DNA of 64,000 nucleotides from Desulfosarcina alkanivorans (GTDB taxonomy: Bacteria; Desulfobacterota; Desulfobacteria; Desulfobacterales; Desulfosarcinaceae), in contig NZ_AP021874.1 of assembly GCF_009688945.1 (NCBI RefSeq), forward strand, positions 2,170,001 to 2,234,000, given 5' to 3'. The first letter of the stretch is position 1; each line of letters opens with the position of its first letter. Shown piece after piece: positions 1-64,000 of the stretch. The notes below the pieces were generated by a model. It made no database searches. It saw only the letters and a program-made list of their open reading frames with translations, and had not been told where the DNA came from. Position numbers and translations under genes: made by a program.

Positions 1-1044
1 GAACGCGATGGAATCGCCGCCGCCCTGAAGGACCGTGGCCTCCACAGACTGACTATCTTGGTATCTGAATTAGGGCACTACTCCATACGCAAAGCGGCCG
101 GTGTGTTGGGTATAGGCTACGATGCAGTGACGCCGATTCCCGTGGACAGTGCCAACCGTATGGATTTGAAAGTGCTCGAACGCACCCTCAAGGAGCACCA
201 CCGTGATCCGGAAACATCTGTCATGGCCGTTATCGGTATTGCCGGTACAACGGAAACAGGTGCCGTTGACCCTTTACCGTCCATTGCCAGTCTGTGCCGT
301 GAGTTCGGCGTCCACTTCCATGTGGATGCGGCCTGGGGCGGCCCAGTGCGGCTGTCCGAACGGTATCGTGGCTTGCTCAAAGGCATCGAGGTAGCCGATT
401 CGGTTACGATTGACGGCCACAAACAATTCTACCTGCCCATGAGCAATGGCATGGTTTTCTTCAGGGATCCCAAGGCTATGGATGCCGTGGCTTATCATGC
501 CGCCTACATCAACCGCCCAGGCTCTGTCGATCTTGGCATTCGCTCTTTGGTAGGCTCACGCTCTGCCACATCCCTGGTACTGGGAAGCGCTTTGGATATC
601 ATGGGGGCTGGGGGCTATGCGCTGCTCATTGATCACGGTATCGAAACCGCACGCCTTTTTGCCGAAGAAATCATACGTCGGCCCATGTTCGAATTGATCA
701 CTGCTCCCGAGCTCAACATTTTGACCTACCGCCTTGTACCGGGAGAACTGCGTGGATCAGAAGACCCAAAAGAACCGGCGAACGAAGAAGTCCGCTTGCG
801 ATTGTTGAATAAAATCAATATCAAAGTTCAGCGAATGCAGCGCGAGGCCGGCAACAGTTTTGTTTCCCGGACTACTTTGCGGCGATCCGGTCGTCCTGAC
901 ACCGTTGTCCTGCGCGCGGTGCTTATGAACCAACGGACAAACCATAAAATACTCAACGCTATTCTGGACGAACAGGAAGCTATTTACCGGAACCGCATTG
1001 CACCAACGTTACGTCTGAATAAAGCAATGGGCCTTACCCCTTGA
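1..1044 (+). CDS. PLP-dependent decarboxylase, group II (PanP/glutamate-decarboxylase-like), 5'-truncated by window edge
   Basis: The frame is open from base 1 and has no convincing start, so the gene begins before the window; the 347 visible codons are the C-terminal part. Group II PLP-decarboxylase landmarks are present: HVDAAWGG near visible residue 107 (the Asp contacts the pyridine nitrogen) and DGHKQFYLPM near residue 139, whose Lys (about 141) should form the Schiff base. HKQ-[YF]-LPM reminds me of the aspartate 1-decarboxylase PanP family, which makes beta-alanine for CoA synthesis, but glutamate or tyrosine decarboxylases are not excluded because the N-terminal substrate region is missing. 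It ends convergently with the minus-strand operon; about 370 bp separate them. Family call fairly sure, substrate uncertain. Confidence 0.8.
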   Translation, partial: ERDGIAAALKDRGLHRLTILVSELGHYSIRKAAGVLGIGYDAVTPIPVDSANRMDLKVLERTLKEHHRDPETSVMAVIGIAGTTETGAVDPLPSIASLCREFGVHFHVDAAWGGPVRLSERYRGLLKGIEVADSVTIDGHKQFYLPMSNGMVFFRDPKAMDAVAYHAAYINRPGSVDLGIRSLVGSRSATSLVLGSALDIMGAGGYALLIDHGIETARLFAEEIIRRPMFELITAPELNILTYRLVPGELRGSEDPKEPANEEVRLRLLNKINIKVQRMQREAGNSFVSRTTLRRSGRPDTVVLRAVLMNQRTNHKILNAILDEQEAIYRNRIAPTLRLNKAMGLTP

Positions 1045-1410
1045 CTCTCCGCTGAAAAACCCCAACGACATTGGGACGGATCCCAAACTACACCAGCGGC
1101 GTTCTGTTGTTAGTGAAATTTCTATGTGATTCTATGTGGTTACCTCGGATGGCAGGCAAACTGCCGTTTAAGTCGTCAAGATCTATACTACACACGGTCA
1201 TTTTGAAGGATTCTCTCACTAATGCGGCGTATTCAGCAATGACTTAGTTGCCGTTAGCGACGTCGCGAGGCGATTTTACCTCCCCGGTTCTTGTGGATTG
1301 CGTCAAAACCTGTTTCCAAAAGCGCTTCACGATCTCACCAGGATTTAAGCCCAGAGGTGACTATCCCGCGAATGTATACCTTTAACGAGAAACCTGGACA
1401 TCCCTCTTCT
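1045..1410. other. Intergenic stretch between convergent genes, no gene seen
   Basis: No start codon with a ribosome site and no reading frame with protein-like composition was found. A short hairpin (CCCAA, five-base loop, TTGGG at about 1061-1076) follows the decarboxylase stop but lacks a T-run, so it is not called a terminator. Confidence 0.4.
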
Positions 1411-2232
1411 TTACGCCAGCCCTAATACTTTCAACCCGGTTTCCATTTTTTCCTTAAAATAATCACAGGACAATCGAATATATTCATTGCAAGAATCACC
1501 ATCATACACAAGCCATGGGAAAATACAGGTTGTCCACAAGACCGACGCGGGGATGGTACACTGAATTTGCCTGGATGGAATCTGATGCGTTTTTTCAAGG
1601 CGTTTGTGGTCGATGTGGTCGGTAATTCCAGCCTCAAAAAGCACTTTGCACCGCTGTTCAGCGGGGACATGAAATACAGGAAAGAAATAGGAAATACCGA
1701 AACGTTTAAAGATCCGTTGGGCAATCCGCTTTACATCCTCAAGCTGCGACCCATCGTCAAGTTGCTCAGTGTTGCTGCCATCGCAGATCAAGGTAATGCG
1801 GTGGTCCAAGCAGAATGCAATAGCGGCTAAGTCCATGGCAATCTTGCACTGCAGGCATTCGTTGGCCTGAAACAACCGTCGCCTGTCGGCCGCGTAATTT
1901 CTCATTCCATGTTTACGGCTTGGGGATTTGTCCCACAACGGTTCAATTTCCTGTTTGAGTACTGCCAGTTGAGCATCTAGTTTTTCCCTTCGTGGCGTGA
2001 CCTTGCGATAAATTTCTTCGAAATCCACTTCGTGATGTCGAATCTCTTTATTGGGACTTGCCCTTTTCAACCGGTAAATTGCTTCCTGAATATTATCCGA
2101 TTTTCGCAACCCCTGCCGATAAAATGTTACCAGATGGATTTGATCGTAGTTGGGAATCTGGGACCAGGCTGCAAAGGTTGAGTCGGTGCCTCCGGAAAAC
2201 ATCACGGCAATGGTCTTTTTCTTGTCAGCCAT
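1411..2232 (-). CDS. PP-loop (N-type) ATP pyrophosphatase
   Basis: About 273 aa. The N-terminus carries the PP-loop SGGTDST (residues about 13-19), which binds and splits ATP to AMP plus PPi so that a substrate is adenylated, as in tRNA thiolases, QueC and NAD/GMP synthetases. A CxxC pair lies in NECLQCK (about residues 127-130), and DGSNTEQLDDGSQ resembles the second nucleotide-contact region. Of two ATGs six bases apart (2238 and 2232), the second has AGAGG six bases upstream, while the first abuts it, so 2232 is chosen. It is the last gene of a minus-strand run that starts with a MoaD/ThiS-like carrier, which invites a sulfur-transfer role, for example thiolation of RNA or a cofactor. The substrate is unknown. 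Confidence 0.75.
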   Translation of the reverse strand: MADKKKTIAVMFSGGTDSTFAAWSQIPNYDQIHLVTFYRQGLRKSDNIQEAIYRLKRASPNKEIRHHEVDFEEIYRKVTPRREKLDAQLAVLKQEIEPLWDKSPSRKHGMRNYAADRRRLFQANECLQCKIAMDLAAIAFCLDHRITLICDGSNTEQLDDGSQLEDVKRIAQRIFKRFGISYFFPVFHVPAEQRCKVLFEAGITDHIDHKRLEKTHQIPSRQIQCTIPASVLWTTCIFPWLVYDGDSCNEYIRLSCDYFKEKMETGLKVLGLA

Positions 2233-2287
2233 TTTCATCCTCTTTTGAAGCGGTTTGTCGGAGAACTGCAGGCAAGAAGGCGAGACA

Positions 2288-3682
2288 CTATTTAAAATCC
2301 CCTTTATTCAGATTATAGCGTTTCATTTTGCGGTTCAATGTCCGAGGGTTTAAGCCCGAACGCTTTACCACCGATAGTATTCTGCCGTGATATCGACGCA
2401 GTGCCGTCTCGAGGTAGGTTCTTTCCAGCATGGCTACTTGTTCCGGCAGGGAGGGGGTGAGGCTTACCGGTTTTTCATGGTCGGATTCAGCAATGTTGAT
2501 ATTGTCATCAAGAAAGAACTGTTCAATGGTATCTCCCGGAGTCATGATGATCGATCGTTCTATTACATAGAACAGCTCTCTCACGTTTCCCGGCCATGAA
2601 TGGGTCTCCAGTTGACGACACGCAGAGGGTGATATCTTAATTGGTTTTCTATCAAGCACTTTCGCATGGTGATTAAGCATGTATCTTGCCAGAAGAAGTA
2701 TGTCTTCACCTCTCTGCCTCAAAGGCGGCAAGACGATATTGACAACGTTCAACCGATAATAGAGATCCTGTCTGAATTGGTTATTTCTAACCAAATCGAG
2801 CAGCGGCTTGTTGCTAGCAGCAATGATCCGTGTGTCCGATTTGATGGATTCGCGCCCTCCCACGCGTTGAAAGGACTTTTCTTGAATAAGCCGTAACAGT
2901 TTTTGTTGTACCATCTGTGACGCGTTCGATACTTCATCTAGAAATATGGTTCCACCATGTGCCTGCTCGAAAAGGCCCTGTTTTCGAGCCTGGGCTCCGG
3001 TGAACGCTCCTTTTTCAAAACCGAACAACTCTGCTTCAAGAAGAGTTTCCGAAAGGGTGCCGCAGTCAACAGTGACCATTGGTCCGGATTTTCGTTTGCT
3101 GTTGTGATGGATCGCCCTCGCCGTCAATTCCTTGCCCGTTCCGGTCTCCCCATAAATCAAAACCGTCGTTTCCAGGGGAGCCACGGTTTCGATTTGGCTA
3201 AAGACGGCTTTCATCCTTTTGCTTTTACCGATCAGATTGTCGTACCGGTACCTTTCGGAGGCATCCTGGCTCAATGCCTGTACGCGATTGATCAGTGTTA
3301 GGTTTTCTTCCTGTAGGCGTGTTTGCTCCTCGACCCTATTTAGGGTCATGCGTACTTGTTCGAAATTAAGTGGTTTGACGATGAAATCATAAGCACCCGA
3401 TTTCATGACCTCTACAGTGGTTTCAACGGTGGCATATCCGGTAATCGCAACGACTTTAACGTTCGGGTAATCCGTAACAATCCTTTTAATGACCTCCTGG
3501 CCAGACATTCCCGGCATTCTTAAATCCGACAAGACCACTTGGATATTCGCTTTGGAAAGAATTTCCAACCCCGAGGGACCGTCGGACGCAAGAAAAACCT
3601 CATACCCCCATTCGGACAAACGCAATCTGAATGTCCGTAGAACCGTCTGCTCGTCATCAATAACCAATACGCTGAGTTTCAT
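2288..3682 (-). CDS. NtrC-type sigma-54-dependent response regulator
   Basis: 464 aa, full length for the family. Residues 1-120 are a receiver domain with acidic pair IDD (9-10), phospho-acceptor D53 in LSDLRMPGMSG, and Lys in IVKPL (about 103). Residues about 145-380 form an AAA+ domain with Walker A GETGTGKE (178-185), the sigma-54-contact loop GAFTGA (225-230) and Walker B IFLDEV. The C-terminus (about 425-464) is a Fis-type helix-turn-helix. It starts 15 bp after the histidine kinase stop, so the two are surely a pair. The operon in which it lies has a sigma-54-type promoter at 9673-9689, suggesting autoregulation. Whether it also controls the two sigma-54-type promoters at 20.8 and 34.6 kb is open, since another activator (32724-34289) is nearer to those. 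Confidence 0.93.
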   Translation of the reverse strand: MKLSVLVIDDEQTVLRTFRLRLSEWGYEVFLASDGPSGLEILSKANIQVVLSDLRMPGMSGQEVIKRIVTDYPNVKVVAITGYATVETTVEVMKSGAYDFIVKPLNFEQVRMTLNRVEEQTRLQEENLTLINRVQALSQDASERYRYDNLIGKSKRMKAVFSQIETVAPLETTVLIYGETGTGKELTARAIHHNSKRKSGPMVTVDCGTLSETLLEAELFGFEKGAFTGAQARKQGLFEQAHGGTIFLDEVSNASQMVQQKLLRLIQEKSFQRVGGRESIKSDTRIIAASNKPLLDLVRNNQFRQDLYYRLNVVNIVLPPLRQRGEDILLLARYMLNHHAKVLDRKPIKISPSACRQLETHSWPGNVRELFYVIERSIIMTPGDTIEQFFLDDNINIAESDHEKPVSLTPSLPEQVAMLERTYLETALRRYHGRILSVVKRSGLNPRTLNRKMKRYNLNKGDFK

Positions 3683-3697
3683 CAGACAAAATACCCT

Positions 3698-6094
3698 TTA
3701 ATTTCTTTTCGAGATTTTCTTGTGGAATCGATTAAACAGGTTAAAAATATCGTTTTTACCGAAAGGTTTGCGCAACATTTGTAGGTTATATGTAAAATAG
3801 GCGCTATCGGCAGAATCTGAAGGAGAATCGTACATAAAAACCAATCGGTCTATCTGTCCAGGTCTCCGGGCCTTTATTTGTTCATATAAAGAGAAACCGC
3901 TCATTATCGGCAGGTTAGTGGCGACCAGCAGCATTTCGTAATCATTCTTTAAAACCAAATCGAGTGCCGCACGACCGTTGGACGCCGTTTGCACATGGCA
4001 CCCCAGCCGAGTGAGATATTTTGATAATGAATACCGAAGATTGCGCTCGCCATCAGCCAGCAGCAAGGATGTCGGTTTCCATAACAGGTCAACGGATGCC
4101 GGCTCCTCGAATGAAGATGACTCCGGGGTGACAGGCAACCGGATAACGAATCGTGCCCCGGAATTAAAACGCTCGTCATAGGAAACTGTTCCTCCGTGCC
4201 TTTGAATGATTCCGTAGACTACGGAAAGCCCCAAACCTGTACCCTTGCCCACCTTTTTTGTCGTGAAAAACGGATCGAAGATTTTGTGGAGGTTCTCCTT
4301 GACGACGCCTGGCCCGTTATCCTCAAAGGTTATGACGATCCAATTGTCCTGCATCCGGGTTCGTATTACGATTCGATCACCAACGCCGGATTCAACGATG
4401 GCGTCTACCGCGTTGCGGATCAAATTGTCGACTACCTGCTGTATTTGGGTGGGGTCCGCAAGTACGGGGTTGATATCCCGAGACAATCTTAATACTGGTC
4501 GAACGCCGGAATGTTTCAGTTCGTGAAAGCGAATGCCGATCATCTCATCGATAGCTTCGTTCACATTCACTATCCTTTCTTCCATGTGATTCTTGTACGA
4601 AGCGGCAAGAAGGTCTTTCACGATCCGGCTTGCCCGTATTGCATCCTTCATAATGATTTGCGCCGCCTCGCCGACTCCGCTATCCAGGTTTTCTTTAGTT
4701 GCCAAATATTCAGCACACCCGATGATGCTGGTAAGCGGATTGTTCAATTCATGAGCGACGCCGGAAATAAGAAGTCCCATGGAACTCATTTTTTCTGCCT
4801 GAATCCGAGTAGTTAAAAGCTCGCTCTCCAAGCTCACACGTTTTGTGACGTCGTTTATGGTAAGCACGGATCCCTCGATGGTTCGATCCGGTGTGACCAG
4901 GGGACCGGACCGGACTTCGAAACAGAAATGCGCTTCTTTCTCCTTGAGCAATACCATTTTTCTCTGGCCGTAAATTTGCTCGTCTTGATCTTGGGCTTTA
5001 TCGATTTTCCAAAAATTATTGGCCGATCTCAAGCCTAATTCCTCGATTGTTTTTCCAGTTATTTCTCCTTTGGAAATGCCGCTTGTATGGAATTGATGCT
5101 TCATTGTCGGATTCGCATAAACGACCCTTTTGCTATGGTCCAGGTAAAGAACACCAATTGGAACGGACTCAACTAGATTTCTGCTAAATTGTTCGGTCTT
5201 CACCAGGTGTCTTTTAATAATCGCGACCTCCTGTTCCAACCGCAGAGCATATCGTTTTTCCCTGTCCAGGACTTGTTCTCTAAGCTGAACCTGATCGGAT
5301 ATGTCCGTAATTTCCAGTGCCAGGAAAGAAATTCGTCCGTTTGGATCCTTGATGGGACTGGCATTGAACAGAAAATAACCAGCTGGTTGTGATCCGTTAT
5401 TAAGCTTGAGCATGACCTCGAGACTGGATTTTCTACCACCCTTGGCACCCATGATAGCATTTTTCAATAAATTTGTCTGATCACCGGTGTTTTCTATCTG
5501 GGCAAGGTCGCAAATATAGGAGCCTTGATCCTCTTCGAAACAAGTATTAAAAGCTCTCATGAAGGCTTTATTGCAACTGAGGATCTTACCGTTTGGGTCG
5601 CTTTTAGCGATGTAAGCACTCATGGAGTCGATCCATTGCTGAATTTCTTTCTTCTCTTTCTTTATCTTTCCTTCCAGATTTTTGATATCCGATATTACCT
5701 TGCCCTCCGGAAGAAAGCCGACGATATTGTCCTGGTTGTCAAAAATTGGTGATATGGAAAACAGGACAGGAATCTCGGAACCGTCCGCTCCAATGATGGA
5801 ATCTTCCACCAACGAAGTTTCACCTTTCCGCGCCTTTTCCATCAACAAACCTGAGACCTTCTTGGCCTTATCGGATTGACTTCGCCAAGGAGAATCTTTA
5901 AAAGGCACCCCCCGTACCTTTTCCATCGTCGCCCCGACATGCTTTAACGCAGACTGGTTGGCGAATATTATCTTGCCTTCAAGGTCGGTAATGCCGGCCA
6001 TCGTGTCCAACTGATCGAGAGCATAGCCTAGCAGATTCAAATACTCTATTGAATGCCGGTTAGGTCCAAAGGATAGCTGATCTTTTTTTTTCAT
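3698..6094 (-). CDS. PAS-domain sensor histidine kinase with C-terminal degenerate receiver
   Basis: 798 aa from the ATG at 6094; a TTG at 6130 is possible and neither has a clear ribosome site. Three PAS-like units are seen (about residues 20-125, 150-275 and 305-425), then HisKA with phospho-His about 448 in [12 protein letters not shown], and HATPase with [17 protein letters not shown] and GKGTGLGL. No transmembrane segment is evident, so a cytoplasmic signal is likely. The last 120 residues have a receiver fold, but the position of the phospho-acceptor Asp reads Ala ([12 protein letters not shown], about residue 725) and the N-terminal acidic pair is reduced (LLADGE); the LRKPF lysine is kept. 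It is therefore probably a non-phosphorylatable regulatory module. Partner: the adjacent NtrC-type regulator. Confidence 0.9.
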
Positions 6095-6149
6095 GGTATT
6101 ACCACAGCGTGACTTCGTTCTGCCACCCAAAGCATAGAGGTCAAACGCT

Positions 6150-7850
6150 TCATGAAGCGAGAAACGATCGTTTGGAAAGCATTCGGAGCCGGAGTTGCCC
6201 TTCGATAGCAGTCGGTAGGCTGACGATATCGTCTATAAAGCACAATTGACCTGACGCAAAATACCCCTGCAGAAAATCCTTGGTCTGGATGTTACAACCG
6301 CAACCGATGGCGAAGAGGTCGACATCCGTCGATCTGCAGTAGTCGATAGCGAGACCCATGTTGATCCCGCAATTGGCAGCGCCATCGGAAATGTGGACAA
6401 GCATTCGGTTGCGGTACCTGCTGTCAAGGGACATGGCAGCAGCAACGATCGCCTGGCCGGAGGGAGTCCTCCCCTTGGGTATGGCGGTATACAAGGTGTT
6501 GTCGTAAAACAGTCGCGTCATTACACAGACACCCCCGTCTTCACAATAGGCGTAAATATCAATCCGGTTTTCAAACTTAAGGCCTGCGGAAATCAGGGAG
6601 GCGAACGTTTTTTCCGCAATCTGCCACGGTCGACCGCCGTTAGTCTTCTTTCCCATCGAGGCCGATGCATCGGCTACGATACAAATGTGCCATGATCCGT
6701 CAAAATCGGCCCTTTCTTTCTTTTTGAAGATCCGGCCATCCAACAACGCGTGATGAAGACGGCGCGCGTCGATCTTCCCTTCTGCCAGCCTTTTCCGGGT
6801 TATCTTTTTTTGCAGCCCCCGCAACTGATGACGATGGGTAGAAAACAGGTTTTGAAACCGCAGCATCTGTACCGTATCGGGTTGAACATCGCTTATGGAA
6901 AGGCCGTGCTTGATGACCGTCTCCATCTCGGCCGCTTCCGGATCTTCGATGGCCAATGCTATCGCACGGGTCAGATCGCTGGGCTGGTGGTGGTCAACGG
7001 CTTCCTTGATCCGGTCCATGAAATCATCGTCCCTCTTACAAGCACTCTGTTCCGCTTGCTTCGAATCGTCATCTTGCTGATCGGCTTCTTCGCAGCTATC
7101 GCCCTGCAGGGCGGACTCGTCGAAGAACTCGACTGCGTCGGGAAAGTCTTGAAATGTCTCCCACTCGGCAAAGGCCTCGGCGAGTTGGCGCCAGATCTTC
7201 GCATATAGCTCGCTGCGTCTTATCCGTCTTTGTGAAAGGGCTGACAAGTTGACAACTGCTCGAAGCCCGTCCGTGTGCTGCCGCAGTATTTTTAAGGGAT
7301 GATGGTAATAATGGTGCATCCGTTTTGTTCGGATACCAAATATCGCTTCGAATCGCCACGCGTTTGCAAGGCTCGTAGGACTGGGCGGCAGGTTCGGGTC
7401 CCGGCTGTTTCTCTCAAGCATGGATCGCCAGTATCTCGATAAATAAAGTGACCAGATGGAAGACCGAAACAATTGGTGAAGATAGATGTCCTCGGCTGCC
7501 ACCACAATGCTTGTCATGTACTTCGTAACAAGTTGCTCTTTGCAAAAGGCTTGCGCCATCGTTTTATCGATCACCCAATCTCTCCATTCGCTTGTGGCCA
7601 AGGATTCAAAGGCCACCTTTCCGACCAGTATATCGAAAACGTCGCTGGATACGGGGTATTCTCCCCTGATTTCCTCCACGTCAAGTAATATGGATCGGTT
7701 ATCGTTTTCAACCATTCCTTTCCAGTAAACCGGCTTGTTATTTCGACTGATGGTTGCGGCAACCTTTCGCAAAGCGCGCAGACACAGTACGTGCTCGGCG
7801 AGCTCTTCGGTCGACCTACACTTCCGCCAGAACGAAGAATAAGTGCTCAT
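6150..7850 (-). CDS. VWA-domain protein (CoxE/NorD/CbbO-like partner of MoxR ATPase)
   Basis: 566 aa. The first 390 residues are helical with no recognised motif apart from an acidic, Gln-rich stretch about 240-275. The C-terminal 180 residues are a von Willebrand A domain with a complete metal-binding MIDAS: DASAS (394-398), Thr about 462 in GRTPSG and Asp about 489 in ISDGAAN. Its ATG overlaps the stop of the AAA+ gene in an ATGA, implying translational coupling. MoxR/VWA pairs (CbbQ-CbbO, NorQ-NorD) insert or remove metals or ligands to activate a target enzyme; by analogy this pair would remodel some metalloenzyme, but no such enzyme is in the operon. The target is unknown. Confidence 0.85.
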   Translation of the reverse strand: MSTYSSFWRKCRSTEELAEHVLCLRALRKVAATISRNNKPVYWKGMVENDNRSILLDVEEIRGEYPVSSDVFDILVGKVAFESLATSEWRDWVIDKTMAQAFCKEQLVTKYMTSIVVAAEDIYLHQLFRSSIWSLYLSRYWRSMLERNSRDPNLPPSPTSLANAWRFEAIFGIRTKRMHHYYHHPLKILRQHTDGLRAVVNLSALSQRRIRRSELYAKIWRQLAEAFAEWETFQDFPDAVEFFDESALQGDSCEEADQQDDDSKQAEQSACKRDDDFMDRIKEAVDHHQPSDLTRAIALAIEDPEAAEMETVIKHGLSISDVQPDTVQMLRFQNLFSTHRHQLRGLQKKITRKRLAEGKIDARRLHHALLDGRIFKKKERADFDGSWHICIVADASASMGKKTNGGRPWQIAEKTFASLISAGLKFENRIDIYAYCEDGGVCVMTRLFYDNTLYTAIPKGRTPSGQAIVAAAMSLDSRYRNRMLVHISDGAANCGINMGLAIDYCRSTDVDLFAIGCGCNIQTKDFLQGYFASGQLCFIDDIVSLPTAIEGQLRLRMLSKRSFLAS

Positions 7851-8740
7851 GAGGCACCTTTTGCCATTTCTTTTCCCGATTCCACCTGCTCCGGAACATA
7901 GGGAATATACACTCCGGGTCTGGATTTGAATTCCCCTGTTTCCACATGGACCGAAAGCAGGAGAGATTCGACGGTGTCCTGTGATACTTGCAGCCCGTAT
8001 ACCAGTGAATCTTTGATCGATGCACCTAAAGAGACAAGTTCGGCGATCATCAGACTGTGCCGAACTGAAATCTTGATTGGGGCCTGTGAATTGTTTCTGA
8101 CCCGGTCCACGACATTCAGGATATCATCCACCCTGGTGTCGTCAAGCCCCGTTTTCCTGATCAATACCGTCTTCTCGATATCCTTGGGCAGATTGTTGAG
8201 GTAGATCCGGTAGAAACGATCCCGCAAAGCCGCGTCCAAGTTGTCGGTTCCGGTGAACTCACTACCTTCGTTCATGGTTGCGCAGAAGATGACGCCGGGC
8301 GCTACCTCAACGAAACCGAGTTCGTCAATCCATATGCAGCGATCCTCGGACAATACGGAAAAAAGCTCGTTGAGTGCATGGGGGGCTTCGGTCCGGTTGA
8401 TCTCTTCCAAGTGGATCACACAACCCGGTGTCTGAATGGCCTTGGGGAATAGAAATTCCTGATAATATGTTTCCCCGTTTTTAAGCCGTTGCTGTCCGAA
8501 CAACTCCCCGGATTCGGATAGGAGACCCATTTGAAAGGTTACCAGAGGCCTTTTGCAGACTCCGGCGAATTGCCTTACCAGCGAGGACTTGCCACAGCCC
8601 TGGTCCCCGGTAATCAGGAGATTGACGGGGTGTTTTTCGGACATGCGCTCAAATTTTTCGAGTATGGCCTTGTCTTCGTCCAAAACGAAAAAATCCGGAT
8701 CGATTGCAGGCGTCCTCAACTGTTTGTCTGTGTTGGCCAT
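7847..8740 (-). CDS. MoxR-type AAA+ ATPase (CbbQ/NorQ-like)
   Basis: 297 aa. Walker A GDQGCGKSS (45-53), Walker B CVIHLEEINR (107-116) with the extra Glu typical of MoxR proteins, sensor-1-like ATMNEG (about 155) and an arginine-finger region DAALRDRFYR. The family forms hexameric chaperones that work with a VWA protein; here that partner (6150-7850) follows with a 4-bp overlap. A CbbQ/NorQ-type subfamily is suggested by length and the pairing. The cellular site should be cytoplasmic. It is preceded by a 173-aa unknown protein 65 bp upstream, in the same direction, so co-transcription is likely. Confidence 0.9.
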   Translation of the reverse strand: MANTDKQLRTPAIDPDFFVLDEDKAILEKFERMSEKHPVNLLITGDQGCGKSSLVRQFAGVCKRPLVTFQMGLLSESGELFGQQRLKNGETYYQEFLFPKAIQTPGCVIHLEEINRTEAPHALNELFSVLSEDRCIWIDELGFVEVAPGVIFCATMNEGSEFTGTDNLDAALRDRFYRIYLNNLPKDIEKTVLIRKTGLDDTRVDDILNVVDRVRNNSQAPIKISVRHSLMIAELVSLGASIKDSLVYGLQVSQDTVESLLLSVHVETGEFKSRPGVYIPYVPEQVESGKEMAKGAS

Positions 8741-8805
8741 GATAAACTCCCTTTATGCGAATGAAAAGACGCATGGAAACAAACCGCAAGGTGGATTTAT
8801 TATCA

Positions 8806-9327
8806 TTATTGCTCCCATGGTACGAAATCTTCTTCTGGATGATCGAAGACATACCCAAGTCTGGATTGGGCATCACTCCTGGCTGTTTCGCTATCAATTT
8901 CATCCAAGTTTTTCGATCGTATCCAGCGTTCTAACAGCCGACCACCTGGAAGCCACATTTCCATGGTCTCTTTTTCAGACACCCACGCCTTGAGCTTTAC
9001 GCCGAATCGACTAAGAATGCACCAGACATCATCCCGGTCTCGATGGTCGCAGTACACCATCATGACGCACTCCTCAATGCCAAGGTTAGTGGAAGGGATA
9101 CGGTCGTATTTAATGATCGGTATTTTTTCATCTTCAACATAGGGATTGAGAGTCAATGCCAGATCGTCGAGCCAAGAGCGTTCCCCTAGCACAATCCACT
9201 TTCCCCAATATTGAAGTACTTCGCCGTTGGTCATCGCCTTTCCGTTCCGAACCGTGTACGATTTGTCCATTAACAGCTTCGGATGAAAGATAAAAATAAA
9301 TTTAGATGTAGGATAATCTTGAATCAT
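8806..9327 (-). CDS. Uncharacterised 173-aa cytoplasmic protein
   Basis: I do not recognise a family. The protein is mixed alpha/beta by appearance, rich in Trp (about 7) and acidic residues, with no signal peptide, membrane segment or Cys pair. Notable pieces are GKWIVLGERSWLDDLA (about 42-57), CVMMVYCDHRDRDDVW (about 87-102, resembling the strand-turn of a small binding domain) and an acidic tail ending DFVPWEQ. It lies between the sulfur-carrier gene (about 30 bp upstream) and the MoxR ATPase, all on the minus strand, so it is likely a specific component or the substrate-recognition subunit of that system. The start is the ATG at 9327, just after an AGGATAG-like ribosome site. Confidence 0.65.
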   Translation of the reverse strand: MIQDYPTSKFIFIFHPKLLMDKSYTVRNGKAMTNGEVLQYWGKWIVLGERSWLDDLALTLNPYVEDEKIPIIKYDRIPSTNLGIEECVMMVYCDHRDRDDVWCILSRFGVKLKAWVSEKETMEMWLPGGRLLERWIRSKNLDEIDSETARSDAQSRLGYVFDHPEEDFVPWEQ

Positions 9328-9357
9328 TGAACTATCCTTTCAATTGTAGCGAATTGT

Positions 9358-9630
9358 TTATCCGCCGGCGGCAAGTGGTATTATTGTTATTTCATCACCA
9401 TCGCTGACGGTTGTTTGCATCCCTTCCAGATTTCTAATGTTGTCACCATTAAGAAACATCAGTATGCTTGACGGGTTGCCCGCCCCGTCGTAAATATTCG
9501 ATTTGATACCGGGGAAATGTTCGTTTAGCTTATCGATGCAATCAAATACATTTCGCCCCTGACATGAGAATTCAGTCTTTCCATTTAACCAATGCCTAAG
9601 TGATGATGGAATCCTAATGATGACCGCCAT
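9358..9630 (-). CDS. MoaD/ThiS-family sulfur carrier protein
   Basis: 90 aa from the ATG at 9630, which has GAGGA five bases upstream. An in-frame upstream TTG at 9690 is rejected because it would precede the predicted transcription start of the promoter at 9673-9689. The beta-grasp pattern is clear: IRIPSSLRHWLNGK at the N-terminus, SILMFLNGDNIRNLEG in the middle and DGDEITIIPLAAGG at the end. The terminal Gly-Gly is the site that is adenylated and thiocarboxylated in MoaD and ThiS. Such carriers supply sulfur to molybdopterin or tungstopterin, thiamine, thio-tRNA or amino acids. The operon lacks MoaE, MoeB and ThiG, but a PP-loop ATPase closes it, which could be the receiver. Confidence 0.88.
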   Translation of the reverse strand: MAVIIRIPSSLRHWLNGKTEFSCQGRNVFDCIDKLNEHFPGIKSNIYDGAGNPSSILMFLNGDNIRNLEGMQTTVSDGDEITIIPLAAGG

Positions 9631-9672
9631 GTTTTCCTCGCAATCATGGAATTGTGGTTGTATTCTTGTGGA

Positions 9673-9689
9673 CAGCAAATTTGAGGCCA
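9673..9689 (-). promoter_or_regulatory. Sigma-54-type promoter (-24/-12) of the MoaD-to-PP-loop operon
   Basis: On the minus strand the sequence reads TGGCCTCAAATTTGCTG, giving GG, exactly 10 bases, then GC, and the TTTGC of the -12 element. Transcription would begin around 9660-9664, some 30 bases before the ATG at 9630. The operon itself encodes an NtrC-type activator. Confidence 0.65.
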
Positions 9690-9785
9690 CAAACGTACTC
9701 GGTGATGGAAAAGCCGTTAGGCGGCAAGTCCCACCACGCCCCTTGATCTTTTATAAAAAGCAACCCAGAAATAAATCTGGCGCAA

Positions 9786-9890
9786 CCCGATGCCAGGTTC
9801 AACCGCCGCCCGGCGTTTCATACAACGCCACAGGCTCTTGGCTGTTCGACCCCGTCTGCGTTTGTCAACAAGAACGTTAACACCTATCCT
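9786..9890 (-). pseudogene. IS5-like transposase remnant (C-terminal fragment)
   Basis: On the minus strand about 35 codons read VDKRRRGRTAKSLWR and MKRRAAVEPGIG, the conserved C-terminal segment of IS5-group transposases around the catalytic Glu (RRxAVEPxIGHLK). The reading frame is lost straight after PGIG and no N-terminal transposase domain is present, so this is a dead fragment. Confidence 0.6.
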
Positions 9891-10039
9891 CTTGTCCTTG
9901 CGCTTTTGATGAAAAATGCGTGTGGCGATCTCCAACAAAGACCGTAGCTCTGCATTCGGATGCTTACAAGTTCTTTCGATGTCACAAGTGAACCATCCCA
10001 ATTAGAAATTCAGTTTCCGGGTGCACCGTCTGGCTTGCT

Positions 10040-10291
10040 TTATCTGGCGGGCACACTCAAATTGTTTTTAGCCTTGATGTTATGGACGCGGTTCTTCATT
10101 CGCACGGCATCTCTGACCAGTTTGCAGTTGGATTCGATGACCACCAGGGTATCGTCGTCTAGGCTTGGGAAATAATCGAGAATCGTTGGCTTATCCTGCA
10201 AAGAATAGGCCTTCCTCACGATCCTGCCATATAGATCAACCGCCGTGACAAAAGATGTTTTCCGGTGCAAATCGATTCCTGAATAATACAT
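10040..10291 (-). pseudogene. IS110-like transposase remnant with internal deletion
   Basis: The start MYYSGIDLHRKTS is the N-terminus of IS110-family DEDD transposases (the first Asp of the catalytic set lies in GIDLH). After VVIES the text jumps to KLVRDAVRMKNRVHNI, which belongs about 80 residues further on in intact proteins, so an internal deletion is inferred. The frame stops after a further 15 residues and the C-terminal domain is missing. It adjoins the IS5-like fragment, showing that this 0.8-kb zone is mobile-element debris. Confidence 0.65.
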
Positions 10292-10430
10292 GTCGCTAAC
10301 TTCTTTTGGGCTGTGATTTCTCTTACACCCCAATCTTAGCAAACGCGCTCAGAGGAGTAGCTTTTTCATACGATCACACGATATTGCAAGGTCCAGGATG
10401 TAAGCCTTTCCAGGCTCCACCAGCAACCCC

Positions 10431-10457
10431 TTTTTTCAGCCACTTTGGCTGAAAAAA
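10431..10457. terminator. Bidirectional rho-independent terminator
   Basis: TTTTTTCAGCC, loop ACTTT, then GGCTGAAAAAA: an 11-bp stem of which the inner five pairs are GC-rich and the outer six are A-T, giving a U-run on either strand. It separates the transposase debris from the exported-protein locus. The surrounding stretch 10292-10895 holds no gene I can support and is AT-rich after 10600. Confidence 0.75.
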
Positions 10458-10895
10458 AATTATTTATGTCTAGTTCCAGCTTCGCTGTCGTGTTAAGGAG
10501 CGTTGGCTTTTCGACCCATGCGCGCTTTTAATCTCAGACGCCCCTCAAGAGGCATTTGAACAGGAAAGTCCGTCAGGCCCTCATATCGGCCATTGTGTGT
10601 TTTTTCATTTAATTCGGCCCTTTCTGTATAGATGGTTTTGCCGCCGGTATTGTTTTCTCAGTCGAACGATCGTGGTTCTGAAAAGCAGTCTCTCGTTATT
10701 AAATATCATAATTTTGAAGTTGATCTTCGAAAAACCTACCATGGGAATTCAATTTGGCATAATTATTGCTAAAGCATTGATTACACTCATCATTAAATTC
10801 TTTATTTTCCATTTTTTTTGAATACGATTCATTTCTTTCTCCCCGAATAACGGGAGCCCTGATGGAAGTATATCTTGGAAAGGATTCAGACTCAG

Positions 10896-11519
10896 ATGAA
10901 AATGACGCCTTTACAATGGAAGAAGCGAATAGGGTTGCCAACGTTCTGCTTGGTGGGTCTGCTGGCATGCCTGTCTACGGCTACACCGGTTCGCTCGGAG
11001 ATGACGATCTTAGGTGACAGGGCGCTGTCCAGCATCACCGGCCACGGTTTTTCCGCCGTGTCGCTCTCCCGTGAAAACGGCCAGGATATAGCCCGGGTCG
11101 CCCTGGACATCCAATCCGACACGTGGACAGAAATCGACTCCTTGAAAATGGGACACTGGGACAACGGACTGGGACCCGGATGGGACCAGAACTGGGTGGG
11201 CGTGTCCATGGGTTCTGCGAGCGCGGAACTTGCCCTGGCCGATTTCGTCTTCCAGGCCTGCTTCGTAAACATCGGTGATGACCAGGCCCGCGAACTGAAA
11301 GGCATTACGGTGGGGTTTGAACGGGTAAACGGTACGCTTTCCGGCGTTTTTCCGAGCATCAGCCTCGTTTCCGGCGTGGATCCTGTCTCCCCACGGGAAG
11401 ACATCGGGCCGGCGACCTATGTTTTCGATGGAGATCCGTTTCTTCTGCACATTAACGCCGATGGGGACACTCCCGGTGTCTGGTTCGATTTCGGCGCGGC
11501 CGAACGGCAACAGCAATAG
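10896..11519 (+). CDS. Exported protein with post-signal ITGxGF motif (candidate substrate 1 of the Fap/Fil-like locus)
   Basis: 207 aa from the ATG at 10896; a TTG at 10875 also reads in frame. Residues about 10-35 form a signal peptide (KKRIGLPTFCLVGLL, cleavage near VRS-E). Directly after comes LGDRALSSITGHGFSAVSL, matching in spacing the LDGITAQAGVSI of the gene at 11929 and MDDVIAQSGIGM of the one at 12642. The rest is Gly/Asp/Ser-rich beta-type sequence with no catalytic motif and only one Cys. I read it as one of three paralogous exported proteins, similar to DUF6160-type or FilA-type proteins as I remember them. It ends about 410 bp before the riboswitch-led gene, so it may be a separate transcription unit. 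Confidence 0.7.
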   Translation: MKMTPLQWKKRIGLPTFCLVGLLACLSTATPVRSEMTILGDRALSSITGHGFSAVSLSRENGQDIARVALDIQSDTWTEIDSLKMGHWDNGLGPGWDQNWVGVSMGSASAELALADFVFQACFVNIGDDQARELKGITVGFERVNGTLSGVFPSISLVSGVDPVSPREDIGPATYVFDGDPFLLHINADGDTPGVWFDFGAAERQQQ

Positions 11520-11780
11520 GTTCGCGGCAGGAAGTCGTTCTCCGCGGAAACCGAGGAACATGCAGGCGACGGCCTGAGAACGGCCTTCCCCGGCGGCCTA
11601 CAGAGACGCCGGACCGGCACGAACCAAAACCACTTAAGCGCCTGCTGAAAGGAGGTGATGATACAACCGAGAAAAGACAGATGGTCCCGAAGCGTGACGC
11701 CAATACGGCGGTGCTGCGGGAAGAACGAATGTTTCCGATCAAAGCTTAGGAGTATTGAGGAAGACGTTCAAAGCCATTGA
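11520..11780. other. Leader region containing an unusually strong anti-SD match, no certain gene
   Basis: This stretch has no supported gene. At 11649-11659 AAGGAGGTGAT matches the 3' end of 16S rRNA over 11 bases. Two short frames follow (a 40-codon frame from ATG 11658 and a 22-codon frame from ATG 11681), but neither has good spacing, so I do not call them. Confidence 0.35.
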
Positions 11781-11862
11781 AAAGCCAAACTCCGGGTAAC
11801 CGGAGGACGGAAAGTCACGAGTCCGGAAAGAAAATATGCTGACGATGGAAACGATCGGCATC
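11781..11862 (+). ncRNA. GEMM-like cyclic-di-GMP-I riboswitch (candidate)
   Basis: The 5' half fits the GEMM-I pattern: AAAAGCCAAAC (11780-11790), hairpin CTCCGG-GTAA-CCGGAG with a GNRA tetraloop (11790-11805), then GACGGAAAGTCACGAG (11806-11821), corresponding to GACGCAAAGCCACGGG in the consensus; GGAAAG in this place is known from Geobacter members. The base aligned with G20 of the Vc2 aptamer, which separates c-di-GMP from cGAMP binders, is G here. The 3' half (P1 closing strand) does not match clearly, so the class is probable and not certain. It lies about 70 bases before the start of an exported-protein gene, with GGGAG as the ribosome site. No terminator follows, so control of translation initiation would be expected. 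Confidence 0.5.
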
Positions 11863-11928
11863 CATTTCGGATTGTCGGACCGCCTGTGGTAAAACTTAAA
11901 TCTCAGATATCACGGGAGAACGAAAAAA

Positions 11929-12525
11929 ATGAAAAAAATTTTAACTATCGCCGCAGTTCTGATGCTGGTCCCCTTTTCCGCATTCGCCCTCCAAATGATT
12001 GACGATACCGACCTAGACGGCATCACCGCCCAGGCCGGTGTAAGCATTTACATCGACAATGTTCAACTGGATTTTTCCATGGACTACCTCTCCTGGGGCG
12101 ACGGTGACGGTATCAACGGAAGCGCGGCCGGTTACGTGAATATCACCACGCTGCGGATGTCCAACGTCGTGATCGACGCCTACGGCATCGGCAGCTCCGG
12201 AATCGCGCCGTTGAATCCAAACCATATCGTGGGGGGCGCGGTCGTTGCCATGGACCTCGATCTTACCGACGGCACCAGCGATCTTCATGCGCTGACCATC
12301 GACACGGGCGATTACACCGTTGTGGATCCGGGCGGAAATGTGATTGCCGACACCTGCGTGGCCATCGGCGTCCCCACCCTGAGCGTGTATATCGATCAGA
12401 TCGACCCCTTTGACATTACTCTTGACAACGTTGCCGGAAACGGTGGGACCGCTCTGGGTTCAGTGGCTCTGGGCGGCATGCAGATAGACACCAAGGGCGG
12501 TACCGTCTTTATTTACGCGCACTAA
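11929..12525 (+). CDS. Exported protein with ITAQAGVSI motif (candidate major substrate, riboswitch-led)
   Basis: 198 aa with a clean signal peptide (MKKILTIAAVLMLVPFSAFA, cleavage after residue 20). The mature protein begins LQMIDDTDLDGITAQAGVSIYIDNV, then consists of beta-type sequence rich in Asp, Gly, Val and Thr, with a single Cys near residue 143. L-x-x-I-T-x-Q-A-G-[VI]-[ST] after the signal peptide is, as I recall, the mark of DUF6160-type or FilA-type proteins found next to C39 peptidases and beta-barrel proteins. Ribosome site GGGAGAACGAAAAAA precedes the ATG. The GEMM-like element directly upstream implies control by c-di-GMP, fitting a surface or biofilm component. Followed by a strong hairpin, then by the paralogue at 12642. 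Confidence 0.75.
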   Translation: MKKILTIAAVLMLVPFSAFALQMIDDTDLDGITAQAGVSIYIDNVQLDFSMDYLSWGDGDGINGSAAGYVNITTLRMSNVVIDAYGIGSSGIAPLNPNHIVGGAVVAMDLDLTDGTSDLHALTIDTGDYTVVDPGGNVIADTCVAIGVPTLSVYIDQIDPFDITLDNVAGNGGTALGSVALGGMQIDTKGGTVFIYAH

Positions 12526-12563
12526 CAGAACAGGCATCAGTTGGCCCGTTCCGGCAAGGGCAC

Positions 12564-12601
12564 GTCCGGCCGGCTCCGTCCACCCCCTGGGCCGGCCGGA
12601 C
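12564..12601 (+). promoter_or_regulatory. GC-rich intercistronic hairpin
   Basis: GTCCGGCCGGC and GCCGGCCGGAC are perfect 11-base inverted repeats around a 16-base loop. There is no T-run after it, so a full terminator is unlikely; a processing or stabilising stem that protects the upstream mRNA, and lowers expression of the following genes, is more likely. Confidence 0.6.
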
Positions 12602-12641
12602 CATATCCGTTTATCCTCATTTTACTAAAAGTAAACCGGAA

Positions 12642-13559
12642 ATGGATCCAATGACCCAGATAGACAATCGAAACCCGCTGACAGAAAAGATACAGCGTAC
12701 CTGTGCCTGGCTCCTGTTCATTTTGGTGGCCGCAACTGCGACGGCATCGGGCCGCATGGAGGCGCTGACAGAAAATCAGATGGACGACGTAATCGCCCAG
12801 AGCGGCATCGGCATGGTCATCGACGGCTATCAGTTTGACTGGACTGCAGACTGGGTGACGATCTACGACACCGATTCGGAAAGATCTGCGAACCCCGACG
12901 CCGGCACCATCTCCTTCTGTCCGCTCCGCCTGATCAACGGACGAATCGAAACCGACCGTTCGATAAGCTGGGATGCCTATACCATCGTCGACGCCTCCCA
13001 CCCCATGGATGGCCGCACCTTCACAACGCTTCTGGCGCCTGACCTCGACCAGGACCTGAGCCTTCTCGCCGATAATGTTTATGTCTGCGGGCAGCGCATC
13101 GGAGAGGCGGGCGTTGTGAATTTCCAGACGCCGGAATGGTACTGGACCCTGGGTGCCCACGGATCCGGCGTGGACTTCCAGTATGATGTCAACCTGCGCA
13201 TGGATCGATTGTTGCTGGCCTACAATCCTTCCGGCGCCGCAGGTCTTTTTGCGGTGGAAGGCATATCCATTACGGGCGGTTTTGCCGACATGAACGATTT
13301 CGACATCCATGACAGCGCGACCTGGGATATCCCCACGGACCCGTCCCAATGGCAACGCATTGGCCGCTTTTCCATCGGCGACCTTGACGGCGGCCGGCCA
13401 GCTCGTCTGGATGTCGGCGCCTCGGCCATTGAGATGGAGCTGCCCATCAACGGAAGCATCCGCGCGGAAAATCTTCATTTTGGCGCGCAGGATTTCGGTC
13501 CCCTCGCCATTGACAACATCCGCGTTCATCACCTTACCCTTCTGATACCCGGAAACTGA
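12642..13559 (+). CDS. Exported protein with IAQSGIGM motif (candidate substrate 3)
   Basis: 305 aa. A second ATG lies three codons in. Signal peptide about residues 20-43 (CAWLLFILVAATATASG), then MEALTENQMDDVIAQSGIGMVIDGYQFDW, equivalent to the motif region of the genes at 10896 and 11929. The mature chain is again beta-type: repeated stretches such as GRIETDRSI, GISITGGFADM and ASAIEMELPINGS are compatible with a beta-helix or beta-sandwich, and there are two Cys residues. It is the largest of the three paralogues and could be a tip or anchor protein, though that is only inference. The gene is 116 bp after the previous one and 42 bp before the beta-propeller gene, so the set is probably one operon. 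Confidence 0.7.
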   Translation: MDPMTQIDNRNPLTEKIQRTCAWLLFILVAATATASGRMEALTENQMDDVIAQSGIGMVIDGYQFDWTADWVTIYDTDSERSANPDAGTISFCPLRLINGRIETDRSISWDAYTIVDASHPMDGRTFTTLLAPDLDQDLSLLADNVYVCGQRIGEAGVVNFQTPEWYWTLGAHGSGVDFQYDVNLRMDRLLLAYNPSGAAGLFAVEGISITGGFADMNDFDIHDSATWDIPTDPSQWQRIGRFSIGDLDGGRPARLDVGASAIEMELPINGSIRAENLHFGAQDFGPLAIDNIRVHHLTLLIPGN

Positions 13560-13601
13560 AAGAGCCGCGGATGGGATCGGAGATCAGACCACTTCCATCA
13601 G

Positions 13602-15185
13602 ATGCAACGGGATACGAATGCCCTAACTCATGTTGACACGACAAAGAAGAGAATTCACTTGAACCAGCCATCCGTTTACTTCATATCCGCTGCGCATCGC
13701 CTATTGTCGGTGGCCCTCTTCCTGTCCGTCTGGCTTCTGGCCAATGCCCACGCCTTCGTCCTGCGGGAAACAGTCACCCCATTTCCCGATCCGCCACCCG
13801 AATGGAAAATCTTCTCCGACTCCCTGACCGTATCCCCAGACAGCTCATCCCTGGCCTGCGTGGCACGAAACGGAGAGCGAATGACCGTCATGCGGGACGG
13901 GAAGCCCATGTCGGTTTTTTCCAAAATCGGTCGCGCCACGCCGGTGTACAGCGCCGATTCAAAGTCCATGGCCTTCACCGGCTACCGGGACAACCGGTGG
14001 CACATGGCCATCGACGATGCCGTCCACCCAGGATACGCGGCCGTGTCCGATCCACGATTCGCCCCCAGAGGCGACCGAATGGCCTACATTATCCGGGATG
14101 TATCCGGGCAGGCGGTCGTCGTCCAGGGACAACGACAAGGGCCGTATTTCGAGGGCATCGCCTTCAAGCCGGAGCATTTCGTTTTCAGCCCCGACGCTGC
14201 GCGACTCGCTTACGTCGGAGGCGATGCAGAAGGCTATAAGCCCGTGGTCGACAGTCGGCCCGCCGACGCCTGCGATGAAGTCGCCACTCCCGTTTTCAGC
14301 CCCGATAGCCGTCGCCTGGTCTGGAAGGTTAAAAGAAGCGGGAAATGGCACGTAATGGAGGACGGTGATTTGGGGCCCGGATTCGATGCCGTGGGCACCA
14401 TGGTGTTCAGCCCGGATTCGCGGCACCTTGCCTATCTGGCCACCCGCGAAAAAAAAATGTGCGTCGTACGAGGCGGACTCATCGGAGCATGCTTCGACGC
14501 GGCCGCGCATCCCGTTTTCAGTCCCGATTCATCGCGATTTGCCCATATCGCCGTAGAAAAGCACCGATGGACGGTCATCATCGACGGAAAGGCCGGCAAA
14601 TCCTTTGATCAAATCGGCGCCTTCCGCTTCAGTCCGGATTCGAAACGCACGGCCTACACGGTTCGGCAGGACGACCGGTGGTTGATGGTCGTGGACGATA
14701 GCTACGGGCCGCCCTTCGAAGTGGTCTCCATTCCGGTTTTCAGCCCGGACTCACGGACCATCGCCTACGCGGCGAAAACCACCATCGCGGATTCGGTCCA
14801 ATGGATCGCCGTATTCGACGACAGGCTCGGGCCGGCATTCGACCGCATCACCCTTCCCTTTTTCAGCCCTGACGGGAAAAGGATGGCCTACATGGCCGTA
14901 AAGGACGGCGGATGGAGAATGGTCGTCGACGGTGTGAATGGGCCGGTTTACGACGGTTTGGCAATGCCGGTCTTCAGCCCCGACGCGAAACGCCTCGCCT
15001 ACCTGGTCAAGCAGAATTCGACGTGGTCAGTGGCCGTCGACGGGGTGCAGGGAAAAATTCGGTTCCTGGGCGCGGTCAAGGGCGCGCGTCTTATCTTCGA
15101 CACCGGTTCCCGGCTTCACACGCTGGTGATGGGCGCAGCAAACGAGGCGTTCGCGCGACTGGATGTCATCATCGCCGATGAGTGA
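13602..15185 (+). CDS. Exported beta-propeller protein with TolB/WD40-like repeats
   Basis: 527 aa. A hydrophobic segment at residues about 25-48 (HRLLSVALFLSVWLLANAHA) is a signal peptide after a long charged N-region; no good ribosome site precedes the ATG at 13602, so a later start is possible. About ten repeats of roughly 40 residues follow, each with the pattern [VF]FSPDSxRxAYxxxxxxxWxxxxDGxxGPxFD, as in TolB/PD40 propellers. The repeat count implies one or two propeller discs in the periplasm or at the surface. TolB-like propellers mediate protein-protein contacts; here it probably acts as an accessory protein of the secretion locus. No catalytic residues are evident. Confidence 0.75.
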   Translation: MQRDTNALTHVDTTKKRIHLNQPSVYFISAAHRLLSVALFLSVWLLANAHAFVLRETVTPFPDPPPEWKIFSDSLTVSPDSSSLACVARNGERMTVMRDGKPMSVFSKIGRATPVYSADSKSMAFTGYRDNRWHMAIDDAVHPGYAAVSDPRFAPRGDRMAYIIRDVSGQAVVVQGQRQGPYFEGIAFKPEHFVFSPDAARLAYVGGDAEGYKPVVDSRPADACDEVATPVFSPDSRRLVWKVKRSGKWHVMEDGDLGPGFDAVGTMVFSPDSRHLAYLATREKKMCVVRGGLIGACFDAAAHPVFSPDSSRFAHIAVEKHRWTVIIDGKAGKSFDQIGAFRFSPDSKRTAYTVRQDDRWLMVVDDSYGPPFEVVSIPVFSPDSRTIAYAAKTTIADSVQWIAVFDDRLGPAFDRITLPFFSPDGKRMAYMAVKDGGWRMVVDGVNGPVYDGLAMPVFSPDAKRLAYLVKQNSTWSVAVDGVQGKIRFLGAVKGARLIFDTGSRLHTLVMGAANEAFARLDVIIADE

Positions 15186-15287
15186 GAACACCACGCAGGC
15201 GTCTTATTCGCCGCCGTACCGTGTGTTCGCGCGTAGGCGGAAAAATCGACAATGACTTATTCAACGACTAACAGATGGAGGAAACCG

Positions 15288-16034
15288 ATGTACAAGATCA
15301 TATGTATTGGGCTGACCGCGTTTGCGCTGCACCTGCTTGCCCCACCTACCGCGACGGCCGGATCCATCGCCGAGGCGGATGCCCTCTTCGAGCTTGGGGG
15401 CATTCAGAACTACGCGAAGGCCATTGAAATCTATGAAGGCTTGCTGGCCGACGATCCGGCATGCTTTGACTGTGCCTGGAAGTGCGCCCGTGCCCATCGA
15501 GAGTATGGAGAGAACGCAAAAAGGGCCAAGCTCGACGATTGGAAAAAAAACTGTGCGGAATACGGCAAGAAAGGCATGGAATACGCCGAAACGGCTCGTG
15601 CACTCCAGCCCGAGGATCCTGCCGGGCACTACTACTACGGCCTGTGCGTGGGAATTTATTCCGATGGCAAAAGCATCCTTACCGCACTAAAGGAGGGGTT
15701 GAAGGACAAGACCCAGAATAGCTTCGAACGCGCCTATGCGTTGGACAGAATGTACGACGACGGAGGGCCGATCCTCTACCTCGGCCGGTTTTGGGCGATC
15801 CTGCCCTGGCCCCTGAAGGACAAGAAAAAGTCCCTGGCGTACTACCGGGAATATCAGCAGACACCGTTTTTCGAAAACCGGGACGAGGCCAAAGTCTTCA
15901 TGGTGGAGCTGCTTATCGACAAAGGCGGCAAGGCAAACAAGATTGAAGCGAGGCAGATCCTGGATCAGGCGGTAAACACCGAAGATCCATATTACAGGGA
16001 TTGGGCCGCCCGTCTGCTGGGTGAGCTGAAATAA
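15288..16034 (+). CDS. Exported TPR-like protein
   Basis: 248 aa from the ATG at 15288, chosen because GGAGG stands at 15277-15281, whereas an in-frame ATG at 15252 has no such site. Signal peptide of about 24 residues (YKIICIGLTAFALHLLAPPTATA). The mature part is helical with TPR-type spacing: AEADALFELGGIQNYAKAIE, DDPACFDCAWKCARAHREYGE, KGMEYAETARALQPEDPAGHYYYGL and SFERAYALDRMYDDG. A Cys-rich patch (ACFDCAWKC) lies in the second repeat. Such periplasmic TPR proteins (TatT-like) act as adaptors. The position between the propeller gene and the C39 peptidase suggests a scaffold for the export apparatus. Confidence 0.72.
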   Translation: MYKIICIGLTAFALHLLAPPTATAGSIAEADALFELGGIQNYAKAIEIYEGLLADDPACFDCAWKCARAHREYGENAKRAKLDDWKKNCAEYGKKGMEYAETARALQPEDPAGHYYYGLCVGIYSDGKSILTALKEGLKDKTQNSFERAYALDRMYDDGGPILYLGRFWAILPWPLKDKKKSLAYYREYQQTPFFENRDEAKVFMVELLIDKGGKANKIEARQILDQAVNTEDPYYRDWAARLLGELK

Positions 16035-16148
16035 GCCCCTTTCCCATTGAAAACGGCATGGGCGGCAACCCCTCAAACAGCGGGTTGAAATAACGGCCCC
16101 TGTCGATGTGCGGCAAAACGATTCTGGCGGAAAGGCGAAAACGGGTTC

Positions 16149-16892
16149 ATGCACGTTCTGGCGGCATTTCTCATCTTCATCGGACTCTATACGGGGTTTC
16201 GCACCATTCGTGAGATCCCTGAAAACGAACTGGTCATCACCACCGATGCCGCCGGTCGGGTCAAGGTGCGCGATGCGGTCACCTCCATCGAGGCCATGAA
16301 CAAGGCGAACATCGTCCGGCAAGAGTATGATTACTCCTGCGGATCGGCGGCCTTGGCCACGCTGCTGAACTACCATTTCGGCGAGGATTTCGAGGAACGC
16401 CAGGTGATCCAGGGGCTCCTGCGCCACGGGGATAGCGATAAGATCGCACGCCGGCGGGCGTTTTCCCTGCTGGACATGAAACGGTTCGTCGGTATCCTCG
16501 GTTACAAAGGGGTGGGTTACAAGGCCGAATACGGGGATCTGGCCACCATGAAGCGTCCCTGCCTGCTGCCCATCAAGATTTTTGAATATCGTCATTTCAC
16601 CGTCTTCCGGGGAATTTACAAGGACCATGTTTTTCTTGCGGATCCCTGGCGGGGCAACATCAGTCTCGCCAAGGACGCGTTTCTGGAAAAATGGTACCAG
16701 AACGTAATTTTCGTCGTCTATCCGGAAGGCGCGGAGGAAGTTCCGCTTCTGGCCTTGAAAGAAGAAGACCTGCGGTTTATCGATGAGGACACGGCCAGAA
16801 AAATCCTTTTCGATCCGGCGTTGAGCGTCAAACCACCCGTGGATCGCCGGATCGACGACCGTCCCCAGGTTCGCCAGGCATACAAAAGATAA
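16149..16892 (+). CDS. C39-family cysteine peptidase (FapD/FilB-like)
   Basis: 247 aa. An N-terminal hydrophobic segment (MHVLAAFLIFIGLYTG) directs it to the inner membrane or periplasm. The C39 catalytic set is visible: oxyanion Gln 58 and Cys 64 in RQEYDYSCGSAALATLL, His 149 in YRHFTVFRG and Asp 165 in FLADPW. Unlike bacteriocin exporters it has no ABC transporter domains, as in FapD of the Pseudomonas functional-amyloid operon and the C39 protein of the Acinetobacter fil operon. It should process either exported substrates or the outer-membrane pore. The next gene (47 bp downstream) encodes the matching coiled-coil beta-barrel protein. Confidence 0.85.
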   Translation: MHVLAAFLIFIGLYTGFRTIREIPENELVITTDAAGRVKVRDAVTSIEAMNKANIVRQEYDYSCGSAALATLLNYHFGEDFEERQVIQGLLRHGDSDKIARRRAFSLLDMKRFVGILGYKGVGYKAEYGDLATMKRPCLLPIKIFEYRHFTVFRGIYKDHVFLADPWRGNISLAKDAFLEKWYQNVIFVVYPEGAEEVPLLALKEEDLRFIDEDTARKILFDPALSVKPPVDRRIDDRPQVRQAYKR

Positions 16893-16938
16893 CAGCGATG
16901 GGCATCTTCGCGCCCCACCGCGTGAGAAGGAACGAAGC

Positions 16939-18111
16939 ATGCTTCGAATGAAAATTCCGTTCTTGTTGTTTCTCGCATTTTTTTCGACATCGACAACGGG
17001 TTTCGCCGACGACGAGACCACTTTAGACCAAACCGTGCGAGGAGTTGTATCGGCCGATGAGAATAAACGCCAGCCGCAGGAGGGAGGCGACGCTCAACCG
17101 GAGCCCCCTCCCCCGCCACCCACTGACCGGCGCGAGACGGATCCGCGCATGAATGAGCTCTGGGACTCGTTGCAGTCCATGCAAGATGAAATAAAGCGGC
17201 TCCGGGAACAGCAGGAGGTCAGACGTCGACTGGAAATCACTGACGAGGAAAAAAAGGCTCAGGAGAAGGAAATCCTTCAGGCCGCCGGACGTGAATACAC
17301 GACCATGAAGAAAGACACGCTTGGGCTGGAGTACAATTTCAACTACCAATACTACTCCTACGATATCATCAGTCAGGCTACGGAGGTGGAACGACACGCC
17401 AATCATAATCTCACCAACTCAATGTACATCGAATACGCGTTTCTGGACAACCTGACATGGAACCTGAACATGCCTTTTGTCTACAAGTGGGACAAAACGG
17501 GGACCGACCAGTCCATAAGCACGACAGAGCTTGACGATATCTCCACCGGCTTGCAGTATCAACCCTTGCGCAGCAAAGAGGGCTGGCCGGTTGTTATTTT
17601 GTTGGGGCGTGTCACCTTTCCCACGGGGCAGAGCCCCTATGAAATCAACATCAATGAGGAGCTGGCGACGGGCAATGGCTATTACTCCGCCTTTGGCGGT
17701 CTTTCCCTCAGCAAGACCATTGATCCGGTCATCGCCTTCGGGAACATCGGGTATACCTATAACTTCAAAGACGAAAGCCTGTCCCAGCGACGTAACGGGC
17801 TGGAACTGACAGGGATATCCCCTGGGGATTCCATCAGCGGTTCCGTGGGAATGGGGTTCTCCCTTTCTTACAACGTTTCCATGAATTTCAGCTACCAATA
17901 CTCATACCAGATGAACACCCAGTACACCTGGCGAGAGATTCCGAAGACCGACAGCGGAAGCCGGACTTCATCCCTTTTTTACATCGGCGCCGGGTTTCGC
18001 TTGTCCCAAAAGTACTCGATCAACCTAAAAGTTGGAATCGGTTTAACGGACGAAGATCCGGATTTCGTGGTCGGTTTCCGCATCCCCTTCCAATTTGCAT
18101 CGGATGGGTAA
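16939..18111 (+). CDS. FapF-like outer-membrane beta-barrel protein with periplasmic coiled coil
   Basis: 390 aa. Signal peptide 1-23 (cleavage near GFA-D); Pro-rich linker around residues 54-62; a heptad-type coiled coil about 71-115 (MNELWDSLQSMQDEIKRLREQ); then roughly 265 residues of alternating aromatic/polar beta-strands ending in GFRIPFQFASDG. Signal, coiled coil and a 12-strand-like barrel of the phenol-degradation-MetA type is the plan of FapF, the trimeric amyloid translocon. The ATG at 16939 has AAGGA eight bases upstream. Its neighbour upstream is the C39 peptidase, the same order as fapD near fapF. Assignment by architecture is good; direct homology to FapF cannot be proven here. 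Confidence 0.75.
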   Translation: MLRMKIPFLLFLAFFSTSTTGFADDETTLDQTVRGVVSADENKRQPQEGGDAQPEPPPPPPTDRRETDPRMNELWDSLQSMQDEIKRLREQQEVRRRLEITDEEKKAQEKEILQAAGREYTTMKKDTLGLEYNFNYQYYSYDIISQATEVERHANHNLTNSMYIEYAFLDNLTWNLNMPFVYKWDKTGTDQSISTTELDDISTGLQYQPLRSKEGWPVVILLGRVTFPTGQSPYEININEELATGNGYYSAFGGLSLSKTIDPVIAFGNIGYTYNFKDESLSQRRNGLELTGISPGDSISGSVGMGFSLSYNVSMNFSYQYSYQMNTQYTWREIPKTDSGSRTSSLFYIGAGFRLSQKYSINLKVGIGLTDEDPDFVVGFRIPFQFASDG

Positions 18112-19801
18112 ATTGGACAAAAAAGGTGATGGAAGCCTCCATTTGCCGCGGTCTTGCTGTACCGTGTGCCTGGCCGGCATGGTGATCGCCATTACCGTTG
18201 CCTTGACAGCACTGCCGACCACCGTCCTTGCGGCCTTCGACGAACAACTGGCCATCGATCCCGTTGCCGTCTCCCTGGCCAATGCCGTCACCGCCCACCC
18301 GCCCGGTCACATGGCTATCCATTACAACCCGGGCGGACTATCCACCCTGCCGGACGGCAAACATTTTTCCGCCGGAGCATCGGTGGTTCCCGTCATTGAA
18401 GCAACATCTTCCTTCATCCAAGACCCAGAATTTCCCGGCTTCATGGACACCTACAGGGAAGATATCGAGGTGAACGGCAAAAGCGGGACCAGCACCAGCG
18501 GGTTCATGTTCCTGCCGGTCTATGACCAGACCATCGACTTTCTCGGCGCTCCGGCATACGCTCTCTCCTTCCGAAAGCCAGGGTCCAGGTGGACCTTTGC
18601 CGTTGGCGGGTACGCACCCTTCGGCATCGGTCTTACGCATGGGGATGCGGATGATCCGTCCGTATTCGGCGGAAAGTCCGTTTATCACCAACACCTGATC
18701 TATTTCTCTCCAGCCCTCAGCTGTCAGATCACGCCCGACTTGTCTGTGGGTGCCTCCGTCGGACTGGGCCATTCATCCATCGGCGCCGAACTGGAGATGC
18801 GCGCTCCCAACGACATGGTCGCATTGACCAAACTACTGGGCGACGTGACACAAGGTCTCGAGATTCCCGTCCTTTCCGAGCTGACCCTCCCCCCCCCCTG
18901 GTTCGGTGGCGGAGTCGGCCCATTCAACCGGGTTGCCTCCCTGGAAATTACCGTATGGGACAACTTCAGCCCCAACTTCAATATCGGCTTACTGTGGGAA
19001 CCATTGAAATGGTTGTCCATGGGCGCCTGCTACCAGAGTGCCATCAAATCAAGGCAGGCGGGCCGATACTCGTTCGATTACTCGGACGAATGGAAGCGTT
19101 TGATGAATTGGCTCGGCTCATCCCCCACACTGTTCATCGTGTCGAACGTGTTGGACCTACCCACCGGAGCGGTGGACCATCAATCGGGCAGGGTCACCAG
19201 CGAGGTCGAATATCCCCAGCGCGCCCAGTTCGGTATCAAGCTCCAGCCATTTCAACGTCTGCGCCTCATGGTGGATCTGAATTGGGCCGACTGGTCGTCG
19301 TTCAAACAGGACACGTTTGTTTTCGATCAGGACATCCAGGTATTCGAAGTGGTCAAGCTCCTTGGATACACCGGCGGCAACAATACACTGATTCTGAAAA
19401 GAAACTGGAAGGATACCTGGCACTGGAGTTTCGGGTTGGAAGTTGACCTTCTGGAATGGCTCACGGTGCGTTTCGGATACGAATACCGTCCCAGTTCCAT
19501 TCCGGATGTCACTTACGACCTGGTGTATCCCATGCCGGACCTGGAAAACTACGGCGCCGGATTCGGCATCCGGTTCGCAAACGGCGTCGTCCTTGATTTC
19601 GCCGGCGCATACCTCGTTAATAAAAGTACCAGTATCCCCAACAATTCCAGCATAAACATGAACTCCACCGATTTCACCAAGCCGGTTTACAACCCATATG
19701 CCAGTATGAACTACGAACAGAAAACCGAAGCCTATATTTTTTCCTTCAAGATCTCCATGCCAACCCAAGTCATAACGGAAATGTTCAGCCGGCTTTTTTG
19801 A
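18104..19801 (+). CDS. OmpP1/FadL/TodX-family outer-membrane transporter
   Basis: About 565 aa from the ATG at 18104, overlapping the previous gene by 8 bp. The signal peptide is long (hydrophobic core CLAGMVIAITVALTALPTTVLA). The mature N-terminus AFDEQLAIDPVAVSLANAVTAHPPGHMAIHYNPGGLSTL is the FadL hatch with its NPAG-like motif (NPGGL). Many amphipathic beta-strands follow, with FadL-typical text such as WEPLKWLSMGACYQSA, PQRAQFGIKLQP and VRFGYEYRPS. The family takes up hydrophobic compounds, including fatty acids, by lateral diffusion. Here it could feed the acyl-CoA operon downstream, or belong to the surface locus, since translation is coupled to the FapF-like gene. Confidence 0.85.
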   Translation: MGKLDKKGDGSLHLPRSCCTVCLAGMVIAITVALTALPTTVLAAFDEQLAIDPVAVSLANAVTAHPPGHMAIHYNPGGLSTLPDGKHFSAGASVVPVIEATSSFIQDPEFPGFMDTYREDIEVNGKSGTSTSGFMFLPVYDQTIDFLGAPAYALSFRKPGSRWTFAVGGYAPFGIGLTHGDADDPSVFGGKSVYHQHLIYFSPALSCQITPDLSVGASVGLGHSSIGAELEMRAPNDMVALTKLLGDVTQGLEIPVLSELTLPPPWFGGGVGPFNRVASLEITVWDNFSPNFNIGLLWEPLKWLSMGACYQSAIKSRQAGRYSFDYSDEWKRLMNWLGSSPTLFIVSNVLDLPTGAVDHQSGRVTSEVEYPQRAQFGIKLQPFQRLRLMVDLNWADWSSFKQDTFVFDQDIQVFEVVKLLGYTGGNNTLILKRNWKDTWHWSFGLEVDLLEWLTVRFGYEYRPSSIPDVTYDLVYPMPDLENYGAGFGIRFANGVVLDFAGAYLVNKSTSIPNNSSINMNSTDFTKPVYNPYASMNYEQKTEAYIFSFKISMPTQVITEMFSRLF

Positions 19802-20602
19802 TCTTCTCCGTAAAGACGCCATCCATACTTTTCTGTCCACGCCATCCCATCTGGAATATATTTTCGCCCCGGATCAAGTCTCCGGATAATCAGCCGATTA
19901 TTTAAAATGTTAATTGACCGTCTCATCGGAAGGTGGTCGATGCGTTCTCCGGTATTCTGCCAGGAAAACATACAATCTCGCATGACGGGCTTCGCAAGAT
20001 CTGAATGGTCTGCCAAACCACGGGCAATCGTGGGACGGAAAGCCACGGTTCCCGACCGGACGGTACGGAACGGACATGACGAAAAACGCCGTTTCGTCCG
20101 CTTGCCGATTACGGGGCTTCCCTGACGGCTGCCGAAACGGATCGGATCGCCGCGCAAATGGTCATCGCTTCCCTTCCGGGAGACCCTGCTTTGTCAACGG
20201 CCGCGATTTCTTCCTAAATCTTCGGGCCGTAAGGCAGGGCAATCATGCCAGGCGACGGCGTCAGAAAACCGGACGAGATAATCAGTGCCGCCTCCTCGAT
20301 GATTGCCGCTCCCATTGCCATGGATCGTCACTTCACCGGTCTGGAAGCCACTTCCAGTGCCTTGATGAGCTATACGCTTGCGGCGTGTGCGGCCGGGCTG
20401 GCAAATTTTATTTTTGGCAGTTTGTTCGGTATCGGTCTGGTACCAGGTGCTCTCGAGATAGTGGTAGGTGATGTCTCCATACAAATGACGGGACCATCTT
20501 ATAGATCTTTCATCCATTATCGATTTTTGCAATCAAAAGCCCTCTTCCCGGCAGCATGTTCTCTTCGTCGACACGAGCACATCGGACAAATATACTTTTT
20601 TT
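19802..20602. other. Long stretch without a supported gene; possible gene relics
   Basis: About 0.8 kb between the FadL-like gene and a terminator. Protein-like text occurs in more than one plus-strand frame: near 20100-20217 (ADYGASLTAAETDRIAAQM, then a stop) and from 20245 (VRKPDEIISAASSMIAAPIAMDRH and following, high GC3). Neither has a ribosome site or recognisable family, so these may be fragments of decayed genes. No feature is called. Confidence 0.35.
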
Positions 20603-20628
20603 ACGGCCGTAGTGGCCGTTTTTTTTTC
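20603..20628 (+). terminator. Rho-independent terminator
   Basis: ACGGCC, loop GTAGT, GGCCGT followed directly by a run of T. A classical GC stem plus U-tract. It insulates the surface locus from the acyl-CoA operon that begins at 20763. Confidence 0.85.
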
Positions 20629-20701
20629 ATTCACCTGCGTACTGTCCTTTCATTATCTTTCCTCATTCGAATCGATCCGTCGCGGTTGCTCCTAAAGCGC
20701 A

Positions 20702-20715
20702 GACCATTACTGGTC
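20702..20715. promoter_or_regulatory. Small inverted repeat upstream of the sigma-54-type promoter
   Basis: GACCA-TTAC-TGGTC, a perfect 5-bp arm repeat centred about 55 bp before the -24 element at 20763. It may be an operator or activator site, but it is short and no second copy was found. Confidence 0.3.
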
Positions 20716-20762
20716 CAGGTTTTCAGCCAACGCGTATCTTCATACCAAAGCATCTTTAGTTG

Positions 20763-20779
20763 TGGCGCAGTTTTTGCTC
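20763..20779 (+). promoter_or_regulatory. Sigma-54-type promoter of acyl-CoA operon 1
   Basis: TGGCGCAGTTTTTGCTC has GG and GC separated by exactly 10 bases, and TTTGC as the -12 box. Transcription would start near 20790, about 70 bases before the acyl-CoA ligase ATG. The sigma-54 activator gene at 32724-34289 lies at the end of this operon. Confidence 0.65.
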
Positions 20780-20860
20780 TGTCGCTTTGAAAGCATGGCA
20801 TCGTTTGGACGACAAAACATCTTAGGTCAACTTCGCTTTTTGCAAAAAAGGGATAAAAAA

Positions 20861-22414
20861 ATGAAATGGAATGTAGGATCCATCATCAGAAAAAGGGCCC
20901 AATTGACACCAGAAAAAAACGCCTTCATTTACGAAGGCGATCCGATTACTTATAAGCGTCTAAACGATGACACAAACCGTTTGGCCAACTATTTTCAATC
21001 GGTCGGACTGAAAAAGGGGGACCGTATTTCAGTCGACCTGCTGAACTGCACCGAGTTTCTGTCCATATACTTCGCCGCCGCCAAACTCGGCCTGGTCTTC
21101 GTCCCCCTGAACTGCCGAATGGTATCCGGAGAATTGGAATACCAACTCAACAATTGCGGATCGCGCCTGTTGATCTTCCATGACGCCTTCGGAAAGTTGA
21201 TCGAGCCGATCCACAATTCGGTACAAGTGGACCCAGATAAATTCCTCTGCCTGCATGGAAGCAACCCCAAAGATTTCGCTACCCCCGATTGGGCAGTGGA
21301 CTTCTGGGAGGCAATCGACGGACAGTCATCGACGGAACCCGAAGTCACCGAACTGATCGACCTGGACGACCCATTCGTAATTATCTATACGTCGGGTGTG
21401 ACCGGGCAACCCAAGGGAGCGGTGCTCTCCCACGGCCAAACCTTTTTCAAGTGTTTCCAGATCATGATGTATACGGACATGCGTGAGGACGACGTTTTTC
21501 TATCCCAACTGCCTCTTTTTCACTCCGGCGGTCTTTTCATCATCGCAACACCGGTATTGTGCCGCGGCGCTTCCTTTGTAATGCGCAAAAGCTTCGAACC
21601 CGATCAGTTCACCCAGGATATCAATACGTACAAGCCAACGGTGATTTTCGCCCTAACCACCATGTGGCGCTTTATCCTGAAAGAGGACGCTCTCGATTCG
21701 GTGGACGTCAGTAACGTCCGCATCGTCCTTGGTGGAGGAGAAAGGACGCCGTCCAGTCTGCTTCGCGATCTGGAAAGTTACGGACTGAATATGCAGCAGG
21801 GGTTCGGCCAGACGGAAAATTCGGCAATGATGATACTGCCCAAAAAGGACACTCTTCGCAAGGAAGGCTCCATCGGTTTGCCTGGGTTCTTTACCGATAT
21901 ATGGATTGAGGATGAAACCGGCAAGAAACTTCCACCTGGTGAAATCGGCGAAATTGTCGCCGCGGGTCCGACGGTGATGTCCGGATACTGGAACATGCCG
22001 GAAAAATCGGCGAGCACTATCGTCAACGGCCGCTTGTTTACCGGCGACCTGGGATACATGGATGAAGAGGGCTATTTTTACATTGTCGACCGCGCCAAGG
22101 ACATGTACCGGACCGGCGGTGAAAATGTCTACCCGGCGGAAATCGAAAAAATACTGGTCAATCACCCGGATATCGAAAATGCCGTAATCGTCGGTGTTCC
22201 CGATGATACGTGGGGCGAAACAGGCAAAGCATTTGTTGTCCCCGAAAAGGGAAAACCGGTTACCATCCAAGATATTCGGGAGTTTTTATCGGGTAAAGTC
22301 GCAAAATATAAGTTTCCGACCCATTTGGAAATCATCAGCACACTCCCCATGACCGCCACCGGCAAGATAAAGAAATCCGAACTGAAGGAAAAGTATCTGA
22401 TGAACACGACATAG
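20861..22414 (+). CDS. Acyl-CoA synthetase (AMP-forming), class I adenylate-forming
   Basis: 517 aa from the ATG at 20861 with AGGGAT upstream. Family motifs: YTSGVTGQPKGAVLSHG (P-loop-like A3, about residues 174-190), GFGQTE (A5), FTGDLGYMDEEGYFYIVDRAKDMYRTGGENVYPAEIE (A7-A8 hinge) and the C-terminal Lys in TATGKIKKSEL (A10). It converts a carboxylic acid, ATP and CoA to acyl-CoA. As the first gene of the operon it probably activates the growth substrate. The substrate cannot be read from sequence; the neighbouring B12 mutase suggests a branched or substituted acid. Confidence 0.9.
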   Translation: MKWNVGSIIRKRAQLTPEKNAFIYEGDPITYKRLNDDTNRLANYFQSVGLKKGDRISVDLLNCTEFLSIYFAAAKLGLVFVPLNCRMVSGELEYQLNNCGSRLLIFHDAFGKLIEPIHNSVQVDPDKFLCLHGSNPKDFATPDWAVDFWEAIDGQSSTEPEVTELIDLDDPFVIIYTSGVTGQPKGAVLSHGQTFFKCFQIMMYTDMREDDVFLSQLPLFHSGGLFIIATPVLCRGASFVMRKSFEPDQFTQDINTYKPTVIFALTTMWRFILKEDALDSVDVSNVRIVLGGGERTPSSLLRDLESYGLNMQQGFGQTENSAMMILPKKDTLRKEGSIGLPGFFTDIWIEDETGKKLPPGEIGEIVAAGPTVMSGYWNMPEKSASTIVNGRLFTGDLGYMDEEGYFYIVDRAKDMYRTGGENVYPAEIEKILVNHPDIENAVIVGVPDDTWGETGKAFVVPEKGKPVTIQDIREFLSGKVAKYKFPTHLEIISTLPMTATGKIKKSELKEKYLMNTT

Positions 22415-22552
22415 GAAACAAAACGGTTCTAGTAATCTCGATAACGGTATCTATCCCTACCCGTTTTCGGAAACCAATTGTTCGGCGTTTTACCAATCTT
22501 TTAACAGATGTCGACGCTGCACGAGACGATACAGGCGTTGAGGAATAAAAAA

Positions 22553-24292
22553 ATGGATAAACAAAAAAGTAAACTGGCGAAGAAGAAATGGCAAGAAACG
22601 ACCGTCTCTTCTCAACTTGAGAAATACGGCCTGAGTCGCTCCTGCACCCGGTTTTTCACGCCCGATGACATCAACGGCTTCGACTTTGAGGAAAAGGTCG
22701 GATTTCCCGGTCAGTACCCCTTCACTGCCGGCAATACCCCCCTTCCCCGCTGGCAGGCCTTTGCGAGCAAGCTGGCCAAGGCATCGGCGCGTCACGAATG
22801 GGGGGCCAGCAGTGCGGGAAAGTACGCAGGCTTCGGAACATCCGAGGATTATCGGGACTACCTGATCCGCATGCACACCATGGGCAGGAAAGGCGCGCCC
22901 AACATGGCCATGGACCTACCAACCCAATGTGGCTACGATTCCGACGATGCCTGGGCAGAGGGTGAGGTGGGACGGGTGGGCGTGGCCATCGACTCGTTGC
23001 GGGATTTCGAGGTGATATACGAGCCCTATAGCGGGAATATCGATCTGGACAAAATCGCCTCGAATTTCACCATCAACGCCCCCGCCGCCGTGATTATCGC
23101 CATGTACGCGGCACTTGCCGAGCAACGCGGCATCCCGTTGAAAAAATTGCGTGGCACGCCGCAAAACGATATCCTCAAGGAGTTCGTCGGTCGCGGTCTC
23201 TACATCTATCCACCGAGCCCCTCCCTGCGCCTTTTTCGGGACGCCCTCGCGTTTTGCACGAAGCACATGCCCCGCTTCAACATCACCAGTATCGGCGGTT
23301 ACCATATGCGTGAGGCGGGCGCTACGAGAAGACAGGATCTCGCATTTAGCATGGCCATCGGTGCGGCCTACCTTCAATCGGGGATCGACGCCGGGCTGGA
23401 CATCGATGCCTTCGCGCCGAACTTCACTTTTAACGCTTTCGGCGGGAGTATGGAGTTCTACAAGGAGATCGCCTTTCAACGCGCCGCCAGAAGAATGTGG
23501 GCCGGAATGCTCAGAAACCGTTTCGGCGCCAAAAACCCCAGAAGCATGTTGATCCGTCAGATTTCGACGGCCCACATCGGCTGCAGCAGCACACAGCTGC
23601 AGCGACCGCTGAACAACCTATCCCGCGCGATCATCGGCGGAATGGCCGCTGGCATGTCCGGCGGTATACCGGGGACATTTCCGCCCTATGACGAACCTTT
23701 GGGATTGGGCCACAGCCTCGAAGCGCAGCAACTTTCCCATGACGGTACAAGAATTCTCATATACGAGGCCAAGCTGGGTGAGGTCCTGGACCCGTGGGCC
23801 GGGTCGTATTTCATGGAGTCCTTGACCAACGACATGGAAAAAGCCGCATCGGAGGAGGTTGAAAAAATCGAAAAAATGGGTGGAGCGGTCGCCGCCATCG
23901 AAAACGGATACATGCAGAAAGCCGTCGCCCAAAGCAGTTATGAAAAACAAAAAAAGATCGAAAACCAGGAGGAATTCATCGTCGGCGTGAATTGCTTTAC
24001 CGGTGCCCATGAGATCGAGGTCAGTATCGACCGCAGTGTCGAGGAGTTATATTCCGCCGACCTGATGGCTACGGCAGAGGCTCGTCAGATCGAGAATCTC
24101 GCCCGATTAAAGAGGAACCGGAACAACAAGGAGGTCTGTCGTTGCCTGCGAAACCTGAAGAAAAATGCAAAGGACGAATCGAAGAATCTGATGCCGGATA
24201 TACTGGCCTGCGTAAAATGCTATGCGACCCTTCAGGAGATATGCGATCAACTCAGAGAGGTATTCGGAGAGGCTGAACCCGCCAAACTATAG
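22553..24292 (+). CDS. B12-dependent acyl-CoA mutase, large subunit (divergent methylmalonyl-CoA mutase-like)
   Basis: 579 aa from the ATG at 22553 (GAGGAA nine bases upstream); an earlier ATG at 22508 has no ribosome site. It is the TIM-barrel substrate domain without the cobalamin domain, which is the separate gene at 29606. GYHMREAGAT (about 249-258) carries the Tyr-His pair of the family, and Arg about 214 in EFVGRGLYIYPP sits where methylmalonyl-CoA mutase binds the carboxylate. Other segments diverge strongly: RHEWGASSAGKYAGFGT replaces the usual TMYxxRxWTxRQYAGF, STAHIGCSSTQLQRP replaces TQTGGxxLTAQQP, and MSGGIPGTFPPYDE replaces LGGTxSLHTNxxDE. The substrate is therefore probably not methylmalonyl-CoA. 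Confidence 0.88.
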   Translation: MDKQKSKLAKKKWQETTVSSQLEKYGLSRSCTRFFTPDDINGFDFEEKVGFPGQYPFTAGNTPLPRWQAFASKLAKASARHEWGASSAGKYAGFGTSEDYRDYLIRMHTMGRKGAPNMAMDLPTQCGYDSDDAWAEGEVGRVGVAIDSLRDFEVIYEPYSGNIDLDKIASNFTINAPAAVIIAMYAALAEQRGIPLKKLRGTPQNDILKEFVGRGLYIYPPSPSLRLFRDALAFCTKHMPRFNITSIGGYHMREAGATRRQDLAFSMAIGAAYLQSGIDAGLDIDAFAPNFTFNAFGGSMEFYKEIAFQRAARRMWAGMLRNRFGAKNPRSMLIRQISTAHIGCSSTQLQRPLNNLSRAIIGGMAAGMSGGIPGTFPPYDEPLGLGHSLEAQQLSHDGTRILIYEAKLGEVLDPWAGSYFMESLTNDMEKAASEEVEKIEKMGGAVAAIENGYMQKAVAQSSYEKQKKIENQEEFIVGVNCFTGAHEIEVSIDRSVEELYSADLMATAEARQIENLARLKRNRNNKEVCRCLRNLKKNAKDESKNLMPDILACVKCYATLQEICDQLREVFGEAEPAKL

Positions 24293-24360
24293 TCATGATG
24301 GACACCATCACTATTTCGGGACCGCCCGATGGCCGCGTAGCCGGATATAAGGAGGTTCAA

Positions 24361-24663
24361 GTGACCAATTTTGAAGCGCTGGTTTCAGGAGTTCTTCTTT
24401 TCAACGCGATTCCTCACCTTGTTCAGGGGATTTGCGGCAAGAGGCACATGACACCGTTCGGGAAAAGCTCCAGCCCTACGATCAATGTGGCCTGGGGTTG
24501 GGTCAACCTGTTGGCAGGGGGGGGCGTGGTTATCCATTCATCATCGGTGCCATGGACAGGCATCACTTATGCCTGCTTCTGCATGGGTGGGGGGCTCACA
24601 TCGTTTCTCTTGGCCCGTTTCTGGACCAATCCTGATGCGAGGCTGCCCTGGCAAAAGAAATAG
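24361..24663 (+). CDS. Small integral membrane protein
   Basis: 100 aa. The start is the GTG at 24361, which has a very good ribosome site (AAGGAGG five bases upstream). Three hydrophobic segments: FEALVSGVLLFNAIPHLVQG (about 3-22), INVAWGWVNLLAGGGVVI (about 43-60) and ITYACFCMGGGLTSFLLARF (about 69-88). The family is not one I know, but the same kind of small protein is seen in dehydrogenase and oxygenase clusters of many bacteria. Its place between the mutase large subunit and the MmgE/PrpD gene suggests a role in substrate transport or none in catalysis. Confidence 0.65.
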   Translation: MTNFEALVSGVLLFNAIPHLVQGICGKRHMTPFGKSSSPTINVAWGWVNLLAGGGVVIHSSSVPWTGITYACFCMGGGLTSFLLARFWTNPDARLPWQKK

Positions 24664-24770
24664 TCGACCCCGAACCGGTATTTACGTCGAGCCTCCTCTT
24701 TCCACAATTGTTGGGCTTTGCGCAAACCGTGAACTCGTTTTCTTCAAACCGACACAGGAGATAACCACCG

Positions 24771-26123
24771 ATGAATCAAGCATCCGATGCAATGACCAAA
24801 GAATTGGCGCGGTTTATCGCGGAACTCGACACGAAAGAGATACCGGCGACCGTTTACGAACACGCCAAAGTCGCCTTTATGGACTGGATCTGTGTGACCC
24901 TGGCCGGCAAGGATGATCCCGCGGTGAAAAAACTGCTTAGTTACTCCGATACCATGGGAGGAAATCCACAAGCGACCATTTTGGGCCATGGGACAAAAAG
25001 CAGCCTCAGTCACGCAGCTCTCATCAACGGAACGGCCTCCCATGCACTCGATTATGACGATACACTTGAGGCTTTCCTGGGACATCCGTCTGTGACCATA
25101 TTCCCGTCGATTCTCGCCCTTGGAGAATGGACCGGCAAATCGGGGAAAGCCTTTTTGACCGCTTACATCACCGCACTGAAAGTGGGAGCCGCCATTGGCG
25201 CCTGCGGGGGTATGGACCACTACATGAGCGGTTGGCACGCCACCTCGACCCTTGGACATTTCGCCTCGGCTGCAGGATGTGCCAAATTGATGGGGTTGGA
25301 CGAAAAACAGACGGTAAATGCGCTGGGGATCGCAGGCACGCAGGCATCGGGATTAAAGCGCGTGTTCGGGACCATGTGCAAGCCTTTTCACGCCGGTCGT
25401 GCCTCCCAGGCGGGAATGCTTTCCGCCCTGCTGGCCGAGAATGGATTCTCCAGCGCCGAAGATATCCTCGAAGGAAGTCACGGTTTTTTCCAGGTACTGA
25501 AGGGGGAGGTGAACCACAAGGTGCTCGGCACGCTGGGAAAGACCTGGGACATCGAAAATCTGGCGCAGAAATACCATGCCTCCTGCCACGCCACCCATTC
25601 CCCCATAGAGGGTGCGCTTTCCATCGTGGCCGACAACAGTCTCGCCGTAGCGGATATCGCTTCCCTGCGGGTATTCTGTTCGCAATTGTCCCTGGACGCC
25701 GCCGGTAACCACCAACCGAAATCCGGCCTCGAGGGTAAGTTCAGTATTACCTATTGCCTTGCAAATGCACTCATCCGAAAACAGACCGGAATCGCGGCAT
25801 TTACCGACGCAAGGGTTAATGACCCGGAAATATTGATATTTATGGACAAGATCGATGTAATCCATACGGATGAGTTCAAGGGCCTGGAGGCGACAATAGA
25901 AATCGAGACGAATTCAGGGGCGGTACACGAGCAGACATTCAATATCTTGAAGGACATCCCGCCGCTCGAGGATAAACAGGCCAAGATAAGAACCAAATTC
26001 GACGATTTATGCACCCCTTTACTGGGAGCGGGGGGGGCGGAAAAACTGGCGGGTCTCATTGCCGCTCTTGACCAGGTCGAAAACATCAAATCAGTCATAG
26101 ACGCCACAAACGCCTCACTATGA
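24771..26123 (+). CDS. MmgE/PrpD-family protein
   Basis: 450 aa, normal length. The family signature ASHALDYDDTLEAFLGHPSVTIFPSILALGE (around residues 84-113) and GWHATSTLGHFASAAGCAKLMGL (about 154-176) are clear. Characterised members are 2-methylcitrate dehydratase, cis-aconitate decarboxylase and some hydrolases, all acting on free di- or tricarboxylates. In a CoA-ester operon a (de)hydratase or decarboxylase step on a carboxylated intermediate is conceivable, but the substrate is not known. The preceding ribosome site is AGGAGATAACCACCG. Confidence 0.85.
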   Translation: MNQASDAMTKELARFIAELDTKEIPATVYEHAKVAFMDWICVTLAGKDDPAVKKLLSYSDTMGGNPQATILGHGTKSSLSHAALINGTASHALDYDDTLEAFLGHPSVTIFPSILALGEWTGKSGKAFLTAYITALKVGAAIGACGGMDHYMSGWHATSTLGHFASAAGCAKLMGLDEKQTVNALGIAGTQASGLKRVFGTMCKPFHAGRASQAGMLSALLAENGFSSAEDILEGSHGFFQVLKGEVNHKVLGTLGKTWDIENLAQKYHASCHATHSPIEGALSIVADNSLAVADIASLRVFCSQLSLDAAGNHQPKSGLEGKFSITYCLANALIRKQTGIAAFTDARVNDPEILIFMDKIDVIHTDEFKGLEATIEIETNSGAVHEQTFNILKDIPPLEDKQAKIRTKFDDLCTPLLGAGGAEKLAGLIAALDQVENIKSVIDATNASL

Positions 26124-26205
26124 CTTGGGGACAAGGCCGTTATTTCTGATTTCAAAAATTTTCATTTTTCGGACCCACAAACAGTTTAACCATTGAGGAG
26201 AAGAC

Positions 26206-27402
26206 ATGATGACTGAAAATTGTGTTATCGTGAGCGCCAAGAGGACACCATTCGGGAAATACCTCGGATCTCTGTCACAGATGGAACCGCTGGACGTAGC
26301 CGTTCATGCAGCCAATTCCACACTGGACGCCGCCGGAACGGAGATCCGCGACAAGATCGATCAAATTTTCGTAGGCAATTGCATTCCAGGCGCCTTCGAA
26401 ACCGCCTCGGTCACCGGAAGACAAATCGGCCTGAAGCTCGGCCTCGATGTTTTCACCACCACCATCGACACGGCCTGCTGCTCCCCACTCTCCGCCCTTC
26501 GCATGGCGCTTTGGGGGCTACGCCTGGGTGAGATCGAGTCCGCGCTGGTGATCGGAATCGAGGCCATGAGCCGCACCCCTCACGTCAGCCGCCAGTTCCG
26601 TGAAGGCGTCCGGATCGGCGGGATCAATCTCCCCGATCCCATCTTTCCGATCTCCTATCCGGGGTATCACTCCGTGGCCGTGGATGCCTCCGACGGCGCC
26701 GAAAAATACAAGATCTCCAAACGCATGCTAGACACCTTCGCCATGGGGTCACACCTGAAATGGGCCCAGGCAATGAAGGAGAACAAGTTCGGTGACGAGA
26801 TCTCTCCCATAATGGTGAAAAAAGGCCGCCAGAAATACCTGTTCACGACCGACGAAATGCCAAGACCTCAGGGATCGGTCGCCGGTATCGAAATGCTGCC
26901 GCCCGTATTTGGCGCCAAGACCACCACGGCCGGAAACGCGCCCGGACTTAATGACGGGTCATCGGCCATGGTCGTGATGACCGAAAAAAGGGCCAATGCT
27001 CTCGGATTGACCATTTTGGGGACGATTGTCGATCAGGTGGGAGATACCGATATGCCCTACGGCATCTCATGGATTCCGGCGAGCGCCATCAAGAAGATTC
27101 TTTCCAGGACAGAAAACACCATCGATGACATAGATCTCATTGAGATCAATGAAGCCTTTGCCGCCATGCCATTGGTCAGCACGCGGATCCTGTCCGAAAA
27201 CGACGACAAAAAATGGCATGCGCTGATTGAAAAAACCAATGTCAACGGCGGAGCCATCGCCATCGGACACCCGGTCGGCGCATCCGGACTCAGAATCACG
27301 ATGTCCATGATGTACGAGTTGAGACGAAGGGGCGGCGGACTTGGCGTGGCGGCCATCTGTGGCGGATTGACCCAAGGTGAGGCGATCTTGGTTCGCGTTT
27401 GA
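26206..27402 (+). CDS. Thiolase (acetyl-CoA acyltransferase) 1
   Basis: 398 aa. The ribosome site GAGGAGAAGAC precedes ATG ATG. The nucleophilic Cys is in TIDTACCSPLSALR (about 88-90), the catalytic His in GGAIAIGHPVGASG (about 350) and the second Cys in AICGGLTQG (about 385). It would cleave a 3-ketoacyl-CoA with CoA to give acetyl-CoA (or propionyl-CoA if 2-methylated). It directly precedes the FadB-like gene, so together they form a beta-oxidation pair analogous to FadA/FadB. Confidence 0.92.
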   Translation: MMTENCVIVSAKRTPFGKYLGSLSQMEPLDVAVHAANSTLDAAGTEIRDKIDQIFVGNCIPGAFETASVTGRQIGLKLGLDVFTTTIDTACCSPLSALRMALWGLRLGEIESALVIGIEAMSRTPHVSRQFREGVRIGGINLPDPIFPISYPGYHSVAVDASDGAEKYKISKRMLDTFAMGSHLKWAQAMKENKFGDEISPIMVKKGRQKYLFTTDEMPRPQGSVAGIEMLPPVFGAKTTTAGNAPGLNDGSSAMVVMTEKRANALGLTILGTIVDQVGDTDMPYGISWIPASAIKKILSRTENTIDDIDLIEINEAFAAMPLVSTRILSENDDKKWHALIEKTNVNGGAIAIGHPVGASGLRITMSMMYELRRRGGGLGVAAICGGLTQGEAILVRV

Positions 27403-27451
27403 AATCACGCCTGTAGGAAAACTTGGATGCTCGGCTTGAAAGGAGAAAGAC

Positions 27452-29545
27452 ATGCCGGAAGTAAAATACCAGATTGATTCCGATACGAAAATCGCGACGT
27501 TCGTGATAGATAGCGCCGGCCCGGTCAACACCATCGGCGAACAGTTCATCAAGGATCTTGCCGCGGCCACGAAAATGGCCAACCGGGACAACGTTAACGG
27601 GGTGATACTTCTGTCGGGCAAGAAGAAAAGCTTCCTCGACGGTGCCAACCTGATGGAGATCATGAAAGACGGATCTCCATTTAATCTAAAGTACATCGTG
27701 CTGAAACTCCAGGATTCACTGTCGGGACTGGCGAAAAGCCCCTTTCCGGTGGCCGCGGTGCTGCCTGGCCAAACGGCCCTGGGCGGTGGTTTCGAGACCC
27801 TGCTCTGGTGCTGCGATAAAATTTTCGCCTCTCCTGGAACCAAACTGGGCCTGCCCGAAGTGAACATCGGTCTCTTTCCGGCCGGGGGGGGGCCTGAAAC
27901 GCTCCGGAGAATCGTCGGTGTCGAAAAGGCCGTGGATATCGTCATGAAGGGACAGGTGCTTCCCGCGGAAGCCTATGTCGACACCGGGCTCGTGGCCATG
28001 GTTCCCGCCGGGGAAGGCATGGCGGAAGCCCAAAAGTGGCTGTCGGCGAACGCGGGCCTCGTGAACCGCAATTACACGGACAACTGGAAGGACCCCGGCG
28101 GATTGAGCGTTGCGGAACAAAAGGAAGTGATCGCAAAAGCGAGAAAGAAATTCTGCGCGTGTGCCGAAAAACCCTACCTAAGGGCCGCCATCGACGCCAT
28201 GGCCGATGGGATCGGACTTCCCGTCGAGGAAGCGTCGGCCAAGGAAGTGGACTACTTCGCACCGCTCATCGCGGATCAAAACGTGAAAAACAAGATCGAT
28301 TTCTTCTTCCTGATGAACAGCATCGCCCCGAAGCTCACCCGCGCGAACACCAAAAAAGCGGTGCCCGCGCCAGAAGTCGCCATCATCGGCGCCGGATTGA
28401 TGGGGCAGGGCATCGCTCAGGTGTGCGCTGACAAAGGCATCAATGTTGTTCTGATCGATGTGGACCAACAAACGGCCCAGGCCGCGAAGGAGAAAATCGA
28501 AAAAGGGTTGGAGCCCCTCGTGCAAAAAGGGAAGTGGTCCGCCCAGCGAAGGGACACGCTTCTTGAAAAAATCCGGGTGTCCGACGACTACAACGAACTG
28601 AAAAACGTATCCCTGGTTATCGAAGCCGTATTCGAGGAAATCGGCCTGAAACGAAAAATCCTAAACAAGGTACAGGCAATCAACCCGGACATCGTCTTCG
28701 CATCCAATACGTCAACCATGCAAATGCAGGAAATCGCCGCCGAATCAAGTCGCCCCGAACAAGTCGTCGGAATGCACTACTTCTCTCCAGTCCCCCTGAT
28801 GCCGCTTCTCGAGGTTATTCAGGGTCCGCAGACCTCCGAAGCCGCGTTGGCGACGGCCCTGCTTTCCGGACAACAGCAGGGCAAGACCTGCGTGGTCGTG
28901 GGCGATGGTCCCGGTTTCTACACCAGCAGAACCTTCGGCGTCTATGTTATGACCGGGTTCTGCCTGGCGGAATTGGGCCTGGATCCGTGGCACGTCGACC
29001 GCTTGGCGCTGGAAGCCGGCTTTCCTCAGGGGCCGCTGAACATTTACGGCACTGCGGGCGGAAACGTCATCTACCATGCAGGCCTGAACATGCAGGAAAA
29101 ACGTCCGGAACTGATGGTAATGCCAAACACCTTGATCAGGATGTACGAGGCCGGGTATGTCGGTGCCGGCAAACCCTGCTTTTACAAGAACGGCATGGAA
29201 CCCGACGAAACGGCGCGGCAGTTCATCGTTTCCGACGGCGAACGGCCGACGCCGGACGATGAAGAGGCAAAGGCGATGCTCCTGCTCGCCATGGCCAACC
29301 AGGCGTTCCACTGTCTCGATGAGGGCGTCGTGAAAAGCTACTATAGCATGGACCTTGCGGCGGTACTCGGCATCGGATTCCCCGATTGCTGGCACGGTCC
29401 CGCCCGCTACGTGAGCAACATTGGCGTGAAGGCGACCCTGAGCCGGTTGCAGGCGCTTTATGAAAAATACACGATTCCTTTCTTCAAACCTGCGGATGAA
29501 TTTGAACGACTGGCCGCCTGCGGCGTGGACAAGGGACTTGTATAA
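27452..29545 (+). CDS. Enoyl-CoA hydratase / 3-hydroxyacyl-CoA dehydrogenase fusion (FadB-like)
   Basis: 697 aa. The N-terminal crotonase domain (about 1-190) keeps both catalytic glutamates: GGGFETLL and LPEVNIGLFPAGGG. A linker leads to the Rossmann domain at about 309 (VAIIGAGLMGQGIAQV), followed by NTSTMQMQEIA and HYFSPVPLMPLLEV around the dehydrogenase active-site His, and two C-terminal 3HCDH helical domains. It hydrates enoyl-CoA and oxidises the product with NAD+. The gene is 50 bp after thiolase 1 with ribosome site AAAGGAGAAAGAC. Confidence 0.93.
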   Translation: MPEVKYQIDSDTKIATFVIDSAGPVNTIGEQFIKDLAAATKMANRDNVNGVILLSGKKKSFLDGANLMEIMKDGSPFNLKYIVLKLQDSLSGLAKSPFPVAAVLPGQTALGGGFETLLWCCDKIFASPGTKLGLPEVNIGLFPAGGGPETLRRIVGVEKAVDIVMKGQVLPAEAYVDTGLVAMVPAGEGMAEAQKWLSANAGLVNRNYTDNWKDPGGLSVAEQKEVIAKARKKFCACAEKPYLRAAIDAMADGIGLPVEEASAKEVDYFAPLIADQNVKNKIDFFFLMNSIAPKLTRANTKKAVPAPEVAIIGAGLMGQGIAQVCADKGINVVLIDVDQQTAQAAKEKIEKGLEPLVQKGKWSAQRRDTLLEKIRVSDDYNELKNVSLVIEAVFEEIGLKRKILNKVQAINPDIVFASNTSTMQMQEIAAESSRPEQVVGMHYFSPVPLMPLLEVIQGPQTSEAALATALLSGQQQGKTCVVVGDGPGFYTSRTFGVYVMTGFCLAELGLDPWHVDRLALEAGFPQGPLNIYGTAGGNVIYHAGLNMQEKRPELMVMPNTLIRMYEAGYVGAGKPCFYKNGMEPDETARQFIVSDGERPTPDDEEAKAMLLLAMANQAFHCLDEGVVKSYYSMDLAAVLGIGFPDCWHGPARYVSNIGVKATLSRLQALYEKYTIPFFKPADEFERLAACGVDKGLV

Positions 29546-29605
29546 ACACTTGGTTATGCATCCCCGGACATCTCGGCCGGGGATGCCATAGATACGAGGA
29601 CATCC

Positions 29606-30004
29606 ATGGATGAGAAAAAGAAAATCAGAGTCCTGATCGCAAAACCCGGGCTGGACGGCCATGAGCGGGGCGCCCGGGTCATCGCCTACGGCCTGAGAGA
29701 CCTCGGATTCGAGGTCATCTACACGGGGCTGCGGCAAACCACCGACCAGATCGTCACGGCGGCAATCCAGGAGGATGTGAACGTGGTCGGGCTGTCGATT
29801 CTTTCCGGTGCCCATATCTCCCTGACCCGAAAGGTTCTCGATCAACTGAGGGAACGCGATGCCGGTGATGTGATGGTCATCATCGGCGGAATCGTACCGG
29901 AAAAAGACCATGCGGAATTATCGGAAATGGGCGTTGCCGGCATTTTCACAGCCGGAAGCGCCATCAAGGACGTGGCCGCGTTCATCCGGTCGAAGCTCGC
30001 CTGA
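29606..30004 (+). CDS. Cobalamin-binding small subunit of the acyl-CoA mutase
   Basis: 132 aa, essentially a single B12-binding domain. The DxHxxG motif is in LDGHERGARV (Asp 17, His 19, Gly 22), where His replaces the dimethylbenzimidazole ligand of cobalt; downstream come GLSILSGAH and IIGGIVP, which line the nucleotide tail pocket. It should pair with the large subunit at 22553, giving a two-subunit mutase of the same layout as isobutyryl-CoA or 2-hydroxyisobutyryl-CoA mutase. It is separated from the large subunit by four genes, which is unusual since the two are mostly adjacent. Confidence 0.93.
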   Translation: MDEKKKIRVLIAKPGLDGHERGARVIAYGLRDLGFEVIYTGLRQTTDQIVTAAIQEDVNVVGLSILSGAHISLTRKVLDQLRERDAGDVMVIIGGIVPEKDHAELSEMGVAGIFTAGSAIKDVAAFIRSKLA

Positions 30005-30033
30005 AATCCGTTTTCCGGTCAAGGATAGCCTTC

Positions 30034-30984
30034 ATGAAATCGAATCGTCTTTCAAAACTCATAGGCATTGACTACCCGCTGTTCCTCGGTCCGATGCGCC
30101 TGATCACACTGGGGGAGATGGCCGCCGCCGTTTCAAACAGCGGTGGATTCGGCCAAATCGCGGCTTCCGGCCTCTCGCCGGACCGCCTCCGAGAAGAGAT
30201 CGACAAAGCACACCGCCGGACGGACCGGCCTTTCGGGGTAAACATCCCGATCTACAGAAAAAACGCTATCGACCAACTGGAGGTCTGCACGCAATGCGGA
30301 ATCCGCACGATCACCACATCGGCGGGCAATCCGACCAGAATCATCGAACTGCTCCGGAACTCCGGAGTCAAGGTGCTGCACAAGGTTTCCTCGGTGGAAA
30401 TGGCCCTGAAGGCGGAGTCCGCCGGCGTCGATGCCGTCATCGCCACAGGTCACGAGGCCGGCGGCCACGTGGGACGGGATGGCGCCACGACCTTCTGTCT
30501 GGTACCCATGCTTGTCGATGCCTTGCAAATTCCCGTGATCGCCGCCGGTGGTATCGCTGACGCCCGGGGACTCGTGGCAGCGTTCGCTTTCGGTGCTGAA
30601 GGCGTGGAGGTGGGGACGCGTTTCGTCGCGACGGATAAAGCGCCGGTTCCGGATTTTTTTAAGGAGCTTCTCATTATGGCGCGTAGCCAATCGACCACCC
30701 TTCTCGGGAAAAACGCCATGCCCATTCGAGTGTTGAAGAACAAGGCCGCAGTGTCAATCCTGAATCCTGTGAAAAGTGAGGAAGATCGTCAGATCCAGGG
30801 TGACGCCGCGGACAGACAATACATTCAATCAGGGGGAGATGCGGACTCGGCGATCATGCCGGCCGGTCAGATCGCCGGTCTGATTCAAAATGTTAAAGAC
30901 ATTGGTGCCGTCTTCCCTGAAATGATCGAGGCGGCCCATACCATTTCGGAAAGGGTCTTCAAGAACTTTCAACGGGAGAGATAG
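30034..30984 (+). CDS. Nitronate monooxygenase/FabK-like FMN protein (2-nitropropane dioxygenase family)
   Basis: 316 aa TIM barrel. FMN-site features: FLGPMRLITLGEMAAAVSNSGGFGQI at the N-terminus, GHEAGGHVG (about 147-155, with the family's catalytic His) and IPVIAAGGIADARG plus GAEGVEVGTRF for the phosphate. Annotated members are nitronate monooxygenases, but FabK and polyketide enoyl reductases share the fold. In an anaerobe, and inside a CoA-ester operon, an enoyl-CoA reductase or an isomerising role is more likely than an oxygenase. The stop and the next ATG are adjacent, so expression is coupled to the crotonase gene. Confidence 0.8.
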   Translation: MKSNRLSKLIGIDYPLFLGPMRLITLGEMAAAVSNSGGFGQIAASGLSPDRLREEIDKAHRRTDRPFGVNIPIYRKNAIDQLEVCTQCGIRTITTSAGNPTRIIELLRNSGVKVLHKVSSVEMALKAESAGVDAVIATGHEAGGHVGRDGATTFCLVPMLVDALQIPVIAAGGIADARGLVAAFAFGAEGVEVGTRFVATDKAPVPDFFKELLIMARSQSTTLLGKNAMPIRVLKNKAAVSILNPVKSEEDRQIQGDAADRQYIQSGGDADSAIMPAGQIAGLIQNVKDIGAVFPEMIEAAHTISERVFKNFQRER

Positions 30985-31776
30985 ATGGGGTGGGAATACG
31001 TTCTATGTGAAAAGAAGGACTCAATCGCGACCATAACCCTCAACCGGCCGGAAAAGTACAACGCCTTCGGTGGCAGAATGAGGCAAGAGCTCTTGGAAGC
31101 AGTCGAGGATTCCTGTTCGGACAAGGAGGTTCGGGTGATCGTTATCACCGGCGCGGGCAAGGCCTTTTGCGCGGGCGGTGATGTGGATGAATTCGTTTCC
31201 GGAAAAACCCAGGCACTGGCCGATACGGTATCCAACGAAAGACACGCCATGTCCAAGATCGTTTTGGCCATCAATTCCGTGGAAAAGCCGGTCATCGCAG
31301 CGGTCAACGGCGTCGCCGCAGGCGGCGGCTGCAATCTGGCACTCTCCTGCGACATCCGGATCGCCAGCGAAAAAGCACGTTTCGGCCAGGTCTTTACCCG
31401 CCGGGGAGCCCATCCCGACTGGGGAGGTATTCATTTCTTGCCCAGGTTGGTAGGTTACGCCAAGGCGGCCGAGCTCATTTTCAGCGGTGAAGTTATCGAT
31501 GCCCAAGAGGCCCTGAAGCTCGGAATGATCAATCGGCTGGTTCCCCATGATCAGCTCGGACAGGCGACAGATGAACTCGCTGGAAAAATCGCCGGCAACG
31601 CGCCAATCCCCATCGCTTTCGCAAAAAGAGGCCTCCAGAATTTTCTGAAAATGGATTTACCCCAGGCCTTGGACTACGAGTCCTACGTTCTGGATGTCTG
31701 CCTGAAAAGCGATGACTTCATGGAAGGGTTCAAGGCTTTTATGGAAAAGAGGGAACCGACGTTTAAAGGGAAATAG
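30985..31776 (+). CDS. Crotonase-superfamily protein, probably an isomerase and not a hydratase
   Basis: 263 aa. GKAFCAGGDVDEF and VNGVAAGGGCNLALSCDIRIASE form the CoA-ester oxyanion hole. Both glutamates of enoyl-CoA hydratase are missing: GGGCE is GGGCN (Asn about 117) and the second position is hydrophobic. An Asp at about 145 in GAHPDWGG matches the catalytic Asp of PaaG-like isomerases. It therefore probably shifts a double bond or opens a strained CoA ester. The start codon directly follows the NMO-like gene, and MeaB follows 9 bp downstream. Confidence 0.88.
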   Translation: MGWEYVLCEKKDSIATITLNRPEKYNAFGGRMRQELLEAVEDSCSDKEVRVIVITGAGKAFCAGGDVDEFVSGKTQALADTVSNERHAMSKIVLAINSVEKPVIAAVNGVAAGGGCNLALSCDIRIASEKARFGQVFTRRGAHPDWGGIHFLPRLVGYAKAAELIFSGEVIDAQEALKLGMINRLVPHDQLGQATDELAGKIAGNAPIPIAFAKRGLQNFLKMDLPQALDYESYVLDVCLKSDDFMEGFKAFMEKREPTFKGK

Positions 31777-31785
31777 CATAGCCAT

Positions 31786-32727
31786 ATGAAAATGGACTGG
31801 AAACAGCTAATCGAAGAGATGCAAAATGGATCGGTACGCGCCCTTGCAAGGTTGATCACAAGGGTCGAAAACCGGGATTCCGGGTGGATCGAGGCCATGC
31901 AAAGGATCTATCCGTATACCGGTCGCGCCCGAATCATCGGCATTACCGGGTCCCCCGGTGCCGGCAAGAGCACCCTCACGGACCGCCTGGCCCGCATCAT
32001 GGCTGACGAATCACGCCGGGTGGGAATTATCGCCGTCGATCCATCCAGTCCATTTTCAGGGGGTGCCCTGTTGGGGGATCGCTTGCGGATGAATCAAGTG
32101 ACCGCCAGCAACGATATTTTCTTTCGTTCCATGGCTACCCGTGGCGCCCTTGGCGGACTATGCGTCGCAGCAAGGGATGTAGTCAAAATCATGGACGCCT
32201 TCGGAATGGACACGATTCTCATCGAAACCGTGGGGGTCGGTCAAGATGAGGTGGATGTGGTCAAAACGGCCGATATGGTCTCGGTCGTCTGCGTCCCGGG
32301 AATGGGCGACGGCGTTCAGGCGATCAAGGCCGGAATAATGGAGATCGCTGACATATTCATCATCAACAAGGCCGACCATGAAGGATCGGATCAAGCAGCG
32401 GCCGACATCCGCGCGATGCTGGAACTCGCGGCCGACGAACATGCAAAGGAAATTCCCGTGGAAAAAACCGTCGCCACGACGGGTGAGGGCATCCCAAAAG
32501 TCGCCGACATACTGATGAATGGACGCGGGCTACGTGATACCGAAACCGATCGACGCGAGAAGAAAATCAGAGATGAAATATCCGGTCTACTGGAAAAGGA
32601 AGTCGCCCGTCGTTTGGAAAGACGGCATGCCGAAAGCCACGAAATAGAAAACGCCGTCCGGAAAATCCTCGCGCGAGAACTGGATCCGTACACTTTCGTA
32701 AAGCAAATGTTGGATCGTTTACTCTAG
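31786..32727 (+). CDS. meaB: MeaB/ArgK-type GTPase chaperone of the B12 mutase
   Basis: 313 aa. Walker A GSPGAGKSTL (about 51-60), IAVDPSSPFSGGALLGDRLRM (switch region typical of MeaB), ETVGVGQDEVDV and NKADHEG (base-specificity NKxD). MeaB loads and protects the cobalamin cofactor of acyl-CoA mutases, so its presence confirms that the mutase genes at 22553 and 29606 work as one enzyme. It is the last gene of operon 1. Its TAG stop and that of the convergent regulator share the palindrome CTAG at 32724-32727, so no terminator fits between them. Confidence 0.95.
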   Translation: MKMDWKQLIEEMQNGSVRALARLITRVENRDSGWIEAMQRIYPYTGRARIIGITGSPGAGKSTLTDRLARIMADESRRVGIIAVDPSSPFSGGALLGDRLRMNQVTASNDIFFRSMATRGALGGLCVAARDVVKIMDAFGMDTILIETVGVGQDEVDVVKTADMVSVVCVPGMGDGVQAIKAGIMEIADIFIINKADHEGSDQAAADIRAMLELAADEHAKEIPVEKTVATTGEGIPKVADILMNGRGLRDTETDRREKKIRDEISGLLEKEVARRLERRHAESHEIENAVRKILARELDPYTFVKQMLDRLL

Positions 32728-34289
32728 CGTTTCTTACTACTATTTTTTTTAACCTCCCGCCCAAAGGGAATACCCAGCTTTTTCATTCGTTTTCGCAAGG
32801 TGGATGGGTGAATGGCAAGTAATTTGGCAGCCCCCTTCTCTCCCTCAATCTGACCGTTACATTGCTTGAGTACTTTTCGGATGTAGATAGACATGACCGC
32901 ATCAAGGGGCAACACGACCTTGTCTTCTTCGACAACATGTGATTCACTGCCCGTCTGGCCATCCATTACCGAAGAGAGGATGTCCCGAAAAGTCAGTGTG
33001 CCTTTCTTGCAGAGAATCAGATCACGCTCCACGGCGTTTTCCAGTTCACGTACATTTCCCGGCCATGGATAACGCAGCAGCATATCTAAGGTGCCGGTTT
33101 CGACACGCGGCATGATCGACCGTTTCATCTCCCTGGATTTCTTCTGTATGAAATGGGATAACAATGCCGGAATATCCTGCCGTCGCTTTCGTAGAGGAGG
33201 GATGGTAATCGGAAAAACCCGCAACCGGTAGTACAAGTCTTCCCGAAATCCGCCATCGGCCACCATTTTTTCTAAATTCCGGTGTGTTGCCGCAAGGACT
33301 CGTATATCCACGGGAATCGTTTCGATGCCCCCAACACGCTCAATTTCCTTCTCCTGCAAGACGCGAAGAAGCCTGACTTGCGCCTCTGGCGACAGTTCTG
33401 CGATCTCGTCCAGAAAGATCGTCCCGCCGTCTGCTCGTTCGAACCGGCCGCGTTTACGTGATACGGCACCGGTAAACGCACCTTTCTCATGCCCGAACAA
33501 CTCGCTGTCCATCAGCGTAGCCGGCATAGCGCCACAATTCACGCGGATGAAGGGGCCGTTACATCTCAGCGAAAGCTTATGAATCGCGTTGGCGATCACT
33601 TCCTTGCCCACCCCGGTTTCTCCCATCAACAGAACGGGACTGTTGAGCGCCGCAACCTGATTTACCAACTCCATCACTGCTTTCAATCCGAGATCGCCGC
33701 CGACCACTTCGTCCCCGGCGATGTGGCGCAACTCTTCTTGAAGATAACGATTATCGTCCTCCAACATTTCGCGCAACACTTGAAGCTCCCTAAACCGTAT
33801 GCAGTTTGCCAGGGCAATGGCAAAGGGTTCATTCAAAATGGCAAGCAATTTCTCATGATGGTGATTGAATTTGATGTTCGGCTCGCAAAAAACGGAAACC
33901 GTCCCCACAAATTTTCCCTCGAGAGCCAGGTCCAGGAGCAACCCGGACAAGTGGGGCACCCCCAATTGACGGGCAACCGGACCCGCCACCGCATCGTCTC
34001 CCAAACGATTCACCTGTTTGGTTCGCAGGGAACGTTGATCTTCGACCTGTCGCCGGCCTCTTGGAGACAAGGGCGTGCGCAAGGCCATGGTCTGTGCGTC
34101 GTCGATCGTGGCCATGGCCACTGTCTCCACAATGCCGAGTTCACGGTCATAGATATGAAAACAAAAATGTGAGGCCGGCAGGAATCGGCATAAGTACTCA
34201 AGGCACCGCTGCATGGCAATCTCAATTTCGAGGCTGCTGCAGATCCGCAAAGCCGCCTCACGAAAAAAATCGCTTTCGTTAGCGTTCAT
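32724..34289 (-). CDS. GAF-domain sigma-54-dependent transcriptional activator
   Basis: 521 aa, built as NorR/FhlA-type activators: an N-terminal GAF sensor domain (about 10-165), AAA+ with Walker A GETGVGKEV (about 217), GAFTGA (about 275) and Walker B GTIFLDEIAELS, and a C-terminal HTH (GAAKLLAIHPSTLRKRMKKLGI). There is no receiver domain, so it should sense a small molecule, plausibly an acyl-CoA or the free acid. It sits between two catabolic operons, each starting with a sigma-54-type promoter (20763 and 34591), and is most likely the activator of both. It is divergent from operon 2. Confidence 0.93.
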   Translation of the reverse strand: MNANESDFFREAALRICSSLEIEIAMQRCLEYLCRFLPASHFCFHIYDRELGIVETVAMATIDDAQTMALRTPLSPRGRRQVEDQRSLRTKQVNRLGDDAVAGPVARQLGVPHLSGLLLDLALEGKFVGTVSVFCEPNIKFNHHHEKLLAILNEPFAIALANCIRFRELQVLREMLEDDNRYLQEELRHIAGDEVVGGDLGLKAVMELVNQVAALNSPVLLMGETGVGKEVIANAIHKLSLRCNGPFIRVNCGAMPATLMDSELFGHEKGAFTGAVSRKRGRFERADGGTIFLDEIAELSPEAQVRLLRVLQEKEIERVGGIETIPVDIRVLAATHRNLEKMVADGGFREDLYYRLRVFPITIPPLRKRRQDIPALLSHFIQKKSREMKRSIMPRVETGTLDMLLRYPWPGNVRELENAVERDLILCKKGTLTFRDILSSVMDGQTGSESHVVEEDKVVLPLDAVMSIYIRKVLKQCNGQIEGEKGAAKLLAIHPSTLRKRMKKLGIPFGREVKKNSSKKR

Positions 34290-34467
34290 GACGTTCTTCT
34301 CTGTAGGAATTGAAAAGCGGATTTATCCCTCGTACGAAACCCTTCGTTGTTACCGGCGTCAACTGTACTATAGAGCAGAATATCATAATCCGTACCATAG
34401 TCCAGCCTTTTCTCTCCCATGGTCAGGAATTTTAAATGCGGTATATACGTTCTTAAAAAGGTTTTTA

Positions 34468-34488
34468 GATGAATCAGCCCGATTCATC
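34468..34488. promoter_or_regulatory. Candidate activator binding site (UAS), perfect palindrome
   Basis: GATGAATC-AGCCC-GATTCATC, 8-bp arms, about 103-123 bp before the -24 box at 34591, a usual distance for enhancer sites of sigma-54 activators. ATTCATCAAG recurs at 34581-34590, beside the promoter, with an imperfect partner ATGAA just before it. Confidence 0.55.
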
Positions 34489-34590
34489 AAGGGTATTAGA
34501 ATTTTAACTTTTAGTTATTCTTATATAATAACCCCCACATAACATTTCTATACAGCCCTTTCTTGACTAAAAATGAAAATATTCATCAAG

Positions 34591-34606
34591 TGGCGCGGAT
34601 TCTGCT
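34591..34606 (+). promoter_or_regulatory. Sigma-54-type promoter of acyl-CoA operon 2
   Basis: TGGCGCGGATTCTGCT: GG and GC are separated by exactly 10 bases. The -24 half (TGGCGC) equals that of the promoter at 20763. A transcript would begin about 34617, which rules out an in-frame upstream ATG at 34614 for the next gene and supports the start at 34650. Confidence 0.65.
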
Positions 34607-34649
34607 TCTTTAAATGATTTCTGTTAAACCTACCAACCAGGAGAAAATA

Positions 34650-35903
34650 ATGAGAGATGTCGTCATTATCAGTACTTGCCGGACGGCCATCGGAGCCTTC
34701 GGCGGCACGTTAAAAAGCCTTAACGGACCTTTTCTGGCCAGCGTTGCCATGCAGGAGGCGATTCGACGCGCCGGTATCGATCCATCCATAATTGACGACG
34801 TTCGATTCGGCTGCTGCCTCGAGCACCATGACAATCTGAATGTGGCCCGTGTTGGAGCCCTCATGGCCGGTATTCCCAATACGGTCCCGGCCGTGACAAT
34901 GAATCGGGCCTGCATTTCCGGAATGGAAGCCACCATCTCCGGCATGGCCATGATTCAGGCCGGCATGGCCGACGTAATTCTCGCGGGCGGTGTGGAGCAT
35001 ATGTCCGGTGCACCGTACACTGTTCCCGGTGCGCGCTGGGGTTGCCGTCTTCAGGATAATACCTTTGTGGATGCCATGATTCACGCGCTGCACGCCGGAT
35101 CCCACCTGCTTCCGCTGGAAGCCGACGCCCCGGTGGACACGACCCAGGCGCCGGCCAGTCATTTTGTCGGAAAACCCTACATCATGGGCCACACCGCCGA
35201 GTTTGTCGCCCAGAAAATGGGTATCAGCCGGGAAGAGATGGACGAAGTGGCCCTGCGCAGCCAGAACAACGCCGAACGGGCAACCCTGGATGGCACCTTT
35301 GCCGACGAAATCGTTCCTGTACCGGTCCCCCGCCGCAAAAAGGAACCACTGATCTTCGACAAGGATGAACACTTCAGGCCGGGCCTGACAATGGATCAGT
35401 TGCGCGAGCTGCCACCCGCCTTCGTCCCGAAAACCGGAACCGTTACCGCCGGAAACGCCAGCGGCATCAACGACGGTGCCGCCGCCATGCTGCTCATGTC
35501 TGCCGATAAGGCCAAGGAACTGGGCCTTCCCCCGATGGCGAGAATTCACGCCACCGGCAAGGGAGCCTGCCATCCCGCCCTCATGGGTTTGTCACCGGTC
35601 CCGGCTGTCAATGACCTCACCGACCGAAGCGGCTTGAAAGTGGCCGATTTCGATCTGGTAGAAGTAAATGAAGCCTTCGCCGCGCAATATATCGGTTGCG
35701 AGCGTGATTTAGGGTTGAATCGCGAGATCACCAACGTCAACGGCTCTGGTATCGGGTTGGGCCATCCGGTCGGGGCCACCGGCTGCCGCATCATGGTTAC
35801 CTTGATCCATGCAATGAAAAAAAGAGGAAACAGTTTAGGTCTTGCCACCTTGTGCGGCGGCGGGGGCGTCTCCATGGCCTGCGCACTGGAAATGATCACC
35901 TGA
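34650..35903 (+). CDS. Thiolase (acetyl-CoA acetyltransferase) 2
   Basis: 417 aa from the ATG at 34650 (AGGAG upstream). The nucleophilic Cys lies in NRACISGMEATISG (about 88), the catalytic His in GSGIGLGHPVGATG and the second Cys in ATLCGGGGVSMA. It is about 30-40 % like thiolase 1 by eye, so the two are not a recent duplication and could serve different chain lengths or opposite directions. First gene of operon 2, followed 70 bp later by the acyl-CoA dehydrogenase. Confidence 0.92.
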   Translation: MRDVVIISTCRTAIGAFGGTLKSLNGPFLASVAMQEAIRRAGIDPSIIDDVRFGCCLEHHDNLNVARVGALMAGIPNTVPAVTMNRACISGMEATISGMAMIQAGMADVILAGGVEHMSGAPYTVPGARWGCRLQDNTFVDAMIHALHAGSHLLPLEADAPVDTTQAPASHFVGKPYIMGHTAEFVAQKMGISREEMDEVALRSQNNAERATLDGTFADEIVPVPVPRRKKEPLIFDKDEHFRPGLTMDQLRELPPAFVPKTGTVTAGNASGINDGAAAMLLMSADKAKELGLPPMARIHATGKGACHPALMGLSPVPAVNDLTDRSGLKVADFDLVEVNEAFAAQYIGCERDLGLNREITNVNGSGIGLGHPVGATGCRIMVTLIHAMKKRGNSLGLATLCGGGGVSMACALEMIT

Positions 35904-35973
35904 TCATCGGGCAACGACGACGCATATTCGCGACAGCAATTTCAATCCATTCAACAGGAACCGGAGGAGAAAT

Positions 35974-37131
35974 ATGGACTTTGAACTCAGCCGAGAGCAG
36001 AAAGAGATCCAGAAAGCCGTTAGAGAATTTGTAAAGGGCGAATTTAAAAAGGAAATTATCGAGGAACTCGTTGAGAACCACGACTATCCCAAAGCAATTT
36101 GGAAAAAAGCGGCGGAGCTCGGTTTCATCGGCATACACTACCCGGAGAAGTATTCGGGAATGGGACTCGGATGCCTTGAGAACATCATCGTCGCCGAAGA
36201 GCTGGCCCGTGGAGACAGCACGGTCGGTACGTGCTTGCTCATTGCCGACTTCGCATCTGAAATCATTCTGCACCACGGCAGCGATGAACAAAAATCCAAG
36301 TGGCTTCCCAAGGTCGCCGAAGGCGAGTGTCTTTCCTGTGGCGCCTTCACGGAACCGGACCACGGGTCTGATATTACTACGGTCAACACCACCGCCATCA
36401 AGGACGGTAACGACTGGCTCATTAACGGAACCAAAATGTTTATTACCAACAGCGGCCCCCTGGCTGGCTTTTATTGCGTGCTGTGCCTGACGGACCCGGA
36501 TGCCGCTCCTTCATACAGGGGGCTCAGCCTCATTCTCGTGGAAGCGGACAATCCGGGAGTCTCTACCCAGGACGTAGGAAAAAAGATGGGAATTACGATC
36601 TCCTACACCGCCGAGGTGATCTTTAAGGATGTCAGGGTCCCCCTGGACAATCTGATCGGCAAAGCGAACAAGGGGTTTTACCAATTGCTGGAATTTTTCG
36701 ATGAAAGCCGCATCCTCGTTGCCGCCCAGGCGCTGGGTACGGCCCAGGGAGCCTTCGACAGGGCGCTTGACTACATCAAACAGCGGGAACAGTTCGGTAA
36801 GAAAATCGCTCAGTTTCAGGTCAACCAGCACAAGATCGCCGACATGGCCACAAAAATCGAATGTGCGCGGATGATCACTTACAAAGCCGCATGGAACTTC
36901 GATCAGGGTCGCATCGATCCCAAGTTGACCTCCATGGCCAAAATGTATGCCGCGCGTACGGCAGTGGAAGTTGCCGACGAGGCGATCCAGCTGATGGGTG
37001 GCTACGGCTACATGCAAGAATACGAGGTCGAGCGGTTTTATCGGGATGCCAAAATTACCGAAATTTATGAAGGAACCAAGGAGATTCAGAAGAACACCAT
37101 CGCCGGCGCTATTCTGGGAAAGATGAAATGA
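35974..37131 (+). CDS. Acyl-CoA dehydrogenase (short-chain type)
   Basis: 385 aa, standard length. [12 protein letters not shown] (about 126-137) and [12 protein letters not shown] form the FAD and substrate contacts; [40 protein letters not shown] carries the conserved C-terminus, with the catalytic Glu in IYEGTKEIQ. It makes 2-enoyl-CoA and passes electrons to the ETF encoded downstream. The start has GGAGGAGAAAT as ribosome site. Its stop overlaps the ATG of the next gene (ATGA). Confidence 0.94.
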
Positions 37132-37994
37132 AAGAAAAAAAAATGGACATCAAGAAAATATGCGTTTTAGGCGCAGGATTGATGGGGAATGGCATCGCAC
37201 AGGTTTGTGCCCAAACCGGATATCAGGTAACCCTGCGGGACATCGAACAGCGTTTTGTCGACAACGGAATGCAGACGATAACAAAGAACCTCGCCCGGGA
37301 TGTAAAAAAGGGTCGAAAAACCCAAGCGGAGATGGATGCCGTGCTGGGCAGGATCACACCGACGGTCGATCTTGAAACGGCCGCCGCGGACGCGGATATC
37401 GCAGTGGAAGTGATCGTCGAGGTGCTCGGCATCAAACAACGACTGTTCAGGGATCTGGAAGCGATTGTCCCGGATCGCTGCCTTTTTTTCACCAACACCT
37501 CCGGGATCAGCATCACCGAGATCGCCGCCTCGACCGCTCGGGCCAAAAAAGTCATCGGGACCCATTTCTTCAATCCGGTCCCGGTCATGCGTCTTCTCGA
37601 AATCATCAAGGGGCATGAAACCGACGACGAAACCCTCGCCACCGCAAAAGCGTGGGGCGAAACACTCGGCAAGGAGGTGATCATCGTCAACGAGGCGCCG
37701 GCGTTCACCGTTAACCGCATCCTTTGCCCAACCATCAATGAGGCTTTTTACGTTTTGGAGTCCGGAATCGCCAGTGCAGAGGATATCGACAAGGGAATGG
37801 TACTGGGATGCAATCATCCCATCGGCCCCCTTGCCCTCGCCGACATGGTCGGTCTCGACACCCTTCTGAAAGTCATGGACAATCTGCATGCCGAGTTGGG
37901 AGATAAATACCGACCGTCTCCCTTGCTCAGAAAAATGGTGCGTGCTGGCAATTTCGGCAGAAAAACAGGCAGAGGGGTTTATGAATACGATTAA
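37128..37994 (+). CDS. 3-hydroxyacyl-CoA (3-hydroxybutyryl-CoA) dehydrogenase
   Basis: 288 aa. The Rossmann motif [20 protein letters not shown] (about residues 12-31) binds NAD(H); [11 protein letters not shown] and [16 protein letters not shown] contain the catalytic Ser/Asn and His; one C-terminal 3HCDH domain follows ([18 protein letters not shown]). The length fits the short Hbd family, in contrast to the FadB-like fusion in operon 1. The ATG overlaps the preceding stop; a second ATG at 37143 is possible. Confidence 0.93.
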
Positions 37995-38021
37995 TTTTAT
38001 TTGCAGAAGAGGACGATTCCT

Positions 38022-40091
38022 ATGACACCTGTTTTACTGCCCCCGGCAAAATTAACTTTCTTGGGGATTCCGACGGTTATTCTTTCCATACTAATTCCGA
38101 TCGTCGGGATGGTAGTCTTTGCCTACATCATGGCGCTTCGATCGGTCCCGTTGGTAAGGTCCGCGCCGGACAAACGCCTGGACCGGATTCCCGTCCGTCT
38201 CTTCAACGTGCTCAAGATCTGGCTGGGCCAGTACCGGCAGCCGCGGTACATGCTGGCCGGTGTGGTGCATATCGTCATCTTCGCCGGGTTTCTGATTCTC
38301 AGTGTCCGCTCCTGCTCGTTGGTGATCATCGGCATTAGCGAAAGCTTCGTCATGCCCGGCTTTGGCGGTGTTGTCGGCCACATATACAATTTTTTCAAGG
38401 ACTACGCCGCCACCGTCGTGCTGATTGCCTGCGCCATCGCCGCCTGGCGGCGGGCCGTGGTGAAACCGGAACGGTACAAAGTGCCGGACAAGTATGGCAA
38501 GGATCACACGGCCGAGGCCCTCTTCGTGCTGGGCATGATTTCCACCTTGATGATCTCCGAAAGCCTTTTCGAGGCCAGCAGCGTGGCGGCCAATACCCAA
38601 GCCGGTCTGCATGCCGAGTTCTTGGCTCCGCTGAGCCTGGCCTGGCTGTTCAAGCAGTCCCTGCTGTCCACTTCCATCCAGGCGCTCCAGGCCATCCACA
38701 TCATGGCCTATTACGTCCACGACCTGACCTTCTTCTTCTTTCTCTGCTTTTTGCCCCTGGGCAAGCATTTTCACGTGATCACCTCGCTTTTCAACGTTTT
38801 TTTCATGCGCATCGACCGGGGCAACATCAAGCCGGTACGCCACGGCATCAAGGATGATGAACTGGACGACCTGGAATCCTTCGGTGTCAAGAAGCTGGAA
38901 GACTTCACCTGGAAGCACATCCTGGATTTCTATTCGTGCGCCGACTGCGGCCGTTGCTCGGACAACTGCCCGGCCAATGCCGTGGGGCGGCCCCTGTCGC
39001 CACGCTTCATCTCCATCAAGGGGCGCGACCTGACCTTCAAGAACTACCCCATCTACCCCTACGGTGCGCCTATCAAAAAGAGCGAGGATCTGATCGGCAC
39101 GACCTATGAGGAAGACGAGATCTGGTCCTGCACCACCTGCGGCGCCTGTGAGCAGGAGTGCCCCATCGGCATCGAATACATCGACAAGATCGTGGACCTG
39201 CGCCGTGGCATGGTCGATGAGGGCATGGTGCCCCAGAGCCTGCAAAAGCCCTTGAAGGCCCTTGAAAAACGTGGCAACCCCTGGGGTAAGATGGAGAAGA
39301 AACGGGCCGACTGGACCAAGGACCTGCCTGCCGATGTGCCCGTCAAGGACCTGGCCAAGAAAGACTCCGCCGAGGCCCTCTATTTCGTGGACAGCATCAC
39401 CTCCTATGACGACCGGATGCAGGAGATTGGCCGAGCCACAGCCACCGTCCTGTCAAGGGCCGGTGCGGATTTCGGTATTTTGGGCAAGAAGGAGAAAGAC
39501 AGCGGAAACGAAATTCGTCGGTTTGGTGAAGAAATGTTGTTCCAGACCATCAAGGAGACCAATACTGATGCCATTTTGAACAGTGGTGTCAAGCACATCA
39601 TCACCGCCGACCCACATGCCTACAACGCCCTGAAGAATGACTACCAGGGGTTGCCGCCGGTGGAACACATCAGCCAGTTTATCGCCCGAAATGTGAAATC
39701 CGGCGCCATCCGGCTGAAAGGCGCCAACGGTGACGGCAAGGTCTATACTTATCACGATCCGTGTTACCTGGGACGTCATAACGATGTCTACGACGACCCG
39801 CGATCGGCCCTGGATGCCATTGCCGGGCTCAAGCGGGTGGAGATGGAGCGCTGCCGCGACCGGTCGTTCTGCTGCGGCGGCGGCGGCCTGATGCTGTTCT
39901 ACGAACCGGAGGAAGAGCAGCGCATGGGCGTGCTGCGGGTGGAGATGGCCGCCAAGGCCGGCGCCAACGTGATCGTCACGGCCTGCCCCTTCTGCCTGGT
40001 CAACATGGAGGACGCCATCAAGGTGGCCGGCATGGAGAGCAAGATGGAGGCCATCGACCTTTCGGAATTGATTATCCAGCATATGGAGTAA
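38022..40091 (+). CDS. Membrane FeS oxidoreductase, EMO-like (ETF:menaquinone oxidoreductase) with HdrD-type CCG domains
   Basis: 689 aa from the ATG at 38022 (AGAGGA eight bases upstream). The N-terminus (about 1-260) has six or so membrane helices, with NarI-like spacing for heme b and quinone. Two [4Fe-4S] motifs follow: CADCGRCSDNC (about 306) and CTTCGACEQEC (about 370). The C-terminus has the two cysteine-rich CCG modules of heterodisulfide reductase D, YHDPCYLGRHN (about 581) and FCCGGGG (about 617), plus ACPFCLVN. This is the plan of the membrane protein that takes electrons from ETF into the menaquinone pool in anaerobic fatty-acid and aromatic degraders. EtfBA follow at once, which supports it. 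Confidence 0.88.
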   Translation: MTPVLLPPAKLTFLGIPTVILSILIPIVGMVVFAYIMALRSVPLVRSAPDKRLDRIPVRLFNVLKIWLGQYRQPRYMLAGVVHIVIFAGFLILSVRSCSLVIIGISESFVMPGFGGVVGHIYNFFKDYAATVVLIACAIAAWRRAVVKPERYKVPDKYGKDHTAEALFVLGMISTLMISESLFEASSVAANTQAGLHAEFLAPLSLAWLFKQSLLSTSIQALQAIHIMAYYVHDLTFFFFLCFLPLGKHFHVITSLFNVFFMRIDRGNIKPVRHGIKDDELDDLESFGVKKLEDFTWKHILDFYSCADCGRCSDNCPANAVGRPLSPRFISIKGRDLTFKNYPIYPYGAPIKKSEDLIGTTYEEDEIWSCTTCGACEQECPIGIEYIDKIVDLRRGMVDEGMVPQSLQKPLKALEKRGNPWGKMEKKRADWTKDLPADVPVKDLAKKDSAEALYFVDSITSYDDRMQEIGRATATVLSRAGADFGILGKKEKDSGNEIRRFGEEMLFQTIKETNTDAILNSGVKHIITADPHAYNALKNDYQGLPPVEHISQFIARNVKSGAIRLKGANGDGKVYTYHDPCYLGRHNDVYDDPRSALDAIAGLKRVEMERCRDRSFCCGGGGLMLFYEPEEEQRMGVLRVEMAAKAGANVIVTACPFCLVNMEDAIKVAGMESKMEAIDLSELIIQHME

Positions 40092-40147
40092 TTTAGTGGA
40101 TATGATTTGTGGAGCGGTCTCACTTCAGAGAAGCTATATTTGGCAAT

Positions 40148-40172
40148 AACCATCCTGGTTAAGGTTTTTTTT
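40148..40172 (+). terminator. Weak terminator-like hairpin before etfB
   Basis: AACCA-TCC-TGGTT followed by AAGG and eight T. The 5-bp stem and 3-base loop are weak, so it may attenuate transcription between the EMO-like gene and etfBA and not end it. Confidence 0.4.
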
Positions 40173-40252
40173 GCCATTGGCACCTCCGGCTCTGGAATGA
40201 GATCGCTCCTCCAATTTGCGATTCACTCCGAACATCAATAAGGAGAAAAGAG

Positions 40253-41041
40253 ATGAAAATCTTAGTCTGTGTCAAGCGGGTACCCGATACCGCTGAAAAC
40301 GAGATCGAGGTCAACGGCGACGGCAGCGATATCGAACGCGACGACCTGGTGTACTCGGTCAACGAGTGGGACAATTACGCCGTGGAAGAGGCCATCCAGA
40401 TCCGCGACAACGTGGGCGGCAGCGTGACCGTGGTCACCGTGGGCGACGACGAGTCCGAAGAGGTGCTGCGCCGGGAGATGGCCATGGGCGCCGACAACGG
40501 CCTTTTGCTGAGTGATGACGCCTTCGACGGATCCGACGGCAAGGGCGTGGCCACCCTGCTCAAAGCAGCCGTTGAAAAAGGGAAATACGACCTGATCCTA
40601 ACCGGTGCTCAGGCTGATGACGGGGCGGCCCAGGTGGGTGGCATGCTGGCGGCCATGCTGGACTATCCTTACGCGTCACTGGTCAATAAAATCGATGTGG
40701 ATGGCGACAAGCTCAAGGTGGGCCGTGAAATCGAAGGCGGCAACCAGGAGATGAACGAGATTGCGCTGCCCTGCGTATTGTCCATCCAGACCGGTATCAA
40801 CGAACCGCGCTACGTGGGTATCCGCGGCATCCGCAAGGTGGCCTCGGTGGAGATTCCACAGCACGGCGCCGCCGATCTGGGCGTGGACGCGGCCACTGTG
40901 GGCGCCGCCGGCGCCAAGGTCAAGCGCCTTGACTACTTCGTACCTGAAATGGGTGACGGCGCCGAGATGCTGGAAGGCAGCACCGAAGAGATCATTGCCA
41001 AGCTGATCGAACTCTTGAAGGCCAAAGGAGGGTTGAAATAA
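40253..41041 (+). CDS. etfB: Electron transfer flavoprotein beta subunit
   Basis: 262 aa. KILVCVKRVPDTAENEI at the start, MGADNGLLLSDDAFDGSDGKGVATLL and LTGAQADDGAAQVGGMLAAML (AMP/FAD-site loop), and the EtfB recognition-type ending LKAKGGLK. It accepts electrons from the acyl-CoA dehydrogenase and, with EtfA, hands them to the EMO-like membrane protein. Its last base overlaps the ATG of etfA (TAATG). Since no bifurcating partner (Bcd or FixCX type) adjoins, a conventional non-bifurcating ETF is more likely, although the sequence alone does not settle this. Confidence 0.94.
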   Translation: MKILVCVKRVPDTAENEIEVNGDGSDIERDDLVYSVNEWDNYAVEEAIQIRDNVGGSVTVVTVGDDESEEVLRREMAMGADNGLLLSDDAFDGSDGKGVATLLKAAVEKGKYDLILTGAQADDGAAQVGGMLAAMLDYPYASLVNKIDVDGDKLKVGREIEGGNQEMNEIALPCVLSIQTGINEPRYVGIRGIRKVASVEIPQHGAADLGVDAATVGAAGAKVKRLDYFVPEMGDGAEMLEGSTEEIIAKLIELLKAKGGLK

Positions 41042-42009
41042 TGGCTGATATCTATGCATACATCACACACAAAGGTGGCGTGGCCGACGATTCGGCCCTT
41101 GAAATGGTGGCTGCGGCCAGGAAAATCGATGCCGGCGCGGCCGTGACCGCCATCGTTACAGGGTCGGGCGCCGACGTTGACGCCGTTGCCGAAGACGTGG
41201 CCGGTTCTTATGCCAAGGTGCTCAAGTTTAACCTGGACGCCCTGGCCTACCCCAATGCAGAAGTCATCCGCAAACTGCTGGTCAACGTGCTTCCCGGCGA
41301 CGCCATCGTGCTGGTTCCCCATGACACGTTCGGCATGGACCTGGCCCCCGGCCTGTCCATCAAGCTGGATTCGGCCTTCATTGCCGATGTGGTGGACATC
41401 GAGGGCGTGGACGGGACCGACCTGAAGGTGATTCGCCAGGAGTACAGCGGCATGGTCAGCACCCATGTGACCGCCGATATTTCGGCCGGGGCGGTCGTCA
41501 ACGTGCGCCCCGGCGCCTTTGCCCCGGACGAGAGCAAGTCCGCCGGCGGCAGTGTGGAAGACAAGTCCGGTGATGCCGGGGACCTGACGGCCAAACGCAC
41601 TTTCCTGGAAATAGTGGAAGCCGAGGTGGGCGACGTGGATATCACCAAGTCCGACGTACTGGTTTCCGTGGGCCGCGGCATCGAGGACGAAGACAACATC
41701 GAGGTGGCCGAAGAACTGGCCGAGGCCATGGGGGCCGTGGTCTCCTGTTCACGGCCCATCGTCGACGCCAAATGGCTTGAGAAGTCCCGTCAGGTGGGTA
41801 CCTCCGGCCAGACGGTCAAGCCCAAGGTCTACATGGCCTGCGGCATCTCCGGCAGCTTCCAGCACATGGGCGGCATCAAGGGCTCGCCGTTCATCGTGGC
41901 CATCAACAAGAACGTCAAGGCACCCATCTTCCAAGTGGCCGACGTGGGTATCGAAGCCGACATCCTCGATTTCCTGCCTGAGCTGACCGAGGCTATCGAG
42001 GCCTTATAA
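41041..42009 (+). CDS. etfA: Electron transfer flavoprotein alpha subunit
   Basis: 322 aa. The C-terminal FAD domain is typical: [68 protein letters not shown] and [20 protein letters not shown]. The N-terminal part is the ETF alpha/beta fold ([19 protein letters not shown]). It overlaps etfB by one base, so the subunits are made together. Its stop is followed by a broken HTH frame and a MITE, then rnfC. Confidence 0.95.
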
Positions 42010-42013
42010 GTAA

Positions 42014-42160
42014 TCAATTGGAATTGATGCTGGTTATACGATTTGGGAGTTGGCAAGAAAACTCGGTATTGAAATCAATATTATCGAGCATCTTGAAAGA
42101 GTTCATAGAATGCCCAACCCGAATGAAATCTTTAAACTCTCAAAATTGATGCGTTCGTAA
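42014..42160 (+). pseudogene. Remnant of an XRE-type helix-turn-helix protein
   Basis: An open frame without a start codon encodes about 48 residues reading [20 protein letters not shown] and PNPNEIFKLSKLM, a typical XRE recognition helix with the following helix. The stop codon lies inside the left end of the MITE at 42155, so insertion of that element probably trimmed the gene. No N-terminal methionine or ribosome site is present. Confidence 0.5.
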
Positions 42161-42273
42161 AAAGTCAAAACCGTTCCATTTTTGTCATTCCCGTGAAGAC
42201 GGGAATCCTGTAGTTTCAATTGGTTATAGGTTTTCATCTTCGCGGGAATGACATGCCTGGCGACTTTTTACGA
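42155..42273. repeat. MITE-like palindromic element
   Basis: Terminal inverted repeats TCGTAAAAAGTC (42155-42166) and GACTTTTTACGA (42262-42273) bound 119 bp. Inside is a second inverted repeat, GTCATTCCCGTGAAGA and TCTTCGCGGGAATGAC. Elements with GTCATTCCCGCGAA cores are common in Desulfobacterota genomes. The element lies between etfA and rnfC and could form a large hairpin in the mRNA. Confidence 0.75.
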
Positions 42274-42347
42274 GTCTGTCAAAAGTGTTCGGTCCGAAAA
42301 TTTTAAATCCTTTCAATACAAATTTTTGAACAATCGAAGGCAGGACC

Positions 42348-43721
42348 ATGGCGCTGAAATCGACGGGCTATGACGGCAACGGCACCTTCGCCCATGGCGT
42401 CCATCCGCCGGACCACAAGGATCTGGCCAAGGACGCGTCTATCCGTGTGATGCCCACGCCGGACAAGGTGGTGCTTTCGTTGCACCAGAATATCGGTGGC
42501 CCCTGCGAACCGATGGTAAAAGCTCGCCAGACCGTTGGGTGGGGCGAGTTGATCGGCAAGGGCGCATCTTTTGTCTCCACTACTTTGCATGCATCCGTGC
42601 CCGGCGTCGTCCAGCGCCCCATGCGCATGACGCTGGCCAACGGCCGACACATGGACACCCTGCCCATCAAGACCGACGGCGAAATTCCCTCGGACCGGGA
42701 CCTGTGGGAGGAAATCTACGGCGGCCATTGGCCGACCACTGGTCTGGAGGCCTACGATCCCGAGCTGATCAGCCGCGACATCAGTGCTGCCGGCCTGGTG
42801 GGCCTGGGCGGGGCGGCCTTTCCCACCCACGTGAAGATCACGCCCAGTGACAAGAAACCCATCCATACCCTGGTCGTCAACGGCTGCGAGTGCGAGCCCT
42901 ACCTGACTTCGGACTACCGGCTGATGCTGGAAGCGTCGGCCCCCATCGTTACCGGAGCCCTGTTGGCAGCCCGCAGCGTGGGCGCCGAGCGCATCGTCAT
43001 CGGCATCGAGGACAACAAAATCCCGGCCGTGGCGGCCATTCGCCAAGCGGCCGAGGGAACCGGTATTCAGATCGGCGTGGTCAAGACCAAATATCCCCAG
43101 GGCAGCGAGAAACATTTGATCCAGGCGCTGCTCAAGCGCCAGGTGCCCCTGGGGGGGTTGCCTGCCGATGTGGGCGTGGCCATGAGCAATGTGGCCACCA
43201 TAGCGGCCGTGGCCCGGGCCGTGATCCACAATAAGCCTCTGACCCACCGGGTGATCAGCGTCACCGGCGGCGGGATCGTCAAGCCGTCCAATGTGCTGGC
43301 ACCCATCGGAATTTCTTTCGGCGCCCTGATTGATTTTTGCGGTGGTTTGACGCCCAATGCCGCCCGTTTGGTGGCTGGTGGCCCCATGATGGGATTCGCC
43401 TTTTCCAACCCGGAGACGCCGGTCACCAAGGGGGCCGGGGGGCTCACCGTGATGTCGGAAGAAGAAGTTCGGGCCGGCGAGGAAAGTGCCTGTGTGCGCT
43501 GCGGCAAGTGCGTGGACGTATGCCCCATGAACCTGGTGCCCACCAAGATCGCTCTGGCATCCCGGTACCAAAACATCGGCTTGTCTCGTCGATACAACAT
43601 CATGGCCTGCTTCGAGTGTGGGTCTTGTGCCTATACCTGTCCGGCCCACATTCCGCTGGTACAGCTGATCCGGGCCGGCAAGGCCCGGGTTACGGCTGAA
43701 AATCGGAGGGAGGGTGAATAA
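42348..43721 (+). CDS. rnfC: Rnf complex subunit C (NADH/flavin and FeS subunit)
   Basis: 457 aa. GLGGAAFPTHVKI is the glycine-rich NADH/FMN loop (about 153-165), as in NuoF; two [4Fe-4S] motifs, CVRCGKCVDVC (about 383) and CFECGSCAYTC (about 422), lie near the C-terminus. RnfC is the soluble unit that passes electrons between ferredoxin (through RnfB) and NAD+. First gene of the complete order C-D-G-E-A-B. Its TAA overlaps the rnfD ATG by one base. The ribosome site GAAGGCAGGACC lies just after the MITE, so an own promoter would be in or after that element. Confidence 0.95.
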   Translation: MALKSTGYDGNGTFAHGVHPPDHKDLAKDASIRVMPTPDKVVLSLHQNIGGPCEPMVKARQTVGWGELIGKGASFVSTTLHASVPGVVQRPMRMTLANGRHMDTLPIKTDGEIPSDRDLWEEIYGGHWPTTGLEAYDPELISRDISAAGLVGLGGAAFPTHVKITPSDKKPIHTLVVNGCECEPYLTSDYRLMLEASAPIVTGALLAARSVGAERIVIGIEDNKIPAVAAIRQAAEGTGIQIGVVKTKYPQGSEKHLIQALLKRQVPLGGLPADVGVAMSNVATIAAVARAVIHNKPLTHRVISVTGGGIVKPSNVLAPIGISFGALIDFCGGLTPNAARLVAGGPMMGFAFSNPETPVTKGAGGLTVMSEEEVRAGEESACVRCGKCVDVCPMNLVPTKIALASRYQNIGLSRRYNIMACFECGSCAYTCPAHIPLVQLIRAGKARVTAENRREGE

Positions 43722-44716
43722 TGGAGAAGTCGAACCCTATGCAGGAACCCAACTCCAATGAACCGGCCGCTCCGGTGATCCATGTTTCGCCGTCTCCCCA
43801 TCTGGTGCAAACGGCGTCCAGTACCCGCCGGATGATGGTGGATGTGCTGATTGCCTTGGCGCCGGTGGTGGTCATGTCCCTGTATGTCTTTCGCGGCTAT
43901 GCTCTTTTCCAATTGGCTGTCTGTACCGGCGGATGTCTGCTGGCGGAGCTGCTCTTCCTACGGATGCGGGACCGCCCGGCGACCATCAAAGACTGTTCAG
44001 CGCTGGTCACCGGGATCATCTTGACCATGTCCCTACCCGGAACGGCTCCCTGGTATGTGGGTGTGATCGCCGCCTTCGTTGCCATCGGCATCGGCAAGAT
44101 CATTTTCGGTGGTCTGGGCATGAACCTATTCAACCCGGCAATGGTGGGACGGGCCTTTGTCATGATCTCCTTTGCCGGGGCGCTGGCTGCATCGGGATTC
44201 GAAGATACCCACAGCGCGGTGGATGCCGTCTCGCAGGCCACGCCCATGAACGCGTATAAGATGAACGGGGTGGTGACGGAGCTGGGAGCTCTTTTTTGGG
44301 GCACCACCAACGGCAGTCTGGGAGAGACCAGCGCCCTGGCCTGTATCGTCGGTGGGCTCTATCTGATCGTCCGACGGACGGCCTCGTGGGAGATCCCTAC
44401 CGGCCTGCTGCTGGCGGTAGCGGTCATCGGCGGCCTGGCGCATCTGGCCGGCCCGGCCGACGGATGGACCGTGTTGCATCACCTTTTGGGCGGTAGCGTG
44501 CTTTTCGGAGCCTTTTTTATTGCCACGGATCCGGTCACCAGTCCCCTGACGCCCAAAGGCAAATTCATTTTTGGATTGGGTACCGGTATCTTGATCATGA
44601 TTTTACGGCTTTTTTCCGGCTACCCGGAAGGGGTGATGTTTGCCGTGCTGCTCATGAACGCGATGACGCCCTTAATCAATAGATGGAGTGTTCCCACACC
44701 CTTTGGCGCGAATTAA
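43721..44716 (+). CDS. rnfD: Rnf complex subunit D (membrane, covalent FMN)
   Basis: 331 aa with about nine membrane helices. SQATPMNAYK (about residues 169-178) is in the place of the S-x-A-T flavinylation motif, where Thr takes an FMN phosphodiester. NPAMVGRAFVM and ATDPVTSPLTPKGK are typical RnfD/NqrB pieces. It is part of the ion-translocating core in the cytoplasmic membrane and is translated together with rnfC. Confidence 0.93.
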   Translation: MEKSNPMQEPNSNEPAAPVIHVSPSPHLVQTASSTRRMMVDVLIALAPVVVMSLYVFRGYALFQLAVCTGGCLLAELLFLRMRDRPATIKDCSALVTGIILTMSLPGTAPWYVGVIAAFVAIGIGKIIFGGLGMNLFNPAMVGRAFVMISFAGALAASGFEDTHSAVDAVSQATPMNAYKMNGVVTELGALFWGTTNGSLGETSALACIVGGLYLIVRRTASWEIPTGLLLAVAVIGGLAHLAGPADGWTVLHHLLGGSVLFGAFFIATDPVTSPLTPKGKFIFGLGTGILIMILRLFSGYPEGVMFAVLLMNAMTPLINRWSVPTPFGAN

Positions 44717-44801
44717 TTGGAAGCGTTAGCAGGACATCGTTGGAGCGGTTTCCAGCCGTGATTATTTACCGTTTTCGTTTTAAACGGAACAGGGATTGTC
44801 T

Positions 44802-45473
44802 ATGTACACGGAGAAAAAATCAGTTGCTGCCAGACTGAAAGCCAGCAGCCTCGTCCAGGCTTGGCTGGTGCTGCTGTTGGCGGTCAGCTTCGGGGTCAGC
44901 CTGGCCGGCGTGCAGCTGGTGCTGGGGCCTGTCATCGAGGCCAATAAGATCAACGAAACCCTGGAAAAGGTTCCCGAGTTGGTTCTGGGCAGCGACCTGG
45001 CGGCCAAAATGACCGACCAGAACCAGAGCCTGGATATTGCCGTCCGCCGGGTCGCCGTGACCAAGACGGACCGGGACAAAGCTTACAGCGTTTACGAGGC
45101 GCGCTATCAGGGTGAACTGCGGGGTTGGGTGGTCAAGGCCAAAGGCCAGGGTTACGCCGGTGTCATCGAGATACTCGTAGGCCTTTCGCCGGGATTGAAA
45201 ACCATTACCGGCGTATTCGTCCTCGACCAGAAGGAGACACCCGGTCTGGGCAACAAGATCATCACTACCGAGTGGCGCGGTCAATTCATCGGAGCACCGG
45301 CCGACCGATCCCTGATGGTCGTTAAGGGTGGTGCCGTGCAGCCTGGTGAGATCGATGCAGTGACCGGCGCCACCATCTCTTCCAAGAGTGTCGCCGCCAT
45401 GATCAACGTGGCCGTCGCCGATCTGCGCAAACCGCTGGCCGAGATGGAGCAGAAGGGAGGCGACAATGGCTGA
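44802..45473 (+). CDS. rnfG: Rnf complex subunit G (periplasmic covalent FMN)
   Basis: 223 aa from the ATG at 44802 (AGGGA upstream). One N-terminal membrane helix (VQAWLVLLLAVSFGVSLAGVQLVLG) and then the FMN-binding domain with TPGLGNKI and the flavinylation site VTGATISSKSV (Thr about 190). It faces the periplasm and exchanges electrons with RnfD. The end overlaps rnfE by 8 bp. Confidence 0.94.
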   Translation: MYTEKKSVAARLKASSLVQAWLVLLLAVSFGVSLAGVQLVLGPVIEANKINETLEKVPELVLGSDLAAKMTDQNQSLDIAVRRVAVTKTDRDKAYSVYEARYQGELRGWVVKAKGQGYAGVIEILVGLSPGLKTITGVFVLDQKETPGLGNKIITTEWRGQFIGAPADRSLMVVKGGAVQPGEIDAVTGATISSKSVAAMINVAVADLRKPLAEMEQKGGDNG

Positions 45474-46086
45474 CCAGCCCACCGCCGCCGAACGTTTCAT
45501 TAACGGCATTTTACCGGAGAACCCGGTTTATCGCCAATTGTTGGGACTGTGCCCCACCTTGGCCGTGACCAACGGCCTGCAGGCCGCTGTCACCATGGCT
45601 GCGGCCGTGGGGTTCGTTTTGCTGTGCGCCAACGTGATCACCAGCCTGATCCGCAATTTGCTCAAACCTCACCTGCGCATCGTGGTATTTACGTTGACCA
45701 TCGCGACCTTCGTGACCATTGCCGACCGGCTGCTGGCTGCCTATCTCTACCAGATGAGCAAAACCCTGGGACCCTATATCCCGCTGATCATCGTCAATTG
45801 CATCATCATCTGCCGCTGCGAGGTATGCGCCTCCAAGCAGTCCCCGTTTGCCGCTGCAGCCGACGCCGTGGGCCAGAGCCTGGGCTTCGGGCTGGCCCTG
45901 GCGAGCATCGCCGCCATTCGCGAGCTGCTGGGAACCGGGGCACTGTTCGGCCTGCGGGTCCTGCCGGAGGTCTGGCCTGACTGGGTCATCATGGTGCTGC
46001 CACCGGGGGCATTTCTCACGTTCGGTTTATTGCTGGGTGCGGTGAACTGGTTTACCGATAGAAAGAAAGGACAGGAGACCTCATGA
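45466..46086 (+). CDS. rnfE: Rnf complex subunit E (membrane)
   Basis: 206 aa with six membrane helices; [11 protein letters not shown] and [15 protein letters not shown] carry the conserved Cys residues that, with those of RnfA, hold the intramembrane [2Fe-2S] centre. GLGFALASI-type text and the length match NqrD/RnfE. Overlaps both neighbours by a few bases. Confidence 0.94.
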
Positions 46087-46874
46087 ACTACCTTATTGAT
46101 ATCCTGCTCATCGCTTTGGGTGCTGCCTTGATCAACAACTTCGTGCTTTACTACTTCGTGGGCATCTGCCCTTTCATCGGCGTCTCCCGGCGCGTGAGCA
46201 TGGCCGTTGGCATGGGGGCGGCGGTGACCTTCGTAATTACCATCGCTGCATTCATCTCCTGGACGATCACCACTTTCGTGCTGATGCCCGGGGCCCCGTT
46301 GACCCGTCTGATAGCAGGGTTGTTTATGCCGGCCGAGGCTGCTTCCGGGGTGGATTTGACGATTCTATGCTACATTGTCTACATCTTTGCCATCAGCTCT
46401 TCGGTGCAGTTTGTGGAGATGTATGTGCGTCGGTTTTTCCCCCTGCTCTACAAAGCCTTTGGTGTATTTTTACCGCTGATTACCACCAACTGTGCGATTC
46501 TTTTCGCCTGTCTGACCATCATGAGCAATGTGGTGGGGGCCGAGAATCCGTCTGACCGCTGGGACCTGGGCCGGGCCCTGACCCTGGCCTTTTTCGGCGG
46601 GGTCGGATTCACCGTTGCCATTGTGATCATGGCGGGCATCCGCGAGGAGTTGGCGTTGTGCGACGTGCCCGAACCGTTCCGAGGAGCCGCCATCACCCTG
46701 GGCGTGGGCGGCATCCTGGCCATGGCCTTCATGGGATTTACCGGCGTGGACAAAGGGTTGAAGGATGCCCTGACTGAGAAACCAACCGTCTCGGAACAGC
46801 AATCCCTTTCGCGCAGTGCTGGACCGGCCGGGGACCATGGCGTAAGAGTTTTGGAGGAATCATGTCCTGGGTAA
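46083..46874 (+). CDS. rnfA: Rnf complex subunit A (membrane), with longer loop and tail than usual
   Basis: 263 aa against about 190 in most bacteria. The family text is clear ([36 protein letters not shown], with the Cys residues for the [2Fe-2S] site shared with RnfE). The extra length is a loop of about 25 residues ([13 protein letters not shown] region) and a hydrophilic tail of about 35 residues after [12 protein letters not shown], which overlaps the start of rnfB by 13 bp. The tail may only reflect read-on into the overlap. Confidence 0.93.
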
Positions 46875-47773
46875 TCGTCAGTCTGGCCGCGGCCACCATG
46901 CTGGCCATGGCCCTGGTGCTCTCGTTTGTTCTGGGCTGGGCCAACAGGGCGTTTCATGTCGAGGTGGACCCGCGGGTGGATTCGGCGATCGAGGTCCTGC
47001 CCGGCGCCAACTGCGGCGGGTGCGGGTACGTGGGCTGCGGCGAATATGCCGAAGCCGTCGTGGAAAACAACGTCCCGGTGAACCTGTGCACCGTAGGCGG
47101 CAAAAGCTGCACGGAAGCTCTGGCGGCGGTCATGGGCGTGGAAGCTGAGGTCAGCTATCCCTGGCGTCCGGTGGTGCACTGCGGCGCCCGCTACGCTGAC
47201 CGCCTGGGACGGACTGTATATAAGGGTGAGCAGCGTTGCGGACCGGCCAACCTGGTCACCGATATCCAGGGATGCACTTACGGCTGCCTGGGTTTCGGGG
47301 ACTGCACACGGGCCTGCGACTACGACGCCATCCACATTGAAGACGGTCTGGCCCGGGTGGACTACCGCGCGTGCGTGGGCTGCGGGGCCTGCGCTAAAGT
47401 CTGCCCCCGCAACATCATTACCATGGCGCCCTTCAAACAAGAACGCATGATGGTGGTGGAGTGCTCCAATCTGGATGCGGGCAAGGACGTCAAGGCGGTC
47501 TGCAAGGTGGGCTGCCTGGGGTGCAAGGCTTGCAAGCGCACCTCGGGCATGTTTGCAATCGTCAACAACCTTTCCACCATCAACTACGACAACTATACCC
47601 GGGAAAACTTAGAGAGCGGCCTGCTGGCCGCCAGGAAATGCCCCCGCAACCGGCTGGTCTTCGTCGGCGTTCCGTCGGAGCAGGATATTCTCGCCGTGGC
47701 CGAGGAGGATCTGCCCGACGTGATCGAACCGGATTTCAAAACCAGTGTGGACGACACGGAATGGCGTGGATAA
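46862..47773 (+). CDS. rnfB: Rnf complex subunit B (ferredoxin-like polyferredoxin)
   Basis: 303 aa. N-terminal helix ([21 protein letters not shown]), then the Fe4S4 domain [16 protein letters not shown] with its fourth Cys in NLCTVGG, then ferredoxin-type clusters [26 protein letters not shown], and a third set [14 protein letters not shown] near the C-terminus. It receives electrons from reduced ferredoxin. The cluster number is at the usual upper range for deltaproteobacterial RnfB. Confidence 0.94.
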
Positions 47774-47838
47774 TTGCTGGTTTGGGTATCAGCATTGCTG
47801 TTTTTAGCTTGGTTTTCAGGAGGAAAAGGGCAACCTGA
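47761..47838 (+). CDS. Possible 25-aa membrane peptide overlapping the end of rnfB
   Basis: The frame [25 protein letters not shown] starts inside the rnfB 3' end (13 bp before the stop) and is a textbook single membrane helix followed by a positive RRKR cytoplasmic tail. No good ribosome site is present, but coupling with rnfB would not need one. Its position at the end of the Rnf operon suggests a small accessory subunit. It may be chance, since 25 codons are few. Confidence 0.4.
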   Translation: MAWIIAGLGISIAVFSLVFRRKRAT

Positions 47839-48192
47839 ATTAACGCTATCACTCTTGAAGAAATTGAAAGACTTAACGGAGAAATCCTTATCGCATTGGC
47901 GGTTAAATTTGGACAATTCGAATGGATACTAATCTCCCCCAAAATAAGGTTTTTGAGACCGAATTGCATCTGTTTAAGTAATTATTTTGGGATCTTGAAA
48001 CATTTTATTGCTTGAAAGGCTGGCTTTCTAAATGGGTTCATGCTCATAAAAAACGAAAATCCCGGCAAAATCATTTCCTCCAAAAATCGATTTTACAATT
48101 TTGGTAATCCGTGCATCCCTAAGAGATATTCACACAGTTTTTGGGCGGAAAGTAATTGCCGCCTTTCATTTACAATCGAGAAAATATAAAAC
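47839..48192. other. Intergenic stretch, no supported gene
   Basis: Between rnfB and the convergent chemoreceptor gene. One plus-strand frame is open from about 47839 to 48017 and begins with protein-like text (ITLEEIERLNGEILIALAVKFGQFEW), but has no start codon or ribosome site and becomes unlikely after this; it could be a gene relic. A hairpin GGCGG/CCGCC near 48144-48163 has no T-run. Confidence 0.35.
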
Positions 48193-50475
48193 TCAAGTCG
48201 TTGCAGAAAGAGAAGTTTTTGTTTTTTCAAACAGGTTTTCCAACTCTTCGAAAGAATCGTCGTTTTTCTGTGAAATCATCTTGACAGCATCCTTGACCTC
48301 ATGGATCTGGTCCATCATCATGGATGCTGATCGGGATGTCGCTCCCACTACCTCGCTAACATTTTTGATACTTTCTTCCTGTTCCTGCACCGTCTTGAAG
48401 ATCCTGTCATTGATCTGGCTCATCTGATCCACAGAATCAGCAATTGCTGTAATGCTGTCTAAGGCCATTGTTGAATTGCTCTGAATTTGGTCCACTCTGT
48501 CGGTGATATCTTCCGTAGCCCCGGTGCTCTTGGCAGCAAGCCCCTTGACATTATTGGCTACCACTACAAAACCTTTTCCGGCTTCTCCAGCCCGTACCGC
48601 TTCGATATTGGCATTTAAAGCCAGGATATTGGTTTGGGCTGCAATTTCCCGAATCTCCATGACGACATCACCGATTTCCTTGGCCGAAGCGCCCAGTCGG
48701 TCCACTACCGACTTACCGTTCGAAGAAGTTGAAACCGCTCTATCTACAATGGATGTTGCTTCTGTTGTATTTCGTGCCACATGGGACAGCGATTCAAGTA
48801 AAGCATTATTTTTTTCAACGATCTGACCAACGGCGGACACCATGGTCTGAGCCATTTCAGCGGAATCTTCCAGGTGGTGAGAAATTTTTTCGGTCTCTTG
48901 ATTTACGTTGGCGATGTTGGCCTTAAGATAGGTATAGAAATTCTTAAGCTCTTTGTCTGCTGTATCCTGCTGTGTTTGAAGACTTGCCAAGGCCTTTTTG
49001 GACCGGCCTTGCTCATACTGGATTGTGTCAATCATCTGGTTGAAAAAATTTGCAATATCTCCCATTTCTGTACCGATTTCTACCTCGACCTTGACCCGGT
49101 CTGAAAAATCCTTGTTCCTTGTAGCATATTGCATGGATTCAGCTATATCAATGAGAGTTGAACGTGCACCATGTTCGGCAATATTGAGTCCTAATTTCTC
49201 ATCCTCGATACTTACGCGCATACCTCCCATGTATTTGTCTACAATTTTAAGCAGAACATAAGCGGTGCCGAAAGACCATGTAAAACAGGCCGCAACCCCA
49301 ATGCCTTGAATAAAGATCTGGTGCAAACGATCAACTTCACCCAAGTTTTCAGTTGTAATAAAAAAGCCAACGGCAATGGTTCCCCATGCGCCACACATTC
49401 CATGGACCGCAATGGCTCCAACAACATCGTCTATTTTAAGAACCCGCTCGATGAAACGGGTGCCGAAATAGACAACAATGCCTGCTCCGGTGCCGATTGC
49501 AGCAGCCCCCACGGTTTCCACGGCTGCACAACCGGCGGTGATACCAACAAGGCCCCCCAGTACGCCATTGGCGATCATTTCGCCTTCGGGTCGTTTGTAC
49601 GGGCTATTGAGCCAACTCAGGATAGAGGCAGAGAAGCATCCGAAGCTGGCTGCCAGAAGCGTGTTCATGGCGATCCCAGCGATATCTGGGCTCACATCCA
49701 AGGTGGAGCCGCAATTAAAACCGAACCATCCGAAAAAGAGAATAAATGTGCCCAGGTAGGCAAGGGTCATATTATGGGGAGGGATGGTGTTTACAGTCCC
49801 ATCTGCGTTGTATTTTTCATGTCGGGGACCAACGACAATACATCCTGCCAAGGCTACCCAGCCGCCTAAGGAATGGACTACGGTGGAACCAGCAAAATCG
49901 ATAAACCCCAATTTTTCGAGCCATCCAGTGGCCGCATCCCCATGCAGCAGGCTACCCCATGCCCAATGGCCGAAAATCGGATAAATAAGGGTTGAAATCA
50001 GGGCTGAAATTACAAGATAGGATGCAAATTTGGTCCTACCGGCGATTGCGCCTGAGTCAATAGTAGCCGCCGTCCCCACGAATACGGCCTGAAATACAAA
50101 AAACACCACATTCCAGGGATCATCGAGTTTCATAACAAAATCGGTAAGGCCAATAAACCCATTGTCTGAAATCCCAAACATAAGACCGAATCCGACGATC
50201 CAGAAAAGAATAGAGGCCAGTACGAAGTCGGCTAAATTTTTAATGGCCACATTGATAGAGTTTTTTGCCGTGGCAAGACCTGATTCCACACACATAAAAC
50301 CAGCCTGCATGATGAAAACTAGGGCAGCGGCCAAAAGTACCCACAAGTAGTTCATATGGGTTTGCAATTGCGCAATATCAGAAAGATGGGCAAGTTTGGC
50401 TTCGTCGCTTGCCAACACATCTGTAGTAAGCATAACGATGATAGTCACAATAAATGACACAGATCGGATTTTCAT
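48193..50475 (-). CDS. Ammonium transporter (Amt) fused to a methyl-accepting chemotaxis signalling domain
   Basis: 760 aa. Signal-like N-terminus (MKIRSVSFIVTIIVMLTTDVLA), then an Amt/Rh channel of 11 helices (about 30-430) with FMCVESGL, GSTVVHSLGGWVALAGC (His of the pore) and AAGAGIVVYFG-type GTG. After the Amt C-terminal tail comes a HAMP-like segment (about 470-500), then coiled coil and the chemoreceptor hairpin tip EIAAQTNILALNANIEAVRAG (about 610-630), followed by the return helix to about 740. It should bind CheW/CheA and signal ammonium or transport state to flagella or a gene-control array. Such Amt fusions are known with kinases; a receptor fusion is less usual. No glnK is adjacent. 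Confidence 0.93.
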   Translation of the reverse strand: MKIRSVSFIVTIIVMLTTDVLASDEAKLAHLSDIAQLQTHMNYLWVLLAAALVFIMQAGFMCVESGLATAKNSINVAIKNLADFVLASILFWIVGFGLMFGISDNGFIGLTDFVMKLDDPWNVVFFVFQAVFVGTAATIDSGAIAGRTKFASYLVISALISTLIYPIFGHWAWGSLLHGDAATGWLEKLGFIDFAGSTVVHSLGGWVALAGCIVVGPRHEKYNADGTVNTIPPHNMTLAYLGTFILFFGWFGFNCGSTLDVSPDIAGIAMNTLLAASFGCFSASILSWLNSPYKRPEGEMIANGVLGGLVGITAGCAAVETVGAAAIGTGAGIVVYFGTRFIERVLKIDDVVGAIAVHGMCGAWGTIAVGFFITTENLGEVDRLHQIFIQGIGVAACFTWSFGTAYVLLKIVDKYMGGMRVSIEDEKLGLNIAEHGARSTLIDIAESMQYATRNKDFSDRVKVEVEIGTEMGDIANFFNQMIDTIQYEQGRSKKALASLQTQQDTADKELKNFYTYLKANIANVNQETEKISHHLEDSAEMAQTMVSAVGQIVEKNNALLESLSHVARNTTEATSIVDRAVSTSSNGKSVVDRLGASAKEIGDVVMEIREIAAQTNILALNANIEAVRAGEAGKGFVVVANNVKGLAAKSTGATEDITDRVDQIQSNSTMALDSITAIADSVDQMSQINDRIFKTVQEQEESIKNVSEVVGATSRSASMMMDQIHEVKDAVKMISQKNDDSFEELENLFEKTKTSLSATT

Positions 50476-51251
50476 AGAATCCTATGCCTCCATGATTCTG
50501 CTAAACACAATCCTATATGTTGCCGAGCTAAATCAAGTTAAATCAATCATTGAGAATCGATATCGGTTGTTGTTATAAAAACTTAAGGGTGGTTTGGTGG
50601 TTTCCATGCTGCTTTTCTAAATTGACGTCTCCGACCGTGACAAACAGATCAATCAATTTACCAGATCGGAAGGTGAGATTCTCAACTAAGAGTTTCAGTT
50701 TGTTGAAATTTCCGCATAGGCAGTGCTAACAGTTTTGAGGTGAGACGTAGTCGATGGGAAGTTGGCAAGAAGTGATATTTGAATGGATAAACAAGTAATT
50801 TACCGCTAATCTGAAGAAAGGATAATTCATTTGGTCCGGTGAGAAAAATTCCACATTCACGCGCACTCCCCTGCCGCAAGCAGCGAGGTATCAAGACCTT
50901 AAAAGAATTTTATCGATTTAACGCCGCAGAGCGGTGGTGTATTAGACCCGCTGCTTCGCAATAAACGGGCAGCCTTTAACAGGCATTTCTGTCCCGTTAA
51001 CAATTCGCCAGCAAGGTTTCCCGAAATTTTTTGGGAATGGTTTTTGCGACTTGTCAGCCATGTCTAAATTGGCTCTATGAAGGTTGCCGTCCTTGTCTTT
51101 ACCCAATTGTTGTCATGATAGTTTACAAATCTTGTCATTTTTAATGGCACGGCAAAACTTGTGAACTCCTAACAGACCGTATTTATATGGACATGTTTTT
51201 ACAATGGCACTATACTTGCATAAAATCCACGCAAACCAAAAGGAGGGCAAA
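50476..51251. other. Intergenic stretch with stem-loops, no supported gene
   Basis: No reliable coding frame. AACGGGCAG (50964-50972) pairs with CTGTCCCGTT (50989-50998), with one bulge, around an inner CCT/AGG stem. Shortly after, TTCCC/GGGAA (51018-51037) is followed by TGG and five T, a weak terminator. The Amt promoter must lie in the first 100 bases, but no clear box was identified. Confidence 0.4.
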
Positions 51252-51698
51252 GTGCGAAATACAACTGTTTGGGGCATCATTGTCATTGCCGTTTTCTTTT
51301 TATTGTCATCAGATGCGCTTGCAGGAACCTTAAGTTTCTCCTGGGGTGGCAGCCAGCAGACCGGAACTGCCCCCACTGTGGCCAAGGCAAATAAAAATGG
51401 TCCACCGGCGCACGCGCCCGCCTATGGATATCGTTCAAAGCATCAATACCACTATTATCCTTCTGCCTCGGTATATCATGACACCAGCAGAGGCTTATAT
51501 TTTTACCTCAGTGGTTCGGGTTGGCAGATTGCGGCATCATTGCCCCAAGATTTGAAGGTGCGATTAGGAAATTCCGTTTCGATAGAGATGGAAACCGATA
51601 AACCCTACCTCTACAATGATCAACATAAGAAGCAGTATCCGCCCGAAAAAATAGAGAAAGGGAAAACGAAAAAAGAGAAAAAACGGGCTAAAAGTTAA
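51252..51698 (+). CDS. Small exported protein with basic C-terminus
   Basis: 148 aa. The GTG at 51252 is chosen for its perfect ribosome site (AAAGGAGGGCAAA) and because it gives a normal signal peptide (NTTVWGIIVIAVFFLLSSDALA, cleavage near residue 24). The mature N-part is Gly/Ser/Thr-rich, then His/Tyr-rich (YRSKHQYHYYPSASVYHDTSRGLYFYLSGSGW), followed by LPQDLKVRLGNSVSIEMETDKPY and a Lys/Glu-rich tail. Short periplasmic proteins with YPxxxVYxDxxRxLYFYLxGxxW are widespread in proteobacteria and have no known function. It stands alone. Confidence 0.7.
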   Translation: MRNTTVWGIIVIAVFFLLSSDALAGTLSFSWGGSQQTGTAPTVAKANKNGPPAHAPAYGYRSKHQYHYYPSASVYHDTSRGLYFYLSGSGWQIAASLPQDLKVRLGNSVSIEMETDKPYLYNDQHKKQYPPEKIEKGKTKKEKKRAKS

Positions 51699-51923
51699 AG
51701 TTTGGGACAGAACTTTATTCTCAGCGGATTCGTTTAGCCAATTGGCTTTTATGACAAAATATCCACAGGTAGGGCCACTATTGGCTCTGCCTCTTTATTT
51801 TTTGTAACTGGAATATTACCCGTTAAATTCAATCTTCAAGTTTGTTATAAGTGGCGCTTTTGATGATGCCGATTTCATTGTTAATTGAGGAGGCTGCTAT
51901 TGTGGTGTTTCGAGGTTAATGCT

Positions 51924-52295
51924 TTGAATAAATACCTTATGATATTTCTGGTTTTTCTTTTTTTGGGTTGTAGCGATAAGCAAAAATGGCCCGTTTTCGA
52001 TAAACCATTTAGTAATGCTGTCAAAAAATCCCGGCCGGCTACCATTGATAAATGCGAGTTCCTAAATGGTCAACTTCGTATAAAAGGAAGCTGCGGAGAT
52101 GAGGGTGAGGTTCTGCTAGTGTTGCCAACGACAAAGGGTGATAACAGGATCATTGGATCACCAAAATGCAGCCAGGGCAGATACGAAGTGATTACCTCTA
52201 CCTTTGGAAGACCTCCGTGCGGCGTAGCCGTGGAATACGGTGGAGATAAGAGTGTAAAATCCCGGGTAAAAGGCGCTGACATTTACTGTCCTTAA
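51924..52295 (+). CDS. Small lipoprotein, function unknown
   Basis: 123 aa from a TTG at 51924 (GAGG eight bases upstream), which gives a standard lipoprotein signal NKYLMIFLVFLFLGC with lipobox LFLG-C. Alternative TTG starts at 51885 and 51900 lie 5' with a nearby GAGGAGG. The mature chain has four Cys (KCEFL, GSCGD, KCSQG, PPCGV) that may form two disulfides, and beta-type sequence. No family recognised. It is 57 bp before another lipoprotein gene. Confidence 0.6.
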   Translation: MNKYLMIFLVFLFLGCSDKQKWPVFDKPFSNAVKKSRPATIDKCEFLNGQLRIKGSCGDEGEVLLVLPTTKGDNRIIGSPKCSQGRYEVITSTFGRPPCGVAVEYGGDKSVKSRVKGADIYCP

Positions 52296-52352
52296 CACCC
52301 CCTTGAGCAGTACTCCAGCGGGATTGATAAATAAGGATTAACTGGAGATCAA

Positions 52353-52625
52353 ATGATTGCAAATATATCGAAAAAGATGATTTTAGTGATTTGCGTCGCA
52401 TGCCTTCTATTTCTGACTGGCTGTAGTAAATTAACTCCAGATAACTATGACCAGCTGAAAATAGGCATGAATTACGATGACGTCGTTTCAATATTAGGGA
52501 ATGCTGACGAATGCGACGGAGCCATTGGCGTAAAAAATTGTGTGGGGGGTGATGAAAAAAAACACATCAAGATCAGCTTCGCAGGTGACAAAGTAATGGT
52601 TTTTTTTGGTAGTGGCCTTAAATAA
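52353..52625 (+). CDS. Small SmpA/OmlA-like (DUF3862-type) lipoprotein
   Basis: 90 aa. Signal KKMILVICVACLLFLTGC with lipobox LFLTG-C at about residue 24. The mature part NYDQLKIGMNYDDVVSILGNADEC fits the BLIP/SmpA-like fold repeat (xxxIxxGMxxxxVxxxLGxP) shared by BamE-type lipoproteins; DKVMVFFGSGLK forms the last strand. Outer-membrane or periplasmic location. The ribosome site is GGAG seven bases upstream. Confidence 0.7.
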   Translation: MIANISKKMILVICVACLLFLTGCSKLTPDNYDQLKIGMNYDDVVSILGNADECDGAIGVKNCVGGDEKKHIKISFAGDKVMVFFGSGLK

Positions 52626-53597
52626 AGGTCAACCCGTTTCAGATTTCACCTCTCATCCCATGGCAGAATCCTACTTCAATTTTAAGCCTCGCAATTTGAC
52701 ATAGCGCCAGCTACAGGACTTTTAAATAATTTGTAACTATCTGAATTTTTTTACTATCCAGAAAAACCTTCGAAATATTCAAAAATGACGTTCAGTTTTA
52801 ATGGTTCCACAAGCACATTCTGTTATAAGGTGCTACCTTTTTGAATTACAGCTTAGCCTTTCGGGGATGATGGTCTCTTTTTTCGACTGGTTCCCATGGC
52901 CAACTCGCCTTCCGTTAATAGTTTTCTACTTACCGGAGTGTTACCCATTCTTTCTAAGATCGTATTGTCATGAATTGGAAATTAGGACAGATGTGACAAT
53001 CCGTGCAAATAACCATGGTAGGTGCGACGACACCATATGGAACGGACTGGTATAAACCGGCTGGTTTTTTGGACTCGTTCAAGAACACGATTTGGTATTA
53101 TCAGCAACTGACTGATATTCCGGAAACAGAAATACTTATATGGGGTTGTATTTTTGTGTCGATTTTCCTTGACATCGTCTGAAATGCCTGTTGGGTTATG
53201 AAGTGTTGGTTTCCTTATTTTTAATGAGCTCACAAGTTCATTTCGCTATTCATAGTTGATTTTATAAATGGCCTTCCAGAAGATTTGGGGACGCTCAGGC
53301 GAATAGTCCTTTCTTTGCTTTAAGTGCTCACCGACCAGAAGGTGCTGCGACAAGGACTTTGGTATCGTTGGGATTATCTCAACCAATCACAATTTCCAGG
53401 GTCCTGAATTTTTGGTAATATTCCGTAGATTCGGTTAGAAATGCATATAGTCTATATTGGATTTTTCTAATCCAACTGACCCAAAGTGATTATCCACTTT
53501 AAGAATGGAATCCGGTTTTCATCATATTTTCACACTCCTTTGAAAATTCATATTGCTGAGCTCTTCTCTTTCGTCTTCTTAACGCTGGACTTCCACT
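52626..53597. other. One-kilobase AT-rich stretch without a supported gene
   Basis: Frames longer than 60 codons occur here but lack ribosome sites and have irregular composition. A short hairpin AAACC-GGCT-GGTTT with trailing T (about 53054-53070) may end a transcript. No mobile-element text was recognised. Confidence 0.35.
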
Positions 53598-53629
53598 AAC
53601 GAATTTTCTTACGAAAGGAGGAATTCGTT
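53598..53629 (+). promoter_or_regulatory. Hairpin enclosing a ribosome-binding site
   Basis: AACGAATT (53598-53605) and AATTCGTT (53622-53629) are a perfect 8-bp inverted repeat ending directly at the ATG at 53630. The 16-base loop contains the ribosome site AAAGGAGG (53614-53621), so folding would bring it into or out of reach. Confidence 0.45.
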
Positions 53630-53845
53630 ATGTATTTTTCATTTAAACCAACAGCTTACTATTTGCTACTGTATATTTATACGACCATGCTCATTGTCGT
53701 GAAACCGCTTCTTCCGACATCCGCAAATGAAGCCCACGTCATTGATCCACCCCTCACCAGAAATAACGACTCCATAGTCACGGGTCGTCCCCTTTCTATC
53801 GCATCCCCCCATGGACCGCTATCTTTTTATTTCATTTTCATGTAA
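53630..53845 (+). CDS. Possible 71-aa membrane-associated protein
   Basis: Start ATG with AAAGGAGG eight bases upstream inside a hairpin loop. One hydrophobic stretch (AYYLLLYIYTTMLIVV, residues about 9-24), then a hydrophilic part without known motifs. It overlaps another candidate frame at 53811, and the whole 53.6-56.2 kb zone contains broken genes, so this too may be a relic. Confidence 0.35.
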   Translation: MYFSFKPTAYYLLLYIYTTMLIVVKPLLPTSANEAHVIDPPLTRNNDSIVTGRPLSIASPHGPLSFYFIFM

Positions 53846-54020
53846 ATGAGCCAATGATTTTTTTATGGCCTGGAAGTTGCCTTGATGGGCAACTATCGAA
53901 AACTTTCGGCCACATTTCTTCAAGACGCTGCCCCAGATGAAGGGCATGGACGGAAACGGATTGTTTTTCAAACTGACCGGAAATAAGGACAGATACAGAA
54001 ACGAAAGGAGGAAGCCATGA
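53811..54020 (+). pseudogene. Small frame with two in-frame TGA codons (decayed gene or selenoprotein candidate)
   Basis: From ATG 53811 the frame reads MDRYLFISFSCK, TGA, ANDFFMAWKLP, TGA, then 44 residues of good protein-like text (WATIENFRPHFFKTLPQ and following) to a TGA at 54018-54020. That final stop overlaps the ATG of the next gene (ATGA), as in coupled genes. The first TGA (53847) follows Cys-Lys, and a hairpin GTTGCC-TTGATG-GGCAAC lies 26 bases after it, whose loop holds the second TGA. No ribosome site precedes the ATG. Two selenocysteines are conceivable but nonsense decay is at least as likely. Confidence 0.3.
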
Positions 54021-54220
54021 ATCATGGAATTTGCCACATCTGTGGGACACTATTCAAGCCCTTTGCCAGTAACTGCTCGGTTTTCGGATTTGAAGGCCTT
54101 CCCGATTGCATTGACTGGATGCCGGATGAAAGGAACTTTTCGGAGGGCACGAGCGACTCCTTCACCCAAGAGCAATGGGATCAGGATCTGGACGAAGTAG
54201 CTCTCTCTAATCGTAATTGA
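54017..54220 (+). CDS. Small Cys-containing acidic protein next to the radical SAM gene
   Basis: 67 aa with a strong ribosome site (AAAGGAGGAAGCC before the ATG). Four Cys residues lie in the first 32 positions (ICHIC, NC, DC), so a metal site is possible. The rest is acidic (DQDLDEVALS). It overlaps the preceding frame by 4 bp and lies 21 bp before the radical SAM gene, hence probably its partner: a substrate peptide or a small accessory protein. No family recognised. Confidence 0.5.
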   Translation: MNHGICHICGTLFKPFASNCSVFGFEGLPDCIDWMPDERNFSEGTSDSFTQEQWDQDLDEVALSNRN

Positions 54221-54241
54221 CAATAGTACACGATAACCACC

Positions 54242-55351
54242 ATGATTCGTGACATCCACCAAGCGTACACAAACGTTTATGATACGATGAAATGGCTGCT
54301 TCCCGATGACATCGGGGAAGCTGTTTTCACGAGAAAGTCGTTGTTGGATCGTATCATGGGCAATCCCCAAGGGCATTGGGCCTATTCTCGGACCAAACTT
54401 TATACCCACCATATGTCGCCAGGATGCACTCTGTGCGGCCAAGGGCGATGGTCTTGCCTCTTCATCAATGGCATTTGCAATGCAAACTGTTTTTATTGTC
54501 CCACCGCTCAGAACGATCCCGGGAAGCCCATGACCAATACGATTATATTCGATGATCCCCACGATTACGCGGATTATATATCCCGTTATCATGTAAAGGG
54601 GGTTGGTTTCAGCGGAGGGGAACCTCTTATTACTTTCGATCGCCTTCTCGCCTATCTGGAAGCCCTCAAGACACGGGTAGATCGGCCAGTGTATACGTGG
54701 CTGTATACCAACGGGATTTTGGCAAATCGGGAGAGACTCAAAGCATTGTGCGATGGTGGACTGGATGAAATCCGTTTTGATTTGAGCGCCAATGGCTATC
54801 GCCTGGAGCCACTGGAGCAGGCGCTACATGTGATTCCGCGGGTTACCGTCGAAATTCCGGCGATTCCTGAGGATGTTTCCACGGTTAAAGAATTGATGAT
54901 TGATCTGGAGCGACTCGGGGTTGACCATCTGAACCTTCACCAGATACGTTGTACCCCCTATAACGTCAACCATCTAATAGACAGGGGATAAACATTTGTC
55001 CGCGGCCCTGCGGTTACCGTCCTGGAGAGCGAACTGACCGCCTTGACCTTGATCCAATACGCCCTTGAACGGCCCATTGCACTGGCCATCAATTATTGTT
55101 CGTTTGCCTTTCGCCACCAATTTCAAGGGATGGGCGCCAGGAAACGATGTGCCAGGGAGATCAAGGCCGGACATGAAGATATCACCCCCACAGGGTATAT
55201 CCGACATATGCAAATAGTCGGCACCGAAAAAAATATCACTGATGTCTGCAACCTCACATCCCATGCAGTTGACAGTTCAATGTATAATATCTCTGCTAAA
55301 AAAGTGAGACTCTCTTTTACTTCTGAATTATGGCCTTTGACTCAAGTTTGA
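54242..55351 (+). pseudogene. Radical SAM protein interrupted by an in-frame TAA
   Basis: The first 249 codons contain CNANCFYC (Cx3Cx2C for the [4Fe-4S] cluster, about residues 79-86), preceded by HHMSPGCTLCGQGRWSC and followed by GVGFSGGEPL (SAM site). A TAA at 54989-54991 stops the frame after HLIDRG, but the same frame then goes on for 120 codons with matching family text (VLESELTALTLIQYALERP, INYCSFAFRHQFQGM, GHEDITPTGYIRHMQI). So a single base change in what was probably a Tyr codon split a gene of about 369 codons. A sequencing error cannot be excluded. If intact it would be a radical enzyme with extra Cys for auxiliary clusters. Confidence 0.8.
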
Positions 55352-55687
55352 CAGTTGTTTTTTAAATATCCATTCATTTCAAGGTGCTACAAGGCACAAA
55401 AAAGTTCTTGGCACTACCTTTTAAAATTTCAGGAGCGGCTTACGCGTCCTGTATCGTCGGCGGCATTGCACCCCCAACTGCCTGGAAGACCTTGCTGCAT
55501 ACGCCCTGCTCTGGCTTCTGATCGAAAGTCGCCTGCCATCTTCTGTGATGATTACGCCTTTCAGCGCTTTCAAGTCCTGCTTGATTTCAGCCCAGTTTCG
55601 GCAGTGGTTTTCATACGCGGCCGAACATGATGATGATAACCAAGGAGAGGGCCGGATGCTGCCCTGCGAAGAGGACGCCTGGTCAGG
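55352..55687. other. Intergenic stretch, no supported gene
   Basis: Frames occur on both strands but none has a start with ribosome site or a recognisable family. This looks like eroded DNA between two broken genes. Confidence 0.35.
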
Positions 55688-56212
55688 TTGGACAACACTA
55701 AAAACAGTATTTTTCTTATAATAACCGACTGGCACCATGAACGCATTGTTTTAAACGACTATGCAGAAATTCGTGTACAAATTGCATTCGTTCATCGCGA
55801 CAGATCAGATGCCTTTGGACCTCATGAAAGTTCGGACTGGTGCATAGATGAGGTGATTGTTGAAACACCCTGCGGGCGGGACCGCTCCTCTACCAAGGTT
55901 GAAATCTCCCCGCCGTCAGGCTACTATGGAAGCATCTAGGACTTCGATCTGATGATCCTCATTAAACCATGGGAAGGATGTTCGGTGGCCGAGATGAGAG
56001 CCACTTTTAATGGCAGTGATGTCTCTGCGTTTCTGGAGGGCTGTTGTATCGATGGGACATTAGCCATAGGCGGCGAGACATTAAGGTGTCCTTCAACCAG
56101 CAGTTACCTTTACCCCGGTTATCATACATTCAGCGTTGACTTGGAATTGAACGACGGTTCCATTGTGAATGACACCGTAAGATGGCATATTCTCTCTGAC
56201 ACTGAGCCCTAA
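55688..56212 (+). pseudogene. Beta-sandwich-type protein fragment interrupted by an in-frame TAG
   Basis: Two consecutive frames in the same phase (55688-55939 and 55940-56212) are separated only by TAG at 55937-55939. The second part reads like the end of an Ig-like or extracellular domain (LYPGYHTFSVDLELNDGSIVNDTVRWHI). The frame is open back to about 55640 but no good start exists, so the 5' end is also missing. Probably the tail of a larger surface protein that has decayed. Confidence 0.5.
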
Positions 56213-56295
56213 CAAAAGGGTTGGCCTGTTCAATCAGCGCTTTAGTTCTTTTTTTTAAGGGTGTTGTATTCAGCGCTTATCGATTTGGCCACGGA

Positions 56296-56327
56296 CAAAG
56301 GCAAGGTCGTAAAGGGCCCTGCCTTTG
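56296..56327. other. Hairpin upstream of the polysaccharide genes
   Basis: CAAAGGCA (56296-56303) and TGCCTTTG (56320-56327) are perfect 8-bp inverted repeats with partial pairing inside the 16-base loop. It lies about 190 bp before the glycosyltransferase start. No T-run follows. Function unknown. Confidence 0.4.
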
Positions 56328-56515
56328 AAATATGACAGGCGGCGCAAGTCAAGGGCGGTCTCAGACCTCGCTTAACGAATCAGGGCAGGGCTTTCCTCTA
56401 TGCAAGATGGCCAATCTTTTAGGGTTCAACATTTATAATTTTTATAAAAATCCCATCTTTTATTGGGGGTGTGAGTTCCATCCGTTTTGAACACAAAAAA
56501 ACAGAGGCCCAACAG

Positions 56516-57580
56516 ATGGTCAGCCATAAAATAATTATGCTGGGTGCAAGTCTGGATCAAAATGGAGGAATCGCAACAGTTGAAAAACTGATCTTGGAAT
56601 TCATTCCCTCCGGGATTCAAGTCCATCACATCGCCAGTCATGACGAAGGTAGCATCTGCCACCGATTGTCTGTATTTGGAAGATCCTGGCTTGCGTTGTT
56701 ATGGCAACTGCTCAACCAAAAAACAGATATTGTCCATATTCATATGTCAGATGGCGGGAGTCTCATTCGAAAATCGATTTTATCCCTGACAAGTTTCCCG
56801 TTTCGAAAACCCGTGATAATACACGCTCATGGTGCAGAATTTCATGCGACTTATGCAAAGCTTCCAAAATGGGTTAAAAAACTGGCCTGCATTATTTTTC
56901 GTCGGTGCAACTACTTTCTGGTTCTTTCGAAAACCTGGAAAAATTATTATGAAGCAGCATTGAATCTTCGCGAAGATCAGGTAATCGTCCTGCCGAATCC
57001 CGTTGAATTGCCATCTCAAGTCCCTCAACGCATGGATCGAGGAGTAGTTCGTTTAGCATTTATCGGACGGATTGGTTGCCGTAAAGGGACCTTTGACCTA
57101 ATTAAAGCATTTGCAAACCTGTCGTTGAACATTCGCCGGCGGGCAGAACTGCTAATTGCCGGGGATGGAGAAATTGAGCAAGCCGGCAAGTTGGCTAAGA
57201 AGTTAAATGTTGACCAATCCGTAAAGCTACTCGGATGGATTTCATCAGAAACGCGGGATCATCTGTTTTCAGAAATTGACGTCTTTATTCTGCCTTCCTA
57301 TAATGAAGGTTTACCCATGGCAATTCTTGAAGCGATGGGATGGGGCCTGCCTGTAATTGTCACGCCGGTGGGGGGAATTCCGGAACTGATTCGATCCGGT
57401 GAGAACGGGTTGATGGTACCCCCGGGTGACGTCGGACAACTCAGCGATGCTATCCAGCGTCTTATCCGTAACGAGGCATTAAGACGATCTCTCGGAAGTG
57501 CCGCTCGAACATCGGTAATGTCCTATGACATCAAAAAGTACTGCGGCAGCCTGTCAAAGATATACCATGAACTTTCATAA
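56516..57580 (+). CDS. GT4-family glycosyltransferase
   Basis: 354 aa from the ATG at 56516 (AGAGG eight bases upstream); a GTG at 56471 is less likely. GT-B fold: SLDQNGGIATVEKL near the start (acceptor side), HAHGAEF, and in the C-terminal donor half LAFIGRIGCRKGTFDLIKAF, LLIAGDGE, KLLGWISS, and the EX7E motif in FILPSYNEGLPMAILEAMGWGLPVI. It transfers a sugar from a nucleotide donor in polysaccharide or lipid-linked oligosaccharide synthesis. The next gene starts 25 bp downstream. Confidence 0.93.
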   Translation: MVSHKIIMLGASLDQNGGIATVEKLILEFIPSGIQVHHIASHDEGSICHRLSVFGRSWLALLWQLLNQKTDIVHIHMSDGGSLIRKSILSLTSFPFRKPVIIHAHGAEFHATYAKLPKWVKKLACIIFRRCNYFLVLSKTWKNYYEAALNLREDQVIVLPNPVELPSQVPQRMDRGVVRLAFIGRIGCRKGTFDLIKAFANLSLNIRRRAELLIAGDGEIEQAGKLAKKLNVDQSVKLLGWISSETRDHLFSEIDVFILPSYNEGLPMAILEAMGWGLPVIVTPVGGIPELIRSGENGLMVPPGDVGQLSDAIQRLIRNEALRRSLGSAARTSVMSYDIKKYCGSLSKIYHELS

Positions 57581-57605
57581 TACGTATAGGAGCTTAAGGG
57601 GCAGA

Positions 57606-58370
57606 ATGAGAATCAAAATTGCTGATGTGGGCATCGACACCTGCAGCTTCGAAAAAGTCGTTGAGCGAATCACTGAGCATCTATTATTAAAAAAACAACC
57701 CGAATACGTCGTAACGCCCAATGCGCAGCACATCGTTTTATTACAAAAAGACGCGGCATTTTATCAGATCTACCGCCAGGCCTTTTTAGTCGTTCCTGAT
57801 GGCGTTCCCCTTTTATGGTCAGCGAAACTATTGGGAACGCCCCTGCAGGGTCGGGTCAATGGAACGGACCTGTTTGAGCGATTATGCCAGGTCAGTGCTG
57901 AAAAAGGCTTCAGGGTGTTCCTGCTGGGAGGTCGACCTGGCGCCGCAAAAGCTGCTGCCAGATTGCTTCAAAGCAGAAATCCTGATCTGGAGATCGTCGG
58001 TACCCATTGCCCCCCTTATGGATTCGAAAATTCCCAGGAAGAATTGCGCCTGATCAATTCTAAAATTAAAACGCTTGATCCCGATATCCTGTTTGTTGGC
58101 TTAGGCGCCCCGAAACAGGAAAAATGGATCTACAGCAACTGTCAAGAGATTGGCGTGCCCATCTCCATCGGTATTGGCGTAAGCTTTGAACTCGTGTCCG
58201 GCATGGTGAAAAGAGCCCCAAAGCCAATGCAACAACTTGGCCTCGAATGGCTTTTCCGGTTGTTTATGGAACCGCGTCGATTGTGGAAACGCTATGTTTT
58301 GGGAAATACGATCTTTTTATGGCTTGTCATCAAGCAGCGGTTTAGGATGTTTCCCCCCCCCATGCAATAA
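57606..58370 (+). CDS. WecG/TagA/CpsF-family glycosyltransferase
   Basis: 254 aa from the ATG at 57606 (AAGGGG six bases upstream). GT26 motifs: TPNAQHIVLLQKD, VVPDGVPLLW (about residues 65-74), GRVNGTDLFERLC, VFLLGGRPGAA and LFVGLGAPKQEKWI. Members transfer N-acetylmannosamine(uronic acid) or related sugars to lipid-linked intermediates in exopolysaccharide or teichoic acid assembly. It is coupled to the GT4 gene and with it marks an exopolysaccharide region that continues past the window. Confidence 0.93.
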   Translation: MRIKIADVGIDTCSFEKVVERITEHLLLKKQPEYVVTPNAQHIVLLQKDAAFYQIYRQAFLVVPDGVPLLWSAKLLGTPLQGRVNGTDLFERLCQVSAEKGFRVFLLGGRPGAAKAAARLLQSRNPDLEIVGTHCPPYGFENSQEELRLINSKIKTLDPDILFVGLGAPKQEKWIYSNCQEIGVPISIGIGVSFELVSGMVKRAPKPMQQLGLEWLFRLFMEPRRLWKRYVLGNTIFLWLVIKQRFRMFPPPMQ

Positions 58371-58408
58371 TTTTCCAACGTCACACCCACTGGTCCGGAT
58401 GCGTAGCG

Positions 58409-60031
58409 TTAGCCGTCTACGACCAGTAGGTTGCTTGGCGGATTCAATGCTGCGTTGACCCTGAAGGAGATCCGAATGCCTGTGTGCAGTCTGTTTATAT
58501 AATTGGTTTTCAATTGAATGGTGCCATTGGTCATGTCCATTGCCGGCAGAGCGTTTTCGCTTGTTTTTTCAAACAACTCATTGACAAAATATGCGGTTTC
58601 GATTTGTTTTCCGGAAGGCAGCTGTACCGTCCCATCCAAACTACGAAAAACAATATACAGTTCATTGTTTAACGGATTAAGGGAAGAAATCACATCGGCT
58701 GACGCAAAGCTGTAAATACTCTTGTATTCTTCCCCATTCCACCGTCGCTCGTCTGTGGAAGAAGGAGCGTTAAAATCCGGCACATCCACCCCTGCAATAT
58801 TGTCCCAGTTGGGAATAGCACGAAGAAGCTGCAGGTCATTCGTGTAAATTCGATTCTCCTGGTGCTCCAGGTCCACGCCATCTTCGCCGTACCAGCCAAA
58901 CCAGGCCCCATTGAGTCCGGCAGTTCCGCAAGCATCCAGATGTTGATCAAAGTGCTGATCCTTGTTATAATTATCTTTTCTGTCAGAAAGGGTATTATTG
59001 AAGGCATATACATCGTCCAGTGAAATTTTGTTGGCCGGTATGTATGCTCCGGTGGGGTTCATCGGATCAACATAGGCGGGTTCGTTCGTTCCGGGTACCA
59101 CTCCATTTGGCGCCTGTGATTGAAAACCGCCTTTCTCATAATAATAGTGGTCTAATCTCAAAGTATTATCGGCGTACCATACCGACTTGGTTTTCAAGAC
59201 TGAAGACTGGGTCGGATTCCAGATATTGGCAAAGATGGCGGTGGGTTCTTGCTGCCCGGTAAAGTCGGTATTACGTGCGTATTTTGTAATCGTTGAAACT
59301 AAATCAAGCTGACCGTCACTCCAACTCGCATATGTCCCTTCTCCACCGTAATTATCATTATATATCTGGGCTGTTGTGTTATATACGAAGTCATCTATAA
59401 ATAGCCCCTGGTGGGTTTCCCAAGGGAAACTGTCTATTACGATCGATACGATTTGCCGAACAACTTTTCTGCTTTTCCAATTAGCGGTCAAATTGCATGC
59501 GAACCAACGATCATCCTCAAGTGGCCAATATGTATCAAATTTGGATTCTATATCTTCCATCGTAAGATTATGGTGGGTCAATCCGCTTAGGTCACCAATG
59601 GCAGCCGCATAGGACGTGATAATCTCAAAATCTGGCTCCTCAATCTTGTAGAAGCGTTTGTTTGTTCTCTCAATTCCATGCAAAGCCGCTAGCGGATTCA
59701 AAGTCGACCCTTCGAACCATCGATACGAAATGTATAAAACGCCAGTTGCTTTTTCTTTATATATTCTAAAAGGAGCTCCCCTTACGTTATAGTTTTTGAT
59801 TAGTTTTATATTTTCATAAAGAGAATCTTCGATTTTTGCTTCCGAAACAAAAGCGTAACCCATTGCATATGCATGTTTGGTTGCGCTCACGGATGTTCTG
59901 AAATTGTGCAGATTGTGGTTTTGGCCCAGAGAAGAATATTGGCCTGCAAGACCGCTCTGTGTAAAAAAGCTTAAACTTAGAATAATTACAGGTACTTTTA
60001 GTAGTTCTTTTAATAAAAACATCTTCTTCAT
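58409..60031 (-). CDS. Exported protein, possible glycoside hydrolase of TIM-barrel type
   Basis: 541 aa from the ATG at 60031 (GAGG upstream); the frame stays open further 5' but the signal peptide (KVPVIILSLSFFTQSGLAG) fixes this start. The central part has TIM-barrel-like strands with paired acidic residues, e.g. GLFIDDFVYNT, SVWYADNTLRLDHYYYE and GAWFGWYGEDGVDLEH. No exact GH family is recognised. The chain ends with NPPSNLLVVDG, text that usually begins a fibronectin-III repeat, so the C-terminus may be truncated. The gene runs against its neighbours. A polysaccharide-degrading or modifying role is likely from context. Confidence 0.6.
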   Translation of the reverse strand: MKKMFLLKELLKVPVIILSLSFFTQSGLAGQYSSLGQNHNLHNFRTSVSATKHAYAMGYAFVSEAKIEDSLYENIKLIKNYNVRGAPFRIYKEKATGVLYISYRWFEGSTLNPLAALHGIERTNKRFYKIEEPDFEIITSYAAAIGDLSGLTHHNLTMEDIESKFDTYWPLEDDRWFACNLTANWKSRKVVRQIVSIVIDSFPWETHQGLFIDDFVYNTTAQIYNDNYGGEGTYASWSDGQLDLVSTITKYARNTDFTGQQEPTAIFANIWNPTQSSVLKTKSVWYADNTLRLDHYYYEKGGFQSQAPNGVVPGTNEPAYVDPMNPTGAYIPANKISLDDVYAFNNTLSDRKDNYNKDQHFDQHLDACGTAGLNGAWFGWYGEDGVDLEHQENRIYTNDLQLLRAIPNWDNIAGVDVPDFNAPSSTDERRWNGEEYKSIYSFASADVISSLNPLNNELYIVFRSLDGTVQLPSGKQIETAYFVNELFEKTSENALPAMDMTNGTIQLKTNYINRLHTGIRISFRVNAALNPPSNLLVVDG

Positions 60032-60371
60032 TATGGCTGACCTCAAGGTTGTAGTTTGTAGGATCAACTTTGCTATATTTGTGCCAACACCATGAACGCA
60101 TGTGGTAAACATAGAAAAAATCATAGAAATTATATTGAATATGACACAAATCCAGTGCTTTTCGACAGATACCAGCTTCTTTTTCTTCCGCATAGAAAGT
60201 GACCCCCCTGTGAATAACGTATTTATTCAGATAGCAGTAATGGTAACGAGGACAATTTTTTGCAACTCAGAAAAAACCAGAAATGGGGATGTGCCTTTCT
60301 GTAGACATTTTTTTCGACCCATGTCCAAAACCGTTTCAGAACAGAAGCATTCATTCGGATCCTGAAATTTT

Positions 60372-62717
60372 ATGGAAAATTTCGTTGGGAAAGGGGGCCA
60401 GTTGTACGATAAAAGCGATGCTTATTTAGGGCTTGACGCTGGATCGGCCAGTATTGATTTAGTACTGATCGATAGCCATGGCAATGTTATCGAATCCGCA
60501 TATCATCTGGCATCACCAGAAACCGGCAACTCATATAGGCACCGCAATTCATGTGACCAATGCTGTGAAATGTGCGCGGACCCATGTGGCGCATCCTTCA
60601 TCGCAACCAAAATTAAAACCTTTATTTCATCGTGCCACGATCATTTTGACATTGAAATAAAAGGGTGCTGTGGAACGGGCAGTCAAATTAAAAAGAAAAC
60701 ACCGCTCCCAATTCATTTAGATCTTCTGGTTAGTGAGGTTAGCGCGCATGCAAGGGGAATGCAATATGCTTCCAACACCGACAACATTGAGGCAATCATT
60801 GATGTCGGTGGCCAGGATTCTAAAGTGATGCGCCTGTCAAGCCCTTTAGACTTTAATATGAGTGGATTATGTTCAGCAGGAACAGGAACCTATCTTGATG
60901 AAATATCCAGGGTGGAAAAGATAAGTGTTTCCAAATTTGGGGAAATCGGCGCTAAGTACATTAAACGTTACATAGAATCACTTTCCTCTGATGCCCCATT
61001 AAATATCGATCATTTTTCATCTGTCTGCACCGTATTCACCAAAACGTCCTATGTTAAGAAAAAAAGCATTTTAACCCTGGAAGAGCGGGTGGCGGCTATC
61101 TGTTGGGCCCAGGCTCGTCAGATTTATAATTCGGTGATTAACCACTTACGGGACTATGACGGCCAGATCTCCTTCCAAGGCGGTGTTTCTTTTAATTCCG
61201 GAGTGAAGATGGCATTAGACTATCTGTTAAAGAAAGGCCGGTCGCTACCCCATGACGCTATGACGATTCTTATAGTCCCTGAAATAAAAACCTATTGCGA
61301 CGATAATGGGCATAAAAAGCCTGTGTCTCACCTGATGGGGGCACTTGGTGCAGCATTGTTGGCAAAAGAATATATTAAATTATCCAGGGGGCAAAAAACA
61401 GACACCACACACCACCCCGTACCGCTAAAAAGTTCTATTAAACGGAAAAATTTACTTAAAAAACAAATTGCCCTGTCCAAATTACAAGGGGAATCGAGAC
61501 CCCAAATAGCCTGGTGTGGCACACTTTTCCCAAGTGAAATCTGCTATCTCTTCGACATGATCCCTGTTGCCCTGCCCGTTTTAGCTGCTGTGGATCATAA
61601 AAACGCACACGACAATCTTTTGTCGGCGGCAAGGACTGAGGGGGTTGATCGTGCGAACTGCACTATATTATCTGCGATTTTAGGACGGCTTGATCGAACG
61701 CCTGCACCGGATTTCATTTTTCATACAAGCGGCAGTTGTGATTACTACCGCCAGCATATGATCAGGCTTATCGACATAGCCCATGAACGATTCGGTATCG
61801 ATAAGCAAAAACAGGTCTGTTCGATTGATCTACCGGCATTTAATTATGAAAATGATTTAAACTTGAAATTTGTTGCAGACCAGCTAAAGGACGCAGTTGC
61901 AAAGGTTGAAGATACGATCAAAGTCAAACATGATCCTGACAAACTCCGAACGATAATAGAAAATGTGAACCAGGCGAGATATTACCACGTTCTGACTGAG
62001 AAACTGCGCGCAAAAAACGACATGCTGGCAGCAGGCTCCGAACTTTTAAAACGATGCGTTCTCTATTCTTCGGCATGGGGATGCAGGGAATTCGTTGACA
62101 TCACCAGATCCTATTATGAGGAAATTGCAGAACGTGCAAAAAACATATCCGGCAAAAGAAGAATAACCGTCTCCAGGAGCAAAGAAAAACACAGAATCCT
62201 ATGGGTTTACTTATGGGACTATACGGATCCTGGATTATTTCATTTTATTGAAGTTGAGTTAAATTGTGCAATTGTTGCAGAAGAGTTAAACCACATCCAC
62301 TGGCCGAAGATGGTTCCCAAACGTCCTTTTGAAAGCATCGCCAGAAGGATTGTCCAGCCGATCAACCATATTAATAGCAGGATATCATACTTGACCGAAA
62401 TGGCAGAAAAATACAGGGTTGACGGAATCATTTTTTTTGTTCATTTTTTCGCGCATTGCCCCCTCGCCAGTGAAACCGTCCAGCATCAGCTTCGTATTAG
62501 TGATTACCCGGTTTTATTTTTGGAAGGAGATTGCCTTGATAAAAGCAGACGTCCCGCAAATATGTTAACCAAGGTACAAGCCTTCGTAGAACAATTAAAC
62601 AAGAAGAAATATGGTAATATATTCGGTTTCAGGTCGAGCCAAAGCACCCTTCGTGCTCGTACGATTGGTAAAAATTTAGCTTTTCCTGATCCTATAGAAA
62701 AAGGCAACTTAAACTAA
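60372..62717 (+). CDS. Fusion of 2-hydroxyacyl-CoA dehydratase activator (BcrAD/HgdC ATPase) with HgdB-like dehydratase subunit
   Basis: 781 aa. Residues about 15-335 are the ASKHA ATPase activator: LGLDAGSASIDLVLID (phosphate-1), DVGGQDSKV (phosphate-2), MSGLCSAGTGTYLDE and SVCTVFTKTS, which keep the two Cys positions of the bridging [4Fe-4S] cluster. Residues about 385-775 are an HgdB/BcrB-type subunit (IAWCGTLFPSEICYLFDMIPV, FHTSGSCDYYRQHM, SSAWGCREFVD, HFFAHCPLAS) with Cys residues for its own cluster. It would be an ATP-driven electron injector plus acceptor in one chain. The HgdA partner is not in the window. Neighbours are polysaccharide genes, so an unusual substrate is possible. Confidence 0.85.
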   Translation: MENFVGKGGQLYDKSDAYLGLDAGSASIDLVLIDSHGNVIESAYHLASPETGNSYRHRNSCDQCCEMCADPCGASFIATKIKTFISSCHDHFDIEIKGCCGTGSQIKKKTPLPIHLDLLVSEVSAHARGMQYASNTDNIEAIIDVGGQDSKVMRLSSPLDFNMSGLCSAGTGTYLDEISRVEKISVSKFGEIGAKYIKRYIESLSSDAPLNIDHFSSVCTVFTKTSYVKKKSILTLEERVAAICWAQARQIYNSVINHLRDYDGQISFQGGVSFNSGVKMALDYLLKKGRSLPHDAMTILIVPEIKTYCDDNGHKKPVSHLMGALGAALLAKEYIKLSRGQKTDTTHHPVPLKSSIKRKNLLKKQIALSKLQGESRPQIAWCGTLFPSEICYLFDMIPVALPVLAAVDHKNAHDNLLSAARTEGVDRANCTILSAILGRLDRTPAPDFIFHTSGSCDYYRQHMIRLIDIAHERFGIDKQKQVCSIDLPAFNYENDLNLKFVADQLKDAVAKVEDTIKVKHDPDKLRTIIENVNQARYYHVLTEKLRAKNDMLAAGSELLKRCVLYSSAWGCREFVDITRSYYEEIAERAKNISGKRRITVSRSKEKHRILWVYLWDYTDPGLFHFIEVELNCAIVAEELNHIHWPKMVPKRPFESIARRIVQPINHINSRISYLTEMAEKYRVDGIIFFVHFFAHCPLASETVQHQLRISDYPVLFLEGDCLDKSRRPANMLTKVQAFVEQLNKKKYGNIFGFRSSQSTLRARTIGKNLAFPDPIEKGNLN

Positions 62718-62729
62718 AAGTGAGCAGGG

Positions 62730-63782
62730 TTGAACCGAACTTTAAAAATACGTAGATATCATTCGGATGATAAAAGTTCTGTTTTAAAAACCTTTAAGGC
62801 GGCCTTCAACAAGAACTATCCACCTGCTCTCTGGAAATGGAAATTTGAGAATAATCCCTTCCAGCCCATTGACCACCCAATGATCTACGTGGCCACAAGC
62901 CACGGCCAAATAGCAGGGTCCGCAGGGTTGTTGCCGGTTCCTTTTCAAATTGAAGGGCATCCCGTCTCTTTTTGTTGGGGAACCGATCTCATGGTCCATC
63001 CGGATTTCCAGGGACGGGGTATTGCCCGGCAGATATACCAATTTCTTACCCAACAGCATGTAATTATAATGTCCATTGGGGCTACCGCAGGCGCAGCCTA
63101 TCTTTTAGAAAACAAAACCAACTGGTTCAAAATGGAAGGGGCCAAAAAACGGACCCGCTATTTGGATCTTCAGCCATATTTCCAAAAAATGATTCCTCGG
63201 ATCTCTCATCCATTAGGCCAATTTTCCCGTTGGGTGCTGAAAGACTTATGCAGTTGGAAGCACTATGATCGTAGAAATCACCAAATCAAAGATATTCTTG
63301 AAATAGGACCGGAATTTGACAAATTGTGGAAAGCCTTGGAGCCTTGTTTCCCAATTTCTGTCACACGCACCCGCCAGTACCTTAAATGGCGGTATAGGGG
63401 AAATCCTCACCATAGTCACCGTATCTACGGAATCTATCAAGCCGAATTACTATCCGCTTTTATGGTAATGGCGTTTAATAAAAAAAGAACAGAAAGTGGA
63501 TTCAAAGAAGCGATCATCATGGAGTTAGTGGCAGATCCAAGGGATTCCGAATGCATCAAGACGCTTATTGATAGTGCCGTTTATTTGGCAATTGAAAGAG
63601 GTTGTCATGTTGTACGATGTTTTTCATCACCTATATTGGAAAACTATTTTCGTGGTAAAGGATTTTATCATCTTCCTAAACAGGACAGTTATTTTTTTGG
63701 CACACTCATTCCGGGCAGCATTCCGGCTCGAAAAATTCAGAACACGAGTTGGTGGATGCTGTCATGCGGTGACATGTGGTGA
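62730..63782 (+). CDS. GNAT-family N-acetyltransferase
   Basis: 350 aa from a TTG at 62730; no better start is seen, and the ribosome site is weak. The N-terminal half is a GNAT domain: ALWKWKFENNPF, MIYVATSHGQIAGSAGLLPVPF and CWGTDLMVHPDFQGRGIARQIYQFL, where QGRGIA is the acetyl-CoA P-loop (about residues 92-97). The C-terminal half may be a second, degenerate GNAT repeat (AFMVMAFNKKRTES, MELVADPRD). Such proteins in polysaccharide clusters acylate amino sugars or transfer amino acids. 13 bp after the dehydratase fusion, so probably in its operon. Confidence 0.8.
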   Translation: MNRTLKIRRYHSDDKSSVLKTFKAAFNKNYPPALWKWKFENNPFQPIDHPMIYVATSHGQIAGSAGLLPVPFQIEGHPVSFCWGTDLMVHPDFQGRGIARQIYQFLTQQHVIIMSIGATAGAAYLLENKTNWFKMEGAKKRTRYLDLQPYFQKMIPRISHPLGQFSRWVLKDLCSWKHYDRRNHQIKDILEIGPEFDKLWKALEPCFPISVTRTRQYLKWRYRGNPHHSHRIYGIYQAELLSAFMVMAFNKKRTESGFKEAIIMELVADPRDSECIKTLIDSAVYLAIERGCHVVRCFSSPILENYFRGKGFYHLPKQDSYFFGTLIPGSIPARKIQNTSWWMLSCGDMW

Positions 63783-63846
63783 GCAATTAAATGATGCGCC
63801 TGCTCTTGATTTGGATTAGTCTCGATTTGATCGACTAAATTCTAAC

Positions 63847-64000
63847 CTACCGACAGTCAGTCGCCTTATTTTGCAAAAGCTTATCATAAATGGCCTCCAG
63901 ATCTTTCATTTTTTCAGTAATATTAAATTTTTTTTCCACCCTTTGAAATCCATATTGTCCCATCTGGGTCCTCAACTCAGGCGAATCAATCAAATCAGCC
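63847..64000 (-). CDS. C-terminal end of a glycosyltransferase (GT4-like), cut by window edge
   Basis: On the minus strand the last 51 codons read LIDSPELRTQMGQYGFQRVEKKF and following, ending at TAG 63847-63849. A helix with PELRxxMGxxGxxRVxxxF near the C-terminus is the usual end of GT4 glycosyltransferases. The start lies outside the window. It is convergent with the GNAT gene. Confidence 0.7.
   Translation of the reverse strand, partial: ADLIDSPELRTQMGQYGFQRVEKKFNITEKMKDLEAIYDKLLQNKATDCR

Follow-up and report, generated by a model that had tools for sequence, protein, structure and literature searches.

Which reaction does the divergent mutase encoded at positions 22553–24292 of the window, a 64,000-nucleotide stretch of the Desulfosarcina alkanivorans genome, catalyze? 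A preliminary description of this DNA had proposed a B12-dependent acyl-CoA mutase outside the methylmalonyl-CoA mutase (Mcm) clade that would open an unusual carbon-skeleton route. The gene product (579 aa) matched the PF01642 profile with an E-value of 1.1e-137 and 460.2 bits (curated cut-off, 22.1). Its frame is open from 22508 (594 aa); the likely start is 22553, as previously preferred, because GAGGA lies directly 5′ of it, nothing alike stands ahead of the ATG at 22508, and several relatives use a matching start. The protein lacks a B12 domain; a separate 132-aa B12-binding protein is encoded at 29606–30004. Three PF01642 proteins turned up in a family search of this genome: an ordinary Mcm, one of the IcmF type, and the window mutase. 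The latter scored 402.8 bits versus 876 with the Mcm equivalog model PRK09426, which also spans the B12 domain that is a separate protein here, and its best solved match was Hcm (4r3u). An AlphaFold model of the mutase had a mean pLDDT of 74.7, with values below 50 at residues 63–72, 77–107, and 354–360 and poor confidence in the changed segments described below; fold searches with this model confirmed the mutase fold and returned nothing further (VIA Z 36–39 to catalytic-chain Mcm entries). Its sequence identifies the product as part of a B12-dependent acyl-CoA mutase, of which it forms the large subunit. Since the CoA-entry segment is strongly changed and was modeled with low confidence, a CoA substrate is assigned from the ligase of the operon and from knowledge of the family.

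The mutase gene is the second of ten genes on one strand, at the end of which a regulator gene lies on the opposite strand:

20861–22414, + strand: AMP-forming acyl-CoA ligase, proposed to activate the alkylsuccinate (PF00501; PRK06187 470.3 bits, just under the cut-off of 476)
22553–24292, + strand: mutase large (substrate-binding) subunit
24295–24663, + strand: conserved small protein, 122 aa (no Pfam or NCBIfam match)
24771–26123, + strand: MmgE/PrpD-family protein, proposed substituted-succinate epimerase (PF03972)
26206–27402, + strand: thiolase (TIGR01930, over the cut-off)
27452–29545, + strand: FadJ-like hydratase/3-hydroxyacyl-CoA dehydrogenase (PF02737, PF00378)
29606–30004, + strand: small B12-binding mutase subunit, 132 aa (TIGR00640, 161.9 bits)
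30034–30984, + strand: FabK/nitronate monooxygenase-type flavoprotein (PF03060; TIGR03151 below the cut-off)
30985–31776, + strand: enoyl-CoA hydratase/isomerase family protein (PF00378), accompanying the mutase in several loci
31786–32727, + strand: MeaB-type GTPase, mutase maturation chaperone (TIGR00750, 304.3 bits; cut-off, 240.75)
32724–34289, − strand: sigma-54-type regulator at the operon end (recognized by eye in the translation)

The ligase was searched from 20855, two codons ahead of its likely ATG at 20861. The nearest solved structures to the small subunit were the B12 mutase 2yxb and the Hcm small subunit 4r3u_C. The 122-aa protein recurred beside the mutase operon in seven loci (L016, L017, L018, L021, L026, L109, and L110), and blastp matches to the regulator were likewise found beside the mutase in other loci. 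The profile matches in the window bear out the ligase, small subunit, MeaB, and beta-oxidation enzymes that had been ascribed to the mutase.

Three further gene groups in the window were noted. The region 1411–6130 (− strand) encodes an ATPase weakly similar to QueC (below the cut-off) and, as recognized by eye, a sigma-54 response regulator and a PAS histidine kinase; in L017, L022, and L026, relatives of these genes directly precede the same mutase operon and are perhaps its regulators. At 6150–9327 (− strand) are genes for a MoxR-type ATPase, a 173-aa protein, and a product that resembles VWA proteins by eye but gave no Pfam match, all perhaps activation chaperones; similar genes occur near masD or the mutase elsewhere (VWA and MoxR by Pfam, the 173-aa protein by eye). 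Past the operon, at 34614–47773 (+ strand), we recognized by eye a thiolase, an acyl-CoA dehydrogenase, a 3-hydroxybutyryl-CoA dehydrogenase, an Fe-S oxidoreductase, EtfBA, and Rnf-like proteins, of which only the dehydrogenase was profile-scanned. These genes likely provide the electron route of beta-oxidation.

The position of the protein among known mutases was examined by phylogeny. From 87 mutase matches, 8 partial or duplicate ORFs, sequences shorter than 500 aa, and sequences identical over residues 60–400 were dropped; the 64 left, plus a fragment of P. shermanii Mcm, made up the 65 rows (485 columns) used for the tree, from which a Dehalococcoidia fragment (57%) was kept out. A single branch, supported at 100/100, set 45 rows apart from the rest; its stem measures 0.99 changes per column, and the clade so defined was united in all 200 bootstrap trees counted. 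Three Mcm rows, Ecm, Hcm, Pcm, IcmF, and one Streptomyces row fell outside it, thus separating the window mutase from the Mcm clade, as had been proposed. The Ecm row is an unannotated record (L121) named from a crotonyl-CoA carboxylase/reductase-like ORF recognized by eye alongside, and the row labeled ICMlike_Streptomyces carries Tyr/Arg and is no proven Icm, a stand-alone Icm large subunit being absent from the tree. The order among the known mutases is unsure owing to long branches (Pcm, Ecm, and IcmF), as are the neighbors of the clade, because a long-branch group (L010 and its kin) meets the clade stem, where the tool issued a warning. The clade consists of a 27-row subclade, which holds the window mutase, and an 18-row subclade. 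Its named members come from Desulfobacterales, Syntrophobacterales, Syntrophorhabdus, and one SAR324 MAG. A plasmid search found no clade member; among the best 60 of 418 records listed, the top-ranked row had 40.7% identity, and all 418 were below 60%. The other 44 clade sequences are 55–79% identical to the window mutase and carry the same marks again and again, indicating that the divergence is not due to chance. By sequence comparison, this mutase is a real and well-supported separate type.

The survey also brought out some neighboring oddities. L010, L011, L013, and L014 form a second divergent mutase group (100/100 in the tree) that keeps Tyr89, Arg207, and His244 and has Asn114, Gly164, Asn287, Leu328, Gly330, and Cys366. 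Tandem pairs of clade mutases stand beside a single small subunit at L139:9579-13075 and L144:8461-12119, and in L142 a radical-SAM protein, with PDZ and DUF512 matches just below the cut-off, adjoins the small subunit. Eight genomes of family f75 each gave 17–32 loose first-look mutase candidates in 1.9–3.1 Mb.

We then considered the genomic association of the mutase with masD, whose product is the glycyl radical enzyme responsible for joining alkanes to fumarate. The D. alkanivorans genome encodes five PFL-like glycyl radical enzymes, one of which, at C1:2132862-2135351, is MasD, scoring 1453 bits against solved MasD (PDB 9o8u) versus 540 against benzylsuccinate synthase. This gene lies 57 kb upstream of the mutase gene and is not adjacent to it, which counts against an alkylsuccinyl-CoA substrate. 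Its region encodes an activase, acyl-CoA dehydrogenases, a TRAP carrier, a family-III CoA-transferase, and an MmdA-like carboxyltransferase. Past the clade mutase, MeaB, and a PrpD-like protein, the SAR324 MAG contig (L027) encodes a glycyl radical activase plus an 837-aa enzyme; the latter scored 1243 bits against 9o8u versus 495 against benzylsuccinate synthase and is 68.7% identical to MasD of D. alkanivorans. Here, mutase and masD are 3.5 kb apart. The distance was 0.4–6.7 kb in 11 genomes from six families, typically in the order regulator, small subunit, mutase, MeaB, PrpD-like, activase, and masD. Linkage to, or a shared genome with, MasD/AssA, as expected of an alkylsuccinyl-CoA mutase, was seen both in D. 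alkanivorans and in these genomes. Among 37 stretches examined, 13 hold both genes, masD being cut by the contig end in L140 and L113.

Co-occurrence was assessed in 395 genomes of the phylum (E ≤ 1e-150 for the mutase and ≤ 1e-200 for MasD). The mutase was present in 36 and MasD in 19, all of which were among the 36 (Fisher 7.5e-23, or 8.2e-22 without the D. alkanivorans genome, uncorrected for kinship), and MasD occurred in 10 of the 13 mutase-bearing families. Copy numbers are lower bounds, because at most three mutase and two masD candidates were scored per genome. The mutase was at least 57% identical in 17 of the 19 MasD genomes; the other two (G061 and G421) had 47% matches. The 36 include the best matches of G061, G421, G129, and G216 (47–52%), which were not placed on the tree, and exclude the masD-less G208, whose 59% identical fragment misses the mutase threshold. 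Among 14 genomes with named clade loci, nine held a MasD-like match of at least 45% (L016, L018, L020, L022, L026, L027, L029, and fragments in L017 and L025), and no such match was found in five, some of them incomplete (L019, L021, L023, L028, and L030; for L030, none at E ≤ 1e-100). Outside this count are L024, judged to be the same MAG as L022, and L032 (a 57% fragment), whose genome, like those of the outside-clade loci L031 and L033, gave no MasD match. No masD match at E ≤ 1e-50 was found in G010, a genome of the same genus (86% complete) that holds the nearest relative of the window mutase (a 90% identical fragment).

Gene linkage to masD places the mutase in a known pathway, that of anaerobic alkane degradation by fumarate addition, and the unusual route first envisaged gives way to it. 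The mutase is most likely an AdoCbl-dependent (1-methylalkyl)succinyl-CoA mutase acting on the CoA ester of the alkane–fumarate adduct. We infer the substrate, the direction of the reaction, and the role of each partner as follows. MasD would join the alkane to fumarate, the ligase would convert the adduct to its CoA thioester, and the MmgE/PrpD-type protein would set the C2 configuration. The two-subunit mutase, its cofactor loaded and guarded by MeaB, would then convert (1-methylalkyl)succinyl-CoA to (2-methylalkyl)malonyl-CoA, the CO-SCoA group migrating in the radical 1,2-shift typical of such enzymes while Arg207 holds the free carboxylate. The product would be decarboxylated by the MmdA-like carboxyltransferase encoded near masD and degraded through beta-oxidation by the thiolase, the FadJ-like protein, the hydratases, and the acyl-CoA dehydrogenases.

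The clade might instead act on 2-substituted succinyl-CoAs in general, the substrate of this operon being another substituted succinate, either imported or made by another fumarate-adding enzyme. masD was absent from 16 of the 36 mutase genomes, some of them incomplete, which favors this alternative over an alkylsuccinyl-CoA substrate; a looser search of the 17 genomes lacking a MasD match gave one MasD fragment (G188, 68%) and otherwise matches of at most 37% or none. Frequent neighbors of the mutase in those stretches without masD that we read were carriers of the TRAP or (by eye) MFS kind, hydratases, PrpD-like proteins, and family-III CoA-transferases, and D. alkanivorans itself has four further PFL-type glycyl radical enzymes. 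However, the window mutase sits in the mostly masD-linked subclade, and the MAGs sharing its layout (L016, L018, and L026) hold a masD 83–84% identical to that of D. alkanivorans; we thus regard this alternative as unlikely for the present operon. The masD-less members reflect either incomplete genomes or a clade that serves 2-substituted succinates more widely. They weigh most heavily against a narrow reading, and given their number, the substrate range of the clade may be wider than the products of MasD.

Next, we compared the active-site residues with those of P. shermanii Mcm, whose numbering is used and whose published structures define the residue roles. Tyr89, Arg207, His244, Gln197, and Glu370 were kept in all 45 clade members (Tyr89, Arg207, and His244 are Y106, R229, and H266 in the 594-aa numbering, R229 being 214 in the preliminary numbering), so that the Tyr-His pair and the carboxylate-type Arg noted at the outset are indeed invariant. 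Together with the B12-binding partner at 29606–30004, the invariant His244, Gln197, and Glu370 agree with membership of the PF01642 superfamily. Position 195 is Thr in 43 members and Ser in 2. Fold, B12 domain, and MeaB are likewise shared with Mcm. Unlike Mcm, the clade carries the B12 domain on its own subunit and has Asn in place of Ser114 and of Ser164 and Pro-Pro in place of Asn366-Ser367 in all 45 members. Arg87 is replaced by Gly (39), Ser (3), or Ala (3); Phe287 by Ala (36), Gly (7), or Val (2); His328 by Thr in 37 members and other residues elsewhere; and Gln330 by His in 43, although the alignment of the last two positions is less certain because of a two-residue insertion in that region. 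Arg283 gives no clean mark, being retained in 18 of 45, and some marks are shared with other mutases (Asn114 also occurs in four of the 11 other divergent rows and Pro366 in the Ecm row). As the preliminary description had stated, three segments differ: the CoA-entry segment before Tyr89 reads AGN..GKYAGF instead of RGxYPTMYxxRxWTxRQYAGF, and in the cofactor-facing segments, RLSFFW is replaced by NFTFNAF and THSQTSGW..NS by QISTAHIGC..PP. The stretch ahead of Tyr89 is longer in the aligned clade sequences, and the usual motif is missing from it. No clade row (0 of 45) has a PTMY-like string, but its exact spelling is also absent from 7 of 9 reference rows, making the alignment better evidence than the string count.

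The residues at positions 89 and 207 bear on the substrate. They are Ile/Gln in Hcm, Phe/Gln in the IcmF type of D. alkanivorans, Leu/Asn in Xaut_5043, which we take to be a pivalyl-CoA mutase (Pcm), and Tyr/Arg in Ecm. Compared with enzymes for other substrates, the Tyr and Arg of the clade most likely indicate a substrate with a free carboxylate, as in succinyl-CoA, and are the carboxylate-binding pair expected of an alkylsuccinyl-CoA mutase; replacement of Phe287 and its neighbors would make room for a side chain. Of the two kinds of substrate suggested earlier, an alkyl-branched dicarboxylic acid agrees with these residues, whereas a quaternary acid, with pivalyl- or isobutyryl-CoA, does not. 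Ecm (L121) resembles the clade in Tyr89, Arg207, and Pro at 366 but differs in its 661-aa frame, 32% identity, and retention of Ser114, Ser164, and Phe287; its B12 domain is presumably fused.

A second, simple methylmalonyl-CoA mutase, recycling propionyl-CoA to fumarate, would have the same catalytic residues, and genes at such places have been labeled methylmalonyl-CoA mutase in the literature (PMC7180275). Yet the genome already has an ordinary Mcm, the placement outside the Mcm clade has 100/100 support, and residues around CoA and the cofactor that are conserved in the Mcm references are absent; we reject this possibility as very improbable. We also reject, with near certainty, a monocarboxylic substrate such as isobutyryl-, 2-hydroxyisobutyryl-, or pivalyl-CoA. 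The split subunits and the best solved match recall Hcm, which likewise has an AMP-binding protein and MeaB in its operon and is 34–36% identical, but all 45 members have Tyr/Arg where the monocarboxylic references do not.

The PrpD-like protein raised the question of the epimerase. A PrpD-like gene (at least 57% identity over the best segment) was present in 12 of the 13 stretches with both mutase and masD, L146 being the exception. The nearest solved structure to the 24771–26123 product was IDS-epimerase (2hp0; 2.3e-55), which epimerizes iminodisuccinate, itself a substituted succinate. A profile of the family matched IDS-epimerase at 2e-86, with Bacillus subtilis MmgE/IRG1 nearly as close (1.1e-79), followed by cis-aconitate decarboxylase (4.6e-59) and 2-methylcitrate dehydratase (1.1e-20). 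The catalytic bases of IDS-epimerase are presumably the Tyr and Lys aligned with Y151 and K204, which are invariant (18 of 18); the aligned MmgE/IRG1 carries both too. The PrpD-like protein could thus be the postulated alkylsuccinate epimerase, a candidacy that we consider credible but tentative. A 2-methylcitrate dehydratase is unlikely, as the corresponding models gave at most 47 bits against cut-offs of at least 458 and this enzyme was the weakest of the solved relatives. As another possible epimerase, we considered the family-III CoA-transferase encoded near masD (L070:13595-14824), since such proteins include alpha-methylacyl-CoA racemase; its nearest solved relative was succinate-HMG CoA-transferase (1e-73), with racemases next (1e-61). 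Passages of PMC4561516 and PMC3653055 postulate that the alkylsuccinate is epimerized by an enzyme, probably once the CoA thioester has formed, and an excerpt of PMC6776118 reports the proposed racemase as missing in draft MAGs of alkane-degrading Smithella.

This gene set is already known. In Desulfoglaeba alkanexedens cluster 1 (mcmLS), compared here by its published gene list, the mutase large and small subunits, LAO/AO (MeaB), and MmgE/PrpD lie beside the alkylsuccinate synthase genes assABCDE; that mutase was published as methylmalonyl-CoA mutase, with no clade or active-site analysis, and MmgE/PrpD was given no function (PMC7180275). The separate clade, the remodeled active site, and the epimerase proposal are new. 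Fumarate addition is described in part of PMC4703814 as the most widely distributed anaerobic route of alkane activation. Rearrangement of (1-methylalkyl)succinate has long been proposed (Wilkes 2002, as cited in passages of PMC3653055 and PMC4561516), and excerpts of PMC10811727, PMC9576796, PMC7701123, PMC5606693, PMC6776118, and PMC10766756 assign it to "methylmalonyl-CoA mutase". Our literature search, with most subscription literature outside its scope, found no characterized alkylsuccinyl-CoA mutase and no statement of this mutase as a separate type.

The second stage of the pathway, epimerization and skeleton rearrangement, has so far been inferred from metabolites, with the rearrangement assigned by name only to methylmalonyl-CoA mutase. 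Both mutase subunits, MeaB, and the PrpD-type protein might form a dedicated module for C2 inversion of a 2-substituted succinate followed by skeleton rearrangement. The PrpD-like protein would then be the alkylsuccinate epimerase that the pathway still lacks, and sediment bacteria without masD would use the module on imported substituted succinates; we offer this wider scheme with some reserve. If an alkylsuccinyl-CoA mutase is indeed encoded here, it would constitute a mutase type of its own, recognizable by its sequence marks, a gene would be suggested for the unassigned epimerase, and the rearrangement and epimerization steps would become directly testable. The marks of the mutase could then serve as a second gene marker of alkane degraders besides masD/assA.
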